Assembly (NCBI GenBank): GCA_964023275.1
Contig: OZ029919.1
Coordinates: 3,555,367-3,619,366, forward strand
Reading direction: 5' to 3'
DNA length: 64,000 bases
Source: Norana najaformis
Lineage: Eukaryota; Annelida; Clitellata; Crassiclitellata; Hormogastridae
The notes below the pieces were generated by a model. That model did no database searches. It saw only the letters and a list, made by a program, of their open reading frames with translations, and was not told the origin of the DNA. How positions within the stretch are numbered: position 1 is the first letter of the stretch; every line of letters begins with the position of its first letter. The translations under genes and the position numbers were made by a program. Below are positions 1-64,000 of the stretch, in pieces.

Positions 1-865
1 AAGGAGTTCCGGCAGATCCTACCCTGTCTCCTCGGGCGAGCGTTGATGGGGCAGCTGCAGGGAGATAATAGTGATCGCAGAACGGTAGCAACTGGTGGGT
101 CGCCGACTCTGCTGAGCGCCCTTGAAGCGACGCAGACTGCGATGAAGACCCGGCGGGAGTGTATTTCCTCAAGGGCGACCGCTAATCGCTGCGAGCACAG
201 GGATCTGCGGGTCACGGCCGTCTACCGGGCGGAGGGTCAGAAGGTCATTCTCGTTCCTTTGAAAAGTAGCTTGAGTGACCCCTAAGATCCTCCGGTTCCT
301 CCTCGACTCTGGACTTAGTTTCTCTCACTGCTGCTAGACATTTGTAAAGTGTATAGCTAATACGATCGTTGAAACTGAACAGCACCCCAACATTTTGGAA
401 CATGGTTGTCGTCGTTCGCTTTGCAATTCTTCTGGGCCAGTTTTTGTGCTTTCGATCCTGCTGAGCGAACGTCGTGTAACGACCTGGGCGAATTCTTAGC
501 GCAAAACTGTCTCTGTCACCAGCTGGTTTAAGCTGGGAATTAATGACAGGTCCTGCGAGGTGATGGCCCCTTGTCCAAGACCTTGGTATTCGCCAGTTCA
601 AGGGCCGAATAGAAGGAAAATGAGCTCCTCCCATGCGTTCCCCTTTCAGACATGGAAGCTTTACATTTTACTCATTATTATGCCGCAGATCCAGCCTTTC
701 TGCAGGCAACCCGCTCAAGACAGATCGCTTAATGAAGCGTCAGGTCAGGGTAGGTGATTCACGGGCGAGCAGGAATAGCAGCGGACGGCTAATGCGGCTA
801 ATAAATTATCTCGTCCATCATACAAACTCGCCATTACTTCATCTCCAGGAATTTCTGCGCAGATC
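1..865. other. Intergenic, no gene recognised
   Basis: The first 260 bases are relatively GC-rich with a short open frame at 43-285, which resembles no family I know. The rest has only short frames without splice or domain support. I see nothing that can be called a gene. Confidence 0.5.
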
Positions 866-1122
866 TTTCATTCAAAACTGAAAACACTCACTCTTCCGCA
901 GATCCTATCCTGGTTTCTCTTCTTCCCCTTAATCAATGCTGCAGATCCAATTCCAAAAATCACCTACCGTTGTCTGAGTGCTGGATATCGACCTGGAACC
1001 GAACCCTTCTTGCCTATCGATTTCGTTTTGACTGAGCGCCTTTGAATAAGCTGGTTCCCATGACTTAGCTTTCGTTGGGCGCTGTAGAAATCTCGGGTTT
1101 ACGATTACAATTACGATTTTGC
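866..1122 (+). mobile_element. Non-LTR retrotransposon 3' end (tail family A)
   Basis: The segment starts with a degenerate end of a reverse-transcriptase ORF (reading like S-K-L-K-T-L, the usual last residues of these ORF2 proteins). It continues into a 3' UTR that recurs in this window: ACCTGGAACCGAACCC, then CTGAGCGCC..GAATAAGCTGG, then GGGCGCTGTAGAAATCTCG, ending in loose TTACGATTACGATT repeats. Other plus-strand copies lie near 25.8, 29.4 and 31.1 kb; minus-strand copies lie near 22.9, 23.3, 28.9 and 43.8 kb. The repeating tail and the ORF remnant support a LINE rather than a SINE. Confidence 0.65.
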
Positions 1123-1379
1123 TCATAGTAGTGACGATGACGATAGGAAAATACAGTCGTTTTGAGTTGTCTTTTAAAGTAATGATTACAATTTGGAATG
1201 AAAATTCTTAGCAGAGACTGCACGTGGATGGTGAGACAATCTAGGGAGCACTAAAATGTCTCATGTTAGCTTCAGGCTACATGGCTAATTCTGCATTTTA
1301 AAATCTATTTAATTTACACAGGACAGCTAAATTTAATCTAAATTTAACTCGCAATTTCTCTTAATTTTACGCGTGTAAA

Positions 1380-1540
1380 TTTGCATATTAAGTAGTTGTA
1401 ACTTTTTTTACTATTTATAACAAAAGCATTCGGTTTTCACCAAAATATTCATCACTTCCAGCCTAGTTTAATGCAATGTTTTAGCAATTTTCGAATATTT
1501 CCAACTTTGTGAGGGTTTTCTTAGCCACGGTCATATTCAA
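1380..1540 (+). repeat. Dispersed repeat shared with 31.7 kb
   Basis: The stretch containing ACTATTTATA, GGTTTTCACC and CAACTTTGTGAG matches 31660-31790 in order and spacing with many substitutions. No coding capacity was recognised. It is probably a fragment of a non-autonomous DNA element. Confidence 0.45.
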
Positions 1541-2137
1541 CAAAACAGTAACTGTTTGACATTTTCACAAAAGATTTCGTAATCCAAACGCCTTCAAACG
1601 GGAAATTTGATCCTTTCTATTCTTCGCTAAAAACAAAATCTTGCCTCGACATCTGCTTTCAAAACATCCTTCCTTTATCTGATTCCTTCTCACAATGCGA
1701 ATATGAGAGAAAGCAGACTTGTGTTTGAAAACCCATAAAAGATCCTGACAATCATTCTGCATTGTTCACCTATTGCTTCCAGATGTATATGCTTCGACAG
1801 ATGGCGTTATAAATAATTTAACAAGACCGTTGGATGTCACTGACGATGATGTGACACGATCTGCTAAGAACATCGGATTTTCCAGGAAATGAAAAGTCAC
1901 TTCCTTCGTCAAAAGTAATTGGACTAAATTCTCAAAAAGAAATGACTGATGATATTGGAAGCAGACTATGACACGTCTACTGTTTCGCCAGTAACAGCTT
2001 TAGTCACATTTTCAGCTCATCCAAGCTGCCAGACTTTCTCGGATAATCTCTAATCTCTGCGTTCAGAGTTTTAAGAACTTCTTACAGTGCACTACAATTA
2101 ATTATTAAAGCCTATTCCTATAAGTGTATGTAATATT

Positions 2138-2265
2138 ATGTATATATGCGCACATTATGAACATAATACACACACATACATACATATAAACATAAATACA
2201 TACATACATGCATACATACATACATACGTACGTACGCACGTACATACATACATACGTACACAGAG
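2138..2265. repeat. (TACA)n microsatellite
   Basis: Imperfect tetranucleotide array of CATA/TACA units with interspersed CGTA variants. Open frames on both strands are artefacts of the repeat. Confidence 0.9.
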
Positions 2266-3084
2266 GCATATTTATGCAGGACACGTGGAGGTGGACTCCG
2301 CCACTGCCGTACTCGTGTGGTGCCAGTCCCAAGCCTGGATAAAGGAGGAGGGCGACGCTAATCTTCTTCGTTATGACACAGAGTCGTTAAACAGCAACTA
2401 CACTACACAGCTGGAGGTGGACTCCAGAATTCTGAAGGGAGTTTGACGGAGGCGGATATTGAATCATATGTCGTTAACATACCTCAGGAAAACTGACGTG
2501 AGGGTGTGTATGAATCATGTGTGTCATCCAGGATGCAGCTATGAATACCGGATCCCTGGGTCCTCCTCCTTCGGTCAGCCTGCCCTGCACATGGAATTAC
2601 TGAAGCAATGAGGAAACTATATGGCTGGATAGCCGGCTTGCGTCATCTTAACTGCACAAAACTCAGCAATGTGACATCATGCATACATATGCATATCTCC
2701 ATATGCAAATATATATATATATAAACCCTTGTCTTCCTTTGCAGGAAGGCGTCTTTAAATACATAAACTGCTAATCACTGAAGCCATATGACCGCATAAG
2801 CTTAGCTATATCATCCAGAAACACCTATCATCTTATGATAATCGCCGGATTTCTGAAACGTCCAGAAAAGCTGAGTCGTGGGAGTCAGCGTAATTACAGG
2901 CGCTTAGGAAAACAAAATCGGTAGGAGATATGGCCAGGTTCGAATCAGATTCCAAATCCAGATGAAAAACTTATGAAGGCGTCTCTAAACAAATAAACTC
3001 CTAGAGTCCCTAAATAAGCTAAAAATGCACACGTGGTACACTAGAACAGGTGATGTAATCTACGATCTTACCTTTTCAATCAAT

Positions 3085-3330
3085 CCCAACCTGATCCGTC
3101 GAATCCGATGTCTTCCTATTTCTCTCAGCTTAAACGCAACCCATCCTAACAGCTTCTCTCCCCTCCTCTCTCTGATCTTCTGGCAACCGGACTTGGTTCT
3201 TGACATGCATATTTGGACAATCCCACCGACTTGACGCAGCGCTCGTGAATAAGCTGGTGCCCTTAGCTTTTAAGTAGCGCTTTATAAGTTTTGAGTTTAC
3301 AATTACGATTTACGATTACGACCAGGCCAT
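3085..3330 (+). mobile_element. Non-LTR retrotransposon 3' end (tail family B)
   Basis: This copy matches 33145-33372: CTGATCC.TCGAATC, CCATTTCTCTCAGCTTAAA, CTTCTGGCAACCGGACTTGG, CTTGACATG, then a GAATAAGCTGGTG tail related to family A and a final TTTACGATT run. A shorter piece is at 35485-35545. The shared end suggests a sister family of tail A. Confidence 0.6.
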
Positions 3331-3334
3331 GTCG

Positions 3335-5090
3335 TATTTTAACCACGGTTTTAAAACTGACTTTGGACTTATAAATACCTTTCAAATAAGAATTATAATT
3401 ACAAATTTATTATAATGTAGTCAGTATTATTGGGACAAACATATATGCGTTCTCTCTCTCAGTGATGAGGGACACGTCACCGTCCCTCTGGGATCGCCGC
3501 CCCTAAGCTACTCCAACACTCTATCACTTCATCTAACCCCCTCTTTTGGCTACCCTACATCATGACTCTCATGCGTCGATTTTCGTCTGTTGTAGGGTAT
3601 ACCAGTAGATGTAATCTACCGCTTCTTCTACCACTGGGATTACCCTCGATCGGGTTTTCGTGGTTGCCCTTATCATTACCACGAGTTTGACTGTACTCAA
3701 TCCTCTCGATCAATGACAGTTTTAGGAACTGAGGAGTTTTGTGCCGAGTCTCCAGCAGACTTTGACGAGACAGCTACCGGGAGAAAGGAGAGCTACCGTC
3801 GACAGATTGCAGCAAGTGGGTTACCGACAGAACTGACCGCAACAGAGACAGATAAAGCAAGTGGCTGCAATCAGCGAATAACTGTACAAAGTGTACATGT
3901 ACAGCGTTCTTTTTGGCTATGCGTGGGCTATGCAATGTCAACAGAATCTGCTTAACTTCTCCTAACGAAGAATTTATTTAATATTAATCATTAAATATTA
4001 TTCAAAATTTTTAAATGTTATTAAATATTTAATATTTAATATCACTATTTAATATGAACGGGCTTTCGGGATACTGTTTAAATTTATCGCTGGCGTTTGT
4101 CGTCATCGATTTTTGTTGTGTCACATGACGATGTTAAACTCTGGAACTTGCTTCACCCTTGACGTTTAACTTCTGCGGATATTTGCACTGAGTTTATTGC
4201 AATTGGGAATTGTTGTAATTATCAAGTTAATATAAAATTAATTAGTCAATATTTAATATTCATTTTATTCACTATATATCAAAGATTGCGAGACTGATCC
4301 TACAGAACTAATCAAACTGATATAGAAGCATACATATAAAACAATCACCTTGTTTAATCATATATTATAACCGAGATATTGTATAAACATTAGATTTAAA
4401 AAATAAACAAAATTGCAGGCTGATATGCTGATTCTCTGTTCAACAATGTTCTGTTAACAATATTATTAATAAATATTAATTAATATTAATTAAATATTAA
4501 TAATATTATTATCAAATTCATTTGCCGTTGTTAACTGCAGTATAAGTATATATAGTACAAATAATTCACAAACAAGATCATTTTCTTAATTAAGCGACAG
4601 CAGATCACTGTTTGCAAATTTCATCAACCGATTTTGTTCAGTCGCTGCTATAGTCCAAGGTTTTGGCAGATCTTTGTTTCCAGGGCAAACAGAATACATG
4701 TAAAGTAAATTATGTAAGTTGGTGAAATTTATCAGCGCAAAAAAATACGTCAAAGGGACCAGCTTATATCAAATTAAGTCCGCAAGAGGCAGGTTTTTGG
4801 TCGGTTTCGGCGCTAGGTCAATGTCCGGGAGATCAACCCGCATGAAGTACACACTCGGTATTTCCTCAAAGGCATTGGTGAGAACCAGCATATTCTAAAC
4901 CTTCAATAAATACCAAAAAACTATAAAACAGTTCGGGGTACGTCATGTTTAAAGTCAAATATCAAATGTCGGGTAGGAGGGCAGGCAAGCAACTACGGCG
5001 GATGGTGGTAAGAGTAGGACCGACGAGGAAGACAAAGAATGGAAGGAATCGAAGTAGGCAAAAGTCTCAAATACTCTAAAATAATATTTA
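3335..5090. other. Intergenic, AT-rich, no gene recognised
   Basis: Around 3960-4060 and 4440-4515 the sequence consists of TTAATATT-type palindromic AT-rich DNA. The frame at 3713-3955 has no recognisable homologue and no supporting splice sites. Nothing else is supported. Confidence 0.5.
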
Positions 5091-5115
5091 GGTGGTTCAG
5101 TTCATTCAGAAATAC

Positions 5116-5121
5116 TTTATT
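5116..5121 (-). terminator. Candidate polyadenylation signal of the antistasin gene
   Basis: AATAAA on the minus strand lies about 265 bases after the stop codon of the tail exon (5387-5385). It is the first strong hexamer I see there, so the 3' UTR probably ends near 5.1 kb. This is inference from position only. Confidence 0.4.
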
Positions 5122-5384
5122 TTCTTTAAAGCACTGTACTTTAGCAGTACAGTACCAAAGCAGATAAGTACGAACTTCAAGTGATTGGCTCAAAGTCAAG
5201 TTCATTTGGTTTAAACCTTGGAATACTCTCCACGGATGCGTATTAAGTATTAGCGTTTTAGTGAGTATGCGGATATAGAGCAGAAGTAATTATCGTGGTC
5301 TAAATGCAGATAGCTCATGAACGTGTTCATACAGAAGCGCGATTTCTTGTTCAGAGGCTTCTTGCGTTCATCAGGTTTTTTGGC

Positions 5385-5510
5385 TCAGGCTGTAGACTCC
5401 GGAAAATCGTCGATTGGCACCTTTTGAATGTCGCTTGCCTCTACAACGTGCTTCTGGTACGTGGGGGGCTTGCTTTTTTTCTCCTGGAGTGGATTGCTGA
5501 ATTCGACGTC
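5385..5510 (-). other. Cytoplasmic tail exon of the antistasin gene (PPxY)
   Basis: The exon is bounded by tgtattttgcag and a TGA stop. It is too short to be found by ORF length but keeps phase 0 with the donor at 7658. The 41 residues run DVEFSNPLQEKK..., contain PPTY (tail residues 15-18), a PPxY motif typical of WW-domain ligands, and end in an acidic stretch. Hydrophilic composition fits a cytoplasmic tail directly after the transmembrane helix. Confidence 0.75.
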
Positions 5511-5615
5511 CTGCAAAATACACACTTTTTAAGAACAAGGGTACTAATTTCTAAACCATTATACTTAATTGAGCACTACTTAAAATCAATTAGCGTTGGA
5601 AATAATAAAAAAAAA

Positions 5616-5705
<90 letters not shown>

Positions 5706-8700
5706 AACTTATAGGGCACCACTGTAACAGCACTGCTCTCAAGTTGTTGATCTTCCACGCCTGCATCCAGTATGAAATTAAAGTGCATCATGTAAATTCG
5801 TTTATGATAATACCCCGAAAACTTCTATAGCGCCACTGTAATAAACCTCAAGGCATCAGGCGATAGTCGCTGCAAAATCGGTATGTCCATTTCCAGGGTG
5901 GGTTCGGTCGAAAGTTGGAGAGAAATCCGGGTTGCCAATCCATGCAATCGGTAAGAAAGATGGCATCAAGGTGCTATCAGATGACGCTAATCGACTACAT
6001 TTGTGATCATCAAAGTCTGCCGATGTCTTATTCCCAGCAATTAAGACTATAGTGGGTGGTCGGGTCTATCGGGTTACTGGCCTGCGTGCATGCACATTGA
6101 ACAGCCTTCCGGCAACTATTCAGAAAGCCGAGAGTGTCCACGCTTTCAAATAAACTAGCAAAACTCTATACATTATTTCATTCTTAGCACTTGCGCTAAT
6201 AGCTAACACTGTAAAGCATTCTAGTAATTGCTCGCTGCTTATGATGCCATATAAACTGTCGTCATTACCTGTACAATAACAACCGATAAGAAAGGTTGTT
6301 AAGTTGTGTAATATTATTTTAAAATCTGTCGTTTTTTCGTTTAGGAAGTTCAGTTTCACACGATCGAGAACAATAAACCAGAACTTCAATTTATGGCTGC
6401 GAGATATGTAGCCTCTTTAGTGGGTCTACCTACAAAAGGCCTACTTTGGTTCTACACATGAGTGCAGCTATAGTTCAATTCTGGGTGATGAAAAATGCGG
6501 ATTCTCGATTAAGAATCAATGGAAAAATTATTTTCAAGCTTATTGTCGAATCTGCACCATTGCATTCAAAGTGTATCAGATAGTTAAGGCCTTCTGAAGC
6601 TTGTACAGAGGTAGCGTAAGCTTACCTTTCTGATGGCAGCCGAAGGACGATGGTTTCGGAAATAACGAATTGTTACCTATTTTGTTTCAAGACAAACACA
6701 CAAATGATCAACCACTTAAAGAAGGCTTGCATAAAAATTATATTAATATCACTATTTATTTCCATAGATTAACATTTTTATTACGCCCTCGCAGTAAATA
6801 TCAATTAATTTGCTTGCAATCAATAGGTGGCGACACAGTGAATTTGCTACAGATCGTAGAATTACATCGTCATTTGTTGCTTACGTCATTAATTTCCAAA
6901 ACATGAAAGTACTCCTTTTCTCCATTGTTTTTGTGATGACAAGGTATATTTTACAACTCTAAGAAACACGTTTTAACGTTTTGATGTTCAACACCTGCGT
7001 TTTGTGCATGAGTTGTTTAAGAAGCCGTTTATGCTGTGAATTTCTTATAGGCCGTACGCATAATTACTGGGAGCCGTCCGTAGTATAGGCCACGTTTATT
7101 ATTTCTAGGCTAAATAGCTTCTAAAGGGCTAATGTATATACATATATACTACTCGGAAGCACCCAGAATTCGATAATTGTTAAAGAGCTTACAAAACCGA
7201 ATGCGAAGGTTATTTATCTGCTGATTTCGAAAATAGTTATTCGCCCTATACAAAATGGTTACAAATGCATTATAAGCAAGCTGGATACATCTGAATTATT
7301 AATTTCACAAGCTGTCCATGACTAACATCTGAAAATCACTGGTAGCGCTACAGATTCTAACAGGTCACCATCATGCTAACAAAAGGCTAACATAGAATAC
7401 ATGCACTAGAGATGATAGTCTACAAGCACTACAGAAGTAGCCAAAATAATATTTCATAGCACCTAGTAAAATTCAGAAATGCTAGGCTGTCCCCAACAGC
7501 AACGTTATATTATGCAGGACATGTAAAGCATATACAACGAAATTCCTATGATTTTGCTCTACTGTATTACGTTAGCAAAAATTGATTAGATGAAGTCATC
7601 AGCTTAATTGCATGAAATTATAATGGAGCAGAAAAAGGAATGACAAAGTGCTACTTACGAGAATTACTACAGCCGCAGCAACAAACATCACCAGAGCACA
7701 AACAAGCAGTACGATGGCGGTGACAGATAAAGGCCGGTAATCGTCGCACGCTGATCCAACGCATGGGTTGCACTCGCACATTACGCACCCATTACTGTCG
7801 GCTTTCAGTCCGAAGCGACATTCAAGATGGCATTCTGTCTGTGGACAAGGATTGCATTCGCATTTCTCACAACCGTTTGCATCCTTCTTGAATCCATTTG
7901 CGCAGTACATTCGGCATAGAGATCGAGGACATGTTTCACACTGGCATGTGTCACAACCGTTGGCGTCCTTCTTGAACCCGTTCTCACAGTGCATTAGGCA
8001 CTGAGATCGAGGACATGTTTCGCACACGCATGTGTCACAACCGTTGGCGTCCTTCTTGAATCCATTCTCGCAGTGCATCCTGCAAATTGCTGGCGAACAA
8101 GTGTTGCACTCACATGTTGGACAGCCATTTGAGTCGTTCTTGAACCCATTTGCGCAGTACATTCGGCACTGAGATCGAGGACATGTTTCGCACTCGCATG
8201 TGTCACAACCGTTGGCATCCTTCTTGTAGCCATTTTCACAGGCCATTCTACAACGTACCGGTGAGCAAGTGTTACACTTCACATGTTGGGCAGCCATTGG
8301 AGTCGTTTTTGAATCCGTTTACACAGTGCATGAGACACTGAGACCGAGGACATGTTTCACACTGGCATGTGTCGCAACCGTTGGCGTCCTTCTTGAACCC
8401 GTTCTCGCAGTACATTCGGCACTGAGATCGAGGACATGTTTCACACTCGCATGTGTCACAACCGTTGACGTCCTTCTTGAATCCATTCTCGCAGTGCATC
8501 CTGCAAATTGCTGGCGAACATGTGTTGCACTCACATGTTGGACAGCCATTGGAGTCGTTTTTGAATCCGTTTGCACAGTGCATGAGACACTGAGACCGAG
8601 GACATGTTTCACACTGGCATGTGTCACAACCGTTGGCGTCCTTCTTGAACCCGTTCTCGCAGTACATTCGGCATAGAGATCGAGGACATGTTTCACACTC

Positions 8701-11700
8701 GCATGTGTCACAACCGTTGACGTCCTTCTTGAATCCATTCTCGCAGTGCATCCTGCAAATTGCTGGCGAACAGGTGTTGCACTCACATGTTGGACAGCCA
8801 TTGGAGTCGTTTTTGAACCCATTTGCGCAGTACATTCGGCACTGAGATCGAGGACATGGTTCGCACTCGCATGTGTCACAACCGTTGGCATCCTTCTTGA
8901 ATCCATTCTCGCAGTGCATCCTGCAAATTGCTGGCGAACATGTGTTACACTCACATGTTGGACAGCCATTTGAGTCGTTTTTGAATCCGTTTGCACAGTG
9001 CATGAGACACTGAGACCGAGGACATGTTTCACACTGGCATGTGTCGCAACCGTTGGCATCCTTCTTGAACCCGTTCTCACAGTGCATTAGGCACTGAGAT
9101 CGAGGACATGTTTCGCACTCGCATGTGTCACAACCGTTGGCATCCTTCTTGTAGCCATTCTCACAGGCCATTCTACAACGTACCGGTGAGCAAGTGTTAC
9201 ACTCACATGTTGGGCAGCCATTGGAGTCGTTTTTGAATCCGTTTGCACAGTGCATGAGACACTGAGACCGAGGACATGTTTCACACTGGCATGTGTCGCA
9301 ACCGTTGGCATCCTTCTTGAACCCATTTGCGCAGTACATTAGGCACTGAGATCGAGGACATGTTTCGCACTCGCATGTGTCACAACCATTGGCATCCTTC
9401 TTGAATCCATTCTCGCAGTGCATCCTGCAAATTGCTGGCGAACAGGTGTTGCACTCACATGTTGGGCAGCCATTGGAGTCGTTTTTGAATCCGTTTGCAC
9501 AGTGCATGAGACACTGAGACCGAGGACATGTTTCACACTGGCATGTGTCGCAACCGTTGGCATCCTTTTTGAACCCGTTCTCACAGTGCATTAGGCACTG
9601 AGATCGAGGACATGTTTCGCACTCGCATGTGTCACAACCGTTGGCATCCTTCTTGTAGCCATTTTCACAGGCCATTCTACAACGTACCGGTGAGCAAGTG
9701 TTACACTCACATGTTGGGCAGCCATTGGAGTCGTTTTTGAATCCGTTTACACAGTGCATGAGACACTGAGACCGAGGACATGTTTCACACTGGCATGTGT
9801 CGCAACCGTTGGCGTCCTTCTTGAACCCGTTCTCGCAGTACATTCGGCACTGAGATCGAGGACATGTTTCACACTCGCATGTGTCACAACCGTTGACGTC
9901 CTTCTTGAATCCATTCTCGCAGTGCATCCTGCAAATTGCTGGCGAACATGTGTTGCACTCACATGTTGGACAGCCATTGGAGTCGTTTTTGAATCCGTTT
10001 GCACAGTGCATGAGACACTGAGACCGAGGACATGTTTCACACTGGCATGTGTCACAACCGTTGGCGTCCTTCTTGAACCCGTTCTCGCAGTACATTCGGC
10101 ATAGAGATCGAGGACATGTTTCACACTCGCATGTGTCACAACCGTTGACGTCCTTCTTGAATCCATTCTCGCAGTGCATCCTGCAAATTGCTGGCGAACA
10201 GGTGTTGCACTCACATGTTGGACAGCCATTGGAGTCGTTTTTGAACCCATTTGCGCAGTACATTCGGCACTGAGATCGAGGACATGGTTCGCACTCGCAT
10301 GTGTCACAACCGTTGGCATCCTTCTTGAATCCATTCTCGCAGTGCATCCTGCAAATTGCTGGCGAACATGTGTTACACTCACATGTTGGACAGCCATTTG
10401 AGTCGTTTTTGAATCCGTTTGCACAGTGCATGAGACACTGAGACCGAGGACATGTTTCACACTGGCATGTGTCGCAACCGTTGGCATCCTTCTTGAACCC
10501 GTTCTCACAGTGCATTAGGCACTGAGATCGAGGACATGTTTCGCACTCGCATGTGTCACAACCGTTGGCATCCTTCTTGTAGCCATTCTCACAGGCCATT
10601 CTACAACGTACCGGTGAGCAAGTGTTACACTCACATGTTGGGCAGCCATTGGAGTCGTTTTTGAATCCGTTTGCACAGTGCATGAGACACTGAGACCGAG
10701 GACATGTTTCACACTGGCATGTGTCGCAACCGTTGGCATCCTTCTTGAACCCATTTGCGCAGTACATTAGGCACTGAGATCGAGGACATGTTTCGCACTC
10801 GCATGTGTCACAACCATTGGCATCCTTCTTGAATCCATTCTCGCAGTGCATCCTGCAAATTGCTGGCGAACAGGTGTTGCACTCACATGTTGGGCAGCCA
10901 TTGGAGTCGTTTTTGAATCCGTTTGCACAGTGCATGAGACACTGAGACCGAGGACATGTTTCACACTGGCATGTGTCGCAACCGTTGGCATCCTTTTTGA
11001 ACCCGTTCTCACAGTGCATTAGGCACTGAGATCGAGGACATGTTTCGCACTCGCATGTGTCACAACCGTTGGCATCCTTCTTGTAGCCATTCTCACAGGC
11101 CATTCTACAACGTACCGGTGAGCAAGTGTTACACTCACATGTTGGGCAGCCATTGGAGTCGTTTTTGAATCCGTTTGCACAGTGCATGAGACACTGAGAC
11201 CGAGGACATGTTTCACACTGGCATGTGTCGCAACCGTTGGCATCCTTCTTGAACCCATTTGCGCAGTACATTAGGCACTGAGATCGAGGACATGTTTCGC
11301 ACTCGCATGTGTCACAACCGTTGGCATCCTTCTTGAATCCATTCTCGCAGTGCATCCTGCAAATTGCTGGCGAACAGGTGTTGCACTCACATGTTGGACA
11401 GCCATTTGAGTCGTTTTTGAATCCGTTTGCACAGTGCATGAGACACTGAGACCGAGGACATGTTTCACACTGGCATGTGTCGCAACCGTTGGCATCCTTC
11501 TTGAACCCATTTGCGCAGTACATTAGGCACTGAGATCGAGGACATGTTTCGCACTCGCATGTGTCACAACCATTGGCATCCTTCTTGAATCCATTCTCGC
11601 AGTGCATCCTGCAAATTGCTGGCGAACAGGTGTTGCACTCACATGTTGGGCAGCCATTGGAGTCGTTTTTGAATCCGTTTGCACAGTGCATGAGACACTG

Positions 11701-14700
11701 AGACCGAGGACATGTTTCACACTGGCATGTGTCGCAACCGTTGGCATCCTTTTTGAACCCGTTCTCACAGTGCATTAGGCACTGAGATCGAGGACATGTT
11801 TCGCACTCGCATGTGTCACAACCGTTGGCATCCTTCTTGTAGCCATTCTCACAGGCCATTCTACAACGTACCGGTGAGCAAGTGTTACACTCACATGTTG
11901 GGCAGCCATTGGAGTCGTTTTTGAATCCGTTTGCACAGTGCATGAGACACTGAGACCGAGGACATGTTTCACACTGGCATGTGTCGCAACCGTTGGCATC
12001 CTTCTTGAACCCATTTGCGCAGTACATTAGGCACTGAGATCGAGGACATGTTTCGCACTCGCATGTGTCACAACCGTTGGCATCCTTCTTGAATCCATTC
12101 TCGCAGTGCATCCTGCAAATTGCTGGCGAACAGGTGTTGCACTCACATGTTGGACAGCCATTTGAGTCGTTTTTGAATCCGTTTGCACAGTGCATGAGAC
12201 ACTGAGACCGAGGACATGTTTCACACTGGCATGTGTCGCAACCGTTGGCATCCTTCTTGAACCCGTTCTCACAGTGCATTAGGCACTGAGATCGAGGACA
12301 TGTTTCGCACTCGCATGTGTCACAACCGTTGGCATCCTTCTTGTAGCCATTTTCACAGGCCATTCTACAACGTACCGGTGAGCAAGTGTTACACTCACAT
12401 GTTGGGCAGCCATTAGAGTCGTTTTTGAATCCGTTTGCACAGTGCATGAGACACTGAGACCGAGGACATGTTTCACACTGGCATGTGTCGCAACCGTTGG
12501 CATCCTTCTTGAACCCATTTGCGCAGTACATTAGGCATTGAGATCGAGGACATGTTTCACACTCGCATGTGTCACAACCATTGGCATCCTTCTTGAATCC
12601 ATTCTCGCAGTGCATCCTGCAAATTGCTGGCGAACAAGTGTTACACTCACATGTTGGACAGCCATTTGAGTCGTTTTTGAATCCGTTTGCACAGTGCATG
12701 AGACACTGAGACCGAGGACATGTTTCACACTGGCATGTGTCGCAACCGTTGGCGTCCTTCTTGAACCCATTTGCGCAGTACATTAGGCACTGAGGTCGAG
12801 GACATATTTCGCACTCGCATGTGTCACAACCGTTGGCATCCTTCTTGAATCCATTCTCGCAGTGCATCCTGCAAATTGCTGGCGAACAGGTGTTACACTC
12901 ACATGTTGGACAGCCATTTGAGTCGTTTTTGAATCCGTTTGCACAGTGCATGAGACACTGAGACCGAGGACATGTTTCACACTGGCATGTGTCGCAACCG
13001 TTGGCATCCTTCTTGAACCCGTTCTCACAGTGCATTAGGCACTGAGATCGAGGACATGTTTCGCACTCGCATGTGTCACAACCGTTGGCATCCTTCTTGT
13101 AGCCATTCTCACAGGCCATTCTACAACGTACCGGTGAGCAAGTGTTACACTCACATGTTGGGCAGCCATTGGAGTCGTTTTTGAATCCGTTTGCACAGTG
13201 CATGAGACACTGAGACCGAGGACATGTTTCACACTGGCATGTGTCGCAACCGTTGGCATCCTTCTTGAACCCATTTGCGCAGTACATTAGGCACTGAGAT
13301 CGAGGACATGGTTCGCACTCGCATGTGTCACAACCGTTGGCATCCTTCTTGAATCCATTCTCGCAGTGCATCCTGCAAATTGCTGGCGAACATGTGTTAC
13401 ACTCACATGTTGGACAGCCATTTGAGTCGTTTTTGAATCCGTTTGCACAGTGCATGAGACACTGAGACCGAGGACATGTTTCACACTGGCATGTGTCACA
13501 ACCGTTGGCATCCTTCTTGAACCCGTTCTCACAGTGCATTAGGCACTGAGATCGAGGACATGTTTCGCACTCGCATGTGTCACAACCGTTGGCATCCTTC
13601 TTGTAGCCATTCTCACAGGCCATTCTACAACGTACCGGTGAGCAAGTGTTACACTCACATGTTGGGCAGCCATTGGAGTCGTTTTTGAATCCGTTTGCAC
13701 AGTGCATGAGACACTGAGACCGAGGACATGTTTCACACTGGCATGTGTCGCAACCGTTGGCATCCTTCTTGAACCCATTTGCGCAGTACATTAGGCACTG
13801 AGATCGAGGACATGTTTCGCACTCGCATGTGTCACAACCATTGGCATCCTTCTTGAATCCATTCTCGCAGTGCATCCTGCAAATTGCTGGCGAACAGGTG
13901 TTGCACTCACATGTTGGGCAGCCATTGGAGTCGTTTTTGAATCCGTTTGCACAGTGCATGAGACACTGAGACCGAGGACATGTTTCACACTGGCATGTGT
14001 CGCAACCGTTGGCATCCTTTTTGAACCCGTTCTCACAGTGCATTAGGCACTGAGATCGAGGACATGTTTCGCACTCGCATGTGTCACAACCATTGGCATC
14101 CTTCTTGTAGCCATTCTCGCAGGACATTCGGCAACGAACTGGTGAGCAAGTGTTGCATTCACATGTTGGGCAGCCATTGGAGTCGTTTTTGAAACCGTTT
14201 GCACAGTACATCGCGCATCTCACTGGTGAACATGATTCGCACTCACATATATCGCAACCTTTGGCATCCTTCTTGAATCCATTCTTGCACTGCATCCTGC
14301 AATTTGTTGACGTGCACGGATTGCATTCACAAGTTCGGCAACCATTGGAGTCCGTTTTGAATCCGTTTGGACAGTGCATTGCGCACGTCACTGGGGAACA
14401 TGTTTCACACTCACAAATATCGCAGCCGTTGGCATCCTTCTTGAATCCATTCTCACATTGCATTCTGCACGTGGCTAGCGGGCATTGATTGCATTCACAT
14501 GTACGACAACCATTGGAGTCCGTTTTGAATCCGTTTGGACAGTGCATTGCGCACGTCACTGGGGAACAAGTTTCACACTCACAAATATCGCAACCGTTGG
14601 CATCCTTCTTGAATCCATTCTCACATTGCATTCTGCACGTGGCTAGCGGGCACTGATTGCATTCACATGTACGACAACCATTGGAGTCCGTTTTGAATCC

Positions 14701-17700
14701 GTTTGGACAGTGCATTGCGCACGTCACTGGAGAACATGTTTCACACTCACAAATATCGCAGCCGTTGGCATCTTTCTTGAATCCATTCTCACATTGCATT
14801 CTGCACGTGGCTAGCGGGCATTGATTGCATTCACATGTACGACAACCATTGGAGTCCGTTTTGAATCCGTTTGGACAGTGCATTGCGCACGTCACTGGGG
14901 AACATGTTTCACACTCACAAATATCGCAACCGTTGGCATCTTTCTTGAATCCATTCTCACATTGCATTCTGCACGTGGCTAGCGGACATTGATTGCATTC
15001 ACATGTACGACAACCATTGGAGTCCGTTTTGAATCCGTTTGGACAGTGCATTGCGCACGTCACTGGGGAACATGTTTCACACTCACAAATATCGCAACCG
15101 CTGGCATCCTTCTTGAATCCATTCTCACATTGCATTCTGCACGTGGCTAGCGGGCACTGATTGCATTCACATGTACGACAACCATTGGAGTCCGTTTTGA
15201 ATCCGTTTGGACAGTGCATTGCGCACGTCACTGGAGAACATGTTTCACACTCACAAATATCGCAACCGTTGGCATCTTTCTTGAATCCATTCTCACATTG
15301 CATTCTGCACGTGGCTAGCGGGCATTGATTGCATTCACATGTACGACAACCATTGGAGTCCGTTTTGAATCCGTTTGGACAGTGCATTGCGCACGTCACT
15401 GGAGAACATGTTTCACACTCACAAATATCGCAGCCGTTGGCATCCTTCTTGAATCCATTCTCACATTGCATTCTGCACGTGGCTAGCGGGCATTGATTGC
15501 ATTCACATGTACGACAACCATTGGAGTCCGTTTTGAATCCGTTTGGACAGTGCATTGCGCACGTCACTGGGGAGCATGTTTCACACTCACAAATATCGCA
15601 ACCGCTGGCATCCTTCTTGAATCCATTCTCACATTGCATTCTGCACGTGGCTAGCGGGCATTGATTGCATTCACATGTACGACAACCATTGGAGTCCGTT
15701 TTGAATCCGTTTGGACAGTGCATTGCGCACGTCACTGGGGAACATGTTTCACACTCACAAATATCGCAACCGTTGGCATCCTTCTTGAATCCATTCTCAC
15801 ATTGCATTCTGCACGTGGCTAGCGGGCATTGATTGCATTCACATGTACGACAACCATTGGAGTCCGTTTTGAATCCGTTTGGACAGTGCATTGCGCACGT
15901 CACTGGGGAACAAGTTTCACACTCACAAATATCGCAGCCGTTGGCATCCTTCTTGAATCCATTCTCACATTGCATTCTGCACGTGGCTAGCGGGCATTGA
16001 TTGCATTCACATGTACGACAACCATTGGAGTCCGTTTTGAATCCGTTTGGACAGTGCATTGCGCACGTCACTGGGGAACAAGTTTCACACTCACAAATAT
16101 CGCAACCGCTGGCATCCTTCTTGAATCCATTCTCACATTGCATTCTGCACGTGGCTAGCGGGCATTGATTGCATTCACATGTACGACAACCATTGGAGTC
16201 CGTTTTGAATCCGTTTGGACAGTGCATTGCGCACGTCACTGGGGAACAAGTTTCACACTCACAAATATCGCAACCGTTGGCATCCTTCTTGAATCCATTC
16301 TCACATTGCATTCTGCACGTGGCTAGCGGGCATTGATTGCATTCACATGTCGGGCAACCATTGGAGTCCGTTTTGAATCCGTTTGGACAGTGCATTGCGC
16401 ACGTCACTGGGGAACATGTTTCACACTCACAAATATCGCAACCGTTGGCATCCTTCTTGAATCCATTGTCACATTGCATTCTGCACGTGGCTAGCGGGCA
16501 TTGATTGCATTCACATGTCGGGCAACCATTGGAGTCCTTCTTGAAACCATTGTCGCAGTTCATTAAGCACTGGATCGGACGGCACGTAGTTGTTCCTGAA
16601 ATCGCGATAAAGTTCTTTTTAGCAAAGAGAACCTATGTATTTATGTATGACATTGTATGTATGTATTTAATGTAGTCTTGTGCGGTCTTTTTGAGATTTT
16701 GAGTGAGGGCAATATGGTATGCGTTAGTTTAGTGGCTGTCGTTGTTGGTTTAGTTTTTGGCCGTAATGTTGTTCGTGTATTGCCTAATGTAATGGACTAG
16801 AGTTTTATTATTATTATCATCATTGTCATCTTTGTTGTAATTGTGAATATTATAATATTACTTTTTATTCGAAAATCGTTTTTATTTAGCGCCTTAATCC
16901 CGTGAGACGTTTAAGACAATGGTGCTGAACAATTTTTAATTATGGGTGATTTTGTGACCGTCTTCTGATGCATGTACTTGCTAAACTGTGAGTGTATTGC
17001 TTGTCAGTGTGACCGTGTTCGTTTTCCGATGATATTGCCAGTATGGAATGGTTCCACACCATTTTACATCCCCTTGTGGGGGGTTGCTGGCCTAATCTAC
17101 AAGTATGTTACCCAGAGATTTTTGTCGGTAAGCGATCTCACATCCTGTCACGGAGAGTACACCCCCTTTAACGAAACAATCGAAACTAATCTTAGAATTT
17201 CTATAGCCCCATTATAACAATTCACTACAGGCATCAATCGATGCCACTCCAAAACAGATTCGCAATACGGTCATTTTCAAGGGTCAATCCATTGAGAAAG
17301 AATGCAGTCTGAGGAGGATAAGCATGCTGAAACAAAAACGTCTTGAGAACGGAGACTATAAAGACTTAGCAGTGCGAACGTATTGTGGAAGCGTATTCCA
17401 AAGCCTTGGCTTAGCAACAGCAGAAGCATTGCTGCCAAGAGCAGTATGCACTTGATGGAACGGCAATAGAAAGGAAATCAGAGGATTATAGGAACACTGG
17501 AGGAATAAGTAAGTGAGTAAGTAAGTACGTAATGCCTTTGTTAACACGCCATATGTCCATCGACTGAGCGAGGAATCGTAGGCGTAAATAAACACATTTT
17601 GAAGGCACTTTAGCTATACAGCAAGTTGTCCAGGCCAAGCTAATTTCAAGCTAAGTTCTTAAGTATGAACATGGAAATAATGAGCGAGAATGTGGTTGAA

Positions 17701-18556
17701 ATCTGAAATGAACTAAATTGTTGCATGCCTTTACAGTCGTTGTATTTACTGCATGATTAGCAGACACTGATATAATATGTCTAGTTTGATTTGCTTAGAC
17801 TAGAAATCGTATGAATTTGTTTTCCGTTATCGGAAAGCAGCTCTTTTCATTTAGCGCCAGTATCTCATTAGATGCATCAAGCAATGACACTGAATAATTT
17901 TGGATCACGGATTGCCATGTCGAATTATTATACGTGTGCTTGCAAAACTGTGCATGTGTAGATCTGAAAATGTAGGAATGAGATTTTGTTTTTTTCTTGA
18001 AGAGATACATCTACGATATGACTTTCAACCAGCGATGGGATATGCGATATGGGATGATGTGGTGGTGCGTGGCTGTTTGGGGTTTGTGTGACACAATGGA
18101 CAAGAACTGTGAGAATTGGCTTCTTAGCCCTAGTCAGTCGGCTACCAACATTTCTTGTCACGTTTTTTAAAAATATTTTCCACAAAAATCACGTTTTTAA
18201 CGTTTCTGTTTTTCACGAAACGTTTTTTAACGTTATTATTTTTCTACAAAAAAAATTAATTGTTAACGTTTCTTTTTGGCTCAAATATTTTTTATCTATG
18301 CACTATTGTTTTGTTTTTGCAGTCTGGTAAGCAACTGTCAATGATCGTGGAATGCTTTCTTCTTCTGGTGAGACTTCAATAATTTACGCTGCTGAACAAC
18401 AACATTATCGTGAAATGGCCACAGGGCTGGCTGTCAGATACTAATGATGATGATAATGAGTATGCAAGTTTTGAGTTTTTAGCCAATCTTTGACTTCTTA
18501 GTGTGCACGTGCGCTTTCAGATGCAAATAGAGACTACTTATTTACTTTATACTGTT

Positions 18557-18607
<51 letters not shown>

Positions 18608-18679
18608 TTGATGATGATGACGACGATGGTGATGGTGCTGGTGATGATGATGATGGTGGTGGTGGTGATGATGATGGTG

Positions 18680-18711
<32 letters not shown>

Positions 18712-19381
18712 GGTGGTGGTGATGATGGTGATAACGACAATGATTATCACAGTGAGGGGTCGTTCATAAATGACGTCCGCAAAAAATTACCCACTTTGGA
18801 CCCCTTTCGCCTTTTCCGCATTTGTCCACATTTGACATTGTCATCTCATTCACCCTCTGCGGACACCTGCACTCCAGCGGAACATTAAGGCCTAGATTAG
18901 GCTACCACGTTGATCTTGCATGACTAACTGTTTTGCTGGGTGGGGTACTTTGATACTGTTGCGTCCAGCAAAGGGGCTTTAATAAGCTCCAACGCAGTGA
19001 AGACTGTTTGCTGTCTGACTGAAGTTGCTGTCTAAGTCACAGGTTGTAGTGAAATAACCACGTACCAAACTTAGATGCGGACGTCGACATTGGGTATGAC
19101 CCCTTTGTCCTCAGTTGTCCGTATTTGAGTGACCCTTCCGTCCCCTTGTTTGCGGACATCCTTAATGAACGACTCCTAATCTGATTTAAAATTTGGGTTT
19201 TCTGGAACAATAGCGTATTCGCCTCTCGCAAGGCATTCAGTTAATTTCAGTTCAACGGCTTTAGTCAATACCGACTGATTGAGGGAATTCGCTCACCATT
19301 GGGACTCTGTGCATCGGTGGACGGCGACAAGCTGAGTGCCCCAAGAACTGTCAGAGTGGTAAGGACGAGACAAGACTTCAT
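5385..19381 (-). CDS. Giant membrane-anchored antistasin-repeat protein
   Basis: Three coding exons join in phase. Exon 19381-19297 gives ATG and 28 residues of signal peptide (MKSCLVLTTL.., likely cut after TDA) and ends AATG|gtgag. Exon 16595-7659 begins after ttcag, supplies GA to complete a Gly codon, and encodes 105 antistasin-like domains, then a transmembrane helix (about 22 residues, VTAIVLLVCALVMFV..), ending CTC|gtaag. Exon 5510-5385 follows ttttgcag in phase 0 and encodes a 41-residue cytoplasmic tail and stop. Corrected for one extra T at about 8278, the product is about 3,048 residues. Each domain has six Cys (C-x2-C-x4-C-x3-C-x10-C-x2-C). The antistasin family (MEROPS I15) inhibits serine proteases; inhibition here is inferred. 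Known antistasin proteins have few domains, and CRIM1 has TM plus only a handful, so this differs in scale. The acceptor at 19409 suggests a 5' UTR exon upstream. Exon phases make the model firm; physiological role is unknown. Confidence 0.88.
5604..5702. repeat. (AAT)n microsatellite
   Basis: Nearly perfect trinucleotide array of about 31 units inside the last intron (5511-7658) of the antistasin gene. The poly-Asn and poly-Leu frames here are artefacts. Confidence 0.95.
5850..6270 (+). mobile_element. Non-LTR retrotransposon C-terminal remnant
   Basis: Around 6085-6150 the plus strand reads TLNSLPATIQKAESVHAFK then stop. This matches the common end of reverse-transcriptase ORF2 proteins (W/x-N-S-L-P..I/V-R..x-S-x..F-K). 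The following 3' UTR (TGTAAAGCA...GCTTATGATGCC.TATAAA) resembles the tandem tail at 21.87-22.01 kb. It lies in the last intron of the antistasin gene, antisense to it. Confidence 0.6.
8170..11087 (-). repeat. 1,428-bp tandem duplication within the array
   Basis: Sequence at 8319-9584 recurs at 9747-11012, offset 1,428 bp = 17 x 84. Alternate-frame translations are identical across it, and rare variants such as the TTACACAG change are shared at the left ends. The copies diverge near 8165/9593 (CGGCAC against AGGCAC) and 9660/11088 (ATTTTCAC against ATTCTCAC), which sets the approximate limits. It is a recent unequal exchange or an assembly effect. Confidence 0.8.
8272..8283 (-). other. Single-base insertion: frameshift in the array
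   Basis: Here the plus strand reads TTACACTTCACATG; the equivalent site in other domains, including the duplicate near 9706, reads TTACACTCACATG. The extra T shifts the reading frame, giving a stop at 8272 after domain 99. The upstream frame resumes for six more domains, the transmembrane helix and the tail. It is not in a homopolymer run. It may be a sequencing error, an allele, or a real truncation that would release a soluble protein. Confidence 0.85.
17175..17475 (-). mobile_element. Non-LTR retrotransposon 3' end
   Basis: On the minus strand the sequence reads AVAKPRLWNTLPQYVRTAKSL, the typical SAVAxPRLWNSLP..VR.A.SL end of a reverse-transcriptase ORF. It continues into a UTR with GGCATCGATTGATGCC and GGGGCTATAGAAATTC. 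It lies in the first coding intron of the antistasin gene, in the same orientation. Confidence 0.75.
17505..17600 (-). mobile_element. (TTAC)n-tailed repeat
   Basis: On the minus strand a segment CTCGCTCAGTCGATGGACAT followed by ATGGCGTGTTAACAAAGGC ends in TTACTTAC repeats. The same module occurs at 20095-20155 and 32315-32400. It is probably the 3' end of a short retroposon. Confidence 0.55.
18555..18740. repeat. (GAT)n microsatellite
   Basis: Trinucleotide array of ATG/GAT with GGT variants inside the antistasin intron. Poly-Met and poly-Ser frames are artefacts. Confidence 0.95.
18756..19176. mobile_element. MITE with GGAGTCGTTCAT terminal inverted repeats
   Basis: The left end GGGGTCGTTCATAAATGACG with TCCGC and the right end (reverse complement) GGAGTCGTTCATTAAGGATG with TCCGC form terminal inverted repeats of about 25 bp around 421 bp of non-coding DNA. 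A second copy, in opposite orientation, is at 38182-38567 and shares interior GGG.ACTT.GAT..T and CCAGC.AAGG motifs. Confidence 0.7.
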
Positions 19382-19582
19382 CTTGATGACGTTATACCAT
19401 TCGCACTCCTGCAATTGAAAAGAATTTCAGTTGTACTGCTCAGGTATCTGCGTATTTCTGTAGGCCTATTTGAATCTCTTCAATTCGCCTTAACAACTAA
19501 AAAAAGAGTTGGTGATTGTGATTAGGCGAGGGCGCTGCTGAAGTACAAACATAACGCCGCCACCAACAACAACAACTACAAG

Positions 19583-19785
19583 AAGAAGATGTTGATGTTG
19601 ATGAAGATGATGCTGACGACGTTGGAGAAAAAGGAGGAGGAGGAGGAGAAGGAGAAGGAGAAGAAGGAGGGAGAAGAAAAGGAGAAGGGAAGAAGAAGGA
19701 GGAAGAAGAAAAAGAAGACGGAGGTGGAGGACGAGGAAGACGATGAGGAGAAAAGAAAAAGGAGGAGGAGGAGAAGTGTTATATG
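19583..19785. repeat. GGA/GAA-rich polypurine tract
   Basis: Purine-rich imperfect AGG/AAG repeats on the plus strand, a polypyrimidine tract on the transcribed strand of the antistasin gene about 180 bp upstream of the acceptor at 19409. Charged and poly-Ser frames are artefacts. Confidence 0.85.
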
Positions 19786-20075
19786 CGACACGGTGGTCTT
19801 TCGGTAGCACGCTTTGTCTGTTATCAGACAGCTGCGGGTTCGAGCCTGCTGTGCAGACTCCGTGTAAGGACCCTAAGCAAGTTGTTTGCGCTGATGTGTC
19901 TCTGTCTCCAACCAGCAGAATGCGGTAGAAGCGTTAGCTAGCAAGTAAACGGCGAATCCTGCGATGCACTGGCCTCTTGTTCTGGACCTTTTAACTTCGT
20001 CTAATGCTGTGTCTCAAGGACCAAAGAGCGAATTTTGAGACACAGGAAGTTTGCTTTACTAAGTAAGTTAGTTAG
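19786..20075 (+). mobile_element. tRNA-derived SINE
   Basis: The 5' part reads GCGACACGGTGGTCTTTCGG, TAGCACGC, a TCTG/CAGA arm, then CGGGTTCGAGCC (B box) and AGACTCC..GTAAGGACC, in tRNA-like order. The unique body runs to about 20070 and is followed by GTAA repeats. A diverged copy on the minus strand at 46375-46545 has the same A box, B box (GGTTTGAACC) and AGACTC..GTGATGACC. Confidence 0.65.
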
Positions 20076-20155
20076 TAAGTAAGTAAGATAGGGAGTAAGT
20101 AAGTAAGACATTTGTTAACACGCCGTGTGTCCATCGGATGAGCGAGGAATCGTAC
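20076..20155 (-). mobile_element. (TTAC)n-tailed repeat, second copy
   Basis: Same minus-strand module as at 17.5 kb (GTCC.TCG..TGAGCGAGGAATCG on the plus strand), abutting the SINE through the shared GTAAGTAA run. The two elements appear joined tail to tail. Confidence 0.5.
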
Positions 20156-20390
20156 TACTACTATTATCCGAAGTAAGCGTTATCGCTCGGGAAAAGAACA
20201 AATGTCCGGAGACCATTAATGACTAGTAATGACTAATCACCGGCGAAATTACTCCTTCTTTCATAAAATGACGCTCTAGAAGTCACGAGACAAGATATGT
20301 CGACTGTCTGATTAAGAGTCGCTTTATGCGTATGTTTCGTTAAAAGGCATTGCATTAGAACACATCGCAACATAATTTATGCCTAAATCG

Positions 20391-20898
20391 GTGATGGGCA
20401 GTGCTTAACTGTTGCGATCTACAATTAATAGTTAAACTACTTTTTAAATAGTTAAAATTAGTTGACTACTTCTTCCAGAAGGAGCTGCAACTATTAGTTA
20501 AACTGTAAAATCTCAGTTTGTAGTTAACAGCATTTTCTAACTAGTTTTTCAGCAAGAGAGTTTTTTAGATGGACTGTGGACGATATACGGACACAGACAC
20601 ACTGACAATGGCATGTTCAGTCAGCTGAACATCTTGAAATATTTTATAGCTGTTTTGTTAATGTCAGGCGTTTTAATAGATGCATTACGTTACATTACTG
20701 AACGTCATTTACTTAGAGGATGTACTGTGGTGTTTTAATCCATCACACCTATGGTCAACTCGCCTCCTATCGTAGGGTATGAGCAAAAGTAGTTACAAAA
20801 GTAATTATAAAGTAGATATCTACTTTTTCTAAACTAATTACTAGGTAGTTAAAAGTAATTGTAGTTAAACTAGTTTTACGTGGTTAGTGCCCATCATT
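20391..20898. mobile_element. hAT-like MITE
   Basis: The left end reads GTGATGGGCAGTGCTTAACTG and the right end, reverse-complemented, AATGATGGGCACTAACCACG. This gives terminal inverted repeats with the GATGGGCA core common in hAT elements. The interior is rich in AGTTAAACTA and TAGTTAA motifs and has no transposase. I did not find a clean 8-bp target duplication. Confidence 0.5.
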
Positions 20899-21090
20899 AA
20901 GTTACATAAATGAATTTAATTATCTGACTTACTGGCGACAGAGGCTTCTGTTGGTAGGATTCCTTCCGAATATTCTCGCGAAAGGTTAAGTCGTTACAGT
21001 CTTAATCGGAAGTATCGAACTTTTCTGAATCGGCTGAATCGGAACGCGAAACTCTAGACTTACAGTAGAGACCAAAGGCGTAGCTCTTAC

Positions 21091-21166
21091 TTGCTCAAAC
21101 GAACAAAGATATCTTTGCCTAAAGACTGAACACTGGCGTCACTGGGGTCGACTACAATGCCTTATA
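21091..21166 (-). promoter_or_regulatory. Candidate promoter and 5' UTR exon of the antistasin gene
   Basis: On the minus strand CCAATATAAGG (TATA-like core 21166-21161) is followed about 32 bases later by possible start sites (GCCAGTG near 21134, TTCAGTC near 21127) and then a good donor GCAA|GTAAGAG at 21091. This could pair with the acceptor ahead of 19408. There is no transcript evidence; placement is inference. Confidence 0.3.
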
Positions 21167-21873
21167 TTGGAAGCTGGGCTGACTGTGTGCGTTCGTCTCT
21201 GTGCCTGTCGTATCCCTAGACTCGCTTCGTTACACACTTGAGCAACAATAAACAAGATCCTTGAAAGATGTTTTGAAGAAGCCCACTCGGCACCGAGCCA
21301 TCGGTGCCTGCCGAACTGCGAGCGGTCCATAATAAATATTTTGTAAATAAGCAAAAATAAAAGCATGTGCGGGATGAAAATTCTGTTCAGACCAGCGGAC
21401 TGTAACAATACAGAAGTAAAACTGTCAGCGCGTAGGTAAATCTCGCTGTGCAAACAAAATTAAATTGAAAATACTAGCCAGAATCTGCGATCTTTTATGT
21501 GACTCAAGAGGTGGAAATGGCTTTTGAAGAACCCCGGCCTGCATGCACGAGACGTAGGCATTAGCATATTTTGTGGTAGTTGTGCAGGCTTTTTGTCGAT
21601 ACTTCACTTTGCATAAGTAAACGGTTACCCGGCCGCAGTTCTGTTAACGACTTTAACGTCATTTAGAAGTCAAGATGTCGATATCTCCACCCCTAAGCCT
21701 GCAGTCGTTTGCAAGTGCATGGAGAGGTTGGTATTCATAGACATGCATTGCAATAAACCTATGCGGTCTTTCCAGGATATTAACTGTCTAACTCTAGCAT
21801 CAGCATTTGATTTTGTACATCATCCATCTATTATTTATTAATGGACTCTTGTGCACGCCAACATTCTACATTG

Positions 21874-22020
21874 TAAAGCACACTTGAAGTAGCTTGCTAC
21901 TGACGACGATGTATAAATTACAATTACAATACAACTTTTGACAAGTAAAGCACCCTTGAAGTAGCTTGCTACTGACGAGGCTGTATAAATTGTCGTAATT
22001 ACAATTACAATTAGGCCTAC
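21874..22020 (+). repeat. Two tandem copies of a retrotransposon tail
   Basis: TGTAAAGCACACTTGAAGTAG, then CTTGCTACTGACGA..TGTATAAATT is present twice about 75 bp apart, each followed by AATTACAATTACAA. It is related to the UTR near 6.2 kb and looks like a duplicated LINE 3' terminus. Confidence 0.6.
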
Positions 22021-22694
22021 AATTACAAAGAACGGAGATGCAAAAAAGTATGTGGCTATTGATTTTTAAGGAATTCGTCTTGTACCTGGTTGTGAAAATC
22101 ACTGCGACGATACGTTCATGTTCGCCATTAAAATTTCGTCAGCATAAGACAATCTAAATGCGCCTATGGTTTGCAAATTGACACTGAGCTTGAATTCTAT
22201 TTCAACTCGAGTGTCTGAAAATCTAGGTCTGCACGCGACTTGAGAAATCCTTGCCTCGCCAAGTCTGTTGACTGTTTCTGGTCGTCCGTAAATATACTTG
22301 ATCCGAACATTAATCTTATTCACGCCTACCTCCCTGTTCGTCCTATTATTACTTCACTTACTACGGTATATCGCAACGGTCTTCGTTCGTCGGCTGTACG
22401 AATAGGACCGAATTTTGGAGGACATGCGTTAAATTCATAGAACTGGATACGGAATGCGATTATGCACGTTCATTGGGCTAACAGGGGCCTAAATTGTGCA
22501 GCTGATCCCAGATGCTGTGGCCCCGGTGTAGGCCCAACTAACGCAGCTGTCCGTAGGACGTTTTTTCCATCGTTCGAATTTTTTTATTCTTTGGCCTGAT
22601 TACATTACAATACGTAAATTTAGGCTTCGATCCATATGTGGGATAGGAGAACATGTTCCCCAATATTTAGTTTGGGTGGACGCTCCTACGAATG

Positions 22695-22880
22695 TCACCC
22701 ATTTATTATTATGCCCCATCCCTGAACACATTCAAATCACGACTTGAGACACATCTGTTTAAGATATCTTATGACTGTAGTTGATTTTTGTTTTTTAACC
22801 CATGTACAGCGCTCTTTTCTTCGGCCTCGGCTGTGCTACAGCGCTATATAAATTGTCTTATTATTATTATTTTTATTATT
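22695..22880 (+). mobile_element. Non-LTR retrotransposon 3' end
   Basis: PSLNTFKSRLETHLFKIS then a stop near 22783 is the standard C-terminus of Nimb/ingi-like ORF2 proteins (SL..FK..LKTHLF). The UTR ends GCTACAGCGCTATATAAATT and then TTATTATT repeats. Confidence 0.75.
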
Positions 22881-22924
22881 AACAAATTTTAGTGAAAAAA
22901 TTATAGAGCCCAAAAACTATATTT

Positions 22925-23305
22925 TGAATTCAGCTTATTCACCAGCGCTTAGTCAAACAGAATCGGAGAGGCATGTAAAGCCAGGCAGGTGGACAGACGG
23001 CTACGGCGCATATGTGTACGTATATGTATTATTTATTATATCTGCATTTATTAAGCGCCACTTTCTGGTGACTAAGCATCAATCGATGGCGCTGAGAAAT
23101 TGTGAGTGAAGAACTGGCTCAAGTTCCCTAAACAGGAACCGTTTCAGGGGAGGCTCGAACCCATACGCTCCCCATTACAAGCCAAGCCCTGTAATCAGTC
23201 GGCAACGTGTCACACAGATATAGGCAGGCATAGGCATAGATGTATGTGTAATCGTAATCTCGAGATTTCTACAGCGCCCAACGAAAGCTAAGTCGCGGGA
23301 ACTAG
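22925..23305 (-). mobile_element. Two minus-strand tail-A fragments
   Basis: 22930-22965 carries CTTATTCACCAGCGCTTAGTC and 23228-23303 carries AATCGTAATCTCGAGATTTC..AGCGCCCAACGAAAGCTAAG..GAACTAGCTTATTCAC. Both are the reverse complement of tail family A. The DNA between them is not assigned. Confidence 0.55.
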
Positions 23306-23879
23306 CTTATTCACATGCGCATGTATTATATATGCTATGTATATCTGCGTCCCAATCTATATCTCTGTATATATCGATATACATATATGTGTCTCTCAGT
23401 GTTATGTATGCGTATATGGTTAGACGATTAAGAGGCGCGATGCGCATGTTAAGTGATCACATTAAAAATGATTTGAACACGGTTCTAAGAGCCGCTCTTT
23501 TAATGACGTAATATTTTCGATCGCTTGGCATTAAATCTGACAATACATAATTGAAATTCGTGTGAGATGCATACTAATAAGTGCGTCAAGATTTAGGTTT
23601 TCGACAGGTTATATATAGATTGAGCTGTTGTAGGCCTCTTTTGCTTCGAACTAGAGAGTTTTTCTTTTTCAGGCCAAACCTATAAGCGACCTTGGCATTA
23701 ATCTGTATGCAAAACGTTTATTGTTTGGGTGTAATAAACGGATACTCAGAGAGCCATGAATGACTTGAGATCGGGTCACTGACCGTAAAAACTGGTTAGA
23801 CCAAGACCATGACCAACCCTAGTTCTAAGACGACTCAGTTGTTGAACGTTTTAACACATCCCACTCTTGCATGCATGCT

Positions 23880-24420
23880 ATTAATGCATGCATGGCTGCA
23901 TACATACATACGTAAATACATACGTACGTAAGTACATACATACTATATAATCCATACATACATATATACATACGAACATACATGCATACATACATATACA
24001 CATGCATACATACATATATACATACGAACATACATACATACATACATATACACATGCATACATACATATATACATACGAACATACACACACATACACATG
24101 CATACATACATACACATGCATGCATACATATACATACATACATATATACATACATTCTATATACATACATACATATATACATACATTCTATATACATACA
24201 TACATATATATATACATACATTCTATATACATATATACATACATTCTATATACATACATGCATACACACATACATACATTCTACATACATACATACATAT
24301 ATACATACATCCATATACACATGCATGCATATATACGTATACGTACGTACGTACATACATATATACAAGCATACACACATGTACAACACGTATACATATA
24401 TACATATAGACATATGTAAG
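23880..24420. repeat. (TACA)n microsatellite, long
   Basis: About 540 bp of imperfect CATA/TACA tetranucleotides with CATG, CGTA and ATATATA interruptions. Tyr/Met/Cys-rich and His/Ile/Tyr-rich frames are artefacts. Confidence 0.95.
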
Positions 24421-25660
24421 ATGAACTTGTAACCTCGGTTACCAGTTGTGACCTTCGTTTCAGAACTTTTCATTCACATAATCGAGGTGTTTTGTTTGCG
24501 AAGAAATATGAAACAGTTTCCACGCACTCATAAATGCTTTAGATTTCTTATAATTTCTAAGTGTTACATGCGGAGATATCGTGCACAGGTTATGAACTTT
24601 TTGTAGTCGAAATATCATTGACTTCACGAGAGAAAGACGTGGTAACAACAATGGTCGCCGCCCATAAACCTTGTGTCAATAACCTTAGGGGTGTTTGTTA
24701 TGTTCGCGTAGAAATTTTATTTCCATCACGAGCCCAAGAGAAAATGAGACACATGCGGTGACAGAAAGCGACATCGGTAGGATGCAGCAGACAGCAGGGA
24801 AGAATTGCAACGGACATCGAGAGAGAAAGAGGTACCCCAGCACATCACAAACAGAAGATCCAAGAGCCGGGCTATCGGCGATAAGCACGGACACCGTACA
24901 GGCGAAATCCAGTCGAAGCCATCAAATCAACGAGGCGTGACCGGTGGTACCAAGCTCTTGCGCCAGCCATGCATGACGACGATTCTGACCGCGTTGCCCA
25001 GCGCTAACCTCCTCTGCGACATCACCACTCGGTACCAGTCATAAAAAACTCACTTCGTTCTGCATATACCGGTGATTTCTATAGCGCCCCGTCTGTTTAA
25101 ACCGAACGCCTAACAGCCACGGATCTGTCGAGTACACACGCGGATCAAACACGAGATTTAAAAAACCGAAGTTTGGCTGAAATTCCTTTATTTTTATTGA
25201 TATTTTCATTTTTTGCCGAAATGTCTGTAAATGATTTGCTAAAATGTGTTCGCATGTTTCCCAAAATGTCTTTAAATTTGTTTTTCTTTGATAAAATCTC
25301 TAACTTTGTTTATAAAATAAATTTATCGAAATTTTGTGGATATCCGTGCAAAATGACGGACGGACGGACGCGTTTTTGGTCAGATTCGTTCAGTTTGGGA
25401 TGTTGCACCCTAGTTTTCACGCACATAGATATTTACACGTACACAGGCCTGCAACCTGCAGAAAAGAACATGACAGGTCTAGAACTATCTTCGATAGGGA
25501 CCAAGAACCACTGAAGTGCTAATAATATGTGGGCGCTGTTAAGGTGAGTAACTAAATAAGAGATACTGCTAACTTAAAATTTCAAAGTGATCACTGCAAC
25601 AAAATAACATCATTCTATTAATGAAATGTATTTAGGTTCTCTTTTATTATCCAACACTCA
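24421..25660. other. Intergenic, no gene recognised
   Basis: Short frames at 24695-25044 and 25173-25514 resemble no known family and lack supporting splice signals. A TATAGCGCCCC fragment near 25081 is probably retrotransposon tail debris. Confidence 0.5.
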
Positions 25661-25918
25661 AAACTGAAAACATTACTTTTCTAAAAAAAATCTCATCCTA
25701 ATGCTTCCTTTTCTCCTTGTCTCTCTTCTCGCCTCAATTTCAAGCACCATCCACCGTAGCCGTCGGACTGTCTGCCTGCCCGACTCCTTGGTTTTGACCT
25801 GGAACCGAACCGTATCGCCTATCGATTTTGTTTTGTCTGAGCGCCTTTGTATAAGTTGGTTCCCGTGACTTAGCTTTCGTTGGGCGCTGTAGAAATCTCG
25901 AGGTTACGATTACGATTG
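25660..25918 (+). mobile_element. Non-LTR retrotransposon 3' end (tail A)
   Basis: ORF2-end relic (CAAAACTGAAAACATTACTT) followed by the full family A tail: CTGGAACCGAACC, CCTATCGATTTTG, GTCTGAGCGCC, TTCGTTGGGCGCTGTAGAAA, and TTACGATTACGATT. Same strand as copies near 1.0, 29.4 and 31.1 kb. Confidence 0.7.
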
Positions 25919-26329
25919 ATATTTTCGAGGAGTTTCTATCGAGTAATGTGAAAAAGTTTGTTACCAATACCATTTCACCTTTCGAGAATGGGCCTAGATG
26001 TTTATTTATTAAACCGCTTTGGCGAGGGAGTAGCAATAACGTCTGATAACGAATCGAATTCTACTAAGTAGGCCGTTCTGTGCTTAGTTAGATTTACTTT
26101 TAGGCTTAGGTCTGTCCAAGTCATCGTAAACACTTTAAATGCTGTCCCGAATTGAGGATTGATAAGACAAATGTTATCTTAGATCGGTTTTGAGAATCGG
26201 TATAACATCGGTTTCAATGTCACGTGTAAACAAAGACGTCGCATTAAATGTCATAGAGTCTACACGACCCTCTTGAGCAACTGCAGCACCCCCTGTCGAA
26301 TATCCTGATGGGCCTTCGATTATATGCCC

Positions 26330-26719
26330 TTAATCTGGACCTGGTTCGTGGCCCTAGTAAATCTTTCTTTTCATGTCTGCACATGTCGGTTAGCTCACTA
26401 ATTCAATCCATCATTTGCACAGTTAGCTGTCTATATAATTAGCAGGCCTAGTATTATTAGAATTTGTTTCCTTTTAAAATTTTTATTGTATATATTTTAT
26501 TTTTTCTATTATTTCCAAGGTGTTTATTACTATTTTTTACCCGAGGTAGGTATAATCCCTCAGGTGGTGAAAAAATTAGTCCGGAGACAGAAGTGAGCAT
26601 CTGGAACGGCTACGTCTCATCCGGCTCTGGCAGAGAGAAGGTACTGCGAAAGGCGACGGCGTTGAAACGTTGAATTATGATTGAGAGCCGTTGAAAAAGC
26701 AGCTAGTATCTCTCGCGTC

Positions 26720-26752
<33 letters not shown>

Positions 26753-26972
26753 GTTTGTAAGCGCAAGATAATGTAACTAAGTACGATTGGCAAATAGTAA
26801 CTTGTAACCGTGTAATGTGTGGGGAATATTTAGTTTCTTTTAGGCTTCATTCTGTACATGGCATCGATCACACGTGCGTTTCAGGCAGATTGCAAGAAGA
26901 TAATTTCTTTGAACAGGGTCGAGGACATACGGTCGCTATATAAAACCTATACATTTACATTTTACATTTAAG
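26330..26972 (+). repeat. Dispersed repeat (shared with 30.4 kb) ending in family D tail
   Basis: 26335-26450 (GTGGCCCTAGTAAATCTTTC.., GCACATGTC, TCCATC.TTTGCACAG..AGCTGTCT) matches 30425-30525. A TTA trinucleotide run lies at 26720-26752. The end 26913-26971 (CAGGGTCGAGGACATACGGT, then CGCTATA) matches the 3' part of the repeat at 62903-63036. Together they suggest one longer, broken element. Confidence 0.45.
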
Positions 26973-27279
26973 GCGGCTACGGTGGATGAGTGTTGTGGCT
27001 TGATGCAGTCGGCGATATAGTTTTACTTGTATGTCTATTCGAGTACTGCGTGATCGAGTAGGCCTACTATTCTCAAGTATATGTACTTGCAGTCCTTTTA
27101 CTCACACTTTCGAAGTTAGGCCTACAAAGAACTACATGTATAAGTAGTTGTAATGTTTGCTTGTGATGTAATGTTTATGGTTTCTTAAGAGGATTTCATC
27201 TCGAAATGGAGACTTTCACGTTTCAGAGCGATCTGTTCTAATCACTTTTGGGGTTTCTTAAATGGCGCTGTAAGAATGC

Positions 27280-27470
27280 TTAACAACATACATACATAAT
27301 TCATACATACATAATACATACATACATGCATACATACATGCATACATACATGCATACATACATGCATACATACATGCATACATACATAGGCCTACATGCA
27401 TGCATAAATACATAGGCCTACATGCATGCATACATACATATACACATACATACATGCATACATACATCTG
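27280..27470. repeat. CATACATG minisatellite
   Basis: Imperfect array of CATACATACATG units with AGGCCTACATGCATG variants. Confidence 0.9.
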
Positions 27471-28261
27471 CTTGAGAACTTGTGAATAAGCGCGACTTGG
27501 CTTTTTGGACGCTGACGAAATCCAACGATTACGATTAAGACGCAATGATACATACTTATATGCATATAAGGATAGCAGGGAACCAGCCTCAGACTTGGCG
27601 TCTCGTCCGTCACCCTCCCCGTGGTTAATCAAGTGTGTCGATTGCTCGCGCCGATGACAGCGGAAGCCTAGTGAGTCTTATCAGTCTTACCTGTTAATTA
27701 ATTTTCTGAAGCCCAAAGGTAGTGGTTTAACACGATCGCTTCTGTTGACCCATTGTTATAATTCCTCAGGTGATTTGCGGTTTCGATCTGACTGCGTCGA
27801 GTAGGCTGAGAAATTTTCATTTTTTTGCAAATCGGGACCTTACGTTGGCGTTCTTGTTGACGAAATCTTGTCAGAGGGAAGCAGTCCGTAATAACGATTG
27901 GGTCGGAAGTTACGCTGGGTCTGAAATTTAGTTATGCTTAGCAAAACTTCCGATTGATTACGATCAGTCATGTAGACTTTGAGATTAAACACTTAAATTT
28001 ATCGCAAATTGACGTGGACAGAGACCCAGGTTGAGTGGCTCTTGACGTTTTGTTGGAAAAATACCTCGGGGCAAAGTGACCCTTTGCAGTGATGGTTGTG
28101 ATGACTTCCGTTAATATTTTTATAGCTTCTTTGTGAAAAAATATTGGCTGAGGAACACGCGCCCATTATGCCACTGGGAGTGATTGGGGATTTGTACAAA
28201 TTTTCTTATGGGACAGCAGCGCCATCTGCCTGTTGCCATGACACTGACCAGTGATTGTAAT

Positions 28262-28695
28262 CGTAATCAAGAATTTATAAAGCGCCACTTCAAGATGATC
28301 ACATCGTGGGCACTTCCGGCCGAATAATCCAGAACCATTGGAGGAACAGAATGGTCTTCAAACGCTTGCGGAAGAGAGAGAGTGAGAAGGGCAAAGAAGT
28401 TCATATTGCAGGTCACTAGGCAAACCGTTCCAAGAAGTAGGGCCGACCTTTACAAGTCACCCTGGGCCACCGACCGGAGCAATCTGTGGCCAGGGGTAGA
28501 GGAGGTCGGAACACAGAGCTGCCTTAGATAGATTGGGGTCCTTCCAGTGAGACAGTCACGCACAAGAACCAGGATTTTGAATTCAATGCGTTCTTGAATA
28601 GGTGACCAATGCAATTCTTCAGACATGAAGGCAGCGACATGGCCAAACTTAGGGATACCTCCAATCAGGCAGGCAGCAACATGGCCAGGACACAC
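28262..28695 (-). mobile_element. Non-LTR retrotransposon ORF2 C-terminal fragment
   Basis: The minus strand encodes EELHWSPIQERIEFKILVLV, then LTGRTPIYLRQLCVPTSS, the usual HWLPI..RI.FKI..L...G..P.YL..L region of reverse-transcriptase ORF2. In a shifted frame it continues PTSWNGLPSDL. The UTR reads GTGGCGCTTTATAAATTC and ends in GATTACGATTACAA. Frameshifts show it is dead. Confidence 0.8.
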
Positions 28696-28865
28696 TGGAG
28701 CTGCGAAATGCTAGAGAATCTCAAGCCACCTGTCCACTTTTAGGCAAGAGGAGGAATCCAGCACCGCCATACTTCTCTGATCTATGTGCTTTGTCGTTAT
28801 CCAGTCCAGCGGCAGAGCTCTTCATCTTCCTGTAGACTTCTTTCCATCAATTTTTTCCAACATGT

Positions 28866-28950
28866 ATAATCGTAATCCGAAGACTTCTACAGCACCCAAC
28901 GAACGCCACGTCATGGGGACCAGTTTATTCACAGGCGCTCAGTCAAAACA
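28866..28950 (-). mobile_element. Tail-A fragment, minus strand
   Basis: AATCGTAATCCGAAGACTTC, ACAGCACCCAACGAACGCC and AGTTTATTCACAGGCGCTC are the reverse complement of the tail family A consensus. Confidence 0.6.
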
Positions 28951-29254
28951 AAATGTGTTCTTGTCTTCCGTGATGTGCTTTAGGGGCATCGGAGATAGTC
29001 CTTACTGCACAGTAATTGCTTAGCACCAAAGATTGATACCACTTTCATTATACAGTGGCACTAGGCACTAGGTCAGTGCAAGACTATAAATAAGAACTTC
29101 TTATGGCATGGTATCTGATTTATAATACCCAAACTGATGGTGCGCCAAAGCTTGGTTACTTTGTCAGTTGAATTTCAGCATTTAAACGCATTCACACAGA
29201 CAGAGACGCAGCCCAATCTGATCGATAATAAGCCTGAAAAAGTTTGCCAATACT

Positions 29255-29530
29255 TCCACTCAAAACTGAAAACACTCCTCTTCTGCAGATCCTATCCTGA
29301 GTTCTCTTCTTCCTCTTATCTATCTATGTATCTATGTGTGATATGATACTGCTCTTGTTCTAAACTGTCCACCTTAGCCAGCTGACTATCTGCCTACCTG
29401 ATTTTTGGATCTTGACTAGGAACCGAATCAGAGCCTTCCTGCCTATCGATTTTATTTTGACTGAGTGAAGAAGCTGGTTCCTGCGATTTAGCTTTTGTTG
29501 GACGCTGTAGAAATCTCAATTTATATTTAC
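29255..29530 (+). mobile_element. Non-LTR retrotransposon 3' end (tail A)
   Basis: FHSKLKTLLFCRSYPEFSSS is readable near 29258-29315, the best-preserved ORF2 end in the window. The family A tail follows (CCGAATCAGAGCC.., CCTATCGATTTTATTTTGAC, GGACGCTGTAGAAATCTC). Confidence 0.75.
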
Positions 29531-31025
29531 AAAATAGAAACTCACGTATATTCATATTTACTCTTGCATTGCTATGTACTATTTTAACGAAGTGTTAAAT
29601 AAATCCTTGATTATGTTACATTACAGCTTTGATGTTATATTAGGCCCAGTTGTACATCAGTGTATATGCGTGCAACATATATATTTATAATTGTATTTGA
29701 TTATAAATATATGAATTATAGCAACATATATGTATATATATGCAGGCAGGAATAAAGTAGGATTTTGCTGCAGTGTGAAGACAAACAATATGTTGTTTTA
29801 ACATGTTTGTCAACACTAGAAACACTTGTGGTAAAACCATAAGAACGGTGACAGGCGCTATCTGACACCGGAACACACTTGATTCGAATGTTTAGCATTA
29901 GAAATGGGCTTTGATCAACTGTAGTGTTAACTACATGTTTACATTGCATCCAGATGCTTACCTGGTTGGTCCTTATTCAACAGTAAATTGGAAACTTTAT
30001 GGCTCGTTGTTTGGGCTGAGAGTTTGATAGCCCGCAAGGGATTCATTCACCTCTCTTTGTCTTTTTTTTTTGAATAGCGACTTGAATTGTCGGTCAGTAC
30101 GGGTTGTTTCTGGTTTCGTTACTACTACTTTTACAGACAGCTACTTAAGTGGTCGATTATAATTGCAAATTTCCTAGTTAGCAGCCATTTTTATGAGACG
30201 TGTTGACCGATAAAAGGCCTTGTGAAACTTTAGTCTGGTAGGCTACATCTGAAGGATTCACAGAAAATGGGAGCGTTTCTTACCACGGATTTTGCAGTGG
30301 AGTGTTTGTTGCCCGTTTTCAGCCCTATTCCTTGATGTTGGTCTTTATTAGTCACTGATTTCTTATGAGACAACAGTGAACTTTGGAAATAATTTGCTTA
30401 TCTCTCGGAGATTAGGTTTGTAGCCGGCACGAGGCCCTCGTAAATTTTCCTTTCGCACATGTCTGCTCTTGTCAGTTAAATCAGTCCATCCTTTGCACAG
30501 TCAGCTGTCTTTATTGTTATTTTTTTAATTATTATTATCATTACTATTTTCTTTTTTATTTTTTTCTCTTTTTCCCCAAGGTATTATTATGTATTATAAT
30601 TATTATTATTTGTTTCTTTTACTTTTTCCCCAAGGTATTGCTATTAACTTGTGGTCAGCTCTTGTCTGAACTGAGAAATTGCGATCTTTTACATTACATT
30701 TATCATCTGCCTTCACCAGTTTTTGGAAGTGCCACAAAGTATGTCTGGTTTTAGAGTAAGTGAATCAGCTGGTCATATGTTTTGGAGCATTACTTCTGCC
30801 AAATGCATGCAGTGGCATTACTTCACATTTCTGACCCTCACAGATGACTGAAATGGGCTCTTTTTGTATCGTATTATGTGCTGAGCGGGTCCCTTTGTTT
30901 CAGATTTGGGCCCGGGCCTCCGCAGCTGTGGGCACATAGTTACGCTACTATGTGTTACTCTCATATGTGTCTTCCTCTTCCACTTATGCCACTTTCCGGT
31001 TCAATTCCAAACACCATCCACCATA
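29531..31025. other. Intergenic, no gene recognised
   Basis: It contains only short frames; 30425-30525 is the second copy of the dispersed repeat at 26.3 kb, followed by T/A-rich low-complexity sequence to about 30620. Confidence 0.5.
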
Positions 31026-31029
31026 GCCG

Positions 31030-31165
31030 TCTGCCTGCCTGACCTGGATCTTGACCTGGAACCAAACCCTTCCTGCCTGTTACTTTTGTTTTGACTGAGC
31101 GCCTGTGAATAAGCTGTTTCGCTCAACTTAGCTTGAATTGGGCGCTGTAGAAATCTCAAACTTGT
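31030..31165 (+). mobile_element. Tail-A fragment
   Basis: CTGGATCTTGACCTGGAACC, TTGACTGAGCGCCTGTGAAT and TTGGGCGCTGTAGAAATCTC reproduce family A. It ends with a weak GTGATAATTG run. Confidence 0.65.
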
Positions 31166-31171
31166 GATAAT

Positions 31172-31800
31172 TGTTGCATGAGAAAACCCTCACAAAGTGA
31201 GAAAAGTTAATTTGCGAGAAATGCGCTCAAGTAGGCATAAAATGGGTTAAAATTAGTTCTTTGCATACTTACTTTATACACCTTGTTGTGTTAGCTATCA
31301 AACTGTAAATCCTTATTTACTGTTGCTGTGTCTAAATATTTTTATTTTCAATTTTATTATGGTGCCCCACGACAAAAGACTTAATTAAACACGATCCTTG
31401 GTTTCACAAATTTGAAGTCGTGTACATCGATAATTATGCAAATGAACAAGCAAGTCATATAAATATATTTCTTAACCTGTTTTTTTATGGAGATTTCGTT
31501 GATTGCAGCCTTAGATTTATACGAATACTCTCCAGATTGGTATTCTCATAAACATTAACAACCTTTAAGCACAGTGACTTAGGTCAAGTCATAGTTATGG
31601 TAGACTTTAACTGGCGATTTCTAAATGTAGCTGGGAAGACATCAACGTCTTTAAAATGCTCTAAAGTTTTTACTATTTATAGTAGAAACATGTGGTTTTC
31701 ACCTAATTATTCAGCAATTCCAGTCCAGTCCATTGCAGTGTCAAATTCAGTTTTGATTTTTCAACTTTGTGAGTTTTTCCATGCACAATCACAATATTGT
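31172..31800. repeat. Element with inverted ends, partly shared with 1.4 kb
   Basis: Near 31176, TGCATGAGAAAACCCTCACA followed by AAGTG is, with gaps, the reverse complement of CACTTTGTGAG..GTTTTCC.TGCA-type sequence near 31760-31785. The right part matches 1380-1540. This looks like a non-autonomous DNA element of about 0.6 kb. The frame at 31597-32046 overlaps it and has no recognisable product. Confidence 0.35.
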
Positions 31801-32314
31801 ATAGCACAATTAAGGAACTGTCAAAGGTACTATGTTAGTGTGATCAGGTCTTCCTCCTTGCATAAAACCGGATGCAGATCTTGTACATTAGTGACACAGT
31901 TTAACCATGGAACTTGTGTGTGTGTGTATTCAAACATCTTGGCTTCTGACACTGGCTTCCACAAGACAGTGTACCGCAGCACGCTTTACGACAACGTTCT
32001 TCAAGTTCAAGACAATGTAATTCAAGACAAGAATACTCAAAATTAGAATGTTACTGTGAGAAATAGCTTAAGAAGCGTTTTCAGCTTCTTTTGCACCTTT
32101 TTATGTCTGTTAGACAGCCATTTTCAGCACCTTTTTGAGGTTCCTTAAAGGTGCTATGTAAATGCCCACATACGTACATATGTACATACATACATACCTA
32201 CATGACACTATACTTCCAGGCAACGTAATTGAAGGCACGATACTTTGAGCCATTGCACTTTAAGACATTCTGCTTCAGGATACTCTTTCAAGGTGCAAAT
32301 GTCAGAACTGGACC

Positions 32315-32400
32315 GTGTGTAAGTAAGTAAGTAAGTAATGCACATTTGTTAGTATGCCATATGTCCATCGACTGAGCAAGGAACTGTAGGCTTTAATTTG
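32315..32400 (-). mobile_element. (TTAC)n-tailed repeat, third copy
   Basis: GTAAGTAAGTAAGTAATGC then TATGCCATATGTCCATCGAC and TGAGCAAGGAA on the plus strand match 17505-17600. It lies about 200 bp upstream of the PAK start codon. Confidence 0.55.
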
Positions 32401-32601
32401 TGAGAAACAACCATGACAGAATGCTGCTGTTTGGTGCAGAGAGTTTCTTGATAAATGTTTAAAAACTGTATAAATTTCTTGTGTGACTAACAACTGATTT
32501 TTTAAATTTACCGAACTGTAGGCTGTGAAGTCAAAATTTGCGAACGGTATGCAAGAAACGTACTTTCCTTAGTCTGGGCTCAGAAATTCTGTGCAGAGAC
32601 G

Positions 32602-35600
32602 ATGTCCTCTTCAATATTTGGAAAGATCTTCAAGTTCCGTGGCCGGCGTCAAGCATCAAACGAATCATCGTTCTCTGATAACACCGGAAATGATGTGCAG
32701 ATTGAAATCTCAAGTCCAACAAGTGTCAGTCACAACTGTCACGTGGCCTTTGACCCCGAGAAGGGGGAATTCACCGGCCTACCCAGTGCTTGGACTGCGT
32801 GGCTTCAGGGCTCAAAAATCAGGTATGAGTTGAGTTTGACAGCAGTGGAAAAATATAATTTTTCTTTATAACTGCATGTACAATACTAACAGTAAATAAC
32901 AATAAAAGATAATAATAAATGATAATAGTAACTATTATTAGTAATATAACTATTACTAATATTATAATAGTTATTATTATGTTTGTTATCTTTTATTGTT
33001 AGTATTGTACTTGCAGTTAAACCAGTTACCAGAATGGTTGAATATTTTCTCTGAAGCATAAAATGTACCATTTGTGGTCTATATTACAATTGTTTAATGA
33101 ACCTCTTCACATGTTAAATATTATTTTGGAAGATACTGAGGTTAGACACCCTGATCCATCGAATCTGCTGCCTCCCCATTTCTCTCAGCTTAAATGCAAC
33201 CCACCCAAACAGCTCCTCTCCCCTTCTCTCTCTGGTCTTCTGGCAACCGGACTTGGTTCTTGACATGGCATCTTTGGACAACCCCGCTGACTTGACACAG
33301 CGGTCGTGAATAAGCTGGTGTGCTGTGCTCAGCTTTTAGGTAGCATTTTAGAAATATGGAGTTTACGATTATGAGACAGTTAAGTTTGGTTAACTGTTAC
33401 AGCGAAGAAGAACAACGTGAGAATCCAGGTGCAGTTGTCATCGCACTCAAGGCTTACAACAAGAACCTGATGAAACAGGGTCAGCAGAAGTTTCTTGGCA
33501 CCGACTCTACGGAAAACCTCTTTGACGACAGCAGTACGTTGTCGAAGGACAAAAAGAAGTTCTTCGCGAACTCGTCGGAGGATCTGCTCAATTCAAAGAA
33601 ACCTTTCAAGTTCTCGCGTTCTCTTTCCACTGATCAGCTCAGGGGAGAACGGGAATCAAAGTCGGAGAAATGGAGTCGCTTTTCCCGAAGTAAATCTAGT
33701 CGGAAGCTGGTAAGCTAAACGTAAGAGTACAAAAACAGAGTAATAAGTTGTAATTGTAATTTGAGATTTATAAAGCGCCTCTTAGAGTGTAAACTCAACA
33801 GAGGCGCTCCCGACCTGAACAAGTAAAATCACTGTTAAACAGTACAGTCTTCAGGCGCCTGTAAAACCCTGAGAGGGGGAGAGAGGAGCTTGAGTCGCAG
33901 ATCTCGAGAGAGAGAGATGGTTCCAGCAGGTGGGACTGACATACGCAAAGCTTCTAGACTGGGCGGTAGCAGTTTGCTTGCTACAATTTTTTCAGTCGTG
34001 AGAATTTTTTTACATTGGGTAAAAAATTATACAATAAAAAATTTAATTAGTCATATTTGGCTATGATTAATTTGGTAGACAAACATCCTATCAGATTTTG
34101 ACTGGACTTATCGAACAGCTTGCAGTTCATGGCTACAGTTTCACTTGAAGCAAATACCGATTGATGCTTTATGCATTATAATAACGGCGCTATAGAAGTC
34201 ATTAGATTAAGTTCTGATTAATGTTAGTTACCAGTCTGGTGTAGACATTTATATCATGAACTATGCATTCACCTTTATCAATGCAACTGATAACTATAAG
34301 TTAGACTTTGTAAGTTAGACTTTAAGTATTTTACCTGATTCGAAATATTTCAAATATGCAACAGCTGTATTGTATTGATGTGATATAGAGCTTATAAATC
34401 AGATTTTAAATGTATAAACTTTCATTTGCACTGCATTAGATTGCATTTGTCAACCAATTCCTACAATTCTGGAACTCTGTGTAGAAAAAGAAAGCCCCGG
34501 AACCTCCTGACGAAAAGAACTTTGAAGTTCAGAGACGAGATACAGATGGTCGGAAGAAATCATCAACAAAGCGGAAGATGACAGAAGAGGAAGTCCTCGC
34601 CGCTCTCAGTTGGTTCCATTCCTTTCTGACTTTTGCTTTCTTCTTCCTAGAGAAATAGTTCTGAGTTTTGCATTATTCATAAACACCTTATTTTGGAACA
34701 AATTCTAAACCCTCCAAATGTCTCAGAAATTTCTGTAATCCTTAACATCAGTAAAACTATAACCCCACACGCTCAATATGCCTACACTGAAAACTCATTA
34801 TGACGTTGTCTTTGGTAGCCATATCAAAACCGCTTTATAATCAGGTTATGTTGTAATGAGTTTATTTTCTGTAGCTGATCTAATTTTGGGTTCCATGTTC
34901 GCAACCATATTGGCCCAGAATCTGAACATAAATTGCAATCACTTCAAAAACGAAAACCAAGGTGACAAGAAAATCTTGTTTTCATGTACGTGTTATTTCC
35001 AAGTCCAAACTTCCACAAATTTTGGTGAACATTTCGTTTGAACAAGCACATTCCATATTACAACTGAGTGCTATACATGACTGATTTTCTGTTAGATCGA
35101 CTTGTCTCTGATGGCGATCCAAAGTTCAGATACTCTGTACAAAAAAGACTTGGTTCTGGGTAAGTTTTCCAGATTTTGATTTGTATAACTAACCTGTATT
35201 TTACCAGTATAACTAACCTATATTTTACCAGATGGGCTCAGTCTGTGCAAAATCATAGACAACTTCAACTACAGTGTTTTTTATATGATCCCAAATTTTA
35301 ATTTACAACATAATTATATATCCAGATATAATAATAATTATAATATTCTAGCGCTTTTGAGAGATGCTTGAAAGGTGCTATATAAATGCTTGTTACATTA
35401 CATAATTGGTAGAGTAATGAATAGCGACTGGTGCAACATGTTGGATGATGCCACTTACCTCCAAATAAATGAAGAACCGGGCTTGGTTCTTGACGTGGCA
35501 TCTTTGGACAACCCTGCTGTCTTGACGCAGCGCTTGTGATAAATGAAATGATAAGTAAACGTAAGAAATACAGTAAACGATATGTTACATAAATATTATA

Positions 35601-37172
35601 TTTTATCATTTTGGCTAACTTTAAATTTTTATTTGTATTCTGTTGGCACCATTCAGTTTTGTGCGTCAGATTTTTGGGACTAAATTTTCAGTTATTGTTC
35701 ATTAACATTTTGCTTGTTTACAGGCCAGTTTCTAAACAGGACCTCAGCAATAGTCTGTATCATCAGATTCGCATTTCTGTGTGACTGTGTGTGTTACAGA
35801 TTTTCGTGGCAATGATAATGATCTTTTATTACTTTGAGTCAGATTTGATTAGTTTACAGTTTTGTCATGATTACGTTTCTTCAGCGCTTCTGGAACTGTT
35901 TACGAAGCCAGAGATACGGCCAACAACAGCGTAGTAGCGATCAAGAAAATGGATCTCATTCGACAGCAGAAGAAGGAACTGATCATCAGCGAGATTGAAG
36001 TCATGCGAGAGTGCAAGCATCCGAACGTCGTCAACTACATCGAGAGCTTCTTGGTAAAGGACCGACTTTGGATTGTCATGGAGTACCTCGAGGGAGGCTG
36101 TCTCACTGACGTCGTCACGGAAACCGTTCTGTCCGAGGGCCAGATGGCGGGCATCTGCCAGAGTTGTCTCGAAGCGCTCGCATTTCTGCATAGCAACGAA
36201 GTGATACATCGCGACATGAAGAGCGACAACGTCTTACTGGGGATGAATGGTGAGGTGAAGCTCACGGATTTTGGGTTTTGTGCTCAGATTACGCCAAATC
36301 ATGATAAGCGTAGCACGATGGTTGGTACGCCGTACTGGATGGCACCTGAGGTTGTAGCACGGTAAGTTGGTGCACTTTAGAAGTTAATTTTCATGGTAAA
36401 ATCTGCTAAAGATTTTTTATTATTGTTATTAAGAAAATTTTTAATGTGCACATAGTCACGCAGAAATGTGAATTAGAGGTGTGGGGATGAAGTAGTGCTC
36501 ACTGGTTGAGCTGTTATGTTGTGATGGTGAGTTAGCAGTTTTGAGGCTTCCCTGAAATGGTCTGTGTGTAAGGACATTGAAATAAATAAATTAGAATTGA
36601 TTTAAATAAATGCAAATAAATAAATATTGAAATAAGTAAGTATAATTACAGAAGTAACAAATAAATAATTTTATGTTTGCAATAACTAAGAAATCAAGCT
36701 AACATAATGAACATCTGGAGTTTAGAAATCATTGAAACAAGTAAATAAATTAAACTAATAAATAAACTAATCAATTAAATTGAAGTAAATAATTAAATAC
36801 ATACAAATTGAAACATAAAAATTTAGAAATAAACAGAATTTTGTTTCTGACAGCAAAAAGTACAGCTATAAGGTGGACATCTGGAGCTTAGGAATCATCG
36901 TAATCGAGATGATGAACGGTGAACCGCCTTACATGAACGAGTCACCCGTTCGAGCTTTGTATCTGATCGCCACACACGGCAAACCAGAAATTGAGAATGC
37001 GCAAAAATTCTCGAAAGAACTGAATGCTTTTCTTGGCTGTTGCCTCGAGATGAATGTTGAAAATCGCATGTCTGCTGCAGAACTCTTGGGTCATCCGTTC
37101 TTAGCGAAAGCAGAAAACCTATCCAGTCTCCGGCGAAATATAATCACTGCTCGGCGGGTTAAGGATGGTTGA
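32602..37172 (+). CDS. PAK: p21-activated kinase (PAK), complete
   Basis: Six exons join in phase: 32602-32822, 33403-33709, 34485-34608, 35096-35159, 35885-36361, 36854-37172, giving 503 residues. Residues 36-51 are the CRIB motif for Rac/Cdc42 binding ([16 protein letters not shown]). Residues 74-100 ([13 protein letters not shown]..) resemble the group I autoinhibitory segment. The Ser/Thr kinase domain covers about 230-490: glycine loop LGSGASGTVY (236-245), catalytic Lys259, Glu275, HRD 347-349, DFG 367-369, activation-loop Thr383 in [13 protein letters not shown]. In PAKs, GTPase binding relieves autoinhibition and the kinase acts on cytoskeletal and MAPK targets. Compared with PAK1 (about 545 residues) the N-terminus is short, with no Nck-binding PxxP start and no recognisable PIX-binding stretch, as in the PAK3/MAX-2-type forms of flies and worms. 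The CRIB has Val for Phe and Ala for the usual Gly. Intron 1 ends only about 30 bp after a retrotransposon tail. A possible acceptor (TGTGCAG) at 32596 hints at a 5' UTR intron. Confidence 0.95.
32870..33018. repeat. Foldback (hairpin) element in PAK intron 1
   Basis: AACTGCATGTACAATACTAA at the left and its inverse TTAGTATTGTACTTGCAGTT at the right enclose further complementary AT-rich sequence (AATAAAAGATAA with TTATCTTTTATT, and AGTAACTATTATTAGTAATA with inverted partners). Nearly the whole 149 bp can fold on itself, as in a MITE or foldback element. Confidence 0.7.
33140..33372 (+). mobile_element. Retrotransposon 3' end (tail B) in PAK intron 1
   Basis: It matches 3085-3330 over CATTTCTCTCAGCTTAAA, CTTCTGGCAACCGGACTTGG, TTTGGACAA.CCC and GTGAATAAGCTGGTG. 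It ends about 30 bp before the acceptor of PAK exon 2 at 33403. Confidence 0.65.
33745..33990 (-). mobile_element. Non-LTR retrotransposon 3' end in PAK intron 2
   Basis: On the minus strand near 33960-33880 it reads [19 protein letters not shown], a decayed SF.Y..P..WN.LPL.IR motif of ORF2. The UTR GAGGCGCTTTATAAATCTC follows, ending in AATTACAATTACAA. Antisense to PAK. Confidence 0.65.
35300..35548. mobile_element. Retrotransposon tail fragments in PAK intron 4
   Basis: 35350-35405 contains GGTGCTATATAAATGCTTG before TTACATTACAT, a common LINE end. 35483-35545 repeats the tail B piece CTTGGTTCTTGACGTGGCAT, CTTTGGACAACCC. Confidence 0.5.
36575..36835. repeat. AAATAAAT-rich low-complexity DNA
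   Basis: Degenerate AAAT tetranucleotide array in the last PAK intron; no coding potential. Confidence 0.7.
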
Positions 37173-37325
37173 AACGTCAAGTAGTGTAGCAACTGGATTG
37201 GATTTGTGATAACTGTGGTAACCTATCCAGTCTTTGATGCAATATAATCACTGCTGGGATAGTATGAGGATGGTTGAATGTGGAGTGTGGTAGCAATTGG
37301 AGTGGAATTTCACTAACTGTATTAA
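37116..37325 (+). repeat. 104-bp tandem duplication across the PAK stop codon
   Basis: AACCTATCCAGTCT begins at 37116 and again at 37220, and both units continue ATATAATCACTGCT.GG.., GGATGGTTGAA, GTAGCAA.TGGA.TGGA. The first unit carries the last 17 codons and stop; the second lies in the 3' UTR and has decayed, including a shortened GGATAGTATG in place of the CGGCGGGTT region. Confidence 0.75.
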
Positions 37326-37329
37326 CGGT

Positions 37330-39402
37330 CAGGCATTTATTTATTTTATAACGTTTTGTCAGTCATGTAGATAAATTTGTGTTCTTTGTTGGAGCAGTTT
37401 TTCGAGTGTTTCAGTAATCTTCTCTATTGTTTTGTTGGTGAGTGTTAGCTCAGGAACGCGTGTGGAATGAGTCAGATGTTAAGGATTACAGAAATTCCTG
37501 AGACATTTGGAGGGTTTAGAATTATTTGTTCCGAAATAGTGTTTATGAGTAATGCAAAAACTGGCCAGGTAAAGATTTTCAAAGGAGAATTAGTTTCGGA
37601 ATAGTTTTGAAGTTGTGCAAAAAATAGGTTTATAGGTAAAGATTAACTGGCCAGATGAAGAAGAATAGTGATTGATTCTGGATTGAAACAACACAATGTG
37701 GAACTTGGCTGAAACTGCGCTTAACCAAATGGTGCATGGCGACACCATAACACCTCATATGTTACTAACTTACTGCAACAAAGCAGATGTAAATAATTTC
37801 TGTAGAGGCGTTTTTCATTACTTTTATGTAGCACCTTTATGAGGTTACTAAAGGCTTTTATCAGGACATTTATATGGTGCCTCTGTAAGGTTTGTAAAGG
37901 CGCTATATAAATATCTTGATACACATCTAGATACATGCTCTGCAAAAGATTTCTGTTTTGCAGAAACCAGCATGACCCAGGTATTTTTACATGTGGAAAT
38001 GCACAACGTAACTGTTCATAAATGTAAAGTTTTGCGTAAATCGGCTTAAAGTTCGCATATGAACTTGTGTGCAATAATGTTTGAGAATGCTTACATTTTT
38101 TTATAGGATCAAGGGCAACAGCACAACTTAATGGTCCAATGTCAAAAATCAGGAAAATTAGTTCTTACTTTGTATTTAGTAGGAGTCGTCCATTAATTTA
38201 AAGACGTCTGCATGGATGGGAGGGAAGAGTTACCCAAATGCAGGCAAGAGGAGGAGGTTTTGCTCAGTGCTGACATCCACATCTGAATTTGTTGGTTATT
38301 TCAATATGCAATAAACACCAATTTCAGTCAGATAGTGGGCAGTCTGTACTGTGTTGGATCTAATTACAGTGCCTTCGCTGGGCATGATAGGATCGAAGTA
38401 CCCAACCCCGTAGCACATTTAGTCCTGCAACATCAACAGAGTAGTGGGTAGCCTAACTTAGGCCTTGGTATACCGCTAGAGTGCGGATGTCCACAAAGGA
38501 GGGTAATGCCAAATGCAGACAAGGGTAGGGAGGGGTCAAAAGTAGGTCACGCTTTATGGACGATCCCTTCGAGCTTTTTTATGTACAGCTTTGTACTGTG
38601 TGAACATTTCAGTTCTTACAATCACAGACTGCTTCAGAACAATTTCCAAAGCAGCTGAAGAGTGATGATATCAAAATAGGCTGAAGTTTTATTTCTGGAA
38701 AATGTTGAAATTAGGGAGTTTGATATGATTTACAAAACTTGACTGGAATAGATTTTATGCATAGTATCTCAGGCTGCCTGTGCCTTAGTTTCATAATTTT
38801 TTAATTGTTTGTCAGATAAATGTTCAATAATTTTCTTCATTTTTAACCGAACTACTTATGATCCCTCAGGAACGAGAAATTAGTGCAGGGCAAATATGTT
38901 ACTATTGTTGAATGTTTTCTTTTGAAGCGTTTTTATGAACTTTTTTCATCGGGCACTAAAATTAACAAAGAATGGTAGTCAAACATCTATATATCATATT
39001 GTTTAAGGACTCTTTTGAGTGCCTGCAAGGGGGGAAATCAGAAGACCAATTTGTGCCATATACATAAAACTTAATAAAAACCAAATGTAAATAAGGAGTG
39101 AGTAAACTGCAAACAATATGATATTTATCAGCACTGTGAAATGCTGCCTTGCTTTAACTCGTAATGCTTGAGGACTCGATAACTAGAAGCAACATCACCT
39201 AGAACACTTTGCTCTTGTTTTATATAATCCTGCAATTAACATTTCTGCTCATTGTGACAACCGTTACAGAAACTTTCTGCATGTTGTTATACAGTGTTCT
39301 TCGTTGTCATAGGATTTTAGTCTTTTGTCAAGCATAATATCGATGGAAACTTATGCATATGTGCAGTGTGAGTTTCTGTTTGACAGTGGGAAACATATGG
39401 GA
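37330..39402 (+). other. PAK 3' UTR or downstream DNA, no further gene
   Basis: There is no supported frame. A fragment GGCGCTATATAAATATCTTG near 37891-37915 is retrotransposon tail debris, and the MITE copy at 38182-38567 lies here. Whether transcription extends across it is unknown. Confidence 0.45.
38182..38567. mobile_element. MITE, second copy (inverted)
   Basis: Ends GGAGTCGTCCATTAATTTAA..GACGTCTGC and, reverse-complemented, GGGATCGTCCATAAAGCGTG. The interior reverse complement GGGGTTGGGTACTTCGATCC, ..CCCAGCGAAGG corresponds to the copy at 18756-19176, so the two lie in opposite orientation. Confidence 0.7.
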
Positions 39403-39467
39403 AATAAAATGTATGTTAAAAACTGAACCACAACCGCCAAAAACCAGGCTATTAATCCACTTTTATT
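39403..39467. terminator. Facing polyadenylation signals between convergent genes
   Basis: AATAAA at 39403-39408 (plus) and AATAAA at 39467-39462 (minus) sit 54 bases apart between the PAK gene and the DUF3715 gene. They could define long 3' UTRs of about 2.2 and 3.1 kb. Nearer hexamers exist (for example minus strand 42090-42085), so this is a candidate only. Confidence 0.3.
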
Positions 39468-39954
39468 GCACCAACTATCAATTCACAAACCTCTAGGAAT
39501 GACTAAATAATGTCGAAAATTTTGATATTCCGGAAATTACTTCAAAATCTTAAATCTTACTTGCTCTCTCCTATAAATAAATATTTACTGGCAGTGTAAT
39601 CCTTTTTACGATAACAGGACTTTAGAAACTGAGAATAGTCTACTCCGTTACATATCAAAATCTCACTGTACAATTTCTACGTTAAATAATGACTGTAAAA
39701 TAAGACATCTACAAAAAGCATTATGCCTTAATTAAAAACATTACTGTACAAGGTTAAAAAAAATGACATTTAAACTTGAAACCAAGGGCCTTATCGCAGA
39801 AGTTTAGGTGAAACAAGAGCTGTTAAAAGTACATGTAACTGGCCTGGTTAACTACATTAGTTAAAGCATACATCAAGGCACCTCTGAGTGTGAGGAAGCC
39901 AGTTCACATACCAATAGTGGCTATATTTAAGAGATTTTAATCCCCAGCTGTTCA

Positions 39955-40086
39955 CGGGGGCCTTAACTGACGTGGTGCCCATTCAAATGGGCAGAGGTGG
40001 TGAAGGATCTCCCCTCGATCAATTTGTTGCAAAATAAGCAGGGTCAAGGCCATACACTCACTGCAGAAAAAACATTTACATTTTAG
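39955..40086 (+). repeat. Dispersed repeat family D
   Basis: GCCTTAACTGACGTGGTGCC, CATTCAAATGGGCAG, GGTGGTGAAGGATCTC, AGCAGGGTCAAGGCCATA and a final ACATTTACATTTTAG match 62903-63036; partial copies are at 26913-26971 and, inverted, 63450-63503. Its class is unknown; the ends suggest a retroposon. Confidence 0.65.
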
Positions 40087-40089
40087 TAG

Positions 40090-42520
40090 GGTCACAAACA
40101 AACCTTGCTATTAAAATAATAGGGCTTGGAAACTTGTTGCATAAGTTTTATGTTAAATAATATCTCTTAAAATTAACTTGGCCTGGACAAATATTTTCTG
40201 CTCAAAAAAGAGGGCCTAGACAAAATGTTGCTGTACAAGTGAATAATGAAACTAAAAAACAATCTCAACAGTATGATTTTCACAACTAAATACTAATAAA
40301 TACAAAACTTGCAAAATCTTATTTTACATTGTAACAAAACTCTACAGTTATACTCAGTCTTTGATGCAGACAGATTAAAAGTACAATTACAATAAAAAAT
40401 TAAAAAGCGCTGTAGAAATAAAAATCGGGCATAGAGATTTCTTAATAACACCATTTCCACTCTGAAACTTCGTTACAAACTAGTCGTTAAGTATTTCAGT
40501 AGCAGTGATCTTTCACGGCCAAATCCAGAATTTAAAAGAAACTTAACATGCAATACACCTTATCAATAAATTAGTCATTAAAAACTCAATTTCAGACAAA
40601 ACTAAACCTGTGCAAGTCACAACTTCCCATGCGTTGAAGCGAAAACAATCTTCCAATTACTAAAAATTTCACAGACTGATGGAAGCAATCGATATTTTCC
40701 ACAAATTTATTCGGTTGGTAATCAACATCTTCACATGCAGACACACATCTGGGAATTTCCATGTAGGTATGTACCTGGGAATTTCCACCGCACCTCTCAA
40801 GTACCTCACAAATTTCGTTGTCCTTGCCCTGTTTAAGTGAAAGTGTCCGACACGACTCCAGTAATTTATGTCGTGTAAACTTTCACAAGGCAGACAGTTG
40901 TTGCTACCCGAATATGTTGGCTATGAAACGTGGGCACACGCTTAGCCAAAGCACACATGTATCAACGTGTACGTGTCAAAATTCTTAACATTTATTAGCA
41001 CCTTTCAAGTCTCTCAGAAGTGCGCAAATAAACTGGACCACAGTGCAAAGCAGTGTTTGCACAGTCAGTTTTAACAAGTTTGGGAAGCAGTAGCGCACAA
41101 GGTCTAGTTGGACATAAAGCAGTTCAAATTGTTTTATTTTGTTTACACAAAATAGAAAATGTAATCCCTCATCCACAATGAAAACTCAGTTTAATGATAC
41201 TGTACTATAACTATTGTTACTGCTTTGTTGGTTTTATAACTTGGTAATAAAAGAGTCACTTTCTTTGATAACGGCTCAGAAGCGCTTCCGACCAGATACT
41301 GGCACCTAGGTCATGGATTTTCAGAACTAACACAACCGCAGTCCCAATGAGCAAGCTTTCTCTACAAGCTACATGGCTCAACTGCACCAGTGTGTAATAC
41401 AAACTTGGAAATTTTCAAAGGTTAACGGTGGCAACTTGGCCCCAGTTACGTACATGTACTGCAGACAATTGGGGTAACTTGGTACTGTATATAACCATAA
41501 ATGAAAAGTACTGGGAAGTTGGTCTCAAGATTTCTATAGCGCCGTTACATAATCCACTATACATCAATGGTCATTTCTAACCAGATCATAATCCTGGAAT
41601 CATAATCTGCTTGAGATCTGTTATTTCCAAGAGGTTGGAGTTTACAGTCCCAAGTAAGCAAGCTGGACCAAGTGAAATGTAACAGAATAGTTTCTACTGC
41701 ATGTAATCAAACTCTGTAGAGCCAGTTAAGCATCTAAAGGGTCATGGTGGCCAGCCTGGTCTTTCCACAGACATCGTAAAATTTGTTCTCATTTATAACC
41801 CCTTTCAGAGGGGTGCTAGCTGCACCCCACTTGAAAGTAAAAAACTGTCGGACAAAATGAATAAGAACAAGGACAGAACACAGGCAGAAAAGGACAAACA
41901 GCTCATTGCACAAATTAGCGGACAACATATTCTCGAATGACAAGCCCTAACTGAACAGCAGAGTATGTTGTACGGGCGCATTAGGTACTGGGAAGACAGC
42001 ACTGCAAGCACAAATGAACACACAATGGAGGACTGAATACAATACACTTTGGCTTTCGTTTTTGCTGTCCAGCAGTTTCTTAACTTTATTTGAAAAAAGT
42101 CAAAATCTTATGTTGAACAGATAACAAAAACAGTCCAGCTGTCTCTTCAGTAAGAAAGTACTTCTTGCAATAGTTCGCTGTATAACACGAATGGTGCTCG
42201 TGACGCTAACAGTCTGATTTCCTAGCTCATGAAACGGCACATGGCAACCATTACAGTTCAACGCATTAAAAAAGAAAATGAAAAACGAACAAAAAACCAT
42301 AATGGTAGCTGGCAGTACAAGCAAATTACCGATCTTGAATCCATGGAGTTACCCCGCAGGTAAATAATGTTGTAGCAGACATAATAACTTTTAAAAGTTT
42401 CATGAAAGCAGCAAACTTTCTTTTGGAAATGACAATACCATATGACTGAGATATGAGGTAAAAGACATGCTCAGTGAGCCAGAAGAAGCAGAATGAGATC
42501 AGAGGTAAATAATTCTGTCC
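40090..42520 (-). other. Probable 3' UTR and downstream DNA of the DUF3715 gene
   Basis: No frame with support on either strand. AT-rich sequence with retrotransposon tail debris at 40390-40425 (AAAAAGCGCTGTAGAAAT) and 41520-41600 (AAGATTTCTATAGCGCCGTT). Confidence 0.4.
42085..42090 (-). terminator. Candidate proximal polyadenylation signal
   Basis: AATAAA on the minus strand, 434 bases after the stop codon of the DUF3715 gene (42526-42524). It would give a short 3' UTR. Confidence 0.3.
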
Positions 42521-42523
42521 CAG

Positions 42524-45500
42524 TTATCGACGCTGTGGCCATCCGCGAGCATAGCGGCCGGAATAGCCATGACCAGACCATCCACGGTCATAGCCTGTGT
42601 CTTCATAGTAAGGTCTGTTGTACTACAAAACAGAAATATAACACAGCATTTGACCAAATGACCAATCGATCACATCTGCTGACTGTTTCAGAACAAGCCT
42701 AGGAACAACTTCATTAGCCACATGTAAACTTTCCTATTTCCACATTCACCAAAGATTCGTTAGAGCATGCTTCACTTTAACTTATATTCCGATATAAGAC
42801 AGTCTGGCACATGCATCCAAAACTACTTCAGCTTTAGCTAATAACTTGTTACATTACAGCCTTCTTATAAAATAACCTTGTTACGATACGGCCTCCTCAT
42901 AACGCAGTTCTTAATAAGGCTCACAAAGATAGTGTTATAATGATTTTCCACTATCTCTCTTCTGAATGTGCCTGAGGGGTTTTCTGGAAATGTTCATTGT
43001 AAACATCTGATTACATTACATTACTTGAGTAACCTTTTCGTTATACAGAGGTGCAAGATATATGATGGTGACTTACCACATCTTGCCTTACAACAGTGAT
43101 AAACAGACCAGGAATTTGGAATGGTTTTTCATTAAAATGCTTAACAATACTTCGTGTGTCAGACGAAAATGTTACAGAAGTCATTGGGTTAGGTTAGACC
43201 ATTTATCTTAAGTCCTGTCACCTTCTATTCAATTGCTGGCAACTCAACTACAACTCAACTACATTTAGAACCAACTCAACTACATTCAGAACCAACTCAA
43301 CTACATTTAGAACCTACTCACTGAAACTTGGAAATAGCAAAGACAACAGTGGCTTTGCTTACAACATCAGATTTAAGTTGCACCTTACCGGTTTTCTACT
43401 GGTTTTTCGCTCATTCTCGTGTCTTCTATCCCTACGCCTTTCCTGATCAGACTTCTCAGTTCTGACTGGTGATCTCCTGTGACCTGAATGCAATCGACCT
43501 TCGACTGATGCCACAGGCTTCGGAGAGTGATGCTCACGCTGTAGAAGTTAGCAGATCACTTTTAAAATAACTGTATGATTTTCATCCATGAAATCGGCAT
43601 TTCATCAGATGCACCTGTCAAATAACTTCGTAAGATTGACTCACTGACTGAATATTGATTGATTCAATCAGCTAAATGACACAACTGTAGACTGTTGTAG
43701 TATTGTAGATGTATTTTAAATCAGATTTTTTAGAATCCAAAAATCATAAACTCAAGATTTCGATGGCAACCAGAAAAAGCTAAGCAGCAGGAACCAGCTT
43801 ATTCACAGGCACTCAGTCAACAGTGTCATTCTTCTCTGTTCCATGCCATATCCCTTACATGAACTTCTCACTTAACACTAAACTGAATTCACTTACAACA
43901 TATGGCCAGAAACCCAATAAAAGATTATCCTCATAAATAAAAAGTAGCTACGACACACAGGGTGAGTCTTCACAAAAGTTAAGCTTACTCTATTTAAAAG
44001 TCAGGTGAAAAAAATACACAAAAAGCAAGCTTTCAATTGTAATGGACTTACCATATTGCTTGATTGTTCAAATCTGTCATTCATTTCCTGACAGTCCCAT
44101 CGTTGCCTTTCCTCTTCATGCCAGACGTCTTCGAAGTTACCTCCGTGATAACTGTACCTCGAACGACACCACTGCTCCCTGTTATCTTCAAAATCCACAG
44201 ACTCCTGTTCTCGCAAGTATCTGCTCCGATTGCCTTCAAATTCCAAGTTTCTCTTCAACTGTCTGGGAATGTTCCACCTTTCTCCGCCATCTTCAGATGA
44301 TCTTGGATCCTCTTCATTGTAGAATGAGGAACTACCTGCCCTTTGCCAACCACCTTGACTATTTGCACCTTGATCAAAGTCACTGCCCTCCAAATGCACA
44401 TCAGCCGCCTGTCTTCGTTTTTTCACTAAACTGCGGTCGGCAAAATCAGGGTTTCTTGATTCCGACTGACTTCTGGAGCGGCCACCTGTGTCAACAAATT
44501 CAGTAAAGTATCTTAAAAGAGGTAACAGTAACACAGATGTTTACAAGCCTCTAAGGAAAATTAAAAACAGAAGCTTGGACTCTAGATTGAGCTATTGTTC
44601 AGCTGAAGTGCCAATATGAACACAGCAATACAGCAACAGGACACATTTTAAAACTCCCAACTTGAGTTTTTACTCATCTGCCAACATAAAAAGCATGGAG
44701 GGCTAAGTGGGCACCATGTGACATGGTACTTCATAAGCAGTCACCCATCCAAGTACTAACCCTACTTGATATGTCTTAACCTCACTGAGCCTTCCAGCAT
44801 CGTATCATCAAAACCAAGTGACCAAATCCTGGTTCAGGATCCTTCAAACTAGTAGAGAATTTACCGGTAAGTCGGAAAACGTCTCTTGCTGGACTGAAAT
44901 GGAGCAGTGAAATGGAGGCTGGAGGGAATGGTAAGAGAATTCAACATAGAGAAATCTAAAAATGGAACATAATGATTAATGATGATGACTTACCACATCT
45001 TCCTTTACGATGATGGCAACAACAGCGATAACCAGACTAGGAATTTGGAATGGTTTTTCACTAAAATGCTTAATGATATTTTGTGTGTTACACGAAAACG
45101 TTACAGAAGTAATTGGGTTAGGTTAGACCTTTTTATCTTATGTCCTGTCACCTTCTATTCAATTGCTGGCTTCAACTAAAGCATCTGAAACAACCTTTGA
45201 GCATTTAAGAGAGGTTCTCAGCAACTTTCAAGAGTTCTAATAAAGGTGCTACATAAATTCTTACATACATTCCCGAGTTTTAGCATAAACCAAATAACTT
45301 GTAATCTTAACTGTTCAGAAAATATTACTTACGCTTCCTAAATGTCTGCGTAGCGTCTAATGTCCAACGCCCATGACTGACAGACTTCTGCAAAACAAAA
45401 TACAAAATCTGACAGATAAAAAAATCCAGCAAACCAATCCTTCCAAACTTACTGCAGGTTCAAGGTTCTGCTATAGCACAGACATGTAACTTTATTTTTA

Positions 45501-48500
45501 TTACTACTATTAAACAGACATTTATAACACGCACAATTAACAACAGTCTCAAAGGCATGTGCAATGACCCTAAAAAAGTCCTAACACAAAACAGAGTAAT
45601 ATCATGGTTTATAGATGTAACACACATGTCGTTACATAATGCTGTTCAAGACCAGCTCAAAAGCAATATGTTCACATAATCTATACAGAAGTCAGCATTA
45701 TGTACATAAATGTCCAAACACATACATGTATGCAGTACACATATACTGACAGAAGGAATGACTGACTGAGACAGAGAGATTGTCTATCTGAGGTTCACGT
45801 CTCATTCCAAAACTGATCGGCATCAAATGTTATCTTTTCACCAGTCAATGGAACTGTGTGTACAAAAATAAAATAAATAACTAAAAATTTCCATTATTGT
45901 AATTGTAATCAGAAATTTGTAGAACACAGCTTCAAAAGAAACTAATCATGGGTTCTCTCTCCCTGTGATCTACCAAGATTTTCCATACCTGAACACTTTT
46001 TAGTGTTCTGACGTAGGATTCAAACGCATCGATAGTCTCCCGTATAAAACTGTGAACATCTTCGGCTTGTTGGTCACCTGCGCCATCAATCTCACTCTGC
46101 AATCCCCTACAATCACAAAATATTATTAACATTCACTGACCATCAACAGCATGAGCAAACAAATGACCTTTGCAAACACAACTACCTTTCATACCGACGT
46201 CCAAAACTACACTATATAAAGAGCACATGTCCCCTATGGAAGGTAGGGAAGGCGCTTCCCTAAACAATTCTACAGGGGAGGCACTCATATCCTGCCCTTC
46301 AGCCCTTGAGCCAGCACTGGACAAATACTAAGGTACTGGACATAGGGCCAGCGCATTGAAGGACTTTTCATTTGTTTCCCATCGTATGCCAGTACGAAAC
46401 TCTACAGCTTATGGTACTAGGAAATTCTGCCGCTTGATCAAGTATGCATAAAAAACTAGTCCATGGTCATCACAAAGAGTCTGCTAAGAAGGTTCAAACC
46501 CGCAAGCATGCCACCTGAGCAACCACTGTGTCACGCATGATGGTCTATTCAAAAGTATACGAAGAAAAATATAAGAAAAATACATAAAAATTCCAATGCT
46601 AGTATTAAAACACAAAAAGATCCTTCCTTAATTTATATTAATCATAAAAAATTAACAAGATCAAAAATCATTAACAAACTAACAAATTAAGTTAACAAAT
46701 TAACAAACATCTTTCTTAATTTAAATAATCATAAACAAAATTAACAAACAAAACAAAGCTTACTAAAACCTGACATCCAAAGTAGCCATCTTATCAGGAA
46801 CGAAAGAGATATCTAGCAAACAAGAATTAGGTACACGTTTATTCTCTAAAACACGTGAGAGGTCTTCTTACCTGTACCAGGCAAGTTTATCTGCAAGATA
46901 CTGCATCAGTCGTTTTTGACCTCTTTCTGTGGTGCAGCATATCTCCTGCAGCAGAACCTTTCTTTGTAGGTGTAACCATCCCAATTTGATTTTCAGTCGT
47001 TGTATATCCTCTGCTTGTTTGACATTAGTTTTTGCCACAACATCCTGTGTCTGCAGAATTTCTGTTTTCAGTGCAGCTAGACGCACACAGTTTAGAACAG
47101 AAATTGTAGGTTTGTGGAGAAAGAGAAGCATACCCTCCAACGATATGTACTTTCCGATTTCATCATCAAACAGAAATTCACTGGGCACAACATGCACGAA
47201 GTGACTTTTCTGGTAGCGTCTCAGTTCAGTCAGACGATACTGAAACAACTCCTTCTTCACCAGCAAGAAATTGTACTTCTGCTCCACTTCATCGTACGTC
47301 CTGTCCAGGGCTGGCGACGGAAACCGGCTAAGCTGGTTCCTTATTTTCTCCATGCAGTCCTGAAGCCTGCTGACGTCTTTGTCCAATTCAAGAATTTCAC
47401 ACTCCAGCTGAAGCTCTTGCTCTAGGTCTGGGCTAGCTGACTTTGTCCTGAGAAGTTTCTTGATCTGGCAATCACTCAAGCCATCGCATGGATCAATAAA
47501 GACATGACCGTTGATGATTTTTTGTTCCGTCATTGCCATCTCCTTTTTGAAGACTTCCTTGTACGCGGCAAGGGCCTCCACAGGAACGTCTGCGGGGATC
47601 TCGGTGCAGTCGCTTGTGCCGACAACCGACTCGTCTTTGCCAGCTGGCTCATCGTAGTCTCGCGACATTTCTGTCCACCCTGAGGAGATGTTACTCCACT
47701 CGTCGGCTATCTTACCACGTCGTCGGCGACCCAATCGGCTGAAAACAGATGGTTTGCTGGAAGAGGATGGCTCTGCAAGTTCTGAAGAACCTACTGATTC
47801 ACATTTATCACGCATTTCCAGCACATTCCCAAGCTGACTCTCTTGCATTTCCATTTCAGTCCTTGCAACTACTGGCATCTTGGAGTTAGAAGGGATTTCA
47901 CTGGTTGGGAGAATCTGTAGTAAATTATCTGGCAAAATGACCTCTGACTCGGTGACCTTTTGTGAATTGGCCTCAAGCTGGTAGATGTTTTGCGTGTCTT
48001 CGGTAACCAAGTCATAGGCATTTCCAGTGCAGAAAACATCTTTGAAAAAGTCTGCAGCTCGGACTTTACGATTATTTACTGTGCAAGAGCCACTACTGGA
48101 ATTAGAAGGCTCAGAAGGCCAATCATTAAACTCACTTTTCATTTCAAGCAATTTGCCAGTTCCCTGAGAAGTCGAGTGTTCATCTGCACCAGCATTAATC
48201 CCAAGCACAGTTTGCTCGCTCTCCGGTGAAGCACACTTCTCCTCAGCCGGCTGATTGATGGCACTAGGTGGACTGTACCTGCCACTGACTTCCATTGTAT
48301 TCCTTGCTTTATCCATACCTTCATCTTCACCCGAGTGGCTACATGTCATCATTGCACTGGATTCTGTAACTGCTAGATCTGATGCATAATGACTTCCGGT
48401 AAGATCTGCATTTTCTCCTTCATTAACTGTTACATTCTGTACATCTACCAGTTTCCCAACATTAGCCAGATTGCTTTCCTTACTCTCTTGGTCACCAGGG

Positions 48501-51500
48501 TTTTTCAAGTTTTCTTTACTACTTTCATCTCCTCTCTGCCACTTTTCTGATTTCTCTGTGATACTGTCCACATTTTCTTTTGTGGTACAACGCAGCTCAT
48601 TGGCTGCTGCATCTTTCTCCTCACTCTCTGGACATTTCAACCGCAAATCTAGACTTGCTTCATCGGTGGAATAAGGCACGCCACAACTAACCCGGCCTTG
48701 GTAGCTGCTGTCACTGAATTCCATCAATGCCAGTGCTGCACTTGCCGATTTCGGCTGATCTGTAGTCACTAAAGTATTATCACTTGCATTGACAAACACA
48801 GAAGAAAAGAGTGACTTGGTTCTCTGGACTGAAGTCAACAACGAGACCGATGACTTGAAGTTATCTGACTTCGTAGATAAATCCGACGAGGCGTCATCAC
48901 GTCTTGGATTAGATCCATCAGCTGGTTGCAACTTGCCAGTTAGTTCTGCGTCACTTAAACTGCCACCCAAGTCATCTGAACTTAATTTTGACAACACCTT
49001 AAAATTGCCACCAAAACTCATTGTCTTAGAATCACTTTTCTCACTCAACCCATCTGCTGAATGTGCACTTCTGTTACTCTCACTTGTCTTCGAATGTTCA
49101 TAAGGGCTGCTATCTTCTGTCTCCAAATTTATAGTCAATTTATTAATAACAAGTTCTTTGTACTGTTCAAGCTCTTTATCAAATTCTGTATCTGAATAAG
49201 GCGAAAATGATACAAAGTCACCCTTTTGCATTTCATTATTTAAGGTCTTCACGAATGTCTGTTGTTCAATGCCTTCCTCTGATGCTGTCAACAGGTTTAG
49301 GCTGGACATTTCAGCAGAAGTATCAGTCGAAGTAGCATTATCCATAAGCATCTGGCTATCACTGTCAACATCTGATACTTCAACGTCTGATTTCAGTTTA
49401 TCTTCTAAGAGTGACTTCAGACTTCGGATCGACTTGAGAATGTCAGCTCGGATCTCAGTATTCGATCTTGGTGCAACGGTGAACGGCTCTTCTGCATAAC
49501 AAGACTGATAAGATATCGACCCATCTCTTTCTCCAACCTCATCCGCAAGTTTTTTCTCGTCACTAGGTGATATTTCATCAGCCACAGAGCATAACGAGGT
49601 CGCAAAGACACAGTTCTTTTCAGGTCTGTTGGCATCAGAAGCTTTCAAGCTACCGTGTAGATCTGTTCCCATGCAAGATGACTTTGGCAAAGTACTTTCT
49701 AAATGACTCTCACTGTCCTTATTGTCTCCTACATCTTCCATATGTATCACAAGTGATCCATCCTCTTGTTCTCCTTCAGCATCTGTACAATACAAAGCAA
49801 AGTCCTCGGTTGCAAGTGTCCCTTCCTCAGTCACTCGTGATAAAGCGGCAGCATTTGATTCAACCTGTTCAAAAGCACAGTCTGTGCTTTTGTCGTCGTT
49901 CACAGTTTTTGATTTGGTATCCATTTCTTCATTCACATTACAGTGAACGTCATCTGTAGGCATCAAATTCTGTTGTAAGACAGCGTTGGAGTATGCCGTC
50001 AGTGACTCAACACCTTCAGGACAAAGTGTTTCAGTAGAATGTGAACTTCTACTACAGTCACCCTCTTTTACTTTTGTGTGTTCCTTCATATTATTATGAC
50101 TTAAATGACGTTTTTCTTCATGCTCTCTCCTGTGCAAATTCTTTTCTTTACCTCGACTGTGCTGCCTTTCTTTAGAACTATTACTCCCTTGAGATTGAAT
50201 TTCTGATTTCCTTATTTCTTTGTGATTATTCTTCTCATTATCAGTTTCTACAGATTTCTTAGCACTTTTGCTTGGCAACATTCTGCTATGTTCTTTATTA
50301 TCATGCTGCCTCACACATGATTTGCTATTTTTATCAACTCCCGATGAATGCATTTTTAAGCTCTTCTCTTTCTGTAAAGCCATGTCCGTTGATTCATGAG
50401 ATTTGGCATCATGCATATTAGGTTTCCTTCTGCCCTTTTCCCTTTTAGTTTCATCTATGCATTTCAAGTTAACGTCTTTGTTATTATGTAAAGACTTCAC
50501 CTGATCAGGTCTTTCATCCTTACGTGTATGTGAGCTCGGTAAATGCGATTCTTTACAGCGTTTCCTCTCATCGGTTCCCACAACTTTTTCATCCATCGAA
50601 AGCTGACGTTTCTTCATGCATTCTTCATTTGGTGTCTTCTTCGGTACATCCGAGTCTGAATTTTCTGTTTCTTTATTCACTGCATCTTTACGAACCGAAG
50701 ATACAGCTGAGTCTTTACTGTTCCTATCAAGCAGTGGTTCAACATGTGATTTTCGACCTGACTTGGTGGCATCGTGAGTTCTAGAGTGGTCAAGATGATG
50801 GATATCTCCTCTCGATGAATGATCTCTTTTACTATGAATGTAATCTTTTGTGTGATGCCTCTTAGAAGAATTGGTTCTAGAATGAGATCTACGATCTCTT
50901 TCGTTCTTTCTACTTTGATCAACAGTTGTTTTCACTTGATCTTGTTTATCACAATTTTTGTGATCAGGGCCAATCTCGCTATCAAGGTTCTTCTCTATCA
51001 AAGCAGGAGACAGGCCATCAATGCTGGAGTGACACTTTTGCTGCTGCTGTTCTGATGTTCTCGATTTCGGAGTAAGGTGACTTCGTTTTCCGAGCACCCT
51101 GTTCAAGCCACAAAGCATTCCAGCTTCCATATTTGCACTTCTTTCTCCTTCAAAGCTTTCATTGTGTAGACTCAACAGTAAATCTTCTAAAATATCATCG
51201 GCTGAAGCATGTCTACTCTTAGACCCTTGAGATCTTACCTGATTTTGAGGCCACGGAGGCTTGGTAACATCAACTGTCTTGTCTTGATACTTTCCATCCA
51301 AGTACCAGTCTTTGGTTTTAGAAGCAGTGTCTTCCCAATTATTGTTTTCCTTTGAAACAACGTTTGCCTTTGATGTGACCCCACCTGAAGTGCGTCTCGA
51401 CTTGATGATGCTGGCCACAGCATCGGCAGCATCAATAACTAAGGGCACATCATCACAAACATTATCAGGTCTTGACAGCTGTCGTCGAACAGACAATTCC

Positions 51501-54500
51501 CTTTCACTTCGAATTCTTGGATCAGTGGGAAACCCATCAATTTTCCTTTCAGACAATGGCAGCCTGGCGAAAATTATTGGAGGTCGTGGTGGTAGGTTTG
51601 AAATAGGCATGAGCTGCCAGCTGCCATCTCGAGACGGTTTACTTGGTAGTGTTGCTTCATTTTGCTTTGTGGGTACGGCATCACTTTGTTGTTCACTGCA
51701 AATGGATTTTTCGCTCTGGTGAATGAACGGCGTAATGGAGCAAACTGGCTTCTTTCCCCCAGGGTTTGAGTGCATTTGATTTTCTGGACTGCTGAATGAA
51801 TGGAAGTATCCTGGGAAGCTGCCTCTATTCTGCAAAGGACTGGTTAAGATTGTAGTTGGTGGAGAACCCATTTCTTTTTGCAGTACTGCTTCTTGAATAC
51901 TGTTCATATTGGAATAATATGCAGGCAGCATCTTGGGTGAATTATATTGAAACTGTTGCTCAAGTTGCATCGATGTTTGCATGACACTAGATTGTTGCCT
52001 CATCATCCTTGCAAGTCTTGGGTCTCGTGAACAAATCTGGTTATTACTATTATTACTATGTCTACTTTGATTCACACTGTATGTCGGACATTCAGCTGCA
52101 GCCTTTACAACTCCAGTATAAAACGCAGGCTCGTTGTTGCATTCCGTATCTTTGATGTTTTTGTAGTTCGATTGTCTGACATTTCGAAGATATACAGAGA
52201 GTGGAATGACAGTCTTGGCAGAAGCATGACCACTGCCCAACAAAGAGTCTTTATTACCGGTGTCTGCAGCTCTACCCAACAAAGAGTCTTTATTACTGGT
52301 GTCTGCAGCTCTACCCAACAAAGAGTCTTTATTACTGGTGTCTGCAGCTCTTTTAGATGTCGGAAAATTACTGGAAGACGATTGAGCAATGTCACTACCA
52401 GTGGTTTTCTTAGAAACATCAAGCTGTTCGACCGAATTATGGTGCAATGATTTTTCAGTATTATCACACAGCTCCCCAGTTTCAGTTGTTTCTGTCATAC
52501 TTTTAGGTGGCATTCCATTAGAACTGGCTATTGTCTTAAGAGCACTTCGAATAGCATCATAAGAAATTGAACTGCTTGCATTGTCCACTGCACTTATTAG
52601 TGCACTATATGAAACAGAAGTAACGGCACTGCTTAAAGTGCTACACTGTGACGTCTGCACTTCAGAATTCGCTGCACATGGATTGCTAAATGTTCCCTTT
52701 GAGTTGCCAAGAGAATCAATGTTCAAGTGTTCCTCGCTGGAAGATTTCCAATAGTTCAGATAATCGACGCTATCAGAGTTCGCATCTACAGGTTCAGCGT
52801 TTACATGGCTGGATTTAGAATCTTCAGTTATGCCCAGTAAACTATTGGTTATATCTGTGAAATACACAGGATTACTTTCCTCCACTGATGTTTCAAGCTT
52901 CTCAGAGCTTCCACCTTTTACTGCTGGTTCACTGCTATTCTCAAACATGGAACTACTGCCTTCGACGGCCTTCACAGCTGATTTCAGACTTTCCAAAAAC
53001 TTGTTATCATTCAAAATATCTAACAAAGTTGATTCAGGTGAACTATCAACAGACTTCAGTGCTGATGATGAGAAAGTCTTCCTGTTCTTGCCTAATTTTG
53101 AAATTCGTTGTAAACGAGATTTTGGTTTCCTCTTTCTTCCACAAGCTCGGTTACCTCTGGGGGCTGACAAATCATCAGGCGATGTACCTTTCACAAACAG
53201 ATTTAGCACCAATTCAGGAATATTTGCACATTTCTTATCCTCGTAATAATATGGTGGTGATAATTCTGTCTGAACTGTTTTGTAACCATCTCCTAGTTCA
53301 GTTGTTTCAACTGCATCGTGGTTAGTGTCACTTTTGTCTACATTTTGGCAGCACTTTTTAACCGTTTTGAAGTTTTGTTGCTGTGAGGCGGGCCTCTTTC
53401 GACGTTTTGACCGACCAGTCATAGCATAACGTCGTCTTCGTTTTTTAGTTTTTGTGGCTTCATCCTTCTCAATATGGCTCGTGTTTATGTCACTTTCACC
53501 CTGATGAAGGTCTTCAACACCCTGCAAATCTTTCTCACAAGACTCCTCACAAATCTCTTCATTTTCTTCACCTACCAACTCATTTTCTTGCTCATCTGCC
53601 TTATTAATCTTATCTGACTTTGGTAGTCTGAGATTTCCTGCCACTTTTCCCAGCAAATCAGCCCTCCATGGCTCAGAGCATAAAGATTCACCATGAAAAT
53701 CAATGTTTTCATTATTCACTCTTTTACCATCCCGGTTGGAGGCAGTAGTGCTACCCGGTCCCAATACTGCCAAGGTGGAGCAAAGTTTTTCTACTTCAGG
53801 CGACACCAAGAAAGCATTTACTTTTGACTCTTGAACCTGCTTCCTAGTGCATCTTTTTCTTCGTTTTCCTGAACTGCCTGGAGAAACTGAATTCTCAACA
53901 ATGCATCCCTCTTCACCAGACTCAACTACACATTCTGAAACTGTTTCACTATTCTTTTCTAGCGGTAACACCAATTTCGAATCTTGATTCTCAATTGGCA
54001 ATCTTCCTTTTGTAGCTTTTGCTACTGCATTTGATGTACTCTTCTTCCTTTTCCTTTTTCTTCCACTTGACCTATTACGCTTCCGTTTCTTCACTTGCTT
54101 ACGACCACTCTCCGCCCCGATGTTTGACTCACTTGGTGCTTTCTTAACGCTGAGGGACATCAAGTCCAAAGTACTATTCACGTCAGCAGTTTCGTAGTTG
54201 TCACCACCCATTGAATAAAATTTAAGCACTTCAAAACTTATCTCTGATTCGTCATCACCTTTGCACTTTGATAAATTTTGTTCATTATCCTTGAACTTGT
54301 CTTCATTTTCATCAGACATGTTTTCGTACAGTACATCAAATTCTATATCACAGTCATCAAAGTTTTCCCCATGTACAATGTCACTAACTTTGTCCTTAAT
54401 TACACTTGTTTTCACTAGCGATTGGCCAGCACTACTGCCTACAGCAACAGAATATTCAGCATCGCCCACATCAATTATTTCTTCTTCTTGAACTGTCAGT

Positions 54501-57500
54501 TCTTTTGCAACAGTCTGACTATCTGAAGCACCTTTAAGACATGTCGGCTGGACTACTCTGATAACTTTGCTCGTTGCTTCAGAACTGCCAATAAGAGAGG
54601 ATGTCCCCTCAACATCTGTCGCTACTTCTGATGTTACATCATTCATTCTTACAGCTGCTGCTGCTCCGAAGTAATCACCTGTATGTCCTATTTTGAAACT
54701 ACTCTGTGCTTCTGTAGCAACTTCGCTACTCACGTACTCAGCACAGTCTTCCACATTTGCTTCAGTCTCTGTCTTGAAATACGTGCTGTAGTCCATACTT
54801 TCAAAACCTTCTGGTGCAATTGAACAAACATTTTCAATTCTTATCTTCAAAAATCCAGAGTCGTCGTCTGCATCATCCACACTGTTGCTGTCAAACTCTG
54901 CTGCATTGGCAACAACTTCAGCAATAATTTCATCATCTGTAGTTCGCTGATTCTGCAAGAATCTCGATTTTTGTTCATCTGTTGAGTCAAAATCTGTGAT
55001 CAAAGGTTCAAATTTTACTGGTCTTAAAGGCAAATCAGTACTCTGAATGAATGTTTTCTCACAAACCAAAGTAGGAGCCTTATTTCTCTCAATAGCACGT
55101 ACATCACTGTCAGTGTTTTGACATGGCTGCTCATCTCTGAAAGTAGCCTCATAATTACTTATACTGGTAACCAGAAATGAACTACTCCTTGTGCTTGTTT
55201 CAGAAATATCAGAATCACAAGAAGATGCTAAATCTGGGCCTTTAGTTTTTTCTGAAAAATTAGCATAAGCAGTGTCTTTGCAGTTTGTACATAAATCCTG
55301 GCTCAAGGAATCTTGAATTTGGCTTTCAGTCACAGGATAACCTTCTACACTGAGATTTTCTGTTATGGCATCATCAGTTTTATCGAGCCCTGGCTTTACA
55401 ATAACTTCAGCAATTTCTGAAATGTGTGACCTCGTTTTATCTGAAACTTTTGCAGAGATATCTCCAGCATCAATCATTTCACTTCCTTCCCTCTGTTTGC
55501 TCTTTTTGAGTAATGCTTTACTTGCTTTGTGTTTAAGTTTTACAGATTTTCGTTTACTAGTCAGAATTTCTTTCACCAATGCAGGCTTTTTTCTTACTTG
55601 TGATCTCCTTGCCCAGTGTTGAAACTTCCTTAGGAAAATTAATTTCTTATATTTAACAAATCCTTTAGGTTTCTGTTTGAAAGATTTCTTCTTTTTTAAT
55701 TCTAAGGTTTGAAGAATGCTATCAACCTCAACTGCACCATTCACAGAAGTCTTTCCAAGCTGAAGGGTGTCCTTTTCCGAACAAATTATGTGTGCATCAC
55801 AAACATCCGATAATGCCGTAACAGTTTTTGGAACCGCAGTTATTAGGGAATCACTTTGTTTAGTCTGTGAATGAAGATTTAAAGTTTGAGATAAAGCAGG
55901 CTTGCAGCCTGAAAGTTCTTCCGTAGTAGGCTCAATGTTTATAGCAAACTCTGGTTCAACATTTTCAGTTTCATCATTTACTTCTACAGACTGTGAAGAC
56001 ACCAAGGTACTATAATCCTTTGCAGAAGAAGCAAATTCCAAGTCATCTGAAGTGGTGAGAGTTTGTTTCAATGAACAGTCTTCGACAGCAGTGTCTGCTT
56101 CAGCCAGACATTCTGTAGGACTTTGCTGTTCCATATTTGTGTGACTTGGTAGCAAAACGTATGGCTGGATACAATCAGGTCTGGATTCATCCATCTCATC
56201 AGGGCTTATGCAGAATACTCTAGCCAGACTAGTGTCAGGATTCTGTTCATCCAAAATGTCAAGCATTAAACCATCTGTTGTGGAACTCATTGTCATATCT
56301 TCACCATCTCCTCCGACTTCTTCATGCTTAGCCTCAAAATATTCAGGCGTTACTTCATCAACATCAATAAAAATAGTCTCTGTAACACTTCTTTTGTCTC
56401 TTGAAGAGGTCTTTTCTTGTTTGATTGACGTCAAAAGTGGCACTGATTCAGTATTCTTACCTGCTGATGTTGAACTCAAGTCCACAACCTCGTCAATAAA
56501 TTCATCATCAGGTGCGATCACAATTGGAAGTCTCAATCCAAACTGAAAAGTGGAATTTTCAGCCAAAGATGTGTCTGATTGAGCCTGTGGTCTCTCACAA
56601 AGCATTGTACGTTGTGAACACATCCTATAATCACTAGGGCTGGTAACTTGGTGCTGCAGCTTATCCGCTCCATTATTTTTAATACCCACACAGCTCACAT
56701 AGTCTTGCCTTGAAGAAGTCGCAAGATGGCCAATATCTCCACCACTCATTGCTAAAAGTGAAGCCAGGCTAGGACTGATTGTGCTTGTAGTTCTAGGTGC
56801 AGTTGTCGGTACTACTGGTTGCTTCAGTAGCAAATGCTTTTGGGAATTATACAACACACCAGCTGAACTTTGAACTGGTAGATCAGGCACATTTTGTTTT
56901 GCATGCTCCTCATTTACAACACTGGGAAGATGATTAGTATGAAAACTATTAAAAGCCACAAGAGTGCTTTGTAAAGTTGTCAAACAATGCAGAAGCAAAA
57001 ATTTTTTTGATAAGACTTCCTGAGCCATCATGATACCTTTCTGCATCGAGTCTGTGTTCTGTGCCAGGACTTCGCGAAAATTTTTAAACGCAGTAGACAT
57101 CGTGGACTGACACGTTCTCAAACATTTAAGTTGATGCTGTACAACGGCAAGACTTGGAAAGTTATCAGTGTTGCCAGCAAACAAGTCCTGTGCATATCTA
57201 TAAAACTGCTGACAGACTGGAGCAATTTGCGTGAAAAGTAGTCGCAATTCCTGAACTGCTAGTATCGCATGTGTAAGGCAACTCGTGTTTTCAACGCTGC
57301 ATCCAGATGCTCTCCACACTCCAGCAACAGCATTCATCTCTTTAGCAAAAGTTTGCAACAGTCCTATCACCAAATTCCGGTTGAGAACGAGAACCTTCAC
57401 ACTATTATTTTCCATAAGAATTGGATTGCTACAGTCCTCGCTGACACGGGACCCCGTTGCAAGCTCTTGCCAACTGACATGACCAGAGTTCACCATGCTT

Positions 57501-60500
57501 GCATCATCTTCAATACGACTTCTGTTGTTACAGCTATCACCAACAAAAGGCCCTGCTGCACGCTGTTGCCAACTGAGATGACTCGAGTTCACCATGCCCG
57601 AGTAAGTTGGATTGCTGTTAGCAGGTTGAGATATCTTTACCGGTCCGCTACGCTGACGATTTCGCAAGCTTGATGATGACTTTGATACGTATGGAGGGAA
57701 TTGTTGGCCTACACCGACTGGAGGCCTCACTAGCGGCACATCACAGCCAACTGGAGTACTAGTCCGTGGAAATCGCGGGCTAAGAAGACCCATTTCCAAG
57801 GCTAAAGTTTGATGACTTGAAGGACTAGAAATTCTTTGATGTTGGATAATACCAGGATGAGGCAGATGAGCCACTGGAGGTATGGATGTTCCTGGGGCAA
57901 AACATGAGACAAATTCTACGTATGCTTGTGGCACACACTGACGAGGGCGCAAGGCATAACCAGTGACACTCGTCGGGTCTGTTTCGTACAGATAGACCTG
58001 AAATAGCAGACCACACATTGTGATAATGTTCTAAATGCAGAATTTTATTGCTATCTAAAATTTCTGTTTTGAAAAATTCAAAACTATAGAAAAAATCAAA
58101 ACTTCACAGCAACACAGAAAAAATACCAATTTTAAACGCCAATTTTAAATAAACAACAAATTCGTGTGCCTTTAGATCAGAGGCACCAAGTCTTAGCATT
58201 TGAGAGCTAACAATACATAATATACATGTGCCAGCCAAGTTGTAATTATAGGATAACTCAATAAACCATCAGCAACGGTGTCAAACTAGACTTCAAAACT
58301 CCGAACCATTACAGCGACAACCGTAACTGACATCCTACCTGCGACTTAATAGCTTGACAGCCTAGTGTCTCCCCCAGCACCGGTGGAATACTGCTAATGT
58401 GGCAGTCAGCTCCATCTGTTGGCTTTCTAATCACATTTCCTGCTGGATGAACCGCTAGTTTTCGACCACACAAAACCTACAACGTAAACAGTCACTCCAA
58501 TAGCTAAAGTCACTTTACAATGCATCGTACCAGATGTTTTATGGATAAAAACTAAAAAAGAAAAATGCAAAACTTTATAATGCACAGTAATAAAATTGTT
58601 AATCATGTACTAATCTGTTCAAACATAAACAGAAAAATTACAACATTTCTAAATGAAAATATATCCTTTGTAATTTATACTTTCCTGTTTATGCATATAA
58701 GTAAAATAAGCATGTTTTTTCTAAAATAAAGGCATAAAATAATCAATCAGCAACGCTTTTAAACCACACAAATCCTGACAGTAGTTCTTGAAACACTAAC
58801 AAAATTGCATTTATTCACAAACTCATTTAAACTGTAATCTAGGTAACTGTTACGATATAGTATTTATAATTTACCTTAAAAACCATCAGCCAACATTTTG
58901 GTTGATATTCATTCTGTGCAGCTTTCAGTTGTATATCAGCATGCTTACATAGGATGACACCAAGCAAACTATCACCTGTTTAAAAATATTATCAAATTAA
59001 GCAAGTTTACCAGTGTAAGTCCACTTAAGTCTGTAACTAATTATATTAAATTCATATTTCATTCATCAGCAGAGAAGAACATGACAGAAATGCAATAAAA
59101 CTTTGGTAGAAAGTGCACACTTATAAGCAAGTAAAACTCTGGCAAAAATGCTGGAACACGTGCACTGCATCATCCATTAAAGCCTTTTTCACTACACAGT
59201 CATAATTGCTATCAACAAGGCAGCAAGATGCTTACTGTTTACGCAAACAGTTTCTGCCCACTCTTTTGCACAGTCAATAAATCTTCAGTCACAAAATTAG
59301 GTTGCAAGTGCTATACAGCCAAAATAAGTCAGGTATTTTCATCAAAAACATATCCTTGCAAATTTTCTCTGTAATTTTCAGCCTAAAAATCACAGAAACT
59401 GATCAATTAGTTCTACAGCAAAATGTGTGCTAATTTACACTGATCCATACCTAGAAAATTAAACTTCGACTGTTGAACATTAAGACCCTGGAATGCAATG
59501 ACATTAATATGCTCATCACTCTTGTAGCACGTGAAAAGATATTCTTCCTTCAGCTCTTCTGGGGTCCTTTCTTGCTCCATTTCAAGCTTCTTTTGTCTAT
59601 AAATCAGAGCAGTATTACCGGTAGTTTCTTATGCTATTTGAAGAGCAAGCTTTTTCTAGTAACAACAATGAAATGCATTTAATTGGACTAGATTGTCACT
59701 ACCCTTGCTGATTATGCAAAACCACTTCTGAAGACTTCTGATTGATTTATAGTAAAATTAATACACTTCACTGCCATCTTCCATATAAGCAGATTTTGAA
59801 AATGAAAGAAATAGTGATTTTAAATATTGACAAACCGATATAAAGATATTTAATACGAGTTGGTCACAGACACTAACTGAAAGGAATTCTCTAGCTGCGG
59901 TGAATCAATCTTCTTCATATCAATAACTTTCCAGTAGGCATCAGTCTGGTAGTTTTTATCCAAAAATGACTCGTGTATCAGCTGGAGTATATGCAGACTC
60001 GTCACTGAGCTTGTTTTCGACACTGTTAACAATTAAAATAGAATGCACTTACATCAACACAATTCAAAAGATGTTTACTTTGAATTTGATATATATACGT
60101 GCAAAAACAACCAAATTAATTTCATATATATTTTAAAATTTTGACATTTACATATATGCTGTACATGTGTATATCTTATATATATATAAATATGTATTAT
60201 ATATTATATGCATAATCAAAGTAATGTCACTGTCTTCATTTTTCATACAGCATAGCATTTATTCTTCTCAAGTTTCACCAATTTCATGAAGTGCACCAAC
60301 ACCACTATGTTTTTGATAAAAGCTACGCCATTTTAGTTGCTGTATACAACCACGTTTGCCCCAGATAAAATTTCTGAAGTCTGACTCGGTACTGACATAG
60401 ACATCCAGGGAAGCATTTTTAATACACCAGTGTAACTGTACATTTCTCTCAATGTTCTGCCATAAATCTTATGTCCATTACTATGTTGCTAGCACAAGTG

Positions 60501-62388
60501 CCTGAGTTACAAGCATGAGTACTGTGCTGGCAATAACAAGTGCAATCAGAAATACAGGCAATATAAACCCAAGCATTACCTGAAACTTATTCACACATTG
60601 CTAATTGCAATGTAATCAAATTTTATTACACATACATGTGTTGAGAGATAACTTACTGGCACCTGTTTGCCACGTACCACTTTTAAGAACTAACAAAACA
60701 GGAATTTGTATTTAAGAGATATTTTTAAATTACAGGAAAAAATTGTTATGCTCACCTGAAACAGCAGTTCTCAAATCAGTCATATCTGCTGATTACCCTC
60801 TAGTATCATTTAGGTAACAAAAGTTAAACAAGATGATTTTGATTTTCGACGAGTAAAATCAGCAGTACACCATTTTCTCAGGATGAAATCCAAACACGAA
60901 GTTTTAACTGCAATAGTTACAAACACATTTTTGAACAAATACTTTCAATACAAAGGCAGAAAAAACTGAAAAATTAAGTCTTTATTGAACAATAGGTAAG
61001 CCAGCTTAATTTAATAAAACCACCATTCATGTTACGATGAAACATGACAGCAAATCAAAGCACATGGTCCACTTGGTATTATGTAAATCTCATGATTTAA
61101 GAATCACATAATGCAACATTTGGTGCGGTCAGGCTGTGTAACCACTATGATCAAGTTCTCTGCACATGATTGCCTCCTTCACCAGGCAGATTAATTTGGT
61201 TTTGGCACAAGCTTGTTATTAATGGGCATGCCCTGCAATGCATTGGGAGACTTCTGCCTTAGCTCTTTGCCGCCTCTCCCTTGAGAAGTAATTGAGCACC
61301 ACACCTCTTCCATACATTGGAGACCATGGGAAAAAATTCAGTTATGTGGTGCAGGGCATAACTTCATGGTGTATCAAGACACAAGGCTGGGCACTTTAAA
61401 GATGTTGCTCATTCTGCATTTAATTAAACCCATAAAAAGCCACACCTCATTCATAATTCTGCTTGTGCAGTACAAATTCCATAATAGTGATACAATAATA
61501 TGTACAGATTTTACACGACTGACGAACAAAGGCATTTACAATGCACTAACGCATGCACTACAATGCATCGCATGCACTGCTGGTGGAGAAAAATACTCGA
61601 ACAAAAGAAACTGAATTCAGCCAGCTGTTCAATTTTTTATTTGGTTTTAACATGCTGATTTTAATCACAGATCTAATAAGTACATGCATGGTCACAAATG
61701 CGCACTATCTGAACACAAAATAATCATAAATTGCAGTCGTTCTGGCTGGCCGTCAGATCGCTTTGCATTCAACTTCCGCACAATCGACGCAGGCATGACT
61801 AAGCGGATTGTTTTTTAGTGCCTACTCATGCAACTCAAACACACCGAAGCTTGTGAAAAACTGCCAACGTCGTCAAAATCGTTATCGTATGCCCCCCTCG
61901 AACGAAGAAATCTCAAATCTCCGGATATCTTCTTCTTGCTGCAGTAAAATGGCGAACGCTTCCAGCCCTGTAACACAACCTTAGGCAGCCATGTAGATCA
62001 TCCACCATCCTGTCGATCCGCAGACCCGATCCAAAAGGGCGAAGGTCGTTCAACACAACGACGATCCGCCAATGAACACGTGTACAGCACGTGAACACGG
62101 CATGCACAATGAGTATACGCCGCATGCACAACACATGCTCTGATCGGCGCAGGCAACAACCCAGTGCGGCGGACCTAACGCCCAAGGCCAACATCAACAT
62201 AATAACATCGCGGGCAGCGCGTCGGGGTCTATCTGCGAGCCGAAAATGGTCGGCATCTCAAAGGCAGAACGACGGAAGGCAGCATCAACACCAGTAGCAG
62301 AGAAACGGGCGAGTGGTAAACTTACCGACGAATCTGCGGAAATGGCCGTCTTCCTTTTAACCCCGGAGATTGAATGAAATGTAGTCAT
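42524..62388 (-). CDS. DUF3715 (TASOR/TEX15-type) giant nuclear protein
   Basis: Ten exons join in phase: 60022-59878, 59596-59451, 58975-58875, 58476-58339, 57997-46872, 46106-45989, 45387-45333, 44485-44052, 43538-43389, 42622-42524, giving 4,170 residues to the stop; one or two further 5' exons remain uncertain. The first ~200 residues carry the DUF3715 pattern: ILQLIHESFLD, FQQKKLEMEQE, EEYLFTCYKSDE.., GLNVQQSKFNFLGDSLLGV, CKHADIQL, and RPRQCVPQAYVEF. In TASOR, a HUSH-complex silencing factor, this is a pseudo-PARP domain; TEX15 acts in germline transposon silencing. A helical segment follows (57395-56930). Then come roughly 2,700 disordered Ser/Glu/Lys-rich residues with strong nuclear signals (KKRKRNRSSGRKRKRKK near 54.05 kb), coiled-coil-like helices near the exon end (47.45-46.88 kb), and an Arg/Ser-rich, then Gly/Tyr/Arg-rich C-terminus. 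DUF3715 membership is likely; orthology to TASOR, TASOR2 or TEX15 cannot be decided by eye, so a role in silencing is inference. Confidence 0.85.
43063..43243. repeat. Intronic duplicate (copy 1), pairs with 44984-45171
   Basis: Both copies contain GACTTACCACATCTT.CCTTA, AGGAATTTGGAATGGTTTTT, GTTACAGAAGT.ATTGGGTTA and CCTTCTATTCAATTGCTGGC in the same order. They flank the exon 44485-44052 of the DUF3715 gene. On the sense strand each copy has a consensus donor (GTG|GTAAGT). Confidence 0.8.
43235..43320. repeat. Short tandem repeat, ~25-bp unit
   Basis: AACTCAACTACATTTAGAACC-type unit present about three times, directly abutting the intronic duplicate. Confidence 0.8.
43750..43832 (-). mobile_element. 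Tail-A fragment in an intron
   Basis: AAACTCAAGATTTCGATGGC, AAAAAGCTAAGCAGCAGGAA, CCAGCTTATTCACAGGCACT and CAGTCAA are the reverse complement of tail family A, with decay. Confidence 0.55.
44702..44810 (-). pseudogene. 5S rRNA-derived fragment (pseudogene or SINE3 head)
   Basis: On the minus strand AGTAGGGTTAGTACTTGGAT and GGGTGACTGCTTATGAAGTA, then CCATGT and GGTGCCCACTT, align with the 3' half of animal 5S rRNA, including the box C core (GTTAGTACTTGGATGGG). The 5' half is recognisable only as GAAGGCTCAGTGAGGTTAAG. Substitutions in conserved positions rule out a functional gene. It sits in an intron of the DUF3715 gene, same strand. Confidence 0.75.
44984..45171. repeat. Intronic duplicate (copy 2)
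   Basis: Partner of 43063-43243. Relative to copy 1 it has a 12-base insertion (GTTGCCATCATC on the sense strand), which keeps a short sense-strand frame open, and an AG acceptor-like site (TTTTAG|TG) that copy 1 lacks. Confidence 0.8.
46140..46330. other. Intronic DNA, unassigned
   Basis: The open minus-strand frame at 46133-46324 has no splice support. CCCCTATGGAAGGTAGGGAA-type sequence looks repeat-like but I cannot place it. Confidence 0.35.
46375..46545 (-). mobile_element. tRNA-derived SINE in an intron
   Basis: Minus strand: GCGTGACACAGTGGTTGCTC, AGGTGGCATGC, CGGGTTTGAACC (B box), AGACTCTTTGTGATGACC. It has the same head as the SINE at 19786, in the intron between exons 57997-46872 and 46106-45989. 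Confidence 0.6.
52236..52352 (-). repeat. 39-bp coding tandem repeat (3 copies)
   Basis: Within the 11.1-kb exon, the unit AADTSNKDSLLGR is repeated three times with one Ser-to-Gly change. At DNA level the copies differ by about one base, so it arose recently and preserves frame. Confidence 0.9.
61850..61967 (-). other. Tentative second exon of the DUF3715 gene
   Basis: After TTGTGTTACAG at 61968 the frame continues open in phase 0 from the exon at 62388-62326: GWKRSPFYCSKKKISGDL, basic, then acidic (AYDNDFDDVGS). A stop follows, and the best donor (TCG|GTGTGT) does not give the phase needed by the next certain exon at 60022. Another exon or an alternative donor is therefore required. Confidence 0.3.
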
Positions 62389-62520
62389 CGATACACAGAC
62401 AAAGGATATCAGGCGGTAGAGCTGCCTTTGCCTAAACGGCTGAAGGGGTTCCAGCGAAACCTGAGTCGATCGGCTTTCACCTTGCGGGGCTGAGTCCGCC
62501 TAGCCACTCTGTGAATGTAT
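61900..62520 (-). promoter_or_regulatory. CpG-rich 5' region of the DUF3715 gene
   Basis: CpG dinucleotides are far denser here than in the AT-rich flanks, and the interval surrounds the putative first coding exon. This is typical of a broad promoter. No TATA box recognised. Confidence 0.45.
62326..62388 (-). other. Putative first coding exon of the DUF3715 gene
   Basis: ATG at 62388 opens 21 codons (MTTFHSISGVKRKTAISADS, S) ending in a strong donor TCG|GTAAGT. It lies in the CpG-rich region just upstream of the DUF3715 exons on the same strand. Joining directly to 60022 would be out of phase, so an exon is missing between them. Confidence 0.5.
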
Positions 62521-62902
62521 GCCAGTCTGTTACAACCGCGTGGGTCTTGAAGCGATCGGCACCCAGCGATTATCGGATGATGTTTACATATTGGCTGCGT
62601 GAGTGTACAGGATGGTCAAACCATATTAATTGGAGGCCACTTGGACGAGAGTGTTAGTAATACAACGCGTACAAGATGGTTGTTGTTCCGAAGCAGTTAA
62701 GTCTTCAACGGTACGAACGTGATACACTGAAGACTGGGCATTTATATTTTAAAACGGTTATTGCATATCTACTGTATATTCGTACTAACGAATGAAATGA
62801 ACGTACAGACAGCTCATTTACTTCAGGGTGATGACGCCGGTTCGCGTCCCGTTCGTGACTTATTTCAGAGGTTTGAATCTCCGACTAGCACGGTCTGTGA
62901 AC

Positions 62903-63036
62903 GGGGACCTTAACTGGCGTGGCGCCCATTCAAACGGGCAGGGGTGGTGAAGGATCTCACCGGATTAATTCACCGGAAAAAGAGCAGGGTCGAGGCCATA
63001 TGGTCGCTACAGAAAAACATCTACATTTGCATTTAC
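62903..63036 (+). repeat. Dispersed repeat family D
   Basis: GGGACCTTAACTGGCGTGGC, GCCCATTCAAACGGGCAGGG, GTGGTGAAGGATCTCAC, GAGCAGGGTCGAGGCCATAT and ACATTTGCATTTA match 39955-40086. Confidence 0.65.
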
Positions 63037-63039
63037 CTG

Positions 63040-64000
63040 TGCAAAACAAAGTAGAATTGAAAAGAACTGATCGAGTTGAATAAATTTGTATAAGAAAACT
63101 TGACCACAACATCAACGTGGATGAAGAAACGTGTATGCGAGAAAATGAACGATTACGCTGGTAAAAGGGGTACATTACTCAACACAGGCGCACCGTTGCG
63201 GTATCGGTTTTGGATTTTTAAGGGCTAGAGTAGGCCTAATTTTTATTTTGTCCACGTAAATATCAACACGGCATTTAGTGATATGCATTAAACGTGACTT
63301 GTGTGCATGTGTAGTATGGTCTCCCATATGGATAATCTAACACTGGCAGATTAAATACGAAGGACGATAAGGTGGAATAACTATACGTGTTTTACTATGG
63401 CGACCGTGTGTGGCCGCGACACTGCTCATTTTTCAGTGAATTTATCAGGCGAGATCCTTCACCACCGTTGCCCGTTTGAATGGGCGCCGCGCTATTTAAG
63501 GTCATCGTGTACTGACCATATTTAAGTTAAACAACTCTTGGATCGTACGTATTGTTGGAAGAAATAAAGTCAACTTGAATTTTCAAGAGAAGAGAACAGG
63601 ACTTGAATGCAACGCCAAACGGAGTTAACGCAGAATCTACTGGAGACACTGGTGTCTTAAATGATATGCCACTCAGGAATATGTGCTCATGCTGTAGTTT
63701 TCGGCGCTATCAATACGCATATTTGGTTAAAAATATCGACCTTTATCACCAGCACGAGTTTTATTTTTATGTGTCGGATATAGGGCATGATTTGTAGGGA
63801 GGGAGATTGGCTCGGACCATTCACCAGTGGAGTGCACTTTCCATTCTAAGTACAAAATGCACCTGGTCGGAGACGAAATGAAGCGAATACAAAATGATAA
63901 TTTGAAACGCCTGGTCAGTCTGTGTTTTGCAATCAAGCATGAGCCGCACATAATTTACATTGGGTCAGTTGTGCAGTTTGTTCCAATGAGGCCGAGTATC
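63040..64000. other. Intergenic, no gene recognised
   Basis: It contains an inverted partial copy of family D at 63450-63503 (GAGATCCTTCACCACCGTTG, CCCGTTTGAATGGGCGCC). Remaining frames are short and unlike known proteins. Confidence 0.45.

Follow-up and report, generated by a model that had tools for sequence, protein, structure and literature searches.

The 64,000-nt stretch of Norana najaformis DNA analysed here (the window) contains, on its minus strand, a gene that appears to encode a single-pass type I membrane protein of 105 antistasin-family units; its assembled sequence has one surplus base, and its exons 1, 3 and 4 are predicted. An earlier note, made from the letters alone, had proposed a single-pass membrane protein with this number of units, and the proposal is borne out by 99 + 6 Pfam stretches and by a helix with a mean hydropathy of 3.36. 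The array, its conservation at the protein level and the hydrophobic helix that follows it are read directly from the DNA. The antistasin unit is well known, while the repeat number and the membrane anchor are unusual. The features of the gene are as follows (a slash marks the exon boundary).

19297..19381, minus strand: exon 1, coding part, predicted; signal peptide MKSCLVLTTLTVLGALSLSPSTDAQSPN; donor ATG/GTGAGC, phase 1
7659..16595, minus strand: exon 2, 8,937 bases; whole array, partial unit and transmembrane helix; acceptor TTTCAG/G, donor CTC/GTAAGT
14149..16584, minus strand: array zone N, units 1-29; higher-order repeat of two units (168 bp), identity at lag 2 of 0.97 (units 1-27)
7764..14148, minus strand: array zone C, units 30-105; higher-order repeats of three units (252 bp) and of six units (504 bp)
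8184..9663, minus strand: second copy of a 17-unit duplicated block, step 1,428 bp
8278..8279, minus strand: surplus A in unit 99, either one of a pair of A; frame break, with an in-frame TAA at 8274-8272
7659..7727, minus strand: transmembrane helix SVTAIVLLVCALVMFVAAAVVIL; best 19-residue Kyte-Doolittle mean 3.36
6626..6676, minus strand: exon 3, 51 bases, phase 0, predicted; basic juxtamembrane segment VTIRYFRNHRPSAAIRK
5385..5510, minus strand: exon 4, predicted; cytoplasmic tail DVEFSNPLQEKKSKPPTYQKHVVEASDIQKVPIDDFPESTA and stop, containing PPTY (PPxY type)
5116..5121, minus strand: AATAAA poly-A signal, 263 bases beyond the stop

Gene model and membrane anchor

In the gene model, the signal-peptide exon joins in phase to the exon that carries the array and the transmembrane helix, and this one to two short exons, both predicted. 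Exons 1 and 2 meet in phase 1, and phase 0 applies to the end of exon 2 and to exons 3 and 4, as expected from the consistent phases described in the earlier note, whose limits, 5385 and 19381, coincide with the stop and the ATG of the gene. The order of signal peptide, array, helix and tail also stood; what had been missed is exon 3 (6676-6626), which is likely a further coding exon. Among three open YAG...GTRAG stretches of 30-300 bases, it is the only one with a length divisible by three, and skipping of this exon could keep the phase. The stretch that holds exon 4 has 12 more open frames of at least 30 codons after YAG among the 13 listed. Codon usage favours coding for exon 4 (6.25 bits; random 123-base open frames have a 95% point of 4.16 and a 99% point of 12.61), while exon 1 scores 1.54 against a random 95% point of 4.44. 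Coding is not favoured by this score for exon 3 (-3.62, under the random median of -1.92) or for the helix stretch in its own frame (-2.78, with a median of -2.99 for 84-base random frames).

Exon 2 has a stop-to-stop frame of 2,786 codons, and the predicted protein has about 3,065 residues with the surplus base discounted. A TTGCAG ending at 19409 is a possible 5' UTR acceptor of this minus-strand gene. By Cys count, no minus-strand open stretch of at least 40 codons in the introns holds more than four Cys, and small extra exons may be present there. Scans of the window with Rfam (gathering threshold) and for tRNAs gave no matches. The neighbourhood also holds a 3,720-residue open frame, for which one relative was found, and COX1-like nuclear fragments were seen in the genome.

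Based on hydropathy and the predicted exons, the protein has a signal peptide, one C-terminal helix and a basic cytoplasmic flank, as in a type I single-pass protein; the basic segment adjoins the helix if predicted exon 3 is used. A search of the same genome with the anchor and tail found no second copy at E < 0.06 (133 candidates scored); six matches outside the gene itself extend beyond query residue 45, all with E >= 0.06.

Conservation of the array

With a strict six-cysteine pattern, 98 intact units are found before the frame break and six after it, and the interrupted unit 99 (8352-8268) brings the total to 105. The search with PF02822 that the earlier note had suggested finds the same total, with 105 antistasin stretches over both open frames of exon 2 and scores of 2651.7 and 178.4 bits against a cut-off of 21.2. 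Unit 99, with a presumed P1 Leu, is excluded from all counts of 104 below. The step is 28 codons in 97/97 successive unit steps upstream of the frame break, and all 104 uninterrupted units retain six Cys with the family spacing, encoded by 338 TGT and 286 TGC codons, so that Cys makes up 21% of the array. Mean column entropy is 0.41 bits at each of codon positions 1 and 2 and 0.99 bits at position 3, and pN/pS among the 104 units is 0.25 with a pS of 0.66, counted without correction on pairs related by descent. Because of the long open frame, the codon-position bias, the pN/pS and the invariant six Cys, chance or satellite DNA is ruled out as the origin of the array.

Every PDB match by sequence at E < 0.01 is to a leech protease inhibitor: antistasin, bdellastasin and hirustasin in one search, and antistasin, bdellastasin and gigastasin in the other. 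The best of five AlphaFold2 models of two units has a mean pLDDT of 81.9, and a six-unit model with a pLDDT of 47.6 was discarded. With the two-unit model, the top eight among 18 Foldseek matches are inhibitors of the antistasin family, some of them solved with bound protease. The model superimposes on bdellastasin-trypsin with an rmsd of 1.5 over 32 columns and on hirustasin with 1.2 over 29.

The loop of the units aligns with the solved inhibitors, and inhibition itself is predicted from the sequence. The residue directly after the second Cys, which we take to be P1 of antistasin-type inhibitors, is Arg in 48, Leu in 41, Ala in 14 and His in one of the 104 units; in the aligned inhibitors, it is Arg in hirustasin and antistasin, Lys in bdellastasin and Met in guamerin. 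Arg, Leu or Ala occupies the presumed P1 in 103/104 units, Met is next to it in 103/104, and the presumed P1 Arg is encoded by three codons (AGA, AGG and CGA). Moreover, these residues are ordered: in zone N, Arg and Ala alternate at the presumed P1 over units 2-29, and in zone C, Leu-Leu-Arg is repeated 15 times over units 31-75, followed by a mix richer in Arg.

A possible tethered protease trap or structural cable

We suggest that the protein is a membrane-tethered multivalent serine-protease trap. This is our best explanation, although we doubt it about as readily as we hold it, and a structural or metal-binding cable ranks a close second. In the trap model, the extracellular part would be a continuous cable of 105 six-cysteine antistasin-type modules on a type I membrane protein. 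Every module would present a canonical reactive-site loop just past its second Cys and, therefore, a dense, disulfide-hardened brush at the cell surface could trap many serine proteases together. Likely targets would be trypsin-like proteases at the Arg units and chymotrypsin- or elastase-like proteases at the Leu and Ala units. The anchor would confine inhibition to the cell surface, and the PPTY in the tail, presumably a PPxY-type motif of the kind tied to Nedd4-type ligases, could allow uptake of bound cargo via these ligases.

Alternatively, the modules may be rigid, disulfide-rich surface spacers with a vestigial inhibitor loop, functioning in adhesion, in mucus or matrix attachment or in metal binding, a plausible reading to which we give less weight than to the trap. 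The Cys content fits it, as do the 25 NDS sequons in 104 units, an array charge (K+R-D-E) of -74 and the homogenised repeats, which are consistent with a length-driven role. There are also precedents. A byssal antistasin-like protein of Perna viridis has 30-residue six-Cys repeats with more than 20% Cys and, in the part of the paper used here, is proposed to bind metal (PMC6508894); similarly, antistasin-like domains are described in Lottia shell-matrix proteins in the part of that report used here (PMC3374290). However, the ordered higher-order arrangement of three P1 classes and the near-invariant Met after P1 would be superfluous for a pure spacer, although shared descent could account for both.

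A more elaborate version of the protease trap is possible but, in our estimate, doubtful. In this version, the specificity of the brush is zoned, with Arg/Ala in the outer zone, Leu-Leu-Arg in the middle and an Arg-richer zone proximal to the membrane; copy number would shift by exact block duplication and, therefore, individuals would differ in array length and in the mix of proteases held at the surface.

Block duplication and the frame break

Identity over units 30-98 in zone C is 0.90 at lag 3 and 0.91 at lag 6. The array has probably grown through unequal exchange, two, three, six or seventeen units at a time. The largest step is visible as an exact run of 1,385 bases at lag 1,428, in which 9663-8279 copies 11091-9707; it stops at the surplus base and picks up again past it through unit 100, with 84/84 identity in the next unit. 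This identity contrasts with the mean unit identity of 0.71-0.91 in zone C across lags 1-24 and could point to a misjoin in the assembly, in which case the true array would have about 88 units. We consider this unlikely: recent unequal exchange would look alike, and exact runs of 857 and 593 bases occur in the array at other lags. Even with 88 units, the finding would survive.

The surplus base described in the earlier note is indeed present, as an A: the assembly reads TGTGAAGTG at 8283-8275 and TGTGAGTG in the sister unit. Because this base breaks the frame, the assembled sequence, read literally, does not encode the anchored protein; the architecture described in the earlier note holds, but the literal product is a 98-unit array that ends in CPTCEV and lacks the anchor. 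The surplus A is either an assembly error or a fresh mutation. Splicing it out through GTGAGT-type donors and TTTGCAG acceptors within units would, by reasoning from the phases, not restore the frame. If the frame break were real, the gene would encode a secreted, anchorless 98-unit array or be becoming a pseudogene, and the stop in an exon upstream of introns would favour nonsense-mediated decay. The surplus A does stand in an assembly of 608,420,607 bases in 17 contigs; yet a real break is improbable, since this A is the sole difference between two otherwise identical blocks of about 1.48 kb, where the consensus could plausibly be wrong. Moreover, apart from the break, exon 2 is covered without a stop by its two open frames, and the downstream frame keeps six intact units and then the helix.

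Comparison with known systems

The leech inhibitors antistasin (1skz), hirustasin (1bx7), bdellastasin (1c9p), gigastasin (5ubm) and guamerin (3bg4) likewise have six Cys with similar spacing and a loop after the second Cys, but their chains have 48 to 137 residues, compared with 105 modules and a membrane anchor here. Leech antistasin-family inhibitors have an N-terminal subdomain, while the units described here are without it. MEROPS I15, which we take to be the class of antistasin-type serine-protease inhibitors, has a ten-cysteine domain with an N-terminal subdomain, whereas this array has six-Cys modules at a constant 28-residue step. CRIM1, considered here by its general description, is a transmembrane protein in which IGFBP and VWC domains accompany a few antistasin domains; by contrast, no profile other than PF02822 exceeds its cut-off in either open frame of exon 2, and exons 1, 3 and 4 are too short to supply such domains. 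The Perna viridis byssal protein is short (236 in the paper's table), and the part of the paper used here mentions no anchor (PMC6508894).

In the same genome, contigs 5, 10 and 16 have other antistasin exons, whose arrays hold between 9 and 16 units when ten stretches are read with the six-Cys pattern. These arrays differ in having uneven spacing and diverse units, and no anchor or tail resembling that of this gene was found at E < 0.06. Antistasin matches across the genome were counted among 150 scored candidates out of 345.

A protein database search for relatives of 0.55-1.75x the query length (7,988 candidates scored) gave 12 hits. Ten eukaryotic relatives remain after omitting P0011 and P0012, because these two are bacterial and without the six-Cys motif; Pfam domains were counted in eight of the 12 hits (all except P0004, P0010, P0011 and P0012). 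The earlier note had held that known antistasin proteins reach about a dozen domains, and this is too low. A Patiria miniata protein (P0001, 1,726 aa) shares the domain type with 21 antistasin stretches, but differs in having 15 WAP stretches and a single hydrophobic stretch, which is N-terminal. An Anneissia japonica zonadhesin-like protein (P0002, 3,665 aa; 30% identity across 51% of the query) has 29 antistasin stretches, the highest number among the eight scanned, but differs in having 8 VWC stretches and no hydrophobic stretch over threshold. Thus, the array described here is about 3.6 times that of the largest scanned relative. If expressed as read, the protein would have the most antistasin units among the eight proteins scanned with Pfam and, compared with the ten eukaryotic relatives, of which none (0/10) has a C-terminal transmembrane helix by hydropathy, would be the only one with a C-terminal anchor. 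In that case, protease inhibition would be arranged as a polyvalent surface polymer, and the gene would be a clear case of a coding tandem array that grows block-wise under protein-level selection; the protein would also provide a repeat scaffold that is rich in disulfides and has a defined order.

Gene model

The antistasin gene is a predicted minus-strand gene of four exons in contig 7 of the genome (608,420,607 bases, 17 contigs).

Exons of the predicted antistasin gene (slash, exon boundary)
19381-19297, minus strand: exon 1, 28 codons with the signal peptide, starting at the ATG at 19381; donor ATG/GTGAGC
16595-7659, minus strand: exon 2, the entire array and the hydrophobic helix; acceptor TTTCAG/G, donor CTC/GTAAGT
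6676-6626, minus strand: exon 3, 51 bases, basic segment VTIRYFRNHRPSAAIRK
5510-5385, minus strand: exon 4, 41-residue tail with PPTY

Splice phases are compatible at every junction, and an AATAAA is located 263 bases past the stop. The earlier note had listed exons 1, 2 and 4, which we retain, and had missed the 51-base exon 3. Three open YAG...GTRAG stretches lie in the region of exon 3, of which exon 3 alone has a length that is a multiple of three; skipping it would also keep phase. By codon usage, exon 4 is favoured (6.25 bits, where random open frames have their 95% point at 4.16), exon 1 is neither favoured nor disfavoured (1.54) and exon 3 is not favoured (-3.62, under the random median). 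Exon 4 is among 13 open frames of at least 30 codons that are candidates for the terminal exon. Splice signals, phase and a sensible product, with the helix followed by the basic segment, speak for the predicted four-exon model.

The window also contains long arrays of tetranucleotides (CATA/ACAT) and trinucleotides (AAT, ATG). Within the antistasin gene, intron 1 holds the ATG array and the intron preceding exon 4 holds the AAT array.

Other features of the window
23899-24414, 27286-27467, 2170-2260, 5601-5702, 18557-18732: long tetra- and trinucleotide arrays
35871-36365, plus strand: protein kinase exon (Pkinase, E 1.8e-48), presumably PAK-like
46868-58030, minus strand: single open frame of 3,720 codons
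52236-52351, within this frame: 39-base unit three times at 98%, read as RAADTSNKDSLLG-like repeats

A Pfam scan of the 3,720-codon frame gave no match, and its residues 3200-3720 have one relative only, the database protein P0013 (56% identity over 59%).

Structure and growth of the array

The upstream open frame of 2,786 codons holds 98 intact six-cysteine units at a step of exactly 28 residues, and the downstream frame holds six more. Together with unit 99, which is split by a surplus base, this bears out the 105 domains proposed earlier; Pfam likewise finds 99 stretches upstream, the 99th being unit 99, and 6 downstream. All six cysteines are kept in 104/104 uninterrupted units, encoded by TGT (338) and TGC (286), and column entropy at codon positions 1, 2 and 3 is 0.41, 0.41 and 0.99 bits. 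In uncorrected counts from pairs that share ancestry, pN/pS is 0.25 whether all 104 units or just the 51 distinct units are compared; it is 0.31 for units 1-27 and 0.23 for unit 30 and those after it. The direction is clear: the array frame has been preserved as protein.

Units 1-27 form a two-unit repeat (identity 0.97 at lag 2, 0.64 at lag 1), while units 30-98 have a three- and six-unit order (0.90 at lag 3, 0.91 at lag 6, 0.71 at lag 1). One block of 17 units occurs as two tandem copies that share an exact 1,385-base run at a lag of 1,428. The single surplus base noticed earlier is present in the assembly as an A within unit 99 (8278-8279), where it ends the exact run; the following unit is again 84/84 identical. 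Thus, the surplus base is the sole difference between the 17-unit copies over ~1.48 kb. It reflects either a very recent block duplication with an insertion in one copy or an assembly error.

Function of the predicted protein

In alignments, the position that follows the second cysteine, which we take to be P1, is occupied by Arg in hirustasin and antistasin, by Lys in bdellastasin and by Met in guamerin. Among 104 units, the presumed P1 is Arg in 48, Leu in 41, Ala in 14 and His in one, with Met next to it in 103/104. These residues are ordered: Arg and Ala alternate in units 2-29, Leu-Leu-Arg recurs 15 times across units 31-75, and the remainder is richer in Arg. Because of the antistasin family, the reactive-site loop and the ordered P1 classes, we tentatively prefer, with nearly even confidence, the reading that the predicted protein would be a multivalent protease trap tethered to the membrane. 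Somewhat less probable, though a serious alternative, is a cable with a structural, adhesive or metal-binding role: the array has a high Cys content, a byssal antistasin-like protein has similar repeats according to a passage in PMC6508894, and antistasin-like domains occur in shell-matrix proteins (PMC3374290). Our confidence values for the competing explanations overlap because the frame break and the copy number are questions apart from function. A passage of a nemertean paper describes antistasin-like proteins of non-blood-feeders as thought to be immune-related, with an unclear role (PMC10674772); excerpts of a snail paper (PMC12297450) and a leech paper (PMC7191736) provide context only.

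Relatives in the genome and in databases

Other antistasin exons are present in ten fetched stretches of the same genome, the longest with 16, 14, 13, 11 and 9 units (contigs 5, 10 and 16).

Other antistasin array exons
L009, L010, L011, L012 (fetched stretches): contigs 5, 16, 10

In the 16-unit exon on contig 5, residues at the presumed P1 are more mixed, as judged by eye from the translation. Also by eye, two array exons on contig 10 are similar across long blocks, and in the fetched stretch L015 a Kunitz-like stretch is followed in one frame by an antistasin-like unit (1443-2003). At E < 0.06, the genome contains no further copy of the anchor and tail. Elsewhere, on contig 15 (~412 kb and 570 kb), four fetched stretches (L028-L031) hold COX1-like fragments that are interrupted by in-frame stops and contain TGA codons; these fragments probably represent mitochondrial DNA copied into the nucleus long ago.

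Of 12 matches in the protein search, two are bacterial and lack the six-cysteine motif; a 19-residue hydropathy scan found a C-terminal helix in 0/10 eukaryotic matches. Eight scanned relatives have 29, 21, 13, 13, 12, 11, 11 and 4 antistasin Pfam stretches, so the ceiling of about a dozen domains assumed in the earlier note is wrong. The 105 units of the predicted protein are 3.6 times the largest count seen among these eight relatives.
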